From assembly GCA_947561395.2 (NCBI GenBank), contig OX387182.1, positions 45,377,949-45,441,948 on the forward strand: a DNA stretch of 64,000 nucleotides. The letters are read 5' to 3'. Positions within the stretch are counted from its first letter, which is position 1, and every line of letters begins with the position of its first letter. Made by a program: the position numbers and the translations under genes. Of the stretch, positions 1 through 64,000 are shown one piece after another. This DNA comes from Buxus sempervirens (taxonomy: Eukaryota > Streptophyta > Magnoliopsida > Buxales > Buxaceae). The notes beneath the pieces were generated by a model. That model was given only the letters and a program-made list of their open reading frames with translations. It did no database searches and had not been told where the DNA came from.

Positions 1-365
1 CACACACATCAAGCTTCTCAGTCAATTATGAAAAGAGAAGTATCTAAACGGTCAGTAATAAACCATTACAAGAAAGCATAGCATCAAATAACTGGCAACA
101 ATTTACTAACTTCTGGTTATCTATTTGCACCTTTAAGCAAACTTCTAATCTAAGCCAGAAAAACTGCACTAATACATATATTAGTGAACACCACCGTGTA
201 AGCCATAAAATGAAAAGGAAACCCAGAAACATGACAAAATCTATACCACGTTCAATAAATAATTGAGGAAAACAGAACTGATTTCACATCAGTCGAAGGG
301 GTATGTGGAAGAGAGAAATCATCAAATCAAACACCAAATTGAAAGGAAAAAAAGAAGAGGGATAC
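1..365 (-). other. Probable intron next to the bS20 exon
   Basis: No coding region is visible. Read on the minus strand, this stretch follows a GT donor at 364-365 and is T-rich like a plant intron. The next bS20 exon is not present before the window edge. Confidence 0.35.
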
Positions 366-552
366 CTTCTTCATGCGGGTTCTAACTTCAGATTTCCGGG
401 CTTTGTTGTAGCAGCTCCTTTTCTTGCCAAGCTCTCTTTGCAGCTGAATCGGCCTTTTTATTTGGAGCCACTTCGCAAACAACAGAACGCCGGTGTATGG
501 GCCTCTCGATTGCTCTCCTTGGTAAACTCCCTGCAAGAGGCGAATCCCACAT
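366..552 (-). pseudogene. RPS20: Exon fragment of nuclear-encoded plastid ribosomal protein bS20
   Basis: Plastid bS20 is a small-subunit ribosomal protein encoded in the nucleus and imported with a transit peptide. Read on the minus strand, one frame gives RRSVVCEVAP followed by KKADSAAKRA, which resembles the transit-peptide junction and mature N-terminus of plant bS20. A second frame continues with YNKARKSEVRTRMKK, a conserved bS20 segment, ending at a GT splice donor (364-365). The two halves are offset by what looks like a small deletion near 400-410, so the reading frame is broken. An Arg position reads Trp, consistent with a C-to-T change. No bS20 exon is seen on either side. It could be a decayed gene copy or a captured gene piece. 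The identification rests on recalled family motifs. Confidence 0.6.
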
Positions 553-1227
553 TTCAAAATCCCATAATCATATATACGCAAAGAGGGATTCTTGCTCTGA
601 ACCCAAATTGCAAGGGAAAAAGAGATAAGGAGAGAGAAAAAGCTGAGGTGTTCGCAGAGCTTTTTTTTTTTACCATTAATGAAGGCATTCCATGATAGAT
701 TTGCAGAGAAACTGAGAGACCTAAAAGTGGCAGATTTCGACCGAGTACAAGAAGAAATGGAGATGGCAATCGATTTCCTCTGTCGCTAATGGTGCTACGA
801 ATGTTCTTTTGTAAGAAGAACGAAAGGGGTTTAGGTTGAGGAGGAGGAGGAAGAGGAACGAAAGGGGAAGAAGATTGGTTGAAGGGGTTTAGGTTGAAGA
901 GGAAGAAGAAACGAGAGGGGTTTTGAAATTGAAAAAGGGGTTTTGAAATTTTTTGAGTTGGGCGCAATTTTTTTAATCGAATGAAACAAAATTCGACGAA
1001 CAACGCTAACGACGGAACGTCGTCGTTAGTTTTCATCGTTCGCCGTTTCCGTCAGCGTTATTTCGATTTTTAAACCATTAGGACGCGTGTCACGTCCACA
1101 AAATCTGTTATACGAATGGTAATACAATCGGTGATAGAAGATGCGGGTCGAATGTAATTGTTAAAAAAGTTTCGGCAATATAGGACTTTTAGGGCTAAGT
1201 ACAAATCGGTCCTGGTAATATAAGAGT
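553..1227. other. Intergenic sequence, no gene seen
   Basis: No supported coding region. A purine-rich stretch (GAGGA/GAAGA runs) lies at 836-925. A perfect 8-bp inverted repeat (CTAACGAC at 1006-1013, GTCGTTAG at 1022-1029) can form a hairpin. The open frames here are low-complexity. Confidence 0.4.
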
Positions 1228-1978
1228 CCATCTATTAGTTGATAATGACAAGGATTCTTCTCTCCCTTTGAAACCTTTGAACCTTATCTTGCAAATCAGT
1301 ATTTTGAAGATAATCCTCTTTAACTTCTTTAATCCATGTTGGTATCAAGTTTGAAATGGCTAAGATTTCTCCATGATTTTCGAGCCTCTCCTAGAAAGTG
1401 CATCAGCCACCTTATTTTCCATGCTACTTTTATATTCTACAGAGAAATTATACCCCATCAATTTGGATAGCCATCTTTGCTGTGCTGGTGTGTGGTGTGC
1501 CCACCCGTTGTTCTTGTTCAAGCAGATATTTGAGACTTAGCTGTTCTGTCTTCACTACAAAACTTCTTCCAACAATATAGGGTCTCCACTTTTGAACTGC
1601 TGTCACCAAAGCTAAAAACTCCTTTTCATACGTGGACAGTACGAGAGATTTCCCATTTAATGCTTGACTGAAAAATGCAAGAGGTCTTCCATGTTGCATT
1701 AAAGCTGCTCCTATTCCTTCACAGGATGCATCACACTCTATGGTAAATGGTTGGGAAAAATCTGGCAAGGCTAAGGTCGGGGGTGATGCTATGGCTTCCT
1801 TAGGCCTTTGAAATGCTTCACTGCTTTCCTTGTTCCATACGAAGGCAATTTTTTTTAGTAATGAAGTTAATGGTCTAGCTATTTTCCCATAATTCCTTAT
1901 GAATTTTCTGTAATATCCCTTCAGTCCTAGCAATCCACATAAGGCTTTTACTGTAGTTGGTTCAGGCCAATTAAGCAT
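1228..1978 (-). pseudogene. RT connection and RNase H domain of the chromovirus-like pol
   Basis: The minus strand is open over 1448-1978 and encodes LNWPEPTTVKALCGLLGL, the usual segment after the RT palm, then FVWNKESSEAF and the RNase H core (FTIECDASCEGIGAALMQ, then YEKEFLALV). In a working element this domain degrades the RNA strand of the RNA/DNA hybrid. After 1448 the frame is lost. A related connection segment (KVQRFQRERRILV) can be followed to about 1230, where similarity ends. No integrase follows. Confidence 0.8.
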
Positions 1979-2700
1979 TCAAGAAACCTTATTCGGATCA
2001 GCTGCCACTCCATGACATGAGATCACATGGCCTAAATATTCGATTTGCTCACATGCAAATCAACAATTAAACATCTTTGAAAACAATTTGTGATCTCTTA
2101 ACACCTTCAAGGTTATCTTTAATGCCCCAAATCGTCTTCCCATGAACAGCTGTATATAAGAATACCATCAAAGAAAACTAAACTAAAATTGCACAAATAA
2201 GGACGGAATACCTCATTCATGAGCCCTTGAAATGTAGAAGGAGCGTTGGTAAGGCCAAATGGCATTACTAGGAATTCGTAGTGGCCCTTTTTGGGCACAT
2301 CTTCATGACAAACACAAATCTGATGTGGTATCCTGAACGTAGATCAAGCTTTGAAAAAATTTCAACTCTATTTTGTTCGTCCAATAATTAGTCTACAACT
2401 GGGATTGGGAATTTGTCTTTGATTGTTGATTGATTGAGTGCACGGTAATCTACACACATTCTCCAACTACCATCATGCTTTTGTACCAATAAAACTGGAG
2501 AAGAATAAGGGTTTTGACTGGGTCTTATAATCCCTGTTAGCAACATTTCACGTACTCTCTTCTCAATTTCTGTTATCTCTGGCAGTGAGGATATCTATAG
2601 GGCCTTACACACTCACCAGCGAAGTTCCTCCCATCAATGGAATTTTGTGGCCTTGAGAACGACTTGGAGGAAGCCCACATGGATCCTTAAAAACATCTTC
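1979..2700 (-). pseudogene. Reverse transcriptase remnant of the chromovirus-like element
   Basis: Fragments in several minus-strand frames match RT blocks: [18 protein letters not shown] near 2440-2480, then [20 protein letters not shown] near 2215-2280. The catalytic YxDD box is recognisable at 2164-2175 but reads FFDG, so the second catalytic Asp has become Gly. Several frameshifts and stops separate the blocks. The product cannot be functional. Confidence 0.75.
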
Positions 2701-2775
2701 AAATTCAGATAAAAGCTCCTTCAAACATGGATCAATTGTGGGACCTGGTAGAGTTTTAGTTGCACTGCATAATTG

Positions 2776-3340
2776 CATTAAAAATAATTGAACCCCCTCC
2801 CATTCAATTTCAGCAACTGTTTATTTTCAAATATCACCAACGAATTTCTCTCCTTTTCCCCATGAAACATGTGGGTACTTCCACTTAATTGAAATTCCAG
2901 TTTGAGTTCGGAAAAGTCCCACGTGATTGGCCCCAATGTACACAACCAATGAGCTCCAAGAACCGCATCACATCCTCCCACCACCAGAAGGAAAAAAATC
3001 TGACACCTTCCACCTTCCCTTCACTCGAGATCTTTTCACCGATAGCCACCATGACTTCAAAATTTCCTTCTTTAGTTATTTTCAAACCAGTTTTCTTGGC
3101 CAATACAGGGTGAAGAAAATTGAGTGCTCCCAGAATCAATAAGAACCATTAGGGATTTGGAGTGGATCATACCTGTGATTCTCATCGTTTGTGGTGACAC
3201 CACACCCGTCATTGCATGTAAAGATATTTCGGGTGTAATATCCGTTTCACCCACCTTAGCTGTATTCTCTACAGCTACCATCTCTTCTTCTTCTCCTTCA
3301 TCGCCGCCCGAACCTTCCATTAACATAATTTTTTTAACCT
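2776..3340 (-). pseudogene. Retroviral-type aspartic protease remnant
   Basis: The minus strand encodes TPEISLHAMTGV followed by MVLIDSGSTQ. The DSG triad of an aspartic protease lies at 3129-3137. Further on, LGAHWLCTLGPITWDF resembles the conserved end of gypsy protease domains. The domain is split over two or three frames. It sits between the gag zinc knuckle (about 3340-3400) and RT, the normal gag-PR-RT order of Ty3/gypsy elements. Confidence 0.75.
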
Positions 3341-4219
3341 TACATCAGTGTCCAGGAGAGAATTTTTCATCACAATAAAAGCATAATCCCTTCTCCTTTC
3401 GCTCCTCCACTTCTGTGGGAGTTACCCTTTTTATAAGAATAAGTGACGCCTTTGAATATGAAGGTCCTGTTGAAGAAAAGACATTTCTAATTGACTCCAA
3501 ACATTGCTAACGCCGGCTTGATAGAGTTCTTTCTTCTTGTAGCCTTGCAAGGCCGATTGCAGCCATTAAAGAAGGGGGCTTAAGCATTTGAACCATCTAC
3601 CTAATCGCCTCGTTGAGACCTGCAATAAAACAACTCACCATTGCTGCATCGCTGAAACCTTTTGTCCTGTTAGCCAAGACTTTGAAGCGAGATTGATAAT
3701 CTTCTACACCCGTTGTTTGTCATAGTTTGGTTAGCATAGCAGTGGGATCTTCGAAATTGGTTGGTCCGAATCTCACTTCTAAGGCTTTTGCCCTGTATTT
3801 GCATTGGACTTCTCCATCCACATGAACCACTGTAATGCCTTTCCTTCAAGATGGAAAGAGGCAATTGCCAATTTCTGGTGGTTAGGAGTTTGATGAAAGC
3901 TAAAAAATTTCTCTGCCTTGTAAATGCACCTAGAAGGATCATCCCAATTAAAATGAGGAAAGTCTAAACGTGCAGTTCTGACTTCAAGTCCTCGGCCATA
4001 ATCATTGATATAATTTTCTCCCCTGCTATTAGTCGATCTTCTTGTGAACTTTCACCCCGATGTTGACTCAGAGAATTAAGTCTCTCTAGGACTACCTGTA
4101 ACATTTCTCTATGTGCTTTAGACTCCTAAAGTCCATTAAGTAGCCTCGTGTTCTTCAGAAGTCTCTTTCAATTGTCCAACAATTTCACTCAAATTAGCCA
4201 TCCTCGTTCCATCTGCCAT
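3341..4219 (-). pseudogene. gag remnant of the chromovirus-like element
   Basis: The probable start is ATG at 4219 (MADGTRMANLSEIV), about 15 bases after the PBS. The capsid motif RLDFPHFNWDDPSRC and then ASFHLEGKALQWFMWM lie near 3800-3970 in one frame. A partial zinc knuckle (CFYCDEKFSPGH) lies near 3350-3390. Many frameshifts and stops break it. Gag would form the virus-like particle. Confidence 0.7.
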
Positions 4220-4230
4220 GACAGGACAGC

Positions 4231-4245
4231 CGGCTCCGATACCAA
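4231..4245 (-). other. Primer-binding site
   Basis: On the minus strand TTGGTATCGGAGCC follows the LTR end by a few bases. It closely matches the initiator Met tRNA PBS (TGGTATCAGAGC) used by many plant LTR elements, with one difference. Its position fixes the minus orientation and the LTR boundary. Confidence 0.75.
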
Positions 4246-4248
4246 ACT

Positions 4249-4972
4249 TGTTATGTGACTTGTGCTTAGTTTTAGTAATTTTGGCTATCTTCGAGGGTAG
4301 CCTTCCTCCACCAAGATAATTTGAGATAAAACATCCAAAGAGATTCTATTCATGTCTGAAACATATTTAAATACAAAGAGTTCTACAGTTACACAACTAC
4401 CTATTGAGATCAAATTCAAATACTACAGTTACATAACTAATCCATGCTATGTAATAATAATTGAAGAAAATAAAGAAACTGTATCTCTAAGTTGATGCCA
4501 CGCAAGTGCTTGCAAATATGTATCAGAAAAGCTTTGTGTCATCTACATCGATAGAAAAAACTTCAAGCCGATGATTCTTTGCTCATGCGGGAGAATCCTC
4601 AAATGTCACTCGCGCAAGAAGAAAAATCAGGCGGATGGAGATACAACACTCAAAATCTGCTCGCAGGAGAGAACTTTTCCTTTCATAGTAGTGGGTTATA
4701 TCTCTTTTCAAGCAACAGAGAGAACCCTCAAATGTTGGTTGCGCAGGAGAGGAACAAGTGGACGAGTTTATAGTTTGCACATGGCAAGAGGTCAAAAGGA
4801 AAAAAAAAACGAAAGAAGAAAACTACCGCGACGCTTATAGAAGAAAAGACAACGTTGATAACCCTTACTAGGGTGCTTATAAATGAAACACGCCGTTAAA
4901 GTGTGAAGAAGTTGAGACAACGGATGATGAGTAGTTAGAAATCCTTGTTGTTATCTCAGTTTCACTGTCACA
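4249..4972 (-). repeat. 5' LTR of the chromovirus-like element
   Basis: On the minus strand it begins TGTGACAGTG and ends GTCACATAACA just before the PBS, giving 724 bp with TG...CA ends. No second copy is in the window, so the 5-bp target duplication cannot be confirmed. Short open frames inside it are not supported as genes. Confidence 0.7.
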
Positions 4973-5325
4973 TTATATTTACATGATACAACCTCTTAAA
5001 TAATACAAGATGTTCCAGAGAAGTTTCTGGAATGAGACTTTACAAAGAGAGACATTATAGACCAGGTATGCAAATCTCTCATGAGACCCATAAATCTCTC
5101 ACAGATTCCTAAATCAAAGGGAATGGTATCTTCTATGTTATAGCATTGGTTTCCTCTTTTGTGATTGGTTTGAAATCTTCAATCACCATATGAGAATCCT
5201 GTAAATCCTGAGTTTCCTTTTTCACAAACTCCATATCTTGAGCCTTATCACTGGACCGATCCATATCTTGAGCCTTACCACTTGAACCGTCAGAACATTT
5301 TGAGATGGTCTCTTTTCCCTTAATA
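4973..5325 (-). repeat. Copia 3' LTR fragment
   Basis: It follows the copia polypurine tract on the minus strand, starting TATTAAGGG where TG would be expected, and ends at the chromovirus-like LTR edge at 4972. The minus-strand ORF over 5133-5381 runs from the pol tail into this LTR. The direct repeat around TCCATATCTTGAGCCTTA (near 5231 and 5262) is a small internal duplication. Confidence 0.55.
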
Positions 5326-5392
5326 CTCCCCCTCAAACTAGACTTTGAACAAAGGCCCAGTTTGGAACAAAAAGACTGCAAAGGAAGATGAG
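5326..5392 (-). pseudogene. Copia pol C-terminal tail and polypurine tract
   Basis: The minus strand encodes LQSFCSKLGLCSKSSLRG, the usual last residues of plant copia polyproteins. It overlaps the polypurine tract (TTGAGGGGGAG, 5326-5336), which primes plus-strand DNA synthesis. It continues directly from the RNase H fragment at 7766-8139 once LTR C copy 1 and one target-duplication copy are removed. A one-base loss in the preceding segment puts the two parts in different frames. Confidence 0.75.
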
Positions 5393-5637
5393 TGTAAAAC
5401 CCCGAATTTTCCTTAAATAATAAAATAAATTAATAAATAATATCTTTGAGAATTTTAATTGATGGAAATATTTTGTTAATGTAGGGGATGATATAATTAG
5501 TGGAGATCCAGAGTTGGACGCTGATCTGACCGTCCGATCATGAAATATCGAGGTATGATTCATATTTTAAGTTGATGTGTTTTGATTGGGTAGTGTGTAT
5601 AGGAAAGTGTGTAAGTGAGCTACGTGAGATCAAGGGA

Positions 5638-5646
5638 TATAAATAA
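5638..5646 (+). promoter_or_regulatory. TATA box of LTR C copy 1
   Basis: TATAAATAA lies about 245 bases inside the LTR and about 210 bases before the conserved splice donor, a plausible spacing for an LTR promoter. Confidence 0.6.
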
Positions 5647-5854
5647 TAGATTAATACCCTAATCATATACGTTTGGTATTCTCACTTGTATTCGACAGCC
5701 GCAAGTGACAAGCCGTGAACGCCTGGAAGAGAAGAAGAAGAAGGAGGAGGAGGAAGAGAGGACTTGGTCTTGTGCTCTTCATCGTCCAGAGTATTGCTGG
5801 GTGATAGAGTTCGTAGTTGTTTAGAGAAGAGAAGGAGAAGCAACCATAGGCAGA

Positions 5855-7306
5855 GGTAGGTGACACCGTTTGAACGATTGTTTTTTATTTACGTTCGTTT
5901 AATCTCTAAAGCATGTTTTTATATGATATATTGATGTATTTAGTTTGATAACAATGTTATATGTATGTTAGAATGATATTGGACGAGAAAAATCACGTTT
6001 TGAAACTGTTTCTGTTCGTTTTTGGGGGACCTCCGACCTCGACTGTGCTCGACGATCCTTGGCGCTATTCGGCGCTAGTTAAAAATTTGAGACCGCCGAA
6101 GATTGCGTGAAGACTTATCGTCGGCGATCTACTTTGCACTACTGCTGACCTTAGACCGCCGGGGCGATCCTAGGCGCTCTGTGCAGAAATTCCAGATTTT
6201 CGTACTTTTGAACCTGATTCAATTCCAAACTATTTTTAGTAAATTTTAATGATTAATTAAGATGTTTTAAGACCAAAATAAATTATCTAATTCTCTGTTT
6301 TACAGAAAAATAAATTAGGAAGATATTTAGGACATTAGTTGCAAAACTTTGAAAGTAATTGAGAAATCTAGTCTTTGGAAAACTTGACTACTATTTGATT
6401 ATCAGAACAACTTTAAATGACACTATAAACCAGAAAATTACATAAAGAGAATTCAGAACTCAGATAACCCGAATATTGAAGTAATTGACAGATTTAACCT
6501 TTATATGCTACTAGGCACCAACCCTTATAGAAATATTATATTTTAGGGAATTTTGAAGTCTAGTGGGCATAGCTGGTTATAGATCCATAGTTGTGGCTAG
6601 ATAGCTAAGAGATATTTCAGTTGGGTTGAGTTTCTCCCTTGTGCCAACGCGCTTCCTTTGCAAGTTAGTTTTTCTGGGAAGGTCCTATGTCTGGAGGGAC
6701 ACCCCGGTGAGCCGCTGGTGATTCCCTGTATATGTGGATAAGCGATCATCTCCATGTATTGATTCTGGTGCTGCATGCTGGTGGTACATGCCAACTCTGA
6801 TGGGTATGTGTGCAATAAGTCAGTAACTACGGCTTTTGTCTAAGCTGTGCTGCATGGGACTTGAGTATCATTAGTAGCATTGCTCCTAAGCAGCATGGTG
6901 GTATAACGATTGGTTGAGAGTCATCTCAAAAGGTTTATCTATCTTTATGAGTCCTACAATGACACTAAAATCACAAACACTTGTTATTACTATTATATAC
7001 ATGCTGGAAGCATGTGATTGAGATATTAGTCAGATGTGACTGTTTAGTGAATCCTAGTAACGTATGGATTTTGTTATTGATTTTGATATTGGATTCCTAT
7101 AATATATAACATGCTGAAATTCATCTTTAGATTGTTTATTATACTGTTTTGTATTCATGACTGATACAGATGATTATACGAGCCTGCTTAGTCGATATTG
7201 CTTAATCGTGCATGAACTTTTATTTTTCTTATATGAACTGTTCAAACATGCATGTGTTCCCTACTGGGATATTCATAACTCACCCTACTTTTATTTCATT
7301 TTTTAG
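5855..7306 (+). other. Putative LTR C intron
   Basis: The donor (GAG/GTAGGTGACACC, GT at 5856-5857) and acceptor (ATTTTTTAG, ending 7306) are conserved in LTR C copy 2. The donor is also conserved in copy 3. About 30-45 bases before the acceptor is a CTACTGGGAT block that may hold the branch point. The intron contains GC-rich self-complementary stretches near 6030-6180 and a block near 6556-6910 conserved with copy 2. Confidence 0.5.
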
Positions 7307-7398
7307 CTGATACGCGAGAGAGGGATCCTAGTATTGATTTCCAGGGAGAGATAGTTGATTATTCTCCGGAGGAGTACTATTATCCGGATATTGTTTGA
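7307..7398 (+). other. Putative final coding exon of LTR C, copy 1
   Basis: Directly after the acceptor, a frame of 30 codons runs from ADTRER through DFQGEI and YYYPDIV to TGA. The matching exon in copy 2 (23163-23251) keeps the frame with one codon removed and the same stop position. Most substitutions are at third codon positions. Joined to exon 1, the frame has an upstream stop and no visible ATG, so this is not a confirmed protein. Its function is unknown. Confidence 0.4.
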
Positions 7399-7765
7399 GG
7401 TTGTGGATTGTCATAAAATTAGTTATTTTTTATCAGATTATTATTAATTTTAGTTTGATGTACTAGAGAGATGAGAGATTAGTGACCTTTTATTTTACCA
7501 GACTTTGATATTAATGTTGATGGTTAACTATATGGGTTCTTGAGGATTTTAGACTACACTTCCGCATATACTTGTTCCGCACTCTGATAGTTACTTAATT
7601 GAATGGATTCTTATTTCTTTAGTCTGGTATATTTCTTGATGATGTATTTGATATGGGCCAGTAACACCTCGGATTTGGTTGTTGAACTGAATTCGGGTTG
7701 TTACAGTAGCGAACCGGGTTCAGGTTGGGTGCCGGTTTGCATTGACCCGGGTTTGGGGCGTTACA

Positions 7766-8139
7766 ACGAGAAAGGGGCTTTGTAAAAGATCAGAAAGTTG
7801 AGAATTAGAAGATACAAATCGAGTAGTAAGTAAACCCAAGGATACACGCTCTCTCACATAGTGATAATCAATTTCAATATGTTTAGTGTGTGCATGAAAG
7901 ACATGATTTACTGTCATATATAATGCACTAAGATTGTCACAAAGAAAAGTAGGAGGATGAAGCAAAGGAATGTGAAGGTCATGAAGAAGAAAAGAAAGCC
8001 AAGTTAATTCTGCTATAGTGGAAGCTAGAGCTCGATACTCAACTTCAGCACTAGAACGAGCAACGGTTGGTTGTTTTTTTGCACTCCAAGAGATACAATT
8101 ACTACCCAAAAAGGTGCAATACCTGGTAGTAGACCGTCA
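7766..8139 (-). pseudogene. Copia RNase H domain fragment
   Basis: The minus strand encodes YCTFLGSNCISWSAKKQ, then VARSSAEVEYRALA and HTKHIEIDYHYVRE, the classic RNase H of plant Ty1/copia polyproteins. Removing LTR D joins it to the RT fragment at 10723. The junction then reads through the conserved ADWAGC...RRSTTGYC block, with W and R codons turned into TGA stops. A one-base loss near 7780 shifts the frame before the C-terminal tail. Confidence 0.85.
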
Positions 8140-10722
8140 TGTGAAACCCTAGATTCCTAGACAATTGGCAACACTAAACAGTATGATTTATTGTGTAGGT
8201 GAAGCTGGAGAAATCCAGATCTGGAGCCAGCCAAGTGGCTAAGTCCAGGCTCATCAGTAACATATGAAGGTAGGCATTCCCTCATTTGAGCAATTCCTAA
8301 ATTATTAGATAAATTTTTATGTGTTGGAAGAATGGCTAAGTGGTACGTTGTTGTGTGTAATAGGAGGAATGGAAAAGTGGAAGATATTGGTGTTTCATAT
8401 GGAGAAGGGCAAACTGGACATTTTGCCTAAATCCATTTGGAGGAGAAATGGGGTTAAGTGTTAAATAAGAGGAGAGTTTTGCCAATATGTATGAAACAAA
8501 ACCCCACCCTTTTCTCCTCTTCTCCTACCATTCTTCTTCTTCTTCTTCTCCTCATTCTCTCCCCCTCATCACATTCCCTTCCTCTTTTAAGTCCATTTGA
8601 AGAGGCTCTTGCAAGAGGAGGAAGGAGGCTCAGATTTTCGTTTGGAGGAACTTGGGGAGGTTGTGGAAAGGTCTTCAAGAAGCACAAAAAGGTGCTATTT
8701 GTGGGTTGGTTTGTGAGCAAGAAGACTTGCTTGGTTGCTTAGAAGAGGTAAGCAACACCACCCTAACCTAGCTTTCTTGTTTTCCCCATTTTCGTATGGA
8801 ATGTGAATATATTGGGGTTTGAGTGCGACATTGATTATTTTTGCAAATAGAAGAGGGATTTATTGGGGGGTTTGGTAGAAAATAGGTAGCCACACATGCT
8901 AGAGACAATTTAGAGACCAAAAACCTTAGAAAATAGTGAGATTTGAAAAACCTTAGAAAGTTGAAAAAATCGGATTTTTCGCAATCTGTGAAATTTCCAG
9001 GGCGGCCAAACCATCGCTCGAGCGCGATATCGAGTGCCCATATAGCATTTTAATTATAGGCGAAGCCACTCGAGCGCAAATGCGAGCACCCCGCTTGTAC
9101 TTTTTTAGAAACTCAGAACCCAAGAGTTGTCAAAATTGGGTTAGCTAGGCTCCTGAAGCAGCGCTCGAGCATGCCTTCAAGCGCCCTGGGCAGATTTTAG
9201 GAAATTTTGGATTTTAACCCAAATCAAACTATGGATTGTTTTTATTTGAATCAAACCAATGTACAAGAAGGATTTAGGTGTCTAGGAAGTGTACACACTG
9301 GAATTATCCTAAAATTCCAAATAACAAAGATTTGGGGTACATTTTACTGAAGTAGGTTTTATAGAGAGTTTATGTTCCACATTCTTATAGAAGTGGGATA
9401 ATTTGATTCTAGCACTTGGAACACCTTTCAAATGATCATTGGAAATAAGAAACCAAAGCCTAATTAAGGTTGTTTATGTTTCCAATGAGTTGGGGCTTAG
9501 GTTGCCCAAGTAAGCTATAAATTGCAAGGTTTACGGTTGTAAATATATTTGTTGTTATTGATTATCCTTGTAAGCATGCAATTTATTTAGGGAATTGGCC
9601 CATTTGTTTAGCATGCCATATATTGTTAGCATGATATGAAAAGGGTAGTGGCCTGTTATAGATGTACTATATGGAGGGCAGTGGCCCAGGATTCCATGAG
9701 AAATGAAAGAGGGCTTGGCCCAAGATTGACTTGGGTAAGGCCACAGGCTACCCTTGAGAATTTTACACGCATGGGTCCATGTTATACTTGACGTGAAATT
9801 GATGAAACGAACATTCACATAATGAACCCTTAAGTTATGGATCTATAAACTTAAATCGGAGCGTTTGTATATAAATGCCATGACCAAGTGCTATTGTTCT
9901 TGTTACTATATTGTTTATATCATTCCGGCACCAGCAACATCGATGGCCGATGCCCATTTGTTACGGGGAATCGGCACTGGATGCCTATACGTCAAGGGTA
10001 ATAGGCTTATGGATGCCCACGTCAAGGGTAATCGGTGTGGATGCCTAGCCACCATGTGGAATCGGTGAAGCTAGATGGGGTCATGTGCAATATATACTAA
10101 ACAACCTAATTAACAAGTGATAAGAATACATAAATGTTTACTTACTAAATGGTTGACTTGTACACATTTGCACAGAATTCCACTACTAGTCTTGCACCAA
10201 TTTGTTGATGTTTTAATTATTATTTTCAACTACCCGCTTGTCATGGTTTCATCGATTGATAGTGGCATAAATTGCATTTTCATTGAGCATGCATGTGTTG
10301 CTTACTGAGACATTCGTCTCACCAGTTGTTTTATCATCTTATTTTCAGAGCCGTCGATGTCCGGTGTGAAGGACTAGACTGGGGACAAAGGAAAGGACAA
10401 GGCACCTGGGTATAGAAAGGAAGACTTCTATAGACCTACTTAGGACTTTATTTCTGTTATACCTTTTTGTTGTACACCTTTTTGGATTGTAAATCTTCTA
10501 ACTGAGAGGAGTGATTAGTTACCCACTATTTTGTAATAGCCAAGTAGTTTTTCTTTTATACAAATATACTTTGATATGCACATGAATCAATTTTTCTTTC
10601 ACTTCACTCGTATTAGGAAAAATTTTAAATTATCCGCATTTTATTAGGTCGAAAGACAATCCCGTGACGACCAAGGACAGGGGGATGCCTTGGAGAGGCA
10701 TACCTAGTTCAGGTTCGTTACA
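8140..10722 (+). mobile_element. LTR D, solo LTR (2583 bp) inside the copia element
   Basis: It begins TGTGAAACCCTAG and ends TTCGTTACA, flanked by a perfect 5-bp duplication CGTCA (8135-8139 and 10723-10727). Removing it restores the copia frame. It has a donor (GAG/GTAAGCAACACC, GT at 8748-8749) and an acceptor (ATTTTCAG ending 10348). The block GTGTTGCTTACTGAGAC before the acceptor is shared with LTR C. A 94-residue plus-strand ORF (8458-8742) lies in the presumed first exon; I do not treat it as a gene. CTCGAG-centred palindromes lie at 9014-9170. Three imperfect roughly 33-bp repeats lie near 9970-10070. Confidence 0.8.
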
Positions 10723-11467
10723 CGTCATGTGAGAGAACATCCTGCTCAATCAGCATCAGAAAAGCCATAAAGATCAAAGGTAGAGGAAGACAAGATGTGC
10801 ATTCCAAAGTCTAAAGTACCTTGAAGATAGCGTAAAATACGCTTAACAATCTGAAATGGCCAAGTGTAGGAGAGTGCATAAACTGACAAATAAAGTTGAT
10901 GCTATATGATAAATTCGGGCATGTGAAAGTAAGATATTGAAGGGCCCCAACAATGCTACGGTAATAAGTAGGGTCAGAATAAAGAATGGAAAACAAGGAT
11001 GAGTTTATAGAAGATGATTTTGAGGCCATAGGAGTTGAACTACACCTGCTTTCATGCATATGAGCACGCTCCAAGATCTCAAGAGCATAACGAGATTGAG
11101 AGAGAAAAAGACCAGATGGAAGTTGGGTTACTTGAATACCCAAAAATAGTGAAGGGTACCCATATCCTTGATTGAAAATTTAGAACCCAATCGATCGATA
11201 AAGTAATTAAGAAGTGTAGGATTGGAGCCGGTAAGAATCATACCATCAACATAGAGAAGAAACACAAGGATCCCAGTAGAAGAGTGAGAGATGAAAAGAG
11301 ATGGATTTGCAGTACTACAAAAGAAACCATTAGAGAGCAAAAAGGTACTGAGTCAATCAAACCAGGCACGGGGAGCTTGCTTCAATCCATATAGAGCCCT
11401 ATGTAATTTACAAACATGAGTAGGATATTGAGAGTGAACAAAACCTGGGGGTTGTTCAGCATACATC
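10723..11467 (-). pseudogene. Copia reverse transcriptase fragment
   Basis: The minus strand encodes YAEQPPGFVHSQYP, then LLYVDGMILTGSNP (the YVDD box reads YVDG at 11242-11253), then VTQLPSGLFLSQSRYALEIL and YRSIVGALQYL. These are the second half of a plant Ty1/copia RT. A frameshift separates the blocks near 11135. The start of RT, integrase and gag are missing because the copy ends at about 11467, where Tat-related sequence begins. Confidence 0.85.
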
Positions 11468-11814
11468 CCGGCATTTGTTTGGCAAGGTAGGTTTCAAATG
11501 TAGTGCTGGCAGGGGATCCCTTGGCTATGTCGAGACCCCCACATTTTGTGCTATTTGACATGTTCCATCTGTCAAATTTGATTGTTCAGGTTTGTTCCAA
11601 GATCACAGTCATGCCTTGACGTGGTCCAACATTCTAGTGATTTACCAAAAGATTTCATAAATTTTCAAAAAGAAACATGCTGTCAAGTTCTGAATTTAAA
11701 AGAAAAGAAAGCATAAACAAAACAGAATAACAAACTATGTAAAGAGTGGCCGATGCAAATCGGCGTTCTTGGAATTTGGTTACATGCTATGAGAGGAAGC
11801 CTTTAAGTGCTCTC
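11468..11814. other. Unassigned sequence between copia and Tat gag
   Basis: No coding region. TGTCGAGACCCCCAC near 11526 resembles the start of LTR B (TGTAGACACCCC), so a fragment of a related LTR may be present. I could not fix its ends. Confidence 0.3.
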
Positions 11815-12583
11815 CTCATCATCATCTCCTCCTTCCTGCAGGGAGATGGCTGGTTCAGATGTTCTAATCTGTGCTAACATGTCAGAGATGCTTCGTCTCT
11901 TGATGGATCTTGGCTTCTCAAGCAGTTCGTTCAAGAATCCTTGATCAATCAGATCTTGAATGTCATGCTGCAGATCCCAACATCGCTCTGTGCTATGCCC
12001 TGGAGCACCAGAATGGTACTCGCATCATTCTGCGGCATTGTAGCTTCTGGACCGGACTTAACCAATCGGGGGCCTAATCTGCACATACCCCTTCTTCAAT
12101 AGTGTTGGCAGCAACTCTGCCGGTGCATATGGTAGGGGTAAAAACCCTCCTCATTCTGACCTCCATTTCTTCTTTCGTTCTCCTTGGAGGATCCTTCAAA
12201 TGATTCATCAACCTGTCGTGCTCTCCTTTGCTATAATAGACATTCAACTTCTTCATGAGTTAGGGAACATCTGCTGCTACCGCTTTTCCTTTCTCTCTTT
12301 GCATTCAACCATCTGGTAAGGTTGGTGGAAGCTTCACTTCTTGGCTGTTCAGGGGTATTTTTCCCTTCATGCTTTCAATCTCTTCTTCAAGAATCCCTAC
12401 TCGGGATTGTAGTTCGAAATTTTCTTTCCTTATTGCTTCCCAGCATTTGTCCCACCTTTCTTCTTTGTCCTTTATCGCTTGCAGCAGAGTACAAAAAAGG
12501 TCCAATATTTGGATCACTACAGGACTCGTCCCTGATGTACTGTCCATGTTGATTGTTAACAGGGTTCCTGCCAGGAGAACCAA
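11815..12583 (-). pseudogene. Second Tat gag module, centre deleted
   Basis: The minus strand encodes an N-terminal coiled-coil-like segment (EERWDKCWEAIRKENFEL, then VGILEEEIESM). After stops comes PPRRTKEEMEVRMRRVF and the zinc-knuckle-like motif CEYHSGAPGHSTERC, which matches the gag of the 25-27 kb element. The capsid core between these parts is missing. The position directly after another gag module suggests a chimera made by recombination between two Tat subfamilies. Confidence 0.55.
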
Positions 12584-12640
12584 ACATTAAAAAACTGAAT
12601 ACACGATATGAAATGCCAAGATGCATGGAGATAATGATGA

Positions 12641-12760
12641 TTTTTTCTTTCTTTCTCTCTTTTTTTTTCTTTTTCTTTCTTTTCTTCACTTTTTTTATTC
12701 TCTCTTCTTTTTTCTCTTCTTTTGTTTATGTTTTTGTTTTTGTTTTTTTTTTCAATTCGG
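12641..12760 (+). repeat. Polypyrimidine tract
   Basis: A T/C-rich low-complexity stretch (TTTCTTTCTCTCT-like) lies at the junction of the two gag modules. On the sense (minus) strand it is GA-rich, like the Lys/Glu/Arg-rich linker between gag and protease at 44150-44220 in the plus element. The open frames through it are artefacts of composition. Confidence 0.6.
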
Positions 12761-12764
12761 TGGA

Positions 12765-14127
12765 GGATTGATTTTGAGTTCTCCGGCTTCAAGAAGGTCT
12801 TGGATTGCATGACGGAGGCTTCAACATTTGTTAGTATCATGCCCCAGTGCTCCTTTATGGTAACTGCATGTCTTGGTTGGGTCATACCCTCTGCTTGCTG
12901 GCGCCCTTGGATTTGGTGGAACCTGCTTCAGATGTCCCTCTTGTAACAAGGTGGGCAACAATTCCGCCATCTATGGAAGCTGTGTGAATACGTGGTTCAT
13001 TCTTTCTTCCTTAGTCAAGGGCTCCTTCAACCGAGCCGAGGTGACACCTGCCTTGGGGTGACCACTTCCTCTCTTATGCTTAGTAGATTGAATATGGTTG
13101 ATTGTTCCTCCACACTCTCTTCTTTGGGAGGATTTTGTTGTGGAACTTCCCACCTTTCCAGCCCTAACTGCATCTTTGATCCTCTCTGCCACCATGATTA
13201 GGTCGGTGAAGTTTACAGCACACTATCCCAACAATATTATGAAGTATGGTTGCCCCAGTGATGATATGAACAAAGAAGTCCGCTCTTGCTAAAGAAGAGG
13301 GGTTGTACCACACATGTTAGCTATATCCACATTTTAGCATAGTCTCTTACAGACTCATTATTCCTCTTTAACAACCTATGCAACTCTGCTCTAGTTTGAA
13401 CCATTTGGCTATTCAAACGGTACTGGTGGATGAACACGGCAGCGAGGTCGTTCCATGTCTTAACTTTCTGCTTATCCAGACTTAGGGACCAAGGGTGTGC
13501 TGCCTTAGTTAAAGATCTTTGAAAGAATTGAACCATAATCTTCTCGTCTTTCGCATATTGGCACATGTCGCCAACATAGGATCACAGATGCTTCAACGCG
13601 TAGCCTGTGCCGTCGAACTTGTGCAGCTCAAGGCATTTGAACTTGGCCGAGAGTTGGATATTAGAGAAGAAGCAAAGACTTTCTAGTGTAGCCTCTCTCT
13701 GAACTGTGCTTGGTTGGAGCTGTTTCAAAAGGTCCTCACGCATGGCTGCCATCTGTGCCTTGTTATCTTCCTTTATTGCTGCCAGCTGTACCATGTGATC
13801 TTCTTTGATTGCTGCCAATCTTTCCTCCAGCTGGGCTTTCCGCGCCCTATTCCAGTCTCACTCTTCCTGCCCCAGTTGAACAGACACAAATGGCTCCTGT
13901 TGTGTAGGGTGGATGGGAACCCCCGCCGGATGTGGGATTGGAGTGTCCTGTGGTGGTGGATGTGCTACCATGGGTGCTGGCTGAGGTGGATGCTCTTGCT
14001 GGATTTCTGGCATTTGAATTCCCATGGCTCGCATCATGGCCACCTGTTAGCTTAGATCCATTATGACTAGCTGCTCCTCAGTCCTTTGTTGTGATGATGA
14101 CAAAGTTAGGGCATCAGAAGAGTTCAT
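12765..14127 (-). pseudogene. First Tat gag module
   Basis: The probable start is ATG at 14127 (MNSSDALTLSSSQ). It has a Pro/Gln-rich N-terminus, then the capsid segment MCQYAKDEKIMVQFFQRSL and VKTWNDLAAVFIHQY, then a zinc-knuckle-like CSYHKGALGHDTNKC near 12830-12870. This is the gag layout of the Tat lineage. Stops and frameshifts interrupt it near 13860, 13570 and 13320. It forms the coding part of the element whose 5' LTR is LTR A at 18292-19016. Confidence 0.75.
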
Positions 14128-14886
14128 TGCAATCCTTTCTTACTGCGAGTGTTCTGAATGGTGCTCATAGTGTGAAATGTCTAAAGTTTACATCAAAGTT
14201 CTAGCCCGTTCTCCATTGTACTTGTTTGTTTAAAAATCTGGATTAGTTCCTTCCCTAATTATGAATGAAGTGTCGTGTGTGACGAGATCATTACACCATA
14301 AGTGATGCTTTTGTGCCGTGGTTGTAAAACAAATACAATGAGGTTCATGCATGAAAGTCGTGGCTTGACAAAGCAACACTGTGAAGAGTGTGTGACAGTG
14401 CCTCAGTTAACCAAAAAAATTCCTTCCGAGATTTGTGCAGTTAAAAACTTTGCAATTTGATCTTTCAAAGATTTGAGACTCTGGAGACCATGCCGTATTT
14501 GATGGTTTTCAAGCATGTGTGACACATGTTTTATGAGCGAAAACCCTAGAAAATCATGTCGCGAGGATTAAACCTCAAAATCCGTGCCTTAATCGACATC
14601 AATTGTAAATTCCTGTGAAATCATGCAGTGGTAAGCGAATCATAAAAATCAGGAAACGCTTCTTGGATAGCCCGCATCATGCCATGAATGGCATGGGGAA
14701 TCTACGCCACAGGATGGGCGATTTGATTTATGTCTATATGATGGTTAGCTCAATATAACCACAAATGACAGTTTATTGCGCGTCGCAAAAGTCGGTGTTC
14801 ACGTACGTTGTGGAAGATGATTCAAAGTAGGCTTGGAGGCCACTTTATTGTATGCTTTGAAAAAGCAACTTTGATGTGCGCCCCGG
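14128..14886 (-). other. Tat leader, gag-proximal part
   Basis: This is untranslated leader between gag and the solo LTR B insertion. I see no coding region. It ends at the target duplication CCCGG (14882-14886). Confidence 0.5.
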
Positions 14887-14979
14887 TGTAGACACCCCAA
14901 CAAAATGAGAAAATAATGAAAACATTAATTGTAATTTAAAACAGGCCAAAAATGCATGAAAATGAATAATTTAAGCCTT

Positions 14980-15086
14980 GCCCGTATTGTATCTACGGGC
15001 TAAGCGCGCCCAAATTTTATATACGGGCACGCAGCGCCCGTAATACATATACGGACACCATGGACCGTAAATCATTTACGGGCACA
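14980..15086 (+). repeat. Palindrome array, 28-bp period (solo LTR B)
   Basis: Four short palindromes of the form CCCGTA...TACGGG start at 14981, 15009, 15037 and about 15065. Stems are partly degenerate, but both arms of each unit remain recognisable. The array lies in U3, about 210 bp before the TATA box. Confidence 0.75.
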
Positions 15087-15293
15087 TTAGACTCGTGCGA
15101 GTTTTATTCTTCTCTCGATTTCTAAGCCTTATCTTTAGTCCAATATCCCTTTAAATGAGCGAATTATATTTTTTATTCGTTCGAAATATCTTTGTGGATA
15201 AAGGATTGGCATGATCTTGTGTTTAACTCAAACTGAAACTCTATCTTGCCAAACCTTGGACCAACCATACCCCTATGTTTGCCTATAAATAGA

Positions 15294-15302
15294 GGGCCTT
15301 TC
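15294..15302 (+). promoter_or_regulatory. TATA box of solo LTR B
   Basis: TATAAATAG in the context GCCTATAAATAGAGGG. The same context occurs in the minus-strand LTR B (51939-51947) and in LTR A (63878-63886). Confidence 0.7.
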
Positions 15303-16684
15303 CTCAAGCAAAAGGCCACGAAAATTTGAAGTCTAAGATGCTCCAAGAGAAAAGAGGAATCCCTGCTACCTTGCTTGCTCAATCCAGGTAAGTCCCTTTT
15401 CCCTTTTATTTTCTGTCTTCAATTCTAGAAGTAATAGGATCTTCTCTATTGCTATAGAATAAGGCCATCTTTTGTACTTGTATTCCTAAACTTGTCTCTA
15501 AGTACCTCAAGAGTCTCTCTAGCCGTAAAACGTGAAGAGAGAGCTAGGGGAAAGGGGAACAGGTGGATCCCTAGAATAGAACCCCATATCTGTTTTTCTC
15601 CTATTTTCTAGAATAAAGCCTGTAATTGTGTTTGTATACCCAAACCTATCTCCAAGTACCTCAAGAATCATCTCTAGCAGTAAAATGTGAAGAGAGAACT
15701 AGGGGAAAAGAGAACAGGTGGATCCGTAGGGTAGACCCCTATGTGCTCTAATCTGTGAGATGTGGCTGTTTTAAATATCTTGATCATGTTTTAATGGTTT
15801 TTATAATGAATCTGAATGAATCCATGAATCTATGATGTTTATAGCATGAAATCCCCACTTTTTTTTATAAAATTTGGATTTTTCACATATTTGCACCTAC
15901 AGCACTATTTTCGTGATTTTTGTGATATTAGGCTAAGATCCTGGATCTATCATGATCAATATGATAGATCTGGATCCAAAAGCCTGAAAGCAAATTCTAG
16001 GGTTTCATGATGTGGTTTTTGAATCGTTTTTCACTATTAAGAGAATACCCTACGGTCTAAGTTCTCCCTTTTTGATGTTCTTCATCAACGTGGGTATTTT
16101 TGGTTTTGATTTCTTGATTTAATGTGAAATTTGGCCTATACCTATGTCCTGGACTGTTCAAGTTCAATTTTGAAATATTTTATAAAAATCATATTTTTCT
16201 AGATTTCTAGAATTTGACTTGAAGCCAGATTTTTGGATTTTTCACTTTAAATTGATTTCATTTGATTTTATCTCAATTTTATTTTGATCATGAAACCCTA
16301 GGAATGGTATGATCATACTTGAAAGTTCTGGATCAATCAGACTATTCATATGAAAAAACCATATATTTTTGTCTTTTTTGATTTTTCGTGATTTTATAGC
16401 AAGCCTTTTTTCCTTTATTTTAACATGAACAATACCTGGCAACCACCTTGTGTGGATGAATAGGGGTGCCTAACACCTTCCCCTATTCATAACTTAATCC
16501 CCTTACCCATCTCTGGTTGTTTTTTTTAAGAGGGTTATTTTTACCCTAAAATTGCCTTTTGTGCTTATTTGATATTTTGGTGTCCATTCACACCTAAATT
16601 GAATGGTGGAGACTCTTTGTTTTATTTAATCCCGTGTGATGATTGAGGAAGTCATATGAATCTGATTTTTTCCCATGTCTTACA

Positions 16685-18272
16685 CCCGGAAGGTGGCTTG
16701 ATGTACGCTCGGAGGCGATTTGATGTACGCTCGAAGGCGATTTGATGTACGCCCGCAGGCGATTTTGGTTTTGGAAATTCTTTTGTGCTTCTTTGAAATA
16801 GTTTTACTAAATATGTTCATGTAAATGATCTCGAAGTGCATGCACTTAATGCATGAACAGGCACACGCGCAAATAAAGTGAAGGTTAAGTGATATTACCA
16901 TCCTGAGAGTCTGTGTTAACAGACAGATATAAAAAACACACCCAAAAGTGTGAGCACAGTCCTAAAAAAGGTTGGTGCCTATCAAAGCACGACTCCTAGA
17001 CATACTTGTGTAAGGTAGCACGTCCATGTCTTGATCAGCCTTTGTCTTTCATCTGTTCTTTTGTCTACTTTTGGTGTCGGACCCCAACAAAACATACAAC
17101 TTGCCAGCGGGGGCGAAACTTACATGATATTTACAAAAATCTACAAAGAATTCATCTTTTGGGCTATTGGGAGCCCAGAAGAAGGGTACAAATTGCTTCA
17201 GGGCAGGTGGGCTAAATACCTAGATCTAGGGTTTTGTGCCCCTATTCTGATCTAGCCTGATTTCCTCTGACTGTCTGATCTGGTCGGCTTTCATCTGTTC
17301 AAAAAGGCCGGACTTAGGGTGCTTCCAACGGACTCAATGGGTCGAGGCTCATGGCTCACAGGACTCAATGTATGGATCTGGGGTGGTTCCCCTTATCAAA
17401 GTTAGCCTGGATTCCTAAATTAGGGCTAAGGCAGCCCATGATCTAGGTTTCACTCAATTTGATGCAAAAAAGGCGGGGGTTGCTACCCCTGCTGGACTCT
17501 TGGGTTTTAAATTGATTTTATTCTTCTTATTTGTATCATTCAAGCACATTCACAAAATCGTGGTTTAACTAGAAGCAATAGGTAGGGAAGGATACCCAGC
17601 CCGAGACATTCGCCCACAAGGGTTTAAGCCAAGTACTAGACCCTCGCATACCACGGCAAGAAACCAGTGGCGCTATAGGAATCCAAGAACCTGGGGAGAT
17701 GGGTTTACCCTACTGTCCCCGGCAAGCCACAGGAGTGTAGGGCTAATACCATCCCAAAAGTAAGTTCATAGGGATTAGAAGGGTGGTTGCTAGAGAGGGC
17801 TAAGTCTTGGTGAAGAAGAGCAGCATTCCATTCATAAATCCATTCAGGGTTAGATCATCCACACAGTCTCCCTCCTGCGTGTCACCCCACGTAGTTATTG
17901 AAAAGAAAAATCCATCCACAGTGTGGTGGGTGCCCGTGTGTGCAGTTGGGCTGAGTATTGTGCCTAGTCGGGTGAGTTTGATCTGGACATTTGATTGATA
18001 AAGGGTTCATGACTGTCTTTTTATAGTGAAGTTCAGAATTGGCATGCAATACAATGTTCCGGGAGAGTCCTTAGGTAATTGGAGGGGTCACAATTGTCCC
18101 GCTTAAAACCCAAAAACCTTAGGCAATTATCTCATCCTTTATGACAGGACTCCTTAGAATATGCAATTGCATGTATTCTACATCTCACTAACGTGAGATA
18201 GAAAGTACTTACTAAATCAATCTATACCCCCTAGGTTGACTCTTTTAAACCATGGTCCAACTGGGTCGAGCA
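16685..18272 (-). other. Tat leader, PBS-proximal part
   Basis: This is non-coding leader of the left Tat element. Positions 16960-18272 are clearly homologous to 30840-32016, the leader of the next element, for example around GGTTGGTGCCTAT. It starts with three 22-23-bp tandem units (16697-16763). A related unit lies on the other side of the solo LTR B, so the LTR landed inside this small array. Confidence 0.6.
16697..16763 (+). repeat. Three tandem 22-23-bp repeats
   Basis: Units of the form TTGATGTACGCTCGGAGGCG repeat three times. A further diverged unit (TTTGATGTGCGCCCCGG) ends at 14886, directly before the solo LTR B, so the original array was longer. Confidence 0.7.
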
Positions 18273-18291
18273 CTCCCCAGCGGAGTCGCCA
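18273..18291 (-). other. Primer-binding site of the left Tat element
   Basis: On the minus strand TGGCGACTCCGCTGGGGAG directly follows the LTR A end. A near-identical site lies at 32017-32035 and a related one at 38778-38796. I do not name the tRNA with confidence. Confidence 0.7.
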
Positions 18292-19016
18292 TGCTGTGTG
18301 CATGGTCTTTCGCACATAGAGTGCGTGCCTCGGGAATTTAGGAGTTGCCACTACCTGAAGGGGTGCAGGCAGACACCAGGGTGCCTAAACGGGTCTATCT
18401 AAATGGTCTGCGGCTTTTTAGAGATTCCGGCTAAGTTCTCAGTTACGGTCCGAGGAAGTTCGAAGACTCCCCGATCCGCCCTATCGGTTGACCGATCCCT
18501 TGGGTCTCCCTGGTTTGAGTCAACTAAGTTCTAACTCACCCTATTCCTTAGCCAAGACATGCATTCTTTATTAAGTCTAGTGGGGACCACCAAAGTGGTT
18601 TGAGTTCCCTTTCATTTGATTTTATCTTGAGTTATTAAGTGATCTGGGTCGGATAGGGTGGCCCCGTTGGAAGGCCCAAGGATCCCCAGTGACCTATCTC
18701 TGTTTTTGCCTTTTAGCACTTAAATTTGCCATTTATCAAGTGAGAGCCACACACTTGTCAAACGACGGATCCTTCTATGCTTAATTACCATTTTGCCTTT
18801 GGGGTTGTTTTACTCATATCTTCTCCATCTGGACTCTGATTCATGCAAACTTAATTGCGTTGGAACCGTGTCGGGATTCTCTATCCATTGGGATAGGGCA
18901 TGGCCATCAATTCGGGCTCAGGCAGAAAATCACCTTCTGGTCCTTAGGGTTTCGACCTGTCTTTTAGGGTTTTGTTTTCTAGATTTTTAGAGGGGTGCAA
19001 AAATGAGGTGCTTACA
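18292..19016 (-). repeat. LTR A, internally deleted copy (725 bp)
   Basis: On the minus strand it begins TGTAAGCACCTC and ends CACACAGCA. Both ends match the long LTR A at 32036-34912, but about 2.1 kb is missing at a point near 18690-18705. The missing part holds the palindrome array and the TATA box. It has a PBS on its inner left side and a polypurine tract on its right. It therefore acts as 5' LTR for the left element and as 3' LTR for the 19-32 kb element. Confidence 0.75.
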
Positions 19017-19031
19017 GCTGCCCCTCTTTGC
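19017..19031 (-). other. Polypurine tract of the 19-32 kb element
   Basis: On the minus strand GGCAAAGAGGGGCAGC stands directly before the LTR A start. The same motif precedes LTR B at 52357-52371. It marks the 3' end of an internal region lying to the right. Confidence 0.75.
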
Positions 19032-21177
19032 CGGAGTCACTTGGCTAATGAATGGCAAAGAATAAAAGAACCTCATTTTTGCATCTTACATTTCTGTCGA
19101 CATTGTTGACGAGCTAAGTCCTTTTGATGTTTTCAAAGAAGGGGAATCGTTGTTGCAAGCTCTGTCACTTTGGCTTCACTTCCAAATTCTGGGGAGTTTC
19201 CTTGCCATTGAGCATTAAGAAAGACTCCCTGTCCTTTAGTTTAAGTTAAGAAGATGGGGTCAGACTTAGATTCGCCGAACTGTTTCGGCATTGATGCAAA
19301 GGTGCTCAACAGTGTTCTTTTTCTCTTGTTTGTTCCATTAAAGCTTTTTAAGTGTTTTTGACCTTGATTTATTTTACCTTTTCAAACTTATGCTCTGTTG
19401 GGATTCTGGGAGGCTTTTGGATCTTGGGAGGAAGGAAGGAGGTGCTCTTGCTGCTGTCCGGCACTTAAAAGGAGCTTGTACACCTAACCTACTCTATTTA
19501 CAAAAGTGGTAAATAAAAAACTACAACATGAGGGCAGATTTTGCCCATGATTTCTTCTTTCTGTTTCTCCACGCATTGAAATCTTCTTTTGTCCCTTTTC
19601 CTTCAGGTCTTCTTTCTCAGGATGATTCCTCTCCCACTTCAAGTGATACTTCCCTCAGTTCAAAGACAACTTTGCTTGGGAATTGTTGGAAGAGCCTTTC
19701 CCTTGACCTTTGGTGAGGCCTTTATGGTAGGACCTCTCTTTTTTTTTTTTTGAATTGTGGGATCCTTGCTGAAAATTTGTAGTAGAGTGCTCTTCGTTCC
19801 CTTGTTCTTCTTAGGATGAGGCTCCTCCTGGTTAGAGATAACGCAACTAGGGAGTGAGTGGAGCAGCCTTTTATCCTTCTATTGGTTTTCTTTGTCCAAG
19901 TGAAAAGGTGACGCCATCTTTCTACTGTTGGGCATTGCTTTGGTGCATCTTCCACTATCTGATGTCCTTCTTGCCTTAGGCACTATTCTCTAGGTAATGA
20001 AACTCCACTGGGGATTGGACAGGAAATGCCTTTCTTTTCTTGAAGGTTTTTGTTTTCTTTTCACCTGTTCACTTGGGTCGAGCCATGGGTGCTTCTAGAG
20101 TGAGAGGTACTTCGTTTCTAGAAGGAACCCCGCTAGGGATTTGTTGAAATGAGTCTCATTTTACACTTCCTTCTTCTCTCGCTTGATTGTTCCTAAAAGG
20201 AAATAAAAGAAAAACCTTCAGTTGTGATCCGCTAGGGAGTATTATCAATATTTTTCAATTTCTTTTCTGATCATTGCCCACTATAGAAATAGGGGGCCTT
20301 TTATCTAGGTCATGAACCTTGTAGACTCAGGTTAGCAGCACAAATTGAAATTATTTCAAAAACGGATAAGCTGAAATAAGTAGAAGAAAAGTAGATGCGT
20401 TAGTGTGTGCAAGTGTCTGCAATTCCGAGAGGATTTGTCCCAAGATCATATCGGACTAAGTGTGCTTGGTGTTTTCTGTAAAATTATCATCACAGGCTAT
20501 GATGCTTTGACTCAAATGCAGTCTACCAACCTGAGCCCTTCAACTTCACTTTGTTCATCCTTGGTGTCTTTCAGGTTTTCTTGATCCACTGCTTTGTTTC
20601 AGTTCTGACTCATTCTGTTTTCTGCTCTATTCAGTCCAAACTTGACCATTTTGATGCCCTTCCCCCCTCCCTCCCCCCCCCCCCCCCCCCCTTTTCACAA
20701 TTGGTCATTTTTGCTCATAGCACCCTTTTTTCGAGTTTTCACTATGTCCAACCTTTCTGAAAGCCACGGATTCCATCACCACCAACCAAGCAAACTAGAT
20801 TTTTGCCAAGATCATCCTTCTTGGGATCTAAGAGGTCTTAAAGATAGGACGAAATGTAGGCTAGGTTCCAGGTTATCAAAAAAATACAAATGGCTTAAAA
20901 GGCTTGATATGTTGAGTTCATTCTTTTCTTTTTTTTTAGCTACAATGTTTCTACCTTTCATTGATTTTGGGGCTTACATCTTATTTTTTCATTTTTCTTT
21001 GTTTTTGTTGGGTACTCATTTCCCAAATTTCCCCCCTTTTTTTCTTCTTTCTTCTGCATTTTCTTTTCTTTTTTTTTCTGCATTTGCGCCAATCCCCCAA
21101 AATCGCCCATTCCTTCTCTGCGAGGAGGTGACGGTGACTCACTCAGCCATCTGAATTCGATTTGGCACCATGGCCCC
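19032..21177 (-). other. 3' untranslated remnant of the pol-deleted Tat element
   Basis: No RT, RNase H or integrase motif is found in any frame. The stretch 20826-20915 (around GATAGGACGAAATGTAGGC) matches the sequence after integrase in the complete elements (60074-60140 and 49610-49680), so the pol region between it and the protease has been lost. A run of 19 C lies at 20673-20691 and T-rich tracts lie at 21030-21080. Confidence 0.5.
20673..20691 (+). repeat. Run of 19 C
   Basis: An uninterrupted poly-C tract within a C-rich stretch from 20661. On the element's sense (minus) strand it is poly-G. Confidence 0.9.
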
Positions 21178-22786
21178 CTAGACTTCCTCACTACTTTGGG
21201 ATTCATCCCTAATCACACAGATGTAGACATCTGGATTTTCTTCAGTTTTGGCTTCTTTGGTGGGAGTAGGCGGTGGGATTCCCTCAGTGGTAATCCCGAA
21301 ATTAGTGAATGATTCTTCCATATGCAATGGTACAACAGTGGCTGGCAGCAGTGCAGCAACTTGTTCATTCATTTTGAATACTTTTAGTAGGCCTTCAAGT
21401 GACCAGTTTGGGGATGGTATTTCTGTTTCCATGATCGTCTCAATGGAGTCCAAAGCAAGTGGTTCCTCCCAGAACATTTGTGCTAGCCCTTCCAGATTGT
21501 CCTCATCTCTTTTCGGTGAAGGTGGGAACTCATCACCCCATCCTTGGGTGACTACATTCTCCAGCGAATTGGTTGCCCTTAGTGCCTAATTGGTGAAGAT
21601 TTTGTACAGGTCTCTATGTATGCAGATAGGCCATTCTAGTTCCCTTCCTTCCATCTTGGCCCTCTTCAATTCAGATTGTCACCTAGAAAGTCTTGCATAA
21701 TCCTCTGGCATTGGATCATAGCCGATTCCAAATTTGACTATTTTCTCTGACACTAGTATGGCCATCTTCACTCCTTGCTTATAATAGCCCAATCCTTCTA
21801 CTGCCCGCAATCCCCAGTCAGTGCATCCAGTAGCGCCAGACACTGCATTTCTCCTTCTTCTCCTGGATCGGTGCCTCCTTTTATGTTCAGCGCCAGACAC
21901 TGCATTTCTCCTTCTTCTCCTGGATCGTTTCCTCCTTTTATGTTCAGGGACATTAACTACATTGATCATTTCCACAGCTTGGAAGTTTAGTGAAGTGGGT
22001 AGCTCATAGTCAATGTAGGGCACCCTTAGCATCTCAAATTCCCTGTGATCCTTAGCATGTACCACTATCAGCTCATTTCCAAAAATGAACCTTACCATCT
22101 TGTGTAGAGAAGAGGGTACCACCCCAGCATGATGTAACCAGGGTCGTCCAATTAGTAGGTTGAAGGAAGCATTGATGTCCATCAGTTCAAATACCAGGGT
22201 GAAGGGCTTTTCAGCTATAATTATGGTCAAAATGACCTCCCAATGGATTCCCTCTTTGAGTTGTCAAATCCTCTGACATTGTGAACGCTGGGCTTAATGA
22301 GGGATGAATGGAGCTGTAGACTATGAAAAGTCCTTATCGGACAGATGATCAGGGCCAAAACATTGTCTATCATAGCTCTTTTCACTATCTTATCACAACA
22401 CTTGATGGTGATGTACAGAGGTTCAATATGATCATACCCTTCTGGTGGAAAATCTTCGACTAAGAAAGAGATGGCCTTTGGCGCCATGATTTGGGAAATG
22501 ATAGCTTCCAATTGTTCTGGCTTGGTGTCTTCGGGTACATGTGCATCTACAAGGACCTTTATCAATGCATCTCTATGCTTGACAGAGTCCACGAGGAGAC
22601 GCATGATGGAGATTTGCGCTGGTACTTTGTTGAGCTCTTGGAAGAGGTCATACTCAGGTACGTAAATGCTATCATGTAGGTCAGTGATCTCTTCCTCATA
22701 TGCTCTACCCTTGCCTTTCTGGGTCTGTGGCTTCTCAACTGCCACTTCCTTCCCCTTTTCTCTCCTCTTTCTTTCTTCTTCTGTCT
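21178..22786 (-). pseudogene. Protease and protease-RT linker of the pol-deleted Tat element
   Basis: On the minus strand 22786-22227 encodes EEERKRREKGKEVAVEK, then LFQELNKVPAQISIMRLLVD, then the protease. The frame shifts near 22228, and 22230-21679 continues with FELMDINASFNLLIGRPW, the conserved Tat protease end. The active-site segment reads MIDNVLAL where the plus element has LIDNGSAL, so the DNG triad is DNV and the enzyme would be inactive. A 57-bp tandem duplication at 21832-21945 doubles a 19-residue segment rich in Arg. The ORF at 21178-21477 is part of the linker to the missing RT. Confidence 0.75.
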
Positions 22787-25153
22787 TGTAACGCCCCGAA
22801 CCCGAGTCAGTGCAAACCGGCACCAGACCCGAACCCGGTTCGCTACTGTAACAACCCGTATTTAGTTCAACAACCAAATCCGAGGTGTTACTGGCCCATA
22901 TCAATTACAACATCAATAACATACCAGACCAAAGAAAGCAAAATCCAATCATTTTATTAAACTATCAGAGTTGCGGAAACAAGTATGTGCGGAAGTGTAG
23001 ATCAAAATCCTCAACTAAGCATAAAGCTTAACCATCAGTCAGTAATATTAAAGTCTGGTAAAATGAACTGGTTACTATCTCTCTCTTATCTCTCTCATAC
23101 ATCAATCCAAATAAATGATAATAAACCAATAAAAAATGCTAAGTCTATAACATCAATCCACCTCAGACAAGATCTGGATAATAATAATCCTCCGGCGAAT
23201 ACTCGGCTATCTCTCCCTGGAAGTCTAAGAGATCCCCCTCTCGCGTATCAGCTGAAAAAAATGGAATAGAAGTAGGGTGAGATACGAATATCTCAGTAGG
23301 TAACACATGCATGACTAAACAGTTAATATAAGCAAAGTAACATTTCATGCACGATTAAGCAACATCTATAAATCAGGCTCGCATAATCATTTATACCATT
23401 CATGAACACAAAACAGTTTGATAAACAGTTCTAGAAATGATTTTCAGCAAGTTTTAATATAAGAACTCAATAGCCAAATCAGTAGCATAATCCATACATT
23501 GCCAGGATGTACTAAGCAGTCACATCCAACCAATATCCCAATCACATGCATCCCGCACGTGCACAATAATAATAATCAAATCAAGTGTTGTGTTTTCAGT
23601 GTCATTGTAGGACTCACAAAGATAGATAAACCTTTTGAGATGATTCTCAACCAATTGCTATACCACCGTGCGACTTAGGAGCGATGCTACTAATGATACT
23701 CAAGCCCCATGCAGCGCAGCTTAGACAAGAGCCGTAGTCACCGACTAATTGTACACGTACCCATCAGAGTTGGCATGTACCACCAGCATGCAGCACCAGA
23801 ATCAATACATGGAGATGGTCGCTTATCCACATGTACAGGGAATCATCAGCGGCTCACCGGGGTGTCCCTCCAGACATAGGACCTTCCCAGACAAACTAAC
23901 TTGCAAAGGAAGCGCGTGGCATATAGGAGTAACTCAACCCAAATGACATATCCCTCAGCTATCTAGCTACGACTATGGATCCATAACCAGCTATGCCCAC
24001 TAGACTCCAAAATTCCCTAAAGTATCATAATTCTATAAGGGTTGGTGCCTAGCGGCATATAATGGTTATATCTGTACATTTACTTCATTATTCAGTCATT
24101 CGAATTCTGAATTCTCTTTATAATGTCTTCTGATTTATAATGCCATTTAGAAGTGTTTAGATAATCAAATGGTAGTTAGGCTTTTCCAAAATCACATTTC
24201 TCATTTACCTTCAAAACTTGGCAACTAATGTCCTAAATATCTCCCTAATTTGTTTTTCTATAAAACAGGGAATTAGATAGTTTATTTTGGTCTTAAAAGA
24301 CCTTAGTTAATCATTAAAATTGTCTAAAAATAGTTTAGAGTTGAATTAGGTTCGAAATTATGAAAAATTGGAATTTCTGCTGAGAGCGCCTGGGATTGCT
24401 CAGGATCGCTCCGGGCGGTCTCCAGTCGGCGGTAGTTCAATTTCGAGCGCCAACGGTCCGTCGTCCCACGGTCCACGGCGTCCTCAATTTTATAACCAGT
24501 GCCTAGGATCGCCGATGAGCGCCGAGTCCAGTCGAGGTCGGCGATCATACAAAATCGAGCAGAAACAGTTCTAAATCATGATTTTTCTCGTCTAAACTCA
24601 TTCTAATGTATTTCTAACATGCTTAGCTAACTAAATACAACATTACATATCATAGAAACATGCGTTTGCGATTAAACAGAGGTAAATCCAATTTTAAAAC
24701 CAAAACGATGTCACCTACCTCTATACACTGATTCCTCCTTCTCTATTCTGAACAATGGCGAACCTCTAGCACTGAGAAACTCTCTGGACGATGAACGCAC
24801 GCCCAGCCCTTCCTTCTTCTTCTCCTTCTTCTCTTCTCTTTGGTCGTTCAAACAGGTTCGTCACTTGCGGCTTCAATACGAGCGAGAATACAAGTATAAA
24901 ATTAGGTTATTTCTTTATACATATATATACCCCCTGATCCTATGCATCTCCCATGCAACTCTTCTATACACCTTGCCCAATTAGAATACATACCTCGATA
25001 TCTCACGATCGGACGGTCAGATCTGGGTCTAATTTTGGATCTCCGCTAAGTTGATCACCCCCTACAATATTAAAATGTTTCTATCAATCATAACTCTCGG
25101 TAATATTATTTACTAATTTAATTTATTATTTAAGGAAAATTCGGGGTTTTACA
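22787..25153 (-). mobile_element. LTR C copy 2, solo LTR (2367 bp), inverted
   Basis: Plus-strand ends are TGTAACGCCCCG and CGGGGTTTTACA, flanked by a perfect 5-bp duplication TGTCT (22782-22786 and 25154-25158). It is the inverse of LTR C copy 1, and lies in the same orientation as its host element. It interrupts the gag-protease linker; removing it and one duplication joins PEGE directly to the EEERKRREK segment. Donor and acceptor are conserved (GT at 24717-24718, AG at 23252-23253 on the minus strand). Confidence 0.9.
23163..23251 (-). other. Putative final coding exon of LTR C, copy 2
   Basis: After the acceptor TTTTTCAG the minus strand reads ADTREGD, DFQGEI, EYSPED and YYYPDLV to TGA. 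Compared with copy 1 there is one in-frame codon loss. Eight of about eleven substitutions fall at third positions. Upstream in exon 1 the frame stays open for some 50 codons before a stop, but no ATG is present. Role unknown. Confidence 0.45.
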
Positions 25154-27254
25154 TGTCTCTCCCTCGGGTATGGGTGGTGGGTCAATGTTGACATATCGAC
25201 CAAATCGGGTGATCCGATTGACCTCAACTTCAGTGTATATGGGAGTGGTTTGGTAATAGATAGGGTCAATGGTATAAAGAAGGGGGACTGTGTGACATGT
25301 TGGGGATTCAAGGTTAAGTTTCGAAGGGTTCAAGGTGGGTGGTTCAATCGGGGTAACTGTGGGGTTTGGTATGGGAAGGTCTTTTATGTTGAAAGGATTG
25401 TTGGTGGGTGCTCCTATGGGGATGTATAGTGGTGGGGTAGGATGGGTAGATGGGTTTGTATCAGGTATGGGTGATGGAGGAGGTATTCTGTGTTGATTTC
25501 AGGGTGTAAATGTACCCAAGGGAGATGTGGCGGATTTCTTGCACTGTTTTCTTCTTCCACGACATTCACTTCTTGCCTGCTGGCCCCATAACGAAGGTGT
25601 ACTCTTATTACCTGCCCTCGTTGTCCAATCAAAATAGATGGATCAAACTGCATGCTGCTACTACTGACGTGATTCATTGCCTTATAGAGGCCTTGAAATG
25701 GTCCGGGAGGGGATTAGTGGTTACACCAGTAGCTGGGGCTAGTTCAGGTTGTGCGGGTGGACCAACCGTGAGATGCTTCTGGTCAATGAGGTCCTGGATG
25801 TCATGTCTTAGATGCCAATAGAGGTTAGTACTGTGCCCCGGTGCCCCAGAGTGGTATTCACATCGCTCTGCAGGGTTGTAACTCTTTGCCATGGTTGTTT
25901 GGGGATTTAGTGATTTCAGCTGTACATATCCTCCTTTCAAGAGTGTCGATAACAGTTCTGCTGGTGAATATGGAAGTGACGAAAACACCATTCATAGCCT
26001 TGCTTCCATCTCTTCTTTGGTTCTTCTGGGTGGTCCTTGGTATGGTGTGACCATCTGCCCCAAGTTCTGTGGTGCTGCTACTACAGGTCTCTGGGACACA
26101 TGGTATGGGTGTGTTGGCTGCATATAATTAACTGCTTGGCCCTCATTTCTTTTCGGTTCTTGCCCCTAGTTCCTGTAACCTTGACTTCCCATTGGCCTTC
26201 TCTGGGTGATACTCTGTCCACCACCATCTATCTTTCTTGCCCTTATGGCGTCTTCGATTCTATCTGCTGTTAGGATCAAATCATTGAAATTCAAAGAACT
26301 TTGCCCCAGTAACAGATTAAAGAACAATTGTCCCAGTGAGGCAATGAACAAGGACTTCATTTCCTGCTCCAGTAAAGGGGGTTGGACCAAAGTTGCCAAT
26401 TATTTCCACCTCTTAGCATAGTCTCTCACAGTTTCCTGGTTCTTCTTCGCCAACCTTTGCAGTTCAGTCCTCGTCTGCACCATTTGACTGTTCAGTTGGT
26501 ATTGTTGGATGAATACTGCTCCAAGGTCGTTCCAAGTATTAATCTTTGTTTTATCGAGACTTAGGAACCATGAGTAGGCTGCCCCAATAAGTGACCTCTG
26601 AAAGAACTGTACCATAATCTTTTGGTCCTTGACGTATTGGTACATATCACCAGAATACAACCTCAAGTGATTCAGAGGGCAGCCTGTACTATCAAACTGG
26701 TAGAGTTCCAAACATCTGAATTTAGTTGGTAGTTGTATGTCCGAGAAGAAGCAAAGATTCTCCAATGTCACTTCGTTCTGTACCATACTTGGCTGTAGCT
26801 GCTTCAGTAAATCTTCTTTCATGGCTGCCATGCGAGCCTCAAACTGGGCTTCCTGTGCCCTGTACCAGTCCTCTTCATCTTGCCCCAACTAGGCAGGCAT
26901 TGGTGCCATAGGCACAAATTGCTCTGGTTGCTGAATGGGGTAACCAGGAATGATTGTGGGTGGTGCGAGTTGTGCTACTGGCTGTAGTGGAGGTGGTGGT
27001 ACTATTGGTGCTGGGTGTGCTTGGAATGGTGGTAATGGTGCGACTGGCACTTCTGCGTGTTGTGGTGGTTGTGGTTGTTCCTGTGGAGCAACATGAATGA
27101 CCGGCTAAACTTGCTTTAAGTCACTAATTTCTGTCAGGAGAGACTGAATCAATGTTCCCATGGTTTTGACCTTTTGCGTCAGGTCATTGATAACTTGGTT
27201 CTGACTGGATTCAGCTGGATGTTGAACTGGCGGTGCCTGGTTTTCTTTATGCAT
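25154..27254 (-). pseudogene. gag of the 19-32 kb Tat element
   Basis: The start is ATG at 27254 (MHKENQAPPVQHPAES). A Pro/Gln-rich segment is followed by the capsid core (MYQYVKDQKIMVQFFQRSL, TWNDLGAVFIQQYQLN), then CEYHSGAPGHSTNLYWHLRH. The last zinc-knuckle Cys reads Tyr. In-frame stops occur at KQV/PVIHV, PA/LGQDEE, KRWK/LATL and YRN/GQEP, and the frame shifts near 25990 and 25410. The linker up to 25154 is Pro-rich and continues beyond LTR C copy 2 into the protease region. Confidence 0.8.
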
Positions 27255-27439
27255 TTATCTCGAGTCACCTGCGTGATCTTAGCAAGTAAGGGCTCCTGGG
27301 AGCAATTTTGGTACCTGTTTGATCATTTGACAGGCATCAGTGCATTTCATTGATATTTAATTGAATTTATTTTTTCTTTATATTTATAATTTTTTTTGGA
27401 ACCCGTTTGCAAATTCTTGTTAGAATTTCCTCTTTGTTG

Positions 27440-28440
27440 TGGTCTAGTTGAGATCAGATTTTTGATCTGGTTTAACTGTTTAAAAGCAGCAAGGGAAGAG
27501 ACCCCGAGGTTAAAGGACTGATCTGGTTTAGTCACGTGGGTGTGACAAGGGAAAAGACCCTAAAGTACTGAACTATTTTAGCTGCGCAAAGGCGGCTAGG
27601 AAAGGGAACCCAGCCTCTGTAACCTGATCTATTTTAGCTACCCTAAGGCAACTCAGAAAGAGAACCCAAAAAAATCTGATTTATTTTAGTCACCCATAGG
27701 AAACTGGGAAAGAGACCCCGATCTTCTTGAAAGCTGATTTATTTTAGTCACCCGAAGGCAACTGGGAGAGAGAACCTGATTTTTTTGAAAGCTGATCTAT
27801 TTTAGCCACCCTCATGCAACTGGGAGAGAGAACCCAAATTTTTTTTTTGAAAGCTGATCTATTTTAGTCACCCACAGGCAACTGGGAGAGAGAACCCGAT
27901 TTTTAGAAGCTGATCTGTTTTAGTCACCCGCAGGCAATTGCAAGAGAGAACCCAATCTTTTTGAAAGCTGTTCTATTTTAGTCACCTGCAGGCAACTGGG
28001 AGAGAGAACCTGATTTTCTATGAACTGATCTGTTTTAGCCACACAGAGGCAGCTAGAAAGAGAACCCCGACTTTTCTGTGAATTGATCTATTTTAGCTAC
28101 ACGAAGGTGGCTGGGAGAGAGAACGCTATGAATCTGATCTGTTTTAGTCACCAGCAGGCAACTGGAATAGAGAACCTTGATCTTTGTATACTAGTCTATT
28201 TTAGCCACTTGGAGGTGACTGGGGAAGAGAACCCGATGACTCGGATTTATTTTAGTAACCTGAAGCTAACTAGGAGAGAGAACCCTAATCTTTGTAGGCT
28301 AGTCTATTTTAGCCACTTGGAGGTGATTGGGAGAGGGAGCCCAATGACTCTGAAAACTGATCTGTTTTAGTCGCTTGGTAGCGACTTGGAAAGAGAACCC
28401 TACTAATCCATTTTAGCCTCCTTAGCACGACAAGGGAAGA
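27440..28440 (+). repeat. Tandem array, about 17 units of roughly 60 bp
   Basis: Each unit contains a GATCTATTTTAGTCACC-like core, an AGGCAACTGGGAGAGAGA-like core and a T-rich spacer. Units vary from about 55 to 62 bp. The array lies between the captured ORF and gag in the leader of the 19-32 kb element. An ORF at 28083-28370 merely reads through repeats. Confidence 0.85.
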
Positions 28441-28488
28441 GAACTTGCATTACGAGGGGTTTTGGTAGAGCTCAGTATCACGGGGTTT

Positions 28489-28797
28489 GACCGCGTCAGG
28501 TCTCCGTAGGGGGTGAGCTAAAAAGCAACACCCGGGCTCACCTAAGCATATCTTTGACTCATACGTCGGCTGCTTCGGCACCACCAATTTTGGACCGCAT
28601 CGGATATCCGCAGGGGGTAAGCTAAAAAGCAACACCCGGGCTCACCTAAGCCTGTCTCCGACTCATATGTCGGCTGCTTTGGTGCCACCAATTTTGGACC
28701 GCGTCGGGTCTCCGCAGGGGTAAGCTAAACAGAAAATACCTGGGTTCACCTAAGCTTATCTCTGACTCACACGTTGGCTGATTCGGCGCCACCAATT
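28489..28797 (+). repeat. Three tandem repeats of about 104 bp
   Basis: Units start at about 28489, 28592 and 28697, each beginning GACCGCGTC(A/G)GGTCTCCG with small changes. Each contains AACACCCGGGCTCACC or a close variant, and ends GGCACCACCAATT. Confidence 0.85.
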
Positions 28798-29195
28798 AGG
28801 ATCGGCTGATCCAAGTCTAAAACCAAGTGCTCTTAACAAAGAAACATTTGGGTGTGATACGAGCTCAATCTTGGGTGTTTTAAGAAACACCTGCCAGGTT
28901 GTTCATGTCATTTAGTCAAGATGATTGGTTTGAAGAAAAGGTGTCTGAGGTGACCAGAAAGCACGATCTTGTATGATCGGAAAGAATGGGGGTCTGTTGG
29001 GGACCCGAAAGACAACTTTTCGCAAGGAACTGCAAACTCAATTCATTGCTTACATCATGTTAATGTTCTGTCAATTCAAACTGCATTCAACTCAAAGCAT
29101 TCAAAAAAGGGAAATCTCACGTTCAAGTTACATCAAAAGTCTGACACAACTCAAAATACATCAAAATTCCGATCAAAATACAACATAGCCAAAGC
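28798..29195. other. Leader between repeats and captured ORF
   Basis: No gene is supported here. It is the region after the captured ORF stop on the minus strand. Confidence 0.5.
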
Positions 29196-30629
29196 CTAAC
29201 TAGGTGGGTCATCATCATAATAGGACAACACGTCTTGCCTACTCCAGGAACGCAGAATCTTGTTCCGCAGACATCGGTCCTCATCCGCGCATTTGCGGAC
29301 AATTTCCATTTCTTCCTGGAGGGCTACATTAGCTTGTCTACTCTTCCGTTCTGGTTCAACATAAGCTGAATGGATACGGGAGTGGATCTCCTGCAGTTCA
29401 GCCACCCTATCTCGGTATGTGTCAGTGGACGAAACTGGAATGTCCTTTGGTATGTTGGTTTGGAGAGGTGGGACGCCGCCATGGCAAAAAGTCCTCGTCA
29501 TCCAGTGCTCATATTCTTGAAAGTGGCCCTTCGAGAATATGTCTTCCCTATGTATACGCACGGTTCTCCATTTTGCCAATAATCTTCCCCTTAACTCCTT
29601 TGTGAGTGGGCCTATCAGATCTGTTGCATCATTCACAATGGGGATTCCTTGCGGTTTCCCAAATTGCCTTAAAACCCTAATCGGATAGTAGGATACAGCA
29701 TGAGTAAGACCAATTAAGGCCAGGAATCTCCTGTCTTTGAAAGCCAGGATAGGGGAGTAATCATACTCAAAAGTTCCCCACCATCTGATATCACGATCTC
29801 CATCAATGGAGGAAATGGTTCAGCCAAGCATCTCTAGTGGGAAGGTCTGGGCATATATCTCTTTTAGACATGTGGGTGATGATGTCACGAGCTAGCCCGT
29901 ACTTGGTAGCACAAGGTTCAGCTACCCTCAGATGGTCTTGCATCCATATATGCAGGATGGAAACACAGCCCTGGAACTTTCTGACTCTGTTCTTAGCCGA
30001 TGAAGTCAAGGAGTGATACAATTGAGCTAGAATTAATGGCACGAGTTTACGTCCCAAAAGGAGTTGATCCACAACCTCCATGAGGGCCAAATTAATGGTG
30101 TCTCCCCCAATTGGAAAGAAAATCTGTGGAAGGGCCACGAGGGTGAAGGTGTCCCACCAAACACGAGGTCTTTCCTACTTTTTGTTCCTTGTCTTTTCAA
30201 CTAGGAATTTCTTGGAGACCTGTGTGACTGATGTTTCACCTCTAAAAGTCTATAATAATTGCCTTGAAAGGCCAAAGAATTTACAGGCCTCATTCTTATA
30301 ACTGTCTTTAAGGTTTGGCCTAATTGGCTCCTCGCGATGCTCAAACCGAAGGAGTAGGTCTAACTCCTCAATTGTGGATGTCAACTCCATGATCCCAAAT
30401 TGGAAAACTGAAAATTGGGCATCCCAGAATAAAAGGGATACCTGAATCATGTCCCAATTAATTGGACATTCAACAGGGACAAAGTTTGTCCCATACGGTA
30501 TTTCATTTCCCACTCAATTTTTTCGCTCCCTTGAAGTTGTTCAGTCCAAGAGCGAATCTAGGGAGTGTCCAAGGCATGTTTTTCCAATCTATGGAATCTA
30601 GTCTTTTCAGCTGATGAGGACGATGCCAT
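29196..30629 (-). pseudogene. Captured extra ORF in sense, DUF7745/PMD-like, intronless
   Basis: The probable start is ATG at 30629 (MASSSSAEKTRFHRLE), in the leader upstream of gag and in the same direction. Blocks in order are INWDMIQVSLLFWDAQFSVF and QFGIMELTSTIEELDLLLRF, then FLVEKTRNKK, then GGDTINLALMEVVDQLLLG and CVSILHIWMQDHL, then RFLALIGLTHAVSYYPIRVL, then a charged C-terminus ending at 29196. Every block aligns with the gene at 57685-59391, including FGNHEMTSTIEEVETILGL and NFLVLAGLRHAVLYLPLRVL. The intron that the 57685 gene has after CAPILQ is absent here (near 29950). Stops and at least two frameshifts make it a pseudogene. The domain name is from memory of plant families. Confidence 0.7.
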
Positions 30630-32016
30630 TGCTGTACTATCCGATTGGTGTTTCAAAATCATTTGGGGCTATTCAAAGAAGAACTAGAAATAAGTGCAAG
30701 GAATTCAAAGAAAAGCGATTAATCCGATTAAACAAACTCAACAAAGGAAAGCAATAAGGGCAAGGACTACCATCCGGTTGGAATTCTTGAAAAACCATAG
30801 AAAAAATGTCAGGTTAAATCTAACCAATGAAAAGAAATGTACCAGTGTGTGCAATCCTAAGGGTTGGTGCCTATTAAGACACAACTCCTAGATATACTTG
30901 TGTATGGAAGTACGTCCAAGTCCAAACCAGTCTCTCTTTCATTTGTCCTTTCATCTGCTCTAATTTCTGGTGTCTGACCAAAAATTTACAACTTGCCATC
31001 GAGGGCAAAAATTACATGTTATTGGAAAAGCCGAAAAATGAATCATCTTTAGGGTTATTGGGAACCCTAAAGAAGGATACAGCTTTGCTTCAAGTGGCAG
31101 GGTAGGTTAAAATACCTAATCCTAGGGTTTGTTGCCCTTGATTCGACCTGGCATGCTGTCATCTGTTCATCTGTCTGATCTTGCCAGCTTTCATCAGCCC
31201 AAAGGCTGGCTCGGACTCGAAGCACTTCCAACGGACTCGAATGGGTCAAGGCCCATGGCTCACAGGACTCAATGCATGGATCTGGGGTGGTTCCTTTGAT
31301 CAAAGTTAGGTTGGCTTCCTAATTTAGAGCTGAGGTAGCCCAAAGTCTAGGGTCCACTCAATTTGATGCAAAAAGGGTGGGGGTTGCTGCCCCTGATGGA
31401 CTCTTGGATTTTAAATTAATTGTACTCCTCTTGTATCATCATTCACAATCACATTCATCACAAAAGGTGTATCAGAACGTTGGGTGCGGAAAAGGATACA
31501 CAGTCCAAGACAAATGCCTACAAGGGTCTAAGCCAGGTCCAAGACCCCTTGCGTACCACGGCAAGAAACCAGTGGCGCTATAGGGATCCAGAAATCTTGG
31601 GGGATGCTTTAGCTTCGCTTTTCCCCGAAGATATATCACATGTGCCATTCAGTCAAATCACCCATGCGGGCTCTCTCGCGCGTGTCACCCTACGCAGTTC
31701 ATATCAAAAGCCGGTAAACATCCACAGTTTGGTGAGTGCACCTTGTGCTCGAGTGGTTTGGTGTCATGTCTAATCGGGTGAGTTGAGTTGACTCAGCTTA
31801 ACAATCTGCCTTATGTAGTAAAGTGGGGAATTTTGTATGTGAAACTGCACCAGGAAAGCTTCCAGGAAACTGGAGGGGTCACAAATGGTCTTGCTTAAGA
31901 CCCAGTTTCCATAGGCCATTTAAGTCCTTTGTGACAGAGCTTCCTAGACATGCTTTTCACAATATATTCCCTACATTATTTAGATAAGGTAGAACCATGA
32001 TCTGACTTGGTTGGTA
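30630..32016 (-). other. Leader of the 19-32 kb Tat element
   Basis: Non-coding. 30840-32016 is homologous to 16960-18272 in the left element. It separates the PBS from the captured ORF. No tRNA or other gene is seen. Confidence 0.6.
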
Positions 32017-32035
32017 GGTCCCCAGCGGAGTCGCT
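32017..32035 (-). other. Primer-binding site of the 19-32 kb element
   Basis: The minus strand reads TAGCGACTCCGCTGGGGAC next to the LTR A end. It differs by one base from the expected TGG start seen at 18273-18291. Confidence 0.65.
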
Positions 32036-32835
32036 AGGCTATGCGCACATTAGCCCGCGGGCGCACTCGATGCGAGATAAGGGGATTAGGAGTCGCCACT
32101 ACTTGACAGGGTGCAAGCAGACACCTAGATGCCTAAGGATGTCTATTAGGTGGTCTGCGCATTGAGATTCTAGGAAAAGGACCGGTTACTATCCGGGGAA
32201 GTCCATAGACACCCCGATCTGCCCCATCAAAAGACGGATCCCACGGGTCAACCTGGTTAGCCTTTAGCGAGTCAACTTATTTATCTCACCCGTCCTAAGC
32301 AAGCATGCACATTCAATTTGGTCTTTGGTGGGGACCACATGTGTGGTGTAGGTCCCATTTATTTGCTTTTGATTTTATCTTCTTTAATTTAAATGACCTA
32401 GGTTTAAATTGTGGGCCCCGTTGGAAGGCTCACAGAATGCCAAGTTGGGCTTAGAGTAAGCCCAAAGTCCAATTTGGGTTATATTGAATAACCCTCTTTT
32501 GGATTTGGCTTATTTGATTTGGGATGTGATTTAAATATGTAAAATTATTAAGTTAGTTTAGACTTTTAAAGTGAGCTTATTAGGCTTGAAGGAAGCCCAA
32601 TAGAATGGTCAGGTTGCCTTAAAGTCCACCATTTGGATGAGCTTGTGTTAGGCAAGACAGGTGTGGGCCCCGTTGGAAGGCCCACATGGAAGGATTATTG
32701 GGCCTTGGATGGGCCCAATTCTCAAGGAAGGGTCCTGGACTACTCAGAGACCAAGTTTTCTCTAATTGAGTTGGTTTAGATTGATTTTAATCTTATTATT
32801 CCCAAAAATCAGATTTCTGAATTTCTGTGACTTGC

Positions 32836-32914
32836 TTGCACAATATGTGCGGATTGGCCTTGTCTGTATAACATATGCGGACAGGGCCAATCCGCCCTAT
32901 GTATGCGGGCAGGG
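32836..32914 (-). repeat. Palindrome array, 28-bp period (LTR A, downstream of TATA)
   Basis: Three units start at 32836, 32864 and 32892 with partially preserved arms of the form (T/C)TGCA/CCGC...GCGG. The period matches the other LTR A arrays. Confidence 0.65.
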
Positions 32915-34179
32915 CCCGAGAAACCCAAGAAACCAAATTTTCAAGGGGAGTAGGGGCTCCTTCTTCCTTTACGAATCTGGTGCAAGGTGGGGTTGGGGGT
33001 GTGTCATCCGACCAACCCACAAAGGCTTCCAAATCTGATTTTAAGCACTTAAACGCTATTTGACCTATCCTAAACCCAAGGAGGAAGGGGGACTGAGGCT
33101 TGGGGCCTATCTCCCTTCACCTAAGCTTGTAAGCTTAGGATTTTCAAGGTGGGGGTGAGGTCCCCCAGTACCGCTATGGCATCCAAACTCATCCCCTTTG
33201 GCTACAAGATGGGTTGTATGGCCCGTAAGGCCTCATGCTCAAGTTAACGGCCAAACCATGATCATGCAATTACAATAGGCAATGCTCAACATAAAAAAGT
33301 ACCAAAATAGAGCACTAAATGTATTTTGAGACAATGCTGGGTGCTTCATTCAAATGTGCATGAAAAAGCTAGGAATCCAACTCTAAACAGCTACTATGGT
33401 ATACTACAATTAAGAAATCGTGTGTGTGTTGCATGGAGTATTTCCTAGGGACTAAAAGCATGCTTAGAAAGCTGAATTTAAAGCATACAGGTATGATATA
33501 AAAACAACAAACAATTAATCATGATTTTTGTACACCTATTCGAACTAGCATGACTATGGAATCAAAACACTTCAACCTACAAACAACAAGAAAATAAAGT
33601 GAACTAACTAAAGAATGGAAGTAGGGGTTTAAGGTTACATTGATCCAGAACTAGGAGGAAGAGAATTAATGGCAATATCTTAATGCTTAAGTGACATTAA
33701 ATGACCTTGAAACATCTCAAAACACCTCACCCTCTTGTACGACCATCATGGCATCTCTTACCTCATATGAACCATCTACTTGAAGGGGAAAATCACCATA
33801 ATAGAAAAGATATAAAAGAAAGCAATCTACAGAAAAATGGACTCCGAAACATGCTCCTTACTTAGCTACAAATCAAAGTATATTGTATTATGATCATGAG
33901 AAAAATGTTACCTTGATGGAGGGGAGTACTTGGTGATGCTTTGGACTCCTTGGAAGCCTTGGCAGCAAGATGAGTCCTTCCTTTTCCCCCAAGAGAGATC
34001 CTTCTTAGTTAGGATGAAGAAGTAATGAGAGTTGGTTGAGTATGGAGTGATTGGAGAGTGATTGGGGAGTGTTCTTGGACTTGGAAATGGAGAAGAGGGT
34101 GGTTTGGAGGTTAGAGTTGTAGAGAGGATGGAGAAGAACCAAAGTTGAACGACCAACCCATGCCTTGTGCTTGGGTTTG

Positions 34180-34188
34180 CTATTTATA
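34180..34188 (-). promoter_or_regulatory. TATA box of LTR A
   Basis: TATAAATAG on the minus strand (plus strand CTATTTATA). The palindrome array starts about 14 bp upstream, at 34202. The same arrangement recurs at 63878-63886. Confidence 0.7.
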
Positions 34189-34201
34189 GAACACAGGTAC
34201 A

Positions 34202-34280
34202 AATCCGCACATATTATGCGGTTTGGTCAAAACCGCATAGTATGTGCAGTTTCGCCATGCTTGCATATATTATGCGGACG
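34202..34280 (-). repeat. Palindrome array, 28-bp period (LTR A, upstream of TATA)
   Basis: Units start at 34205, 34233 and 34261, each about 17 bp with arms CCGCA/TGCGG or slightly changed forms. Two more palindromes follow upstream: perfect 10-bp arms AAAAGCGTCC (34347-34356) and GGACGCTTTT (34370-34379), and perfect 9-bp arms GACCGCATA (34430-34438) and TATGCGGTC (34442-34450). Confidence 0.8.
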
Positions 34281-34912
34281 CGACGCGTTTTTTCAACATT
34301 AATTAGGGGACAGCTCTGATGTGCACAGCGTGTCAGTTAGAGCACTAAAAGCGTCCACACATACAGTGCGGACGCTTTTCGTCCACTGCGCGGCGCGATT
34401 GGTCGCTCAAACGGCGCACTGCCAAAATTGACCGCATACTATATGCGGTCACAAACTTTTTATCCCCTTTTTGGCTTGAGTTGTCGGCCGAGGTTACTCA
34501 ACCACCCACTCAAGACCAATCAGATTCTTCCGATTTTTATTTTTTATTTATTTTAATTATTTTAAGATTTTACTAATATTATCTTTATTATGTCTTTGTT
34601 TTTGCCTTTTAGCACTTAAATTTGCCATTTATCAAGTGAAGCCCACACACTTGTCAAGCGACGGGTCCTTCTGTGCTTAATTACCATGTTGCCTTTGGGG
34701 TTGTTTTGCTCATATCTTCTCTATCTGAACTTTGATTCATGCAAACTTAATTGTGTTGGAACCGTGTCGGGATTCTCTATCCATTGGGATAGGGCATGGC
34801 AATCAATTCGAACTCAGGTAGAAAATCACCTTCTACTCCTTAGGGTTTCAACCTGTCTTTTGGGGTTTTGCTTTCTGGCTTTTTAGAGGGGTGCAAAAAT
34901 GAGGTTCTTACA

Positions 34913-35817
34913 ACCCCATTTTGGCTATCTTTGGTAGATTTGGAGCCAAGGAAGGGGGAGAGGATTTGTGACCTTGTCTTCTCCCTTTTGAGCTCAACTC
35001 AAGAGTGAGACAGGGACCTAAAGTGTCCCTATTTTGGTTTTTTGAAGCTGTCTCCTTCTCTTCATGAGGAGAGAGAAGGGGAGGCCCGATAGGCCTTGTT
35101 TTGGTCATTCACCGGCCAAACCAAAACACACATTCTACAAACTAGCAATCAACCATGTAGAGCAAGCTAAATGAAACACAAAATATGCAGGAACAGTATG
35201 TAAAAACAATGAGTTTGGGTATGTGCTCACATGCATATGAATGGGACCAATCAAAAGGGGGCCTAATATGCTTCTAGCATGAAATTCATTGACTGGACTT
35301 GGTGTACTTGGGGGGTATGGGAGCATGCAAAGTGACTCTAAACAGTAGCTATAAGGGTAATGGGGATCACACTAAGGAGCACAAGCAATAAGAAGAAAAG
35401 GGGAAAAAGGAGAACATGGCATGTGAGGTCTATATGCATGTGTACTAAAGGTTCTTTGAGGGGGGAGAGGGAACATGCATTACAGCTCAAGACAGCAGCC
35501 AAAAATACCATGGCAAAAGGGGAATGTAGGGATCATGCCATTCAAAAACATGCAAACAGCACTAGCCTTATGCAAGCATACCTCATGGCAAACAATATAT
35601 AAAAAAACAGCAAGCATGGAGTAGGAAATAAAGTCATTAAAAGAAGGGATAATGGGGGTTGAAAGAGGGGTACATGAGATGAGAAGGGAGGAGGGAAAGT
35701 GATCACCCATTCGAATAAAAAAAGTAGCATAGGGGACCCTTAAAATTTGAGAAAGTGACCTTTCATCCTCCCTTTTACTTGATCGGATATCTCCCCTTAC
35801 CATGGGAACTTACCACT
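34913..35817. other. Non-coding, possibly LTR A-related
   Basis: No gene is supported. Short stretches such as GGCCAAACCA resemble the interior of LTR A near 33250, suggesting a fragment of a second LTR A-like copy. I could not align it in full. Confidence 0.3.
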
Positions 35818-37128
35818 TGTAAGACCCCGAAAAATTTCTTAAATAATAACATAAATTAATAATTAATATTTCTTGAGGATTTTATTGATAGAATTGATTG
35901 GTTATCGTAGGTGATATCATTGACAGCGGAGATCATGAGTTTGGCGCAGATCAAGCCGTTGGATCATGAGATATCGACGTAAGAATTTAATTTTATTGCT
36001 GCTGTGTTCTGATTGGTTGGGTGTAGTATGAGATAGCTGTGTTGTGTAGGATCATAAGGGGGAGACAAAGGGTCTTATACCCTAGTTGAATACGGTGTGT
36101 ATTCTACACATCGCATTCTGTTTTTGGTTTTGGCGTTTCGGCGACTAAGAGAGGAAACAAAGAAGAAAACCAAAGAGAAGAAGAAGAAGAAGGAGGAGAA
36201 GGGTGTCTCTGACCCTTGTTTTCTCATCGTCCTAGAGTGGTTTGAATCTGTGAAGAGATGTAATCTTTGTTGTTCAGAGGAAGAAGAAGGAGTCGCACAA
36301 ACAGGTAGGTAGCACACCTGTTTTGTCTTTCGATCGTTGTTTTTCATGTTGTTCAATCGCAATGCATGATTATACATTTTATATGTGTATAAATAGTTTG
36401 ATCTTAGTTGAATATATATGTTAGAATTGATCAGAACGAAGAAAAACTCAGATTTCGAACACTGTTTGCTGCAATTGATCAAACGCCTACTACGACCGCA
36501 TAAACGATCGTAGGCACCTGTGTATTGGATATAGCCCGCTCACCCCTCGCCTAGGCGATGGGGTAGGTGTTCAGAAAATTTAACAGGCGCCTAGTGGGAC
36601 CGCCTAGGTGATCCTTAGCTTCCATTTAAACAGAAAATTTTGGATTTTTAAACTGCAACTTAGCCAGGCCGCCTAGGCGACCTGTGTTGGGCGATTTTAA
36701 CAAAAAATGCAAATTTTAATAATTCTATATCTAATTAAAAATAAAATGATTTTAAATGGATTTTATCAATTAAATTAGATGATTTGAGATAGAATTAATT
36801 ACCAAATTACCTTGTTTTCAACAAAAATATTTAGGGATTTATTTTAGGTTTATAGTTGCCTAAATTTGAAGATAATGTTGTAGTTAAGATTTTATACTTT
36901 AAAAACTTATTGAACTGAGATATTTAATTTAAGAAATATTTATTTTATACATCATAAACTAAACTTCTACAGATAGAAACTTCAATCAGAGATTCAATCC
37001 AGATAACCCAAATTTGATAAAATTTTACAAATCAAACTTTATATGCCACTAGGCACTATTATTTTACATAAAGATAAGTCCTTAGAGATTTTGGTGTCTA
37101 GTGGGCATAGCTAAATATGGATCCATAG
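35818..37128 (+). mobile_element. LTR C copy 3, truncated
   Basis: It begins TGTAAGACCCCGAAAA and follows the LTR C order: leader exon, conserved donor (CAG/GTAGGTAGCACACC near 36305), GC-rich palindromes near 36485-36690 (for example CCCCTCGCCTAGGCGATGGG), and the block TCTAGTGGGCATAGCT. Similarity stops after GGATCCATAG at 37128, where LTR B starts. The acceptor and final exon are lost. It is clearly diverged from copies 1 and 2. Confidence 0.75.
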
Positions 37129-38775
37129 AATAAGGGAAACGACAATGGAACGGAACCCTAGGTTTTTTAGAACATCATTTGATTGATATTAATGCTATAT
37201 ATTGTTATGTATGTGATTGAAGAGTTAATTTGTACACATGCACATATTGCACTCGTTTTGTCGGAATCGGCTTGTATTTGGGATCTATTGCATTCATTGT
37301 GATAGATCTGAAATAAATAGCCCCAAACATTTCTGGGATATTTCTTATTGATTTCAAACAAATTTATTTCGAGTATTGAAGACCTCTAGGTCTAACCTCT
37401 TGGTTTTGGGCATTTTTGCTCCACTTTAGGGTTTTTGACATATTCTTTTCAATCGAAGAGGATGGTGAGCCAATTTCGTGCCCTATTTTCTCCTGGAGGT
37501 TTTTCGATACCTTTTGAAATGATCTTGATTTATATTGCACGGATTACACACACTTGATCACGGTTTTAGATTCATTTTACTTAAAAATGGGAAAACTGGA
37601 CAGCGTCTGTACCCTAACTTCGGACACTCATAACTTCATCGTTCGGATGAATTTTGGAGTGATTCTAAAGCCATGGGAAATATGAGGCTGTCTAGTTCAT
37701 GTCGGTAAAATTTCATCAATTTCTATGAAGTAGAGTTTTGACACCATTCAGTCGAAGTTGATAGGTCAGTTCAGGCCAGATTGCTGAACCTGTCACTTTG
37801 ACTGAGCGCCATGTGTTCGTTTGAAGTTTGATTTGAGTGATTTTTATTTCTGGATTCTCCTTTGTGAGTCTACTTTTAAATCCAGTTAGTTTCACAATTT
37901 TTTGATTTCATGTTTGTCAAGGGTAAATGATTTACTTAGAACTGCTCAACAACATATTTCTGGGTTAATCTGTGATCTTCGGGGCCTGTTCGGAAGGTCA
38001 CTCAAGGCACATCCGGATAAATTTTTGTATGAGGCTAGTTTCATTTGAAATATGGCCCTACATACTTTATTCATGCAAAAATTCACGGATTTATATGAAG
38101 CCAATTCTTCCAAATGAATTTCCAAAGTTGCCCACTTGTTACTTTTACCGATTTCCAACAGCAGATTTCAAAGGAGCATAACTCCTAGGGTTTTAACCGG
38201 ATTTGATTGAAAATTTGCATGAGTCTTCTATTTATCATAATCTTTCAAATGGATTTGGTTTGATTCAATTTAAATTAGATTTGAATGATTTCAAGACAAA
38301 TGGCTCTATCTTTTACCAAATTTTCCAGATTTGTCTCAACTTGGTTTTGTTCAAGTTTTGCTTTGATTTCAATTTAATGGCGATGTCCTAGAAGTGATAC
38401 TAACATAAAAGAGGATCTGGAATTCATTGGATTTCTCATGTGGAAATATCATACATTTGTTTAATCCTTTTTCAAGGTTTTTGATTATTTTAGCAAGCTT
38501 TCTTATTTTTGAGCATGAACAAAACTTGGCTACCACCTTGTGTGGGTGAATGGGGGTACTTAACACCTTCCCCCGTTCATAATCTAATCCCCTTACCTAT
38601 CTCTCGATTTTATTTTCAAGTAGAGTTATTTTTACTCTAGATTTGTCTTTTTGTTTATTTTAATGATTTTTAGTGCCCATTCACACCTAAAATTGAATGG
38701 TGGCAACTCTCCCATTTTTGTTGAGCCCATGTGATGATGAAGGGAATCATCTAGGTGATTTTTCCATGTCTCACA
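37129..38775 (+). repeat. LTR B, 5' LTR of the plus-strand Tat element, left end missing
   Basis: It ends CATGTCTCACA two bases before the PBS. It is an inverted counterpart of 49927-51370. The U3 part with TGTATACACC start, palindromes and TATA box is missing, so this copy has lost its promoter. Confidence 0.8.
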
Positions 38776-38777
38776 AC

Positions 38778-38796
38778 TGGCAACTCTGCTGGGGAC
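38778..38796 (+). other. Primer-binding site of the plus-strand Tat element
   Basis: TGGCAACTCTGCTGGGGAC follows the LTR end after two bases and resembles the sites at 18273-18291 and 32017-32035. It fixes the plus orientation of the element. Confidence 0.7.
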
Positions 38797-39059
38797 GTGT
38801 GGATTTAAGCTATGTTTTGTGTTTGTTCATGTTTTGTTCTTATTTGTGAATGCTTGATGTTTTGGAAATTTTATGTTGAACTTGCTTGATGTATCTAGAT
38901 GTTGTTTTGTATGATTAGAAGAATCATGAAGATATGGCATATATGTGGTGCTTGATTATGCCTAGAAATTTGTTTATGGAGAGCCTATCCCATAACATGA
39001 TTTTGGTGTATTTGATGATAACATACTTTGCTTTGGGGATTTAATGTCATATCTGGATG

Positions 39060-39610
39060 ATGGAAATTAACAGCATGAAATCAGTAAATTTGGTAGGGAT
39101 TTTTGGGGGTTTTCAAGCATTTTTTCCCCAATTAAAACACTTCTTGTACCCTATTTTAGTTGCTGGATTTTTTAGGCTTAGATGTGGATGTGAATAATAC
39201 ATGTTGAACATAAAGAATTAAGAGCAAAAAATCTGGAAATTCAGTAGGTATTTTTCTTTGGGTTTTCATGCATATTTTCCCAAGCTAAAAGCTTTTGTAC
39301 CATGTTATTAGTTGCTGAATTTTAGGCTTAAAATTTGGGTATGAATAATGCACTTTGAGCATGAAAATGAGAACCATGAAACCCAGAATTCAGTAGATGT
39401 TTTGAGGGGGTTTCAAGCATGTTTTCCCCGGTTAAATGCTTCTTGTACAATACATCTAATTGCTGTATTTTTAGGCTTCCATTTGGGCATGAATAAGGCA
39501 CTTTGAGCATGAAAAAAAGAGCATGAAATCTGGAAATTATGGGGACATTTTTGAGTTTTTCAAGTATGCTTTTCATGGTTAATTGTTGTTGTACAATGTG
39601 TTAACATGTT
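39060..39610 (+). repeat. About four tandem repeats of roughly 140 bp
   Basis: Each unit has the order AGCATGAAA, a TCAAGCAT(G/T)TTTTCCC-like core, CTTGTAC and TTTAGGCTT, ending near a TGAATAA(T/G)GCACTT-like stretch. Units are diverged by substitutions and small gaps. Confidence 0.7.
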
Positions 39611-40533
39611 TTGGGTATCACTTTTTTGTATATAATGGTCATTAGTATGTTCGGGTGTTTATTATCTTGTGCTTGTGTTTTTAATTCCAATATGATTGTC
39701 ATATTTGCCTTGGCTTGAAATTGTATGCATAGCTAAAAAAAGAGTGGCAAGGGTCTGGGACGTTGTGAATGCACCTTTAATTTTAAATACACTTAAGCAC
39801 TTTAAACTCTTTGCACAGCCTACCCATTACCTATAGAAAGTTGAACCTGAATGTGTGTAGCTTGGCGCAACGAGGTCGATACTTAGGAAAGCAAAAGTCA
39901 AAACATTTACCTTAGAATTTGAGTCAATGATGTGATGACAATGGGATCTGTGATTCGATTCTGGGCATCACTAGACTTGAGTTCTAAGTTGCCAATTAAG
40001 CCAAAACCCAAAAACCATACGCTTGAAGTTGGAGAAACACGTTTTCAGCTAAAAGTAAACAATTACGTTTGGGGAATTGGGTGTAAATGTGGGAAGGCCG
40101 TTTGCATATTTCATAGGCCAAAGTATAATATGAATACCATATTGAAGGTAACACAAGGTGGCAAGGTAAAGCCAATTTTTTTTATTATCTTCATGTAAAT
40201 TAAAAGCCATGGTGTCCATATGGTTGGGATGAAATTTTTCCCAAAAATGTTTGTAGCCTAAGGTTGGTGTAACCCATAGGAAAAGTCTCTAACTCTGCTT
40301 AGAAGTTATCTTACCCAAAGTCCATGCAAGAGGCAACCAAGAGTACAAGATCCATGAATCAGTGTCTAACTGTCAAAGGGGCATGTACCCTTATGAATGT
40401 TCATATATTTTGCAAGTGTAGTGTCAAAGTCCAATTGGAGACTATTTTTAGAGGCCAAGTCAAGGTGAAAATCAAGTGGGAATGAAAATAACATGATCTA
40501 ATGAAAAAATGAGTCAAAAAGGGCCATTTCGGC

Positions 40534-40677
40534 ATTAACCGACAACTCAGGTTGGTTAAACAGAGTTTAATTCTTATCCGACGTATGTCATCGGTAAAAG
40601 GCTTTTATGCTTGTAGCCGATTATTTATGTCGGATACAATAAGGCATAGCCTTAGCCGACATGTCATGTCGGATACA
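40534..40677 (+). repeat. Palindrome array, 39-bp period (leader)
   Basis: Four 27-bp palindromic units start at 40534, 40573, 40612 and 40651, exactly 39 bp apart. Arms are variants of TATCCGAC/GTCGGATA. The first unit matches the reverse complement of unit 4 in the LTR B array at 52229-52255. Relative to element sense the order is therefore the same in both elements. Confidence 0.85.
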
Positions 40678-40949
40678 GCCAAGAAATGTACAAATTGATT
40701 TTTCATCACAAATTTTTAGAATAAAATGCCTAAAACATTGTGAATAATCTTTAGGCACCCCAAGGAGAGTATGAAAAGATAATTCAAAAAAAAAAAAAGA
40801 AATTTTTTTTTTTTAAGAATTTCACTTAATTTTGAAACACAAATCTACCCTCTCCCTCAAAATACATTAAAGGGGCCAAGGTGTCATATTTCTGGATACC
40901 AACTCAACTCAAACAAGTTTCAATCAAACTTTTAAACTTGAAAACTGAG

Positions 40950-41889
40950 AATATTAAAAAAAAAAAAACCCTTGTTTGGTCACGAGAACCAATCAAATCA
41001 AAAATTTGTGGGACACTTGGAAGCCCTAGAATATTCCAAAAAAAAAAAAACCTTTGTTTGGTCATGAGAACCAATCAAATAAAAAATTTATGGGACACTT
41101 GGAAGCCCTATAATATTCCAAGAAACCTTTGTTTGGTCACGAGTACCAATCAAATCAAAATTTTGTGGGACACTTGGAAGCCCTAGAATACTCCAAAAAA
41201 AAAAAAAACCGTTGGTTGGTCATTTTCTCCAATCAAATAAAAATTTTGTGGGAAACTTGGAAGCCCTAGAATATTCCAAAAACCTTTGTTTGGTCACGAG
41301 AACCAATCAAATAAAAGATTTGTGGGACACTTGGAAGCCCTAGAATATTCCAAGAAACCTTTGTTTGGTCACGAGAACCAATCAAATCAAAAATTTGTGG
41401 GACACTTGGAAGCCCTAGAATATTACAAGAAACCTTTGTTTGGTCACAAGAACCAATCAAATCAAAAATTTGTGGGACACTTGGAAGCCCTAGAATATTC
41501 CAAGAAACTTTGTTTGGTCATGAGAACCAATCAAATAAAAATTTTGTGGGACACTTGGAAGCCCTAGAATATTCCAAAAAAACCTTTGTTTGGTCACGAG
41601 AACCAATCAAATAAAAAATTTGTGGGACACTTGAAAGCCCTAGAATATTCCAAAAAAACCTTTGTTTGGTCACGAGAACCAATCAAATAAAAAATTTGTG
41701 GGACACTTGGAAGTCCTAGAATATTCCAAAAAAACCTTTGTTTGGTCACGAGAACCAATCAAATCAAAAATTTGTAGGACACTTGGAAGCCCTAGAATAT
41801 TCCAAAAAAAAAAAAACCTTTGGTTGGTCATTTTCTCCAATCAAATCAAAAATTTGTGGGACACTTGGAAGCCCTAAAATATTCGAACA
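40950..41889 (+). repeat. Tandem array, 12 units of about 76 bp
   Basis: Each unit has TTTGGTCACGAGAACCAATC, then TTTGTGGGACACTTGGAAGC, then AATATTCC and an A-run of variable length. Units 4 (near 41215) and 12 (near 41823) share a variant (TTGGTTGGTCATTTTCTCC), which suggests a higher-order duplication. Repeating peptides in this stretch are a by-product. Confidence 0.9.
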
Positions 41890-42058
41890 AAAAAAAAAGA
41901 AGTAAATAAATCCAGAGTTGTGTTCATCTAACTCACTTATCTACATTTATAGGTGTGACTAGGATTAAATGGGAGCTGACATGTTTCTTTGTTTTTTCTT
42001 TCCCCAGGTACACATATTTGCAATCATTGCTCCTGTGACCAGATCCAAAGCTCGAGCA

Positions 42059-44161
42059 ATGAATCCTGAAGAGAACCAAGCTCAAGCTATTGTCCTCGAT
42101 CAGGACTTTCCTCAGCTGCAAGAGCAAGTGGCTGGACTAGCCAAGATGCTAGGAGACCTACTGGCGGCTCAGGCCCAGGCCCAAAACCAAGCCTCAACTT
42201 CCCATCAAGCACCACCACCTCAAGCCTACATTCCGCCTCCAGCTCAACCCATAGCTGAACCCATTTCTGAACCAGTCCTCGAACCTATTCTGATCAAGGA
42301 AAATATTGTGGAATATGAGAAAGAGATGGAAAAGGAAAGAGCCACGAAAGAGATGGAAAGGAAACTCCTACATAAGATAGAGAGGATTCAGGAAGAACTC
42401 AAGGAGGTGAAGGGGGGAAACAGTTATGGGGGTACCACCTTTGATGACTTATGCATATACCCGGATGTATGCCTACCAGCGAAATTCAAATGGCCAGACT
42501 TTGACAAATATGATGGCCCGGGCTGCCCAATGAGCCACCTGAAGTTATACTGCAGGGCTTTGTGCCAGTTTGGCCGGGATGACGGCATATTGATCTAACT
42601 CTTCCAGAGGAGTTTGACGGGAGCAGCTCTGAGGTTGTTTGCCACGGTGGACCATGGAAGGATCTGAAGGTGGAAAGACTTGGCCGATGCTTTTCTGGAC
42701 TAGTACAAGTTCAACTCGGAGATTGTGCCAGACCGGTACGACATGATGAGAATGAGCAAGGGAAAAAAGGAAACTGTGCAGCAATATGCCAAGAGGTGGA
42801 AAGAGGCTGCCTCCCAGGTCAGGCCGCCTATGTTGGAGCCTGGGATGATTTCAACGTTCATAAGCACATTTGGGCGGCCCTTCTATAATCATTTGGTGGG
42901 TCAGATTACCACCAATTTTACAGCCCTGGTACAGGTGGCTGACCAGATCGAGGAAGGGGTCAGGTTAGGAAAACCCATTGATTACTCCGCTCTGGCCAGA
43001 CAATTGGATTCCTCAACTTCCCTGGCACAGAAGAAGGGAACTGAGTTTAAGAAGAACGGGGCAGGAAAAGAAGGAGAAGTAAACTTGGTATAGGCTCCTC
43101 CTCCCAAGAAACCACTCCATGTCAATATTTTTGCACCCCAGCAGGCCCAGCAGTCATATCAGACCCCTTTCAATGTCAATTTCTCCCCCTCCGTGCCTGC
43201 AAATCAGAGGAGGGCTTTCACTAAGGAAGAGAAGGATGCCTGGATGGCAGCAAGGAGGAGCAGAGTTTTTACCCCTCTTCCCATATCTCTTTCCCAACTG
43301 TTACCAACCCTGCTGAAAGGGGAATATGTGACCTTGAAGGAGCCCAACCCAAATGCCTTGAAGGGGAAGAATTTTGATCCAGTAGTCACTTGTGACTTTC
43401 ACATGGGTGCACAAGGGCACTCTACAGACACTTGCTGGGTTCTGAAGCACGCGGTTCAGGATCTATTAGATCAGAAAGCCCTGGTCTTTAATACTGCTGC
43501 ACCTACCCCGTCAGGAAATGATATTGGGCAAAACCCTCTGCCTTATCACAATGGGGCAGGCCCGTCCAACTCCATCACTGCCATATCCTCCACGAGAAGG
43601 GCCTTTGACCCATCTCAATTGGTAGCTCCCGTGGGGACCTCGGTCAAGGTCCATTTCATTCAAGAGAGAGAAGAGGAGGAGGTCAATGTCATCTCCCAGA
43701 AAAATGATCATGCTGCTAAAGATATTAGCTTCTCCTTGAACCAGGTCTCTTCCCTCATGGCCCAAATAAACATTGCAAGGCCTCCTTTGGTCTTCAATTG
43801 CAGTCCACCCACTTGTTCTCCATCCCAGACATCAAAAACTCCCTTGGTCATCCAATGTGACCCCACCACTGCTTCCATCACTTCTTCTGTTCCAAAAAGA
43901 TCCAAGCTCCAGCCCTTGGTTGTAAATGTTCCGCCGGTCCACAATGTTCATAAACTGGCTCCTACATCCCGGTCCCAACTCAAACCGCTTGTGGTCCATG
44001 TCGCCAAACTAGCCTATTCTGAGGCAGCTGTACAATGGAATTACAGCAAGGGGGTCACGGCTACGGTTCCGGTGGTCAAGAACCAGAACCAGGAGGAGGT
44101 AAACCTCATGACGAGGTCAGGGAGATGTGCGGGAGGAGAAGAGAAAGAAAAAGAAACATAA
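42059..44161 (+). pseudogene. gag of the plus-strand Tat element
   Basis: I choose ATG at 42059 (MNPEENQAQAIVLDQDFP) because the 30 codons before it overlap leader sequence. In order: Gln/Ala- and Pro-rich N-terminus, a charged coiled-coil-like segment (KEMEKERATKEMERKLLHKI), capsid (CPMSHLKLYCRALCQFGRDD, then SKGKKETVQQYAKRWKEAA), then the zinc-knuckle-like CDFHMGAQGHSTDTCWVLKH. One frame is kept throughout but is broken by stops after DGILI (42597), at GRI/RWK, at LD/YKF and after VNLV (43091). Each looks like a C-to-T change in CAA, CGA or CAG. Gag would form particles. Confidence 0.85.
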
Positions 44162-45723
44162 GTGGAGAGAGAGAAAAAAGAAACAAAAGAAAAAAGAAAA
44201 TTGAAAGGAAAAACCAAAGTAGGAGAAGACATCCCCCAGGATGTAGGAAATGAGGCTGCAGACCTCATAAAAATAATAAAAAAAAGTGAATTCAATCTTG
44301 TCGATCAGTTGAATAAAGTCCCGGCCTAGATTTCAATACTGGGACTTTCGCTGAATTCAGAAAAGCACAGGGACGTATTATTAAGGGTGCTTCAGAGTGC
44401 ACATGTATCCCAGACTATTGATCCTAACCAATTAGGCAAAATGGTTGGTCAAATCTTGTCACACAATGTGATAAGTTTCTCCAAAGGTGAGATAAACCCA
44501 GGTGGATGCTACCATGTTGACCCTTTGCACATCACAGTGCTTTGTAAGGGCAGTATGGTGGCACAGGTTCTAATTGACAATGGGTCGGCTTTAAATGTCT
44601 GCCCATTAATCACTTTTGCCAAACTTGGTCTGGATCAATCAAAGATCAAGCAGAATGAGAGGATTATGAGGGTTTTTGATAGCTCTAAGACACACTCCTT
44701 ATGGGAGATTGAACTGCCGGTCACAATTGGACCGAATATCTTCAGCATCACATTTGAAGTGATGGATATCCCCTCAGCCTTCAATCTGCTCCTAGGGAGG
44801 TCGTGGATACATTCGGCTAGGGCAATACCATCCACGCTCCACCAAAGGGTGATAACTATTCTAGCTGAGAATTTGGTGCCTCCCATTGTGTCACCTGACG
44901 TACCCTTCATAAATGTGGATTTAACTGTCGACAAGATTGCATTCCACTCGTTTTAATTTGAAACGGTCAATTTCATACTTGGAGGTGTGAGAGAAAAGAA
45001 GAGAAAGGGACTACTACGGAGAAAATGGTAAGGAAAGTGATGGAAAAATACCACTTCCACCCGGGGAAAGGCCTGGGAATTAATTTGCAGGGGATGTTGG
45101 AACCAATCAAGGCAAAGAATCTGGTCCCTAAAGTAGGGTTGGGATTTAAACCCTGAGGATGGAGAAGGATGAAGCAGGAAGAAGGAGAGAAGAGAAGCAG
45201 ATGAAAATTCCCTCATTTAAGGGAAAATTTTCCTAAACCCTCATATACAATCCAACTGTCTCCTCCTATGGATCAATCCAAACCTCCATATCGAAATGTC
45301 AACCCATTCCAAAGGCCTTCGGTTTCAACTCTGTAACCCTATAACCCATCTCCTACACTTGAAACAATGGGCGGGCTTGGGCCACAGCCAAAGCAGCAGA
45401 CGGACTTCTCCAAAGATGTCGGGGCTTTCTTCGCCATGACTGAAGGCGAAAGGACTAAAGACGATAAGGAGCTACCGTTCATTGATTGGGCAGCAGTAAG
45501 GATTCTAGATGAGGTCATATCTGGACTGGGTCCCGTAGCAGAAAAGGGCAGTATAACTCATCCAGTGATGATGGCATCGGATTCAGAGTTTGAGGAGCAG
45601 GCTTTCCCCATTTCCCCCCACTCCTGAAAAATGTATTTTGAACAATTGGGAGGAGACTCCCCTTACCTTTGAAGCAGTGTTTGTTTGACAAACTGACGCG
45701 GCTTCCAAAAAATAACTGCATTA
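44162..45723 (+). pseudogene. Protease and linker of the plus-strand Tat element
   Basis: A Lys/Glu-rich linker leads to LVDQLNKVPA and the protease over 44387-44956. The active site reads VLIDNGSALNVCP (DNG triad), and the domain ends FEVMDIPSAFNLLLGRSW. This domain looks catalytically intact. Downstream, near 45030-45155, a Gly-rich stretch (HFHPGKGLGINLQGML, PKVGLGFKP) resembles the G-patch-like segment of Tat elements. The frame then changes before RT. In the minus element at 21-22 kb the same site is DNV. Confidence 0.8.
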
Positions 45724-47009
45724 GTGGAATGTCATTTCCCTGAAGGTTCTAATGAGCCTTCGTCTTCAGGGGAAGTATGTTTAGAAGGCTCACAAAAAAC
45801 CCAAAAAGATTTTTCTAATTTTTCTAGAAAATTTAATTTTTTCAAAAAAGTCCAAACTAATTATGAACCATATAAGCAAACAGAGTTAGATCAAGTTGAA
45901 TATGACTTCGACCTTGAGCTCGACTTTGACCTAATGGGGATCGAAGAAGAAACCGAGGTCAAAGAAGAAGACCCTCCAAAGGAAATTGAATATCAGTTGG
46001 AGTGTCATGAAAGGGGTGTGCAACCTAATATTGAGGAGACCATTTCAATAAATCTTGGGACCGAAGATGACCCAAAAATAGTGAAGATTAGGGCATGCTT
46101 GTCTGATGTGCAGCGTGATGAAATGACACGGTTCTTAGCAGACTATAAGGATGTGTTCGCTAGGTCGTATCGGGACATACCGGGATTGGACACTGACATG
46201 GTGGTGCACAAGTTGCCAATTTTGCTAGGAGTCAAGCCAATTAAGCAGAAGCTGAGAAGATTGAAACCTGAATGGACCCTGAAGGTCAAGGACAAAGTGG
46301 TTAAGCAATTCCAAGCAGGATTTTTAGCAGTCTCCACGTACCCTGAGTGTCTCGCAAATATAGTACCAGTACCAAAGGACAGAAAAGTCAAAATGTGCGT
46401 GGACTACAGAGATCTGAACAAGGCAAGCCCAAAGGATGATTTTCCGCTTCCACACATCGACATTCTAGTCGATAATACTATGGTACATAGCCTATTTTTG
46501 TTCATGGATGGCTTCTTTGGGTACAATCAGATCAAGATGGCTAAGGAAGATCAAGAGAAAACAGTGTTCATCACACCTTGAGGCACTTTCCACTATACTG
46601 TCATGCCATTTAGGTTCAAGAATGCTAGGGCAACATACCAACAGGCCATGACAGCACTATTCCATGACATGATCCACGAAGAGATGGAGGTCTATGTGGA
46701 CGATATGATTGCCAAATCATGCAAAGAAGAGGATCACTTGGTTAATTTGAAGAAGGTGTTCGATTGACTCAGGAAGTACAATTTACGGCTTAACCTGGCT
46801 AAATGCATCTTTGGGGTTACATCAGGGAAATGGCTGGGGTTCATTGTAAGCAGAAAAGGAATTGAAATTGACCCGGCTAAAGCAAAGGCAATTATTGAAA
46901 TGCCATCACCCAGAACAGAGAAGGAGGTTAGGGGTTTCTTGGAAGAATTCAATATATAAGCCGGTTCATAGCATAGCTCATTGCTATCTGTGAACCGATT
47001 TTCAAGCTT
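45724..47009 (+). pseudogene. Reverse transcriptase of the plus-strand Tat element
   Basis: The acidic N-terminal linker is followed by RDIPGLDTDMVVHKLPI, KMCVDYRDLNKASPKDDFPL and FMDGFFGYNQIKMA. The catalytic box VYVDDMIAKS is intact (YVDD at 46693-46704). Stops interrupt TP/GTFHYTVMPF (46579-46581) and VFD/LRKYN (about 46764), and a one-base loss near 46941 shifts the frame before the RNase H. RT copies the element RNA into DNA in the particle. Confidence 0.9.
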
Positions 47010-47578
47010 TTGAGAAAGAATAACCCGACGGTCTGGAATGAGGATTGCCAACAGGCTTTTGATACAATAAAGAAATATTTGCTGAATCCACCTGTGCTAG
47101 TGCCACCAACTCCAGGAAGACCACTGATTCTGTACTTGTTAGTGTTGGAAGCATCGATGGGATGTGTCTTGGGGCAGCATGGTGAGACTGGTAGAAAGGA
47201 AAGGGCAATATACTATTTGAGTAAAAAATTCACAGAATATGAAGCCAAGTACTCACCATTGGAAAAGACTTGTTGTGCTCAAGTGTGGGCAACTCAGAGG
47301 CTAAGGCATTACTTCCTTAGTCACCCCACATTATTGATATCCCGGATGGACCCTCTGAAGTATTTGTTTGAGAAACCGACACTAACTAGCAGAACGGCAA
47401 AGTTGCAGCTGTTTCTATCCGAGTTTGACCTCACGTACATCACTCAGAAGGCGATTAAGGGTCAAGCCATTGTTGATCACTTGGCTGCACATCCTTTACC
47501 AGAATACCAACCTTTGAAGACCAACTTTCTTGATGAGACAATTTTGTTTACTGAAGAAGAGGAAAGTGAAAGCTTCTG
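47010..47578 (+). pseudogene. RNase H domain of the plus-strand Tat pol
   Basis: Open over this stretch: NPTVWNEDCQQAFDTIKKYL, LYLLVLEASMGCVLGQ, IYYLSKKFTEYEAKYSPLEK and LQLFLSEFDLTYITQKAIKG. The usual catalytic Asp at the start of the core (YL.VS/DAS) is not obvious here. The enzyme would remove RNA from the hybrid. Confidence 0.8.
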
Positions 47579-48260
47579 GCAGATGTTCTTTGACGGAGCT
47601 GCTAACATGAATTGAAATGGAATAGGGGAAGTCTTGGTCAAACCAGATGGTTCACACATCCCGATCGCAATGAAGTTGAGATTCCAGTGCACCAACAATA
47701 TTGCAGAGTATGAAGCATGCATAATTGGGTTGCAAGACGCCATAGATCATGAAGTAGAGGAACTTGACATATACGGAGATTCGAGTCTTATCATCTTCCA
47801 AACAATTGGTGAATAGAAAACCAAGGATCACAAATTGATCCCCTATCACCAGTATTTGGAAGAAATAAGTACTAAATTTACTCGAATTTCCTTCAACTAT
47901 ATGCTAAGGGCCAAAAATCAATTTGCGGATGCTCTAGCAACATTGGCTTCCATGGTCAACATGCCAGAAGGGGTAGACATCAAGCCACTGGAAATTGAGG
48001 TCAAAGATGAACCGGCTTATTGTCTTGTTCTAGAGGGAGCACCAGAAGAGGAAGCGCCATGGTTTCAAGACATCAAAAATTTCTTGAACAATTGGAATTT
48101 GCCAGAAAATGCCACTTCTACTGAGAAAAGGACAATACAGAGATTAGCCGGTCAATTCCTACTAAGTGGTGGACAGCTATACAAGAGATCACACAATGAC
48201 ATTCTACTCAGATGTGTTGCCAAGGCTGAGTCTAAAAGGTTGATTGAGACTGTAAATTGA
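47579..48260 (+). pseudogene. Archaeal-type RNase H (aRH) and spacer of the plus-strand Tat pol
   Basis: A second RNase H follows the first, a hallmark of the Tat lineage. Visible acidic residues are in MFFDGAANMN, NNIAEYEACIIGL, YGDSSLI and QFADALATL. Stops after AANMN and TIGE break the frame. The spacer (MPEGVDIKPLEIEV) leads to integrase. Compare the minus copy at 61670-62173, where the last Asp has become Ile. Confidence 0.85.
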
Positions 48261-49292
48261 GGAGTTTGTGGACCCCATATGAACGAACACATGCTTGCAA
48301 AGAAGATTCTGAGATTGGGATACTATTGGTCAACGATGGAGCACAATTGCTGTGTACATGTCAAGAGGTGTCATCAATGTCAAGTATATGCAGATAACAA
48401 GCATGCACCCCCAAGTGAGTTGCATAGCATGACCTCACCATGGCACTTCTCCATGTGGGTCATAGACGTCATTGGTATGATTTCCCCTAAGGCATCGAAC
48501 GGGCACAAATTTATCCTGGTAGCAATTGACTATTTCACCAAGTGAGTAGAAGCGGCCTCATATGCGAATATCACAAGTAGCCATGTTCTTAAATTTTTGA
48601 AGCACAATATCATTTGTCGCTATGGACTGCCAAGTGCCATAGTATCAGACAACGCTTCAAATATTAAGAACAAGGATATGAAGAAGTTATGTGAGCAGTT
48701 TCAGATCACCCACCACAAGTCAAATACGAATGGGGCAGTAGAAGCAGCAAATAAGAATATAAAGAAAATCATTTAGAAGATGGTAGTGAGTTACAAGGAT
48801 TGGCATGAAATGCTACCGCTTACTCTACATGCCTACAGGACCTTGATCCGGACTTCAACTGGGGCAACCCCGTATTCCCTGGTCTATGGGATGGAAACAG
48901 TTTTGCCAGTGGAGGTAGAAATCCCATCACTTAGAGTGCTCATGGAAGCTGAATTGGAAGAAGCCGAATGGATACAGTCAAGACACGATCAACCCAACCT
49001 GATAGAAGAGAAGCATTTGAAGGCGCTTTGTCATGGCCAATTGTACCAGAAGAGAATGGCCCGGGCCTATAATAAGAAGGTGAAGCCCAGAACTTTTCAA
49101 GAAGGAAACTTAGTACTAAAGAAGATATTACCATTTTTGGAAGACCCTCGTGGTAAGTTCAAGCCAAATTGGGAAGGACCTTATGTTGTCAAGAAGGTCC
49201 TATCATAGGGTGCACTCATCTTGACAGAAATGGATGGAAAAGATTTTCCTGAGCCAATTAACTCTGATGTAGTAAAAAGGTATTTTCCTTGA
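48261..49292 (+). pseudogene. Integrase of the plus-strand Tat element
   Basis: Zinc-binding HHCC region (GVCGPHMNEHMLAKK to KRCHQCQVYA), then the catalytic core with Asp in WVIDVIGMI, Asp in AIVSDNASNI and Glu in NGAVEAANKN. A short stretch between HHKS and NG, seen in the minus copy as APYRPKM, is missing. The C-terminal part (YNKKVKPRTFQEGNLVLKK, KFKPNWEGPYVVKK) ends DVVKRYFP at 49292. Stops occur after ETVN, FTK, KII and VLS. Integrase would insert the DNA copy. Confidence 0.9.
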
Positions 49293-49926
49293 ATGAATAT
49301 TACTAGGAAATGATCCAAGGCCATTTTTCTTTATTTCCTTCAAATTTTAATCCCTAGTTTAGCCAAGTCGAGCCGGTTCGTTTCTTTGATAAACCTAAAT
49401 TGGACTTACAGTCTTATACAAGGGCAAAACAAATTGGGGCAAAAAGAAAAAAAAGAAGAAAAAGAAAAGCAAAAAAAAGCAAGGAATATTGGCAAATGAA
49501 AGCCAACGGCAAAAAAGGGAAGAAAAGAATACATTTTGGGAAATGGGGCAAATCCATCATGACTGTAAGTCCGGATGACCTATTTTCACATTTAGAAAAT
49601 TTTGAGCCTTTAATAACTTTTCTTTCATAAACCAAGCCTAGCCTTTGTTTCGTCCTATTCTTAAGCCCTCGGTGATTTTAGTATATTCATTCAAATTTCA
49701 GAGTGAGATTGGTAATGACGGAATGCAGAAGTCGGCCCTAGTGAAAACCGTAACTGGCGCTAGGGGCAATATTGGCAAAAAGAAAAAAAAAGAAAAATCA
49801 GAGGTTGAGTTGATCATGTGATCGAAGCTTGAAATCAGCACGAGTATGGAGACTGAGCAGATTGGGAATAACGGGGTTGAACATGAAGGAAAAGCCATTT
49901 GGGGATGATTCTAAAGGTCACAGGAT
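49293..49926 (+). other. 3' UTR of the plus-strand Tat element, cut short
   Basis: It is homologous to the minus-element sequence after its integrase (rc of 59820-60451) as far as CTCTAAAGGTC. It then meets the inverted LTR B at 49927. No PPT or 3' LTR of this element is seen. AGGAT (49922-49926) would be one half of a target duplication whose partner lies beyond reach. ORFs here are composition artefacts. Confidence 0.7.
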
Positions 49927-51300
49927 TGTGAGACATGGGAAAAATCACCGGGATGATTTCCCTTCCGTCAACACACGGGGCTCAACGTAAAATTGGGAGA
50001 GTCGCCACCATTCAGATTTTGGAGGTGTGAATGGGCACCAAAAGATTCAAAAATAATCGAAAAGAGCTAAAAAGCAAATTCTAGAGTAAAAATAACTCTA
50101 CTTGAAAATCAAATCCAAAGATGGGTAAGGGGATTAGATTATGAACGGGGGAAGGTGTTAGGCACCGCCATTCACCCACACAAGGTGGTTGCCAAGTTTT
50201 TGTTCATGCAAAAAAAGATAAGAAAGCTTGCTAAAAATCATTAAAAACCTTGAAAAATGACAAATGTATGATATCTTCACATGAAAATCCAAATGAATTC
50301 CAGATCTTCTTTTATGTCAATATCACTCCTAGAATATCACCAAAAGATGGAAATCAAATCAAAAGTTGCACAAAACCAAGTTGAGTTAAATCCAGGAAAT
50401 TCGGTAAAAGCAAGAACCATAGTCTTGAAATCATTCAAATCCAATTTAAATTGAATTAACCCAAATCAATTTGAAAGATTATGGTAAATAAGAGACTCAT
50501 GCAAAATTTCAATGGAATCCGGTTGAAATCCTAGGAGTTATGCCTCCTTTAGAATTGCTGCTGGAGATGATTAAAAGTGATAAGTGGGCAACTTTGGAAA
50601 ATCATTTCGAAAAATCGGCTCCATATAAATCCATGAAATTTGGTGTGAGTGAAGTCTGTATGGCCATCTTTCAAATGAAACTAGCCTCATACAAAAATTC
50701 ATTTGGATGTGCCTTGGGTGGTCTCCCAAACAGGCCCCGAAGATCACAGATTTACCCAGAAAAGTGCTGTTGAACAGCTCTGAATAAAACTAGACTTCTA
50801 TAGGAAAACTTAGAAACAAGAATCACTCGAATCGGACTTAAAACGAACACATGGCACTCAGTCGAAGTGACAAGTTCTGTATTCAGATCAGAACTAACCT
50901 ATCAACTTCGACAGAGAGGTGTCAAAAATCTGCTTGATAGAAATTAATGAAATTTGGTAAGCATAAACTAGACAGCCTCACCATTCCCATGGTTCTGGAA
51001 TCACTCCAAAATTCATCCGGACGATGAAGTTATGAGTGTCCGAAGTCGGGTACAGTTGCTGTCAAGTTAAGCCATTTTTGAAGAAAACCAACTCCAAATA
51101 GTGATAAAGTGTGTGTGATCCGTGCAAGATTAATCAAAATCCTTTGAAAATTATTTGAAAACATTCCAGAATTACTTGGGGCTATTTATTTCAGATTTAT
51201 CATAATAAATGCAATAAATCCGAAATATGAGCCTATCCCACCGAAATCATGTGCTATGTATGTGTAGGTGTAAAAATCATTTCAACAACATAGCAAAGAT

Positions 51301-51730
51301 AGCATGCATTCATATCAATCAAAATAGGGTTCTAAAACAACCTAGGGTTTCGTTCCATTATCGTTTCCCTTAGTTCTCTCTCCTCGTTAAACACGGTTCT
51401 TCAAGATAATCTTGGGGTACTTTGAATATGAAACGGTTTTCATAGAATCACAAGGCTTATAGCATGCATTTAGATCAATAAAAAAAGGGTTCTAGAACAA
51501 CCTAGGGTTCCGTTCCATTATCGTTTCCCTTAGTTCTCTCTCCCCGTTAAACACGATTCTTCAAGATAATCTTGGGGTACTTTGAATATGGAACGGTTTA
51601 CATAGATTCAAAAGGCTTATTCAAAAGAGGTTCTAGCACTAGGATCAATCCCTAGTCTCGTTTCTCCTAGATCCCGCCTTCACGTTTTACGGCTAGGGGG
51701 AGTCTTGAGATACTTTGAGCCAGGGAAGGG
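51301..51730 (-). repeat. 160-bp tandem units within LTR B
   Basis: Two close copies start with AGCATGCATT at 51301 and 51461. A more diverged third covers about 51620-51730. The homologous stretch in the solo LTR B has a 154-bp period. Confidence 0.8.
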
Positions 51731-51938
51731 TTTTCATACACACATCAAGGCCTTATTCTACAGAAAGGTAGAAGAAGAGATCTAGATCTAGAAATGTAAA
51801 AACAAAAATTAAAAAGAGGTTTGAGGCTTACCTGGGTTCTGGAAGCACTTCCGCAGCGGTTTCCCTCTTCACTCGAAGCTCTTCTTGGCAAAAGTTCTTG
51901 ACAAGAGTTCTTGGCCATTTGCTTAAGGAAGAGCCTCC

Positions 51939-51947
51939 TATTTATAG
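51939..51947 (-). promoter_or_regulatory. TATA box of LTR B
   Basis: TATAAATAG in the context GCCTATAAATAGG on the minus strand, about 165 bp downstream of the palindrome array. Confidence 0.7.
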
Positions 51948-52111
51948 GCAAAAGCTAGGGTGAGGGTTGGTGAGGTGGTAGATACAACATAAGGTCCATA
52001 ACCCACCAACCTTAACCCTAAGGCTATTTCCGAGATTTCCACTCCTTTAATGAGGGATATGATGGTAAAAGGTGAAAACTCTCAGAAAACCCTAATCTTG
52101 AACAAAACTAA

Positions 52112-52255
52112 TGTATCCAACATATCAGGTCGGATACACAAGCGCCTATGTGTATCCGGCATATGTTGCCGGATACATTGAGGGCTACTTGTATCCGGCA
52201 TTTTTCGTCGGATATGAACAGATACGCTTGTATCCGACCTGAGTTGTCGGATACA
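52112..52255 (-). repeat. Palindrome array, 39-bp period (LTR B)
   Basis: Four 27-bp palindromes at 52112, 52151, 52190 and 52229, exactly 39 bp apart, with arms TGTATCCGGC/GCCGGATACA or variants. The order and unit-specific centres match the array at 57417-57560 one for one, so the two arrays are copies of a single module. Confidence 0.9.
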
Positions 52256-52356
52256 AGGAAAAAACTCATTTTCTCAAATTTTGTGCTGGTCTCCAAGGAG
52301 ATAGTGATTTTTACTGATTATTGATCATTTTTACCGTGCAATTTGGGGTGTATACA

Positions 52357-52371
52357 ACTGCCCCTCTTTGT
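52357..52371 (-). other. Polypurine tract of the minus-strand Tat element
   Basis: The minus strand reads ACAAAGAGGGGCAGT immediately before the LTR start TGTATACACC. It shows that the internal region lies to the right and is read on the minus strand. Confidence 0.8.
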
Positions 52372-54442
52372 GAGAGTTGCGAAGCAATGAGCTGCAAAGA
52401 TTAGACAAGCCCAAATTGCTCTCCCTTGACCATGATTTGCTTGGTTCAATTCAATTTACATAAAACTAATTTTTGGGTGAAGATTTGCCAAAAAGCCCTA
52501 ACTTTAAGGGGGGAATTTCTCCAAGAGGTCTTAAATTCCACTGAGCTCTCATGGCTATGAAGTGGATTTTAAGCACAAAAATATGATTTTTTGAAAACTG
52601 ATTTTTTTATCAAACCAAGTTAAAAAAATTGAGTGGATATCTTCCTTTTTTACCAACACATTTCCCAAAGTTGTCTCAAATTCCACCAAGCTCTCGTGGC
52701 TGTGAAGTGGATTTTAGGGCAAAATAGGGATTTTTTGTGTGAAAATAGCGAACTTTTTAGCACATTTTTTGCTTTTTTCTTTTTTCCTTTTCTCTTTTCT
52801 TTTTCTCTTTTTCTCTTTTTTTCTTTTCTTTTTCTCTTTTTTTCTTTTCTTTTTCTCTTTTTTCTCTTTTTTTCTTGTTTTTTCTTTTGTATCCGACACA
52901 GTATGTCGGATAAGAGAGGGCTCTCTCGTATCCGACATGCTTTGTCAGATACACCTGTTTTATTAAGTTGCGCGCGACCGCGACTTTCCCCATTCTTTTC
53001 TTCCTTCTCCGATTAATTAGACCAGGCACACTCTTCTTCCTTCTCCTTCGACTATTGACATTCTTCTTCTCCGGTGACTTGCTTCATCTCTGACGACTTC
53101 CACCAACTCCAGCGACTTCCATCAACGCCGGCGATGATTGAATTCTCTGGTTTTCGTTCACTTCCTGCATTGGCCGAGCCCTAGCTTGGTTTTTTTCTTC
53201 AGTTCTTCACAACTCGACGCTGTCCTTCATACGCCGGTTAGTTCCTCTGATTTCCTATTAACCTAGGCTACCCTACTTGCTCCCCATGGATTGGATTTGA
53301 TATTTGTACTTGATCGCCCATTTCCCCACTGTTCTCCACAAGCGAACAGGATCAGATTTTGTATTTGCCATTGAATCCCTGCATACTGACCATATTGGAC
53401 GAATTGCTCATAACATGATTTTCTAATTTTGCATTTCCAATTGATCACATGCTGTTTTTCCTTCCTGCTATTTGCTTGGACTTGTCAATTCTTGGTCTAT
53501 AATCCCTGAGAACATTAGCTTGCTTCTTCGGGGATATCCGTACCCAAGAACTTTGACTGCTGGTGGGTATTCAATTGCTGGTTATGTGCTTGGATTTTTT
53601 TTCTTTTTTTTTTTCTTGTTTGCAATTGCTGGTATGTCTTTAACTTGCATGATTACAAGCCTATATGATGCTTTAGGTGCCATGGATACAGCATTTGTCA
53701 TGTTTTCAGAAAATTCCCAGTCTTCTCTTTTATTGCTGTATTTTGATGATATGCCAAAGCGAGCTTGCCTTCTGATGTATATTCATTCATTTCTATACTT
53801 GATTTGCATGCAATTTCACACTTTGCTCTTGCTATGAGTATACCCATGCTGTGATTTGCTTTTAATTTGTCCATTCCTTGAGACTAATTGCCGGTGACAT
53901 TTTCCCACTGAGTGGCATGATTTCCCACTGTTTCTGAATTGCCGGTGGTGGGGAATTGCCTACTCTCCAATACCATGCTATGATGTATTTTTCCCAATCT
54001 GATCTCCACATGCTTTTGATCCAGGCAGGGCTTTAACTGTCCAAACTTGCCTGTGATTTATTCTTGAACAGACCTGGTTCTGTAGATTTCTTTGCATAAC
54101 CACCCCAAACTTGGTGCCTCAGTAGCCCTTGGAGTATGCTTACCCATATTGATTCTTATTCTGCCGATTTTATTCTGCTTTCCAGAGCAACTCCTGAAAA
54201 CAAATTAGGAAATATTAAACTTTGCAGAGACGCATAGAACAAAAATTTCTGATAAGAATACAATTGTTAATTAGACAAAAACATCAAATACTTTCCAAAA
54301 AATTTTGAACTAAAATAGCAGAAGTAAAAGGATAACTGGAAAAAGTCCTGTAAGATTCCTGGTGAACTGAAACCTAGGTCAAAAGTGGGGTAAAATTCCT
54401 GATAAATTTAAACTGAAATTCATAAAACACTTCCCTGTGTAG
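52372..54442 (+). other. Region between the 3' LTR and captured gene 1
   Basis: Contains a polypyrimidine tract (52763-52880) and a two-unit 39-bp-period palindrome array (52888-52953). A probable 5' UTR exon of gene 1 (about 52980-53236, pyrimidine-rich, donor CCG/GTTAGT at 53237) is followed by an intron ending TGTGTAG at 54442. The UTR exon and intron are inference from splice-site shape only. The ORF at 53472-53837 lies in the presumed intron. Confidence 0.4.
52888..52953 (+). repeat. Palindrome pair, 39-bp spacing (upstream of gene 1)
   Basis: Two 27-bp units start at 52888 and 52927 with arms TATCCGACA/TGTCGGATA. They lie upstream of the presumed 5' UTR exon of gene 1, mirroring the array upstream of gene 2. 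I see no clear TATA box here. Confidence 0.75.
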
Positions 54443-57219
54443 ATGGCTAGGAGTCGTTCTCAAGTTAGAGAGGAGGCTGACCCTGCTGATCAGCCCTCCA
54501 CTTTGTGGGCTCAGACAGAGGCGAGTTCTAGCGCCACCCTGTCAGAGCCGCTAGATGACTTTAGAGAGAGTTTTGCCGAGGACTCTGCTGAGGTACGCTT
54601 CCCAATCCTTATCTCTTTCTTTCCCTGATTTCTTGGAACCGCCCTTCACTTATTCATTTATTCTTTTAGCCTGTTGCCGATCCTGTTCGAGGCCGCGATA
54701 GAGGCCGAGAGAGAGGCGGAGGTCGAGTTGGTGAGAGGGGCCAAGGCCGAGCTGGAGAGAGGGGTCGAGGCCAGGCCGGAGCTTCGGGCCAGGAGGGTGC
54801 TGCTGTGGCCTTGCGCTTAGGAGTTTCTATGGAGCTGAGAGCGTCTGTTCATGATACAGAGCTCCTTAGTGGTTTGGATAGCCACCCCTCCATGTGCATC
54901 CGGGCCGATGTGCCTCTTCCATATCCCCCCTCTCATCTGCGAGGCAGTTGGGGGAGCTTTAGTGAGTTGGCACAGTCGCTTTCCCCAGCACTTAGGCGCG
55001 AGTTTGGGAGGTGCCACTTGGACTATTTTCTCAGCATTCCTTCGTTTCGAGCTGACCGTCCCCTCATTTTTGCTATGATGGAGCGCTGTTTTCTGGAGAT
55101 GCAGTCATTCCATCTGCCGGACGTGGAGCTGGGGATCTGCCCCTTCGATTTTGTGATGATTACCGGCATTCCTTTGATGGGGCGGACCATCGTCTTGGAT
55201 CGGCCTTCAGCGGAGGATATCAGCCTTCTTCTGGGATATCAAGACCTGCCTCCTGCTACTTGGGATGGGCGGAGTGGTCGTCTCTCCATCAGTTGGCTGC
55301 GGGAGAGCCTTGCTGGACGTTATGAGGGGAGACACGCGACCGTCAATGTGGAGGATGCAGCTTTCGCCCCTATCTTTCGACACGTGTTTCTGCTGATACT
55401 CGGGAGCTGCTTCTTCCAGGAGGACATGACCAGTGTCAGTCCTCTTTTCTTGGATGCTCTGCGAGATTTCCATCAAACCCGCCAGCTAGCTTGGGGTCGG
55501 CTCATATATGGGACCATCCTGGCTAGGCTGTGCCGAGTAGTTCGGGGCCTGGCAGCCCCGAGAGGTGATGGAGTCAGCTGCCGGTTCTTCTGGCAGATTC
55601 TGCAGGTATTAAATTTATCTGTCTAGTCTTCTTCCTTAGGCTTTATCTTCTTTATCTCTGACTGATTTTTCTTTTGCCAGGTGTTTATGTACACCTATAT
55701 GACCTTTTTCCGCCCATCCCCTGTACCTGGCATTGCGAAGTTCCCTGTTGCTTTGCGCTGGTTGGCCCAGGTCCGAGATGCTGATAGGAGCCAGCCTTGC
55801 ACTGCTCGGGTTCACTTGGACCATGCCCGACAATCCGATGTAAATTCTTTGCCTTTTTTCCTTTTATTTCTTTTCCTGCACCTTGACTGTATCTGACCAT
55901 TTTTCTTCTTTGCAGCTCATCCTGGCACGCTTTGACGACGTGGAGGTTGAAGTGGGCCGTGAGATGGTAGTACAGGACGCCTTTGATAGAGATCTTCGAC
56001 GTCAGCCCTACCAGTGCTTCCTTTGGAGGCTTGGTAGGGTGATGTATTTGGGAGAGCGCCTGTACTATCAGCACACAGATACACTTCGTATCCCCGTTCC
56101 CCCTCCTCCTGTGGGTCCCGACACGCTCCTGCCTGGTTTCGATATTGATCAGTTCGATCATTTTCAGGATGCAGAGGGGCTCACAATAGCTGGGGATTAC
56201 GACGAGTGGATCCAGAAAGTATCCATTGGGTGCTTGATGGATCAACCCACTCGTGCCGGCGTGACCGAGATTGGCGGGATCTACATCCGGGTTCATGATG
56301 ACACTGTGAGTTTCTTGATTTTCATTTTTCATCCCATGTCCTTCAATTATGTACTTCTGACTCTGATTCGGCTCTTATTGGCAGGTACATGAGTTGAACG
56401 CTCTCCGGGATCGTTTCTTGAGTCAGCGGGCCGCAGTGGATGATATGATCGCAGAGCATGATGCGGTCGTGGCCCAGAGGGATGCCTGGATCAGAGAACT
56501 GGAGGCTCTGGTTGCTGAGCTTCAGGCCCGGCAGGTATCTGGTTTCTTTATAATTTCATTTCTTTCATTTCTATGTTTCTGTTATTCTGATATGACTGTT
56601 TGACTTTTGCAGGATCCCATTCCAGATCATGATGCTACCTTTGGGTCAGATTTCCCCATTCCTGATCCATCTCCAGTTCGGGCTGCTGAGGATGCTCCAG
56701 GTGCTATTCCTGATTCCTCTCTGGTTCAGACCGCTACTCCTGCGGACCCTGTGGTGGCTCTTGAGTCGGAGGATATCCCTGCTGCTGATCCGGTTGAGCC
56801 GGATCCCATAGTTCCTGCTGTAGATATTCCTGGTAAGTTTTCTTTAATTTTCTCTCCTTGGTTTATTTTGATGCTTCCATTTCTGACTTTATTCCATTGA
56901 CACAGATATTTCTATTCCTGGCCCCTCTTCTGCTGCTGCTGGGCCTACTGGATCTGCGGGAGCGGAGGCTGCTGTGGTGGAGGGTCCAGTCGAGCCAGTT
57001 CCTGCTGGGCCTGAGGCTTCTTCGCCAGATTCTACTCTTGATCCGCCTCCTGACCTCAAGGATTATTGTTTGGAGTATCAGATCGAGTCGGTTGTGGGTC
57101 GGCTTCCTCGCCATGCTGCCGAGCGTATTCTGGCATACTCTAGGCGCCGATCACCTCGAGGCAGAGGTCGCAGAGGAGGACGGGGCAGAGGACGCCGAGG
57201 AGATCCTGCACAGGAGTAG
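54443..57219 (+). CDS. Captured PMD-type gene, seven exons, open (about 772 residues)
   Basis: Proposed exons: 54443-54592, 54670-55605, 55681-55839, 55916-56305, 56385-56534, 56613-56832 and 56906-57219. All introns are about 75-80 bases with GT...AG ends, and the joined frame is open to TAG. Residues 51-95 are Arg/Gly-rich (RGRDRGRERGGGRVG). A plant mobile domain-like region covers about 110-415, with FHLPDVELGICPFDFVMITG, RLSISWLRESL and LILGSCFFQEDM. Residues 546-595 look like a coiled coil (RDAWIRELEALVAELQARQ). An acidic Pro/Ala-rich tail ends in RGRGRRGGRGRGRRG. PMD proteins are plant nuclear factors, some linked to silencing, and are also found in transposons. The gene is antisense to its host element, between pol and the 3' LTR. 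Its role here is unknown. Confidence 0.75.
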
Positions 57220-57684
57220 TAGATTAGGATTTTCCTTTTTTTCCTTGTCATTGTACAAAAATACATTGTTTATATAAAGAAAATTTTTTTTTATTCATTC
57301 TTCCTTGTTTTGCCTTCTTTTCTCTTTAATTTCATGCAATTATAACTTGTACACAGGTGAAAAAGGTAAAAATTTCGGATTTTCCTCCCTTTTCTCTTTT
57401 TTTTGCATTTTTTCTTTGTATCCGGCATATCAGAACGGATACATTGATTTTTCTTTGTATCCGGCATAACATGCCAGATACACATGGTCCCCTTTGTAGC
57501 CGGCATAATTCATCGGATATGAATAGAACCTTTTGTATCCGATCTGAGTTGTCGGATACATTAAAAGATGCTATAAATGCAACTAGCCTCGAGATTTGCG
57601 TATTTTTTCCGAGTTTTTGAGTTTAGAAAACCCCTTTTTCTTTGCTTCCTCCCATTGATTTCTAGCTTACTCCCATCATCTCCA
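57220..57684 (+). promoter_or_regulatory. Promoter region of captured gene 2
   Basis: After the stop of gene 1 comes a T-rich stretch, then the palindrome array (57417-57560). A TATA box TATAAAT (57572-57578) follows only 11 bases later, then a short 5' UTR up to the ATG at 57685. The array next to TATA has the same layout as LTR A. Confidence 0.65.
57417..57560 (+). repeat. Palindrome array, 39-bp period (gene 2 promoter)
   Basis: Units at 57417, 57456, 57495 and 57534, each 27 bp, exactly 39 bp apart. Unit 1 (CATATCAG centre), unit 3 (ending CGGATATG) and unit 4 (CTGAGTTGTCGGATACA) match units 1, 3 and 4 of the LTR B array at 52112-52255 in the same strand orientation. Confidence 0.9.
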
Positions 57685-59391
57685 ATGGATTCTGGATCAT
57701 CCTCTGCCTTGCCATTGTCTGTCCACGCAGCCTCCCCTGCAAAACAGCCTTTTAGATCAAAACCCCCTAACCTTACTAGGTATAATCCTGTGGACTCCTT
57801 TTTCACTAGATGGGTAAATTCTATGACCCTTGATGAAGAGAGGAGATGGGATTCCAACCATCTAGGCCACCTTCTGCGTATCCCAAAGATTACTTTCAAG
57901 TGGAAGATTATTGAAGCCATGATTAGCCATTGGGTACTCGACCTCAACCTTTTCCGTTTTGGAAACCATGAGATGACCTCGACCATTGAGGAGGTTGAAA
58001 CTATCCTGGGTTTGAGGTTTGCTGAGAAGGTAGTGAACCCACCCCTTAGGCCCAGCTACAAGAAGGAGGCTTCTACTTTCCTGGGCATAGGGAAGAAAGA
58101 TTTAGGGGATTCTGACACCCTTTTGACTTTGTCCAAGTCTTTTCTGACTGAGAAGCTCTTGAGGGGGGAGAACAAGGAAGCCAGGTTTAATGCCTTGACC
58201 CTGATAGTCGTTAACCAATTGCTTTTCCCTCGGGATGACGATGAGGTAGACTTGGCCCTAATCTCAGTTGTATGCCAGGTTAGGGAGTGGGAGAGATTGG
58301 CTCCTATGATTTTGGCGGAGATGTATCAGGCTTTGACTGACTGTTACTACAGGAAGGCAAAGCGTTTCCTATCATGTGCCCCTATCCTGCAGGTAAAAAT
58401 TTTTTTTCTTTTTTGCATTTTTTTCTTTTTTGCTATTTTTTCTTTTTCTTCTTTTTTTTTCTTTTGCAATACACTGAAATATCTCTCCTTCTTTGCAGCT
58501 CTAGCTACTTGACCACTGAGTCAGATTGAGGAGATCAATCGGCACTTCTTTCCAAGCTTGAATGTTCCCATTTTGATGAGCAATCGGGGGTGTCCTGACA
58601 TTCCAGGGGGTAAACAGGGCTGGTTTACTTTCTTGGCTACACTCCAAGATGATCAAGTAAGGTGGCCTGGTACTTATCAGCCCAATGCAGAGACTGTGAT
58701 CAGTTTCCGAGACCGCAACTTTTTGGTTCTGGCTGGCCTGAGACACGCGGTGCTTTACCTCCCTTTGCGGGTTCTTCGTCAGTTCAGAGCAACCCAGGGG
58801 ATTATAATCCCAAGTGGATATGAGGACCACCTTAGGCCACTTTTACCAGCCACCATGAAGCTGAATGCTTGGTTGATGAGGGAGTGGCCCTATGTTCGCT
58901 TTATGCATAGCCCCGTTTTCTCAGAGTCCCATGTGAAGGACTATCTCTTCTGGATCAAGGAGCAGACACAGAGTCAGTCTCCAGTACCCGAAAATCCTCC
59001 TGCAGTTCTGGCTCCCACTTATGAAAATATTCTGGAGTCTGAGAGAGCTTCTCACAAGCGACTTTAGCAGATATGAGTACGGGAGGCCCGGGAGCTTAGG
59101 ATACGGGGCCTTGACATGGAAAGGCAACTTCCAGAGCAGGTATCCCGCCGTCTTGCTATGGAAAAGCAACTTGAGGAGCAGAGGCAGGCTCGCTGTCTTG
59201 AAGTCCGAGCACTGAGGCAGAAGCACCAGGATGCTTTAGCCAGTCTTAGGAACATAAGGATCAGTCAGACCCTTTCAGATGAGGTTATTTCTTTCTTGAG
59301 TGATCCCGATGCCGAGGGGGCTTCTGGAGTGATTGCAGCTCAGGCAGCTCGGATTCGGGAACTTGAGAAGCGGCTAGGGGACAGAGACTAG
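57685..59391 (+). pseudogene. Captured gene 2, DUF7745/PMD-like, two exons, decayed
   Basis: I choose ATG 57685 (MDSGSSSALPLSVHAASP), which lies about 107 bases after the TATA box. Exon 1 (57685-58392) is open: NPVDSFFTRWVNSM, GHLLRIPKITFKWKIIEAM, FGNHEMTSTIEEVETILGL and CAPILQ. The intron is 58393-58498. Exon 2 begins LxLLDH with a TAG where the sense copy has Trp, then loses one base near 58516. The rest continues with FRDRNFLVLAGLRHAVLYLP and a coiled-coil-like tail (QLEEQRQARCLEVRALRQKH) to TAG at 59391. Two more stops at 59066-59077 look like CAG-to-TAG and CGA-to-TGA changes. Homologous to 29196-30629. Antisense to the host element. Confidence 0.75.
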
Positions 59392-59582
59392 CCTTGTTTC
59401 CTACACATTTTTTTTTCTTTTTTTTTATACCTTTGTACGAAAGCAAACTCCAATAGTGAAAAGACAAAGGATTTAATTCAAAAATAAAATTTTTTATATT
59501 ATTGGCCTCAGAATGCTCAGATGCTTGTAAAAACACAGGTTTTATGAAAAGTATTTGATTTATCATCACTGGCCAAAGTATA
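59392..59582. other. Sequence after captured gene 2
   Basis: T-rich and A-rich stretches with AATAAAA near 59484, a possible polyadenylation region for gene 2. No gene seen. Confidence 0.35.
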
Positions 59583-59705
59583 GTTTTTCTTTTTTTTTAT
59601 TTTTTTATTTTTTATTTTTTTTATTTTTTTTATTTTTTTTATTTTTTTTATTTTTTTTATTTTTTTTTATTTTTTTTATTTTTTTATTTTTTTATTTTTT
59701 TTTAA
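59583..59705 (+). repeat. T-rich simple repeat
   Basis: About 120 bases of (T)5-8A units, separating the antisense genes from the pol 3' UTR. Confidence 0.9.
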
Positions 59706-60451
59706 ATTTGGTCCATACACTTCATCACCCATAATTAAATGAATTAAAACCAGGTTAGATAATGAAGAGGGTAGTCCAAGTAATAATAAATGATCAAAAC
59801 CGTCCATCTTAGGACCTTTAGAGTCATCCCCAAATTCCTCTTCCTCCCGAATTGACCGTGTTACCCAATCTGCTTAGTCTCAGTACTTGTGCTGATTTCT
59901 TTTCAAGCTTGGATCTCCATGATCAACTCAACCACTGATTTTTTTCTTTATATTCTTTTTTCCTTGCCAATATTGCCCTTAGCGCCAGTTACAGTTTTCA
60001 CTAGGGCCGGCTTCTGCATTCCGTCATCACCAATTTCACTCTGAAATTTGAATGAACATACTAAGATCACCGAGGGCTTAAAAATAGGACGAAACGAAGG
60101 CTAGGCTCGGTTTATGAAAGAAAAGGTATTAAAGGCCCAAAAATTTTCAAATGTGGAAATAGGTCAACAAGACTTACAGTCATGATGAATTTAACCCTTT
60201 TTTCCCCAATCTGCATTCTTTTCATTTTTTTCACACTTGGCTTTTATTTGCCATTTTTCTTTGCTTTTTTCTTTTTTTTTCTTATTTTTGCCCCAATTGG
60301 CCTTGCCCCAATTTGTTTTGCCCCAGTATAAGGCTGTAAGTCCGGTTTAGGTTTATCAAAGAAACGAACCGGCTCAACTTGGCTAGACTAGGGATTAAAA
60401 TTTGAGGGAATAAAAAAAAATGCCCTCGGATCATTTCCTAGTAATGTTCAA
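59706..60451 (-). other. 3' UTR after integrase, minus-strand Tat element
   Basis: Homologous to 49293-49920 in the plus element over 59820-60451, for example around GGACGAAACGAAGGCTAGGC. No gene. Confidence 0.7.
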
Positions 60452-61593
60452 TCAAGGAAAATACCTTTTTACTGTATCAGAGTTAATTGGCTCAGAAAAA
60501 TCTGTCCCATCCATTTCTGTCAAGATGAGTGCTGCCCCTGACAGGACCTTCTTGACAACATAAGGCCCTTCCCAATTTGGCTTGAACTTACCACGAGGAT
60601 CTTCCAAAAATGGTAAAATTTTCTTTAGCGCCAAGTTTCCTTCCTGGAAAGTTCTGGGCTTCACTTTCTTATTGTAGGCCCGGGCCATTATCCTCTGGTA
60701 CAATTGGCCATGACAAAGCACCTTCAAACGCTTCTCTTCTATTAGGTTGAGTTGATCATTTCTTGACTGTATCCATTCGGCTTCTTCCAATTCAGCCTCC
60801 ATGAGCACTCTGAGCGATGGGATTTCTACTTCCACTGGCAAGATTGCTTCCATTCCATAGACTAGGGAATATGGGGTTGCCCCAGTCGAAGTCCGGATTG
60901 AGGTTCTGTAGGCATGTAGAGCAAGTGGCAGCATTTCATGCCAATCCTTGTAGCTCACTACCATCTTCTGAATGATTTTCTTTATGTTCTTGTTTGCTAC
61001 TTCCACTGCCCATTCATCTTTGGCCTGTACGGAGCGGACTTGTGATGGGTAATCTGCAATTGCTCACACACCTTCTTCATGTCCTTGTTCTTAATATTTG
61101 AAGCGTTGTCTGATACTATGGCACTTGGCAATCCATAGCGACAAATAATGTTGTGCTTCAAAAATTTAATAACATGGTTGCTTGTGATATTCGCATATGA
61201 GGCTGCTTCTACCCACTTAGTGAAATAATCAATTGCCACCAAAATGAATCTGTGTCTGTTCGATGCCTTAGGTGAAATCATGCCAATGACATCTATGCCC
61301 CACATGGAAAAGGGCCATGGTGATATCATGTCGTGCAATTCACTTGGGGGTGCATGCTTGTTATTTGCATAGATTTGACATTGATGACACCTCCTGACAT
61401 GTATACAATAATCATGTTCTATCGTCGACCAATAGTATCTCAACTGCAGGATCTTCTTTGCTAGCATGTGTCTGTTCATATGGGGTCCGCAAACTCCTCC
61501 ATGTACGGTCTCAATCAACCTTTCCGACTCAGCCTTAGCAACACATCTTAGCAAAATGTCATTATGTGACCTCTTGTACAAATTCCACCACAT
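60452..61593 (-). pseudogene. Integrase of the minus-strand Tat element
   Basis: The minus strand encodes NLYKRSHNDILLRCVAK, the zinc region (GGVCGPHMNRHMLAKK to RRCHQCQIYA), then the core: Asp in MWGIDVIGMI, Asp in AIVSDNASNI, Glu in MEVANKN. The C-terminal part ends DTVKRYFP at 60452. One base is missing near 61000, within NG(A)VE, so the two halves are in different frames; otherwise no stops. All catalytic residues are present, so this copy is younger or less decayed than the plus copy, which has several stops. Confidence 0.9.
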
Positions 61594-62354
61594 AGCAGAA
61601 ACTGACCAGCTAATCTCTGTATTGTCCTTTTCTCTATAGACGCGGCATTTTCTGGTAAACTTCTATTTTTCAAGAAATTTTGATATCTTGAAACCATGGT
61701 GTTTCCTCTTCTGGTGCTCCCTCCAGAACGAGACAATAAGCAGGATCATCTCTGACTTCAATTTCCAGTGGTTTGATGTCTACCCCTTCTGGCATGCTGA
61801 CCATGGAATCCAATGTTGCTAGAGCAATCGCGAACTGATTCTTGGCCCTTGGCATATAGTTGAAGGAAATTCGAGTAAAATTTGTGCTTATTTCTTCCAA
61901 ATACTGGTGATAGGGGATCAATTTGTGATCCTTGGTTTTCCATTCACCAGTTGTTTGGAAGATGATAAGACTCGAATCTCCGTATACGTCAAGTTCCTCC
62001 ACTTCATGATCTATGGCGGCTTGCAACCCAATTATACATGCTTCATATTCTGCAATATTATTGGTGCACTGGAATCTTAGCTTCACTCCAATCGAGATGT
62101 GTGAACCATCTGATTTGACCAAGACTACCCTTACTCCATTTCCATTCATGTTGGCGGCCCCATCGAAGAACATCTACCAAGAACTTTCACTTTCCTCTTC
62201 TTCAGTAAACAGAATTGCCTCATCGGGAAAGTTGGTCTTCAAAGGTTGATAGTCTAGCAAAGGATGTGCAGCCAGGTGATCAGCAATGGCTTGACCCTTG
62301 ATTGCCTTCTAAGTGATGTATGTGAGGTCAAACTCGGATAGTAGTAGCTGCCAC
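61594..62354 (-). pseudogene. RNase H end and aRH domain, minus-strand Tat element
   Basis: The first RNase H survives only as its C-terminus (LLLSEFDLTYIT, then IADHLAAHPLLDYQPL), cut by LTR A at 62355. The aRH over 61670-62173 shows MFFDGAANMNGNG, NNIAEYEACIIGL and YGDSSLI, but the last acidic site reads QFAIALATL. A frameshift after WFQDIK (near 61685) and another near 61595 lead into integrase. Confidence 0.85.
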
Positions 62355-63089
62355 TGTGCGCACCTAAAACCTGGATCCTAGATCTCACACCGGGCGCACG
62401 TTCGGTGCGTGCCTCGGGACTTTTCGGAGTCGCCACTGCCTGAGAGGTGCAAGCAGACACGGTTCTGCCCTAATCGGCTCTAAGTCTGGTCTGCGGCTAT
62501 TTCAGAGTTCTAGCTAAGTCCTCGGTTACGTCTGGGGAAATCCTAAAGACACCCCGGTCCGCCCCGTCGGTCTGACGGGTCCCTCGGGTCTCCCTGGTTT
62601 TTTGAGTCAAATTCACCCTTCCTAGACCAGCATGCCACCTTGTTTGGTCTGGTGGGACCCTTTGATGGTTTGGGCCCCTTTTTATTTTATTTTATCTTTT
62701 TATCAGATGAACTGGGTCGGGTACGGGTCCCGTTGGAAGACCCATGGGTTGCCAAGGTTGGGCTTGGGGCCCAGTTGGGTTATTGGGTAACCCATTTGGT
62801 TATTTTATTAAGTTTTATTTATTTACAATTTTTGTTTGGGCTTGGAATGGGCCCATTAGCCAAAGTCCAGTGGCCTGGGCCTGTTTATTGGAAACAAGCC
62901 TGGTATAGGCTAGTCTAAGGTGGGCCCTACAAATGGGCCCTGGGGAATCTTGGTGGGCCCATCTAGGCCCACAGTCTTTTATTGGGCTCAAAATAGCCCA
63001 AGTTGTCTAAAAGGCCGGTTCAAGCCGGTTTGGGTTGAATCAGGTTCAACCGATCCAAATGAATTAATTTTTAAGTTATTTTTCTAACC

Positions 63090-63141
63090 TGACCGTACTC
63101 TTAGTGCGGTTTGGTCAGAACCGTTCTGTGTGTGCGGTTGC
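63090..63141 (-). repeat. Palindrome pair, 28-bp spacing (LTR A copy 3, inner)
   Basis: Two units start at 63092 and 63120 with arms ACCG(T/C)A or ACCG plus GCGGT. This is the same period as the other LTR A arrays. Confidence 0.65.
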
Positions 63142-63877
63142 TGCTCAGTTTCACTTGTTTGCACCGATTTCAATTGGGATCATTCTGGCAAGCTTCCGGG
63201 GGTCTCCGGTGACTCCAGTCGTAGTTCCATCATCTCCAGGATTTTCCGTTTTCTTTATTTGGCTTGTAAAACCATCTTCTTCTTCTCTTTTGCACTTTAG
63301 AGAGGTGAGATTGTCTCTTAGTCACCCACAGTCAACTTCCAAGAAGGGAATGAAGGGAATTTACAGGGGTAAACTATGTTCATTAAGACTGGTTAGTCAA
63401 ATAAACTTATATTTTGGTAAAAGGTGTCTTTTTTCTTTAAGACACATTCTTCTCTTCTTTTCATGGAATCATCAACCTGACTTGAGATCATTGTGGCTTT
63501 AAACAACTAATAAGAGGGTTAGAACAAAATGCATAAAAACTTAAAGAGAAGGGAAGATAATCTCATTGTATTAAAAAATACTTACAGTAAGAATGCTTGT
63601 TAGTCTTGATAGGTTGGGGTTCTTCCAAGCAATTTTGGCAGCGCTTCCGCGTCTTTATAGATTTCTCAAGATGACTTGAACAGGATTTGGCTGGGTTTTT
63701 TGTCAAATGGGTGAAAGAAGGTTTAAGCAGAGTTTAGACTAATAAGGGGTATTTTGGGTATTTGGGTATTGGGTAATGAGAGGGACAGAGCTTGGCTGCA
63801 TTTTCGGACAAGATGAAGACAGAGGGAGAGGGTGTGGGGACTGAGGGACCAGCTTGTTTCAAATGGGGGGTGGCCCT

Positions 63878-63886
63878 CTATTTATA
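63878..63886 (-). promoter_or_regulatory. TATA box of LTR A copy 3
   Basis: TATAAATAG within GCCTATAAATAGAGGG on the minus strand. A palindrome pair starts about 15 bp upstream. Confidence 0.7.
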
Positions 63887-63900
63887 GGCAAAAAAGTGCC

Positions 63901-63952
63901 GGAACCGCATTTGAAGTGCGGTTCGGTCACAACCGCACTTTAAGTGCGGTTG
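63901..63952 (-). repeat. Palindrome pair, 28-bp spacing (LTR A copy 3, next to TATA)
   Basis: Two units at 63903 and 63931 with arms AACCGCA/TGCGGTT (the first slightly imperfect), 28 bp apart. Confidence 0.8.
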
Positions 63953-64000
63953 GCATTCAACACGTGCAAATCTGCGCGAATCTGCCAGCTGTCGCCGTAC

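Follow-up and report, generated by a model that had tools for sequence, protein, structure and literature searches.

PMD genes are known from Ty3/gypsy retrotransposons. Ikeda et al. (2017, PMC5418596) described PMD-A clades that are encoded by gypsy elements and occur across angiosperms, and reported a role in silencing for the related host genes MAIN and MAIL1; in the main text of that paper the word "intron" is absent, and the direction of descent between element and host is left fully open. According to the available text of Neumann et al. (2019, PMC6317226), 57% of Ogre elements carry PMD, extra ORFs are classed by position and orientation, and Ogre has an intron of its own, situated in sense between PROT and RT and partly spliced; an antisense intron-bearing PMD pair was not seen in that account. 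A further record of PMD genes in gypsy elements is found in the accessible part of PMC9289625.

Extra genes on the antisense strand have likewise been described. Grande, RIRE2, and Retand carry antisense aORFs, as do elements of the locus presented here, but with different domains (TRP28, SMC) (PMC7264820, PMC11963269). Grande gene23 is driven by a promoter of its own, and its product is nuclear (PMC7264820), and a review gives the origin of most aORFs as unknown (PMC11963269); the word "intron" is absent from the available text of both papers. HTLV-1 HBZ is an antisense retroviral gene with spliced transcripts; however, it belongs to a human retrovirus, its transcripts start in the 3' LTR, and we claim no sequence kinship (PMC1459196, as far as accessible). 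In Penelope elements, introns survive retrotransposition, for which the authors propose an antisense template, but Penelope does not belong to the LTR elements, and the abstract sets it apart from every other retrotransposon type in this respect (PMC3846280). PMD genes in gypsy elements, antisense extra ORFs, and, as a proposal for Penelope, an antisense template that keeps introns are already known. In the accessible parts of the open literature searched, we saw no report of an LTR element whose antisense PMD genes contain introns.

Here, we compare PMD/DUF7745 genes of opposite orientation in one window of Buxus sempervirens DNA, i.e., the whole stretch of 64,000 nucleotides that was analyzed (Table 1), and in related copies across the genome. 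The sense gene is referred to as the S copy, and the antisense gene next to pol as the A copy or PMDa.

Table 1. Features of the window and of one related locus elsewhere in the assembly
Feature	Position	Strand	Remarks
S copy, decayed PMD/DUF7745 gene	29196..30629	-	intronless, sense, 5' of gag
S-copy site matching the A intron	junction 29950/29949	-	codons ATC CTG CAT before and ATA TGG after the junction, gapless
LTR-like repeat 5' of S copy	30859..34912	-	contains ~2.1 kb extra stretch
Second copy of this LTR-like repeat	16967-19016		matches 30859-34912 piecewise, 68-92% identity
gag, NC, and PRO pieces of S-bearing element	22066..26888	-	same strand as S copy, after S copy
gag of S-bearing element	26888-26232	-
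NC of S-bearing element	26021-25546	-
PRO of S-bearing element	22904-22066	-
Element B	37127..49919	+	same family as C; ends abruptly where the LTR of C begins
5' LTR of element B	about 37127-38775	+
Element C	from at least 62365 to 49926	-
3' LTR of element C	49926..51537	-	inverted relative to the 5' LTR of B, 78-84% identical
PMDx, second antisense PMD gene of element C	54670..57220	+	54670 is the open-frame start, not a known start codon
PMDx introns	55606-55680, 55840-55915, 56306-56384, 56535-56612	+	GT-AG
PMDx putative fifth intron	near 56832-56905	+
A copy (PMDa), whole gene	57685-59391	+	antisense to element C, downstream of its pol
PMDa exon 1	57685..58392	+	antisense to element C
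PMDa intron	58393..58498	+	GT-AG, directly after CAPILQ
PMDa exon 2 and tail	58499..59391	+	decayed
pol of element C (RNase H, RVT_3 RNase H, integrase)	59813..62365	-	on the other strand from PMDa and PMDx
RNase H, second RNase H, and integrase of element C	62365-60455	-	strand opposite PMDa
L002, S-like PMD/DUF7745 open frame	G000:C21:4718575-4722525		457 codons, intact, intronless

The S copy lies in sense and 5' of gag, as a preliminary description of this DNA had stated, but the single ORF claimed for it consists of two, of 207 and 123 aa; the gene has decayed, its reading shifting between two frames and being interrupted by three in-frame stops. It begins ~230 bp past the inner edge of the LTR-like repeat. 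Its matches to the PMD and DUF7745 profiles are weak and piecewise, one of its two pieces scoring above the Pfam cut-off (DUF7745 28.2); a database search for relatives of S returned two proteins, both unnamed, and a sequence search for a solved structure returned none. After PRO, no RT of the S-bearing element was found by similarity to the RT of the window itself. Tandem arrays with units of ~58, 104, and 108 bp occupy positions 27666-28797, between the S gene and gag. The window also holds a 2.4-kb inverted repeat pair (5393-7766 and 22786-25153, 80% identity), whose second arm falls between the NC and PRO pieces that follow the S copy.

PMDa conforms to the earlier account in being antisense and downstream of pol, with both RNase H domains and the integrase of C on the other strand. 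It is decayed as well: right past the intron the reading meets a TAG and shifts frame by one base, and a further stop stands at 59065. The assignment of both regions to the PMD/DUF7745 family is borne out by Pfam matches, and related copies score above the cut-offs: the S-type gene L010 scored 91.1 bits with DUF7745 (cut-off 26) and 79.9 with PMD (cut-off 34.9), and in L034 exon 1 of PMDa scored 75.5 with DUF7745. Kinship of the two window genes amounts to membership in one protein family; their protein identity is only 31-34%, and they reside in different element families. This low identity and the separate grouping of the two led us to reject the idea that a single captured copy recently moved from an antisense to a sense position.

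Elements B and C share 87% identity in their pol regions. Both contain a second RNase H (RVT_3, aRH) between RT_RNaseH and integrase, scoring 73.8 bits in C and 19.8 bits in B, the latter just below the cut-off of 21.6 for the piece supplied. Because a second RNase H in this position is the rule for the Tat clade (PMC6317226, in the part available), we assign B and C by their sequence to this clade of Ty3/gypsy, of the Ogre/Retand type. Tandem arrays were observed 5' of gag in element B (40888-41891, 75-bp units) and in the LTR of element C (51299-51618, 160-bp units).

Element C carries a second PMD gene, PMDx, between its 3' LTR and PMDa, on the strand of PMDa and thus also antisense. Its intron boundaries were fixed by eye. 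The four GT-AG introns occupy identical sites in all four copies read there (the window and three others); exon 2 measures 159 nt in every copy and exon 3 measures 390 or 393 nt. Exon 1 of PMDx in L034 scored 65.8 with the Pfam PMD profile. Pieces of PMDx occurred in 9 of 12 elements examined (all three long fetches, five of eight further loci, and the window), and the remaining three of those eight A-type loci showed none within the 0.9 kb sampled at each. In all three long-fetched elements, located on other chromosomes, PMDx is followed by PMDa and then by integrase, RNase H, and RT on the opposite strand. The family of element C carries PMDx with at least four introns, a gene newly recognized here. 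Short repeats with GTATCCGGCATA-like units flank PMDx at 57400-57560 and 52109-52264 of the window.

How general the difference in intron state is can be read from a census of the 677-Mb assembly. A search with PF24924 yielded 118 scored matches among 5751 candidates, which is a lower bound, and the sampled copies were the best-scoring candidates, with a bias towards conserved copies. The best 30 loci comprised 25 S-type and four A-type genes as well as the S-like L002; fetching added 19 A-type (L033-L035, L040-L055) and three S-type copies (L102-L104). The A-type intron was present in 24 of 24 copies, the window included, with GT in 24 and AG in 22. It was absent from all 30 S-type copies examined, the window and L002 included; for 25 of 26 loci absence was determined by pattern and for L003, the remaining one, by a one-frame match across the site; the set is completed by the window and three further loci. 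This contrast (24/24 versus 0/30) is more than chance.

Orientation follows the same division. S genes were in sense and 5' of gag in 22 of 23 tested cases (19/20, 2/2, and the window), the exception being L002; seven S loci lay outside this context test. At L022 (stretch L068), gag is in sense, but a PRO-like piece lies on the opposite strand. A-type genes were antisense to integrase in 22 of 24 cases (16/18, L019 and L023, 3/3, and the window), and for L050 and L054 the stretch sampled beside the gene held no integrase. Two pairs of S genes share their orientation at distances of 16.5 kb (L014/L015, C8) and 17.6 kb (L005/L017, C1), as if in tandem elements.

The A intron ranges from 81 to 234 nt. 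In 4 of 21 copies it is divisible by three and free of stops and could be read through, the frame being open over 234 nt in L034, 201 nt in L035, 147 nt in L049, and 87 nt in L052. Read-through translation as a rule was rejected, since 17 of the 21 copies have stops or a frame-breaking length. L019 and L055 belong to the intron census and are absent from the read-through and dN/dS set, the alignment, and the first tree.

Retention of the antisense introns through retrotransposition, anticipated in the preliminary description, is seen in two young insertions related to B and C, one on C4 and one on C9. Both display LTRs together with a short target duplication, of 5 bp in each case (TTTAT and CAAGT, respectively). 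The LTR pair of the C4 insertion is 99.64% identical over 1682 aligned bases and that of the C9 insertion, whose boundary was placed by eye, 99.49% over 1753. Each holds all five conserved introns, namely, the four of PMDx and that of PMDa, and the two are 94.9% identical across 5.3 kb, introns included. If, instead, the antisense genes stood outside the life cycle of the element and spread with their introns by DNA duplication or as nested passengers, the likeness of these intron-bearing genes to host genes would be accommodated, as would the fragments of older same-family elements in the farther, outer flanks of both insertions. However, the 500-bp flanks of the two insertions do not match side for side, and A genes opposite integrase recur across many chromosomes; DNA duplication was rejected for C4 and C9, and we regard such a mode of spread as very improbable in general. 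Comparison of the two insertions shows that the antisense genes keep their introns through copying. Target duplications, near-identical LTRs, and nonmatching flanks argue against DNA duplication; copying via genomic RNA of the element explains the pattern.

The preliminary description had proposed a protein alignment with mapped introns; in that alignment, which was blind to introns, one and the same column precedes both the intron of A and the first intron of PMDx, and in Pfam coordinates the two sites are at about 180 and 182, the second value being extrapolated by 18 residues. The S alignment runs gapless over this site with the neighboring codons unchanged, and the stated absence of the intron following CAPILQ from the matching point of the window S copy proved correct. 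Since A and the distant PMDx share the site, the intron looks ancestral, and its single, exact loss on the way to S would be the simplest reading. The converse, that A and PMDx gained their introns inside elements after capture and that S retains the original intronless state, could draw on the variable length of the A intron and on a fork between S and A that is open in one rooted tree. Yet the two remotely alike genes would then each have had to gain a phase-0 intron after an identical alignment column and at nearly coincident Pfam positions, and we consider this unlikely.

The trees group A copies with support of 98 and 99/99 and S copies, with L002 inside, with support of 99 and 94/96 (two trees each); A_L048 and A_L040 were omitted from the first tree owing to many unknown residues. 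S and A join against two other DUF7745 proteins with support of 100. The open fork between the S rows and A occurs in the one of four trees that is rooted on P0001/P0002, where A could have arisen within S; without the outgroup, the split between S and A is fully supported in that data set. Because S and A, two apparently old groups among the sampled copies, each form one clade in these trees, the link between orientation and intron state amounts to a single event, i.e., one contrast.

L002 bears on how the S lineage came to be intronless. No gag was found in the 4 kb sampled downstream of this gene (a stretch preceded by a 400-base gap), and ORFs next to it resemble a host gene, possibly one for an exostosin-type enzyme. 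It takes a position within or beside clade S, with support of 64 to 85 for a placement among the S element genes, and a tree that keeps the S elements apart from it was not rejected (AU p 0.349, 0.352, 0.289). L002 may be an element gene that was domesticated or else kin to the source gene. If the latter, S might have been captured from an already intronless host gene, as the intact, intronless S-like frame and its host-like surroundings would allow; orientation would then be irrelevant to the absence of the intron, and antisense retention alone would be due to retrotransposition. The best trees, with their low support, place L002 among the S element genes and speak for domestication instead. 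We rate descent of S from an intronless gene, named beforehand as the finding that would overturn the RNA-cycle explanation, as possible but less likely than the RNA cycle. Removal of the sense intron by RNA cycling, the favored reading, is consistent with an ancestral-looking site and an exact loss; it is only plausible, because S and A provide one contrast and L002 falls in or beside S. The stronger wording that introns in sense are removed with each RNA cycle goes too far, as an intron in sense, spliced only in part, persists in Ogre elements (PMC6317226, in its available text).

The exons of S, PMDa, and PMDx are mostly under purifying selection. In PMDa, 14 pairs were compared, of which one was saturated (L033-L034); exon 1 gave dN/dS values of 0.00-0.14 in 12 of the 13 usable pairs and 0.30 in L051-L048. 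Values for exon 2 were 0.05-0.11 in five pairs and 0.19-0.28 in three; the other five pairs, at 0.45-0.72, all include a copy with an exon 2 stop. Seven copies of PMDx, among them L033 and L096 with stops, gave 0.09-0.19 for exons 2-3 in all 21 pairings. S genes gave 0.06-0.16 in five usable pairs of eight; the slices of L001-L010, L001-L003, and L022-L010 were probably out of register, rendering these pairs unusable.

We consider it likely that these observations reflect one history, in which an ancestral split PMD gene kept its introns in antisense and lost one in sense via the RNA cycle. Ty3/gypsy elements would have acquired two accessory genes that both descend from a PMD gene with a phase-0 intron at one site. 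Within the B/C family, the gene would have come to lie antisense between pol and the 3' LTR, next to the multi-intron PMDx. The genomic RNA that is reverse transcribed would be the reverse complement of PMDa and PMDx, so that their introns would be invisible to the spliceosome and pass to new copies, and both genes would be expressed from antisense transcripts of their own that would be spliced. In the S family, the gene would share the orientation of the element, lying after the 5' LTR and ahead of gag, and its intron would be spliced from genomic RNA and be missing in cDNA. This history builds on comparison among copies, which shows how the elements are laid out, which genes hold the intron, that young insertions retain introns, that exons are under selection, and that the intron site is shared. 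A TATA motif ~100 bp 5' of the PMDa start in four of eight copies, the start being unclear in two, and the parallel with Grande gene23 weakly suggest that PMDa may possess its own promoter. As a guess by analogy, the proteins may have a nuclear role or interfere with silencing by the host through MAIN/MAIL1.

It is tempting to speculate further, if only tentatively, that this LTR lineage maintains a standing cassette of two antisense PMD genes, which are under selection and are copied together with their introns, five or more in all, and which serve as a counter-silencing or nuclear accessory module, and that antisense placement is what enables the long-term carriage of split genes. Absence of introns is the usual sign of retrotransposition. 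The two recent insertions examined indicate that LTR elements take five or more introns along with the genes they spread, and that these introns would be spread because the genes face the opposite way. Intron positions connect the PMD genes of the elements with one another and could connect them to MAIN and MAIL1. If the cassette reading is true, intron positions could tell whether the host PMD silencing genes derive from elements or the reverse.
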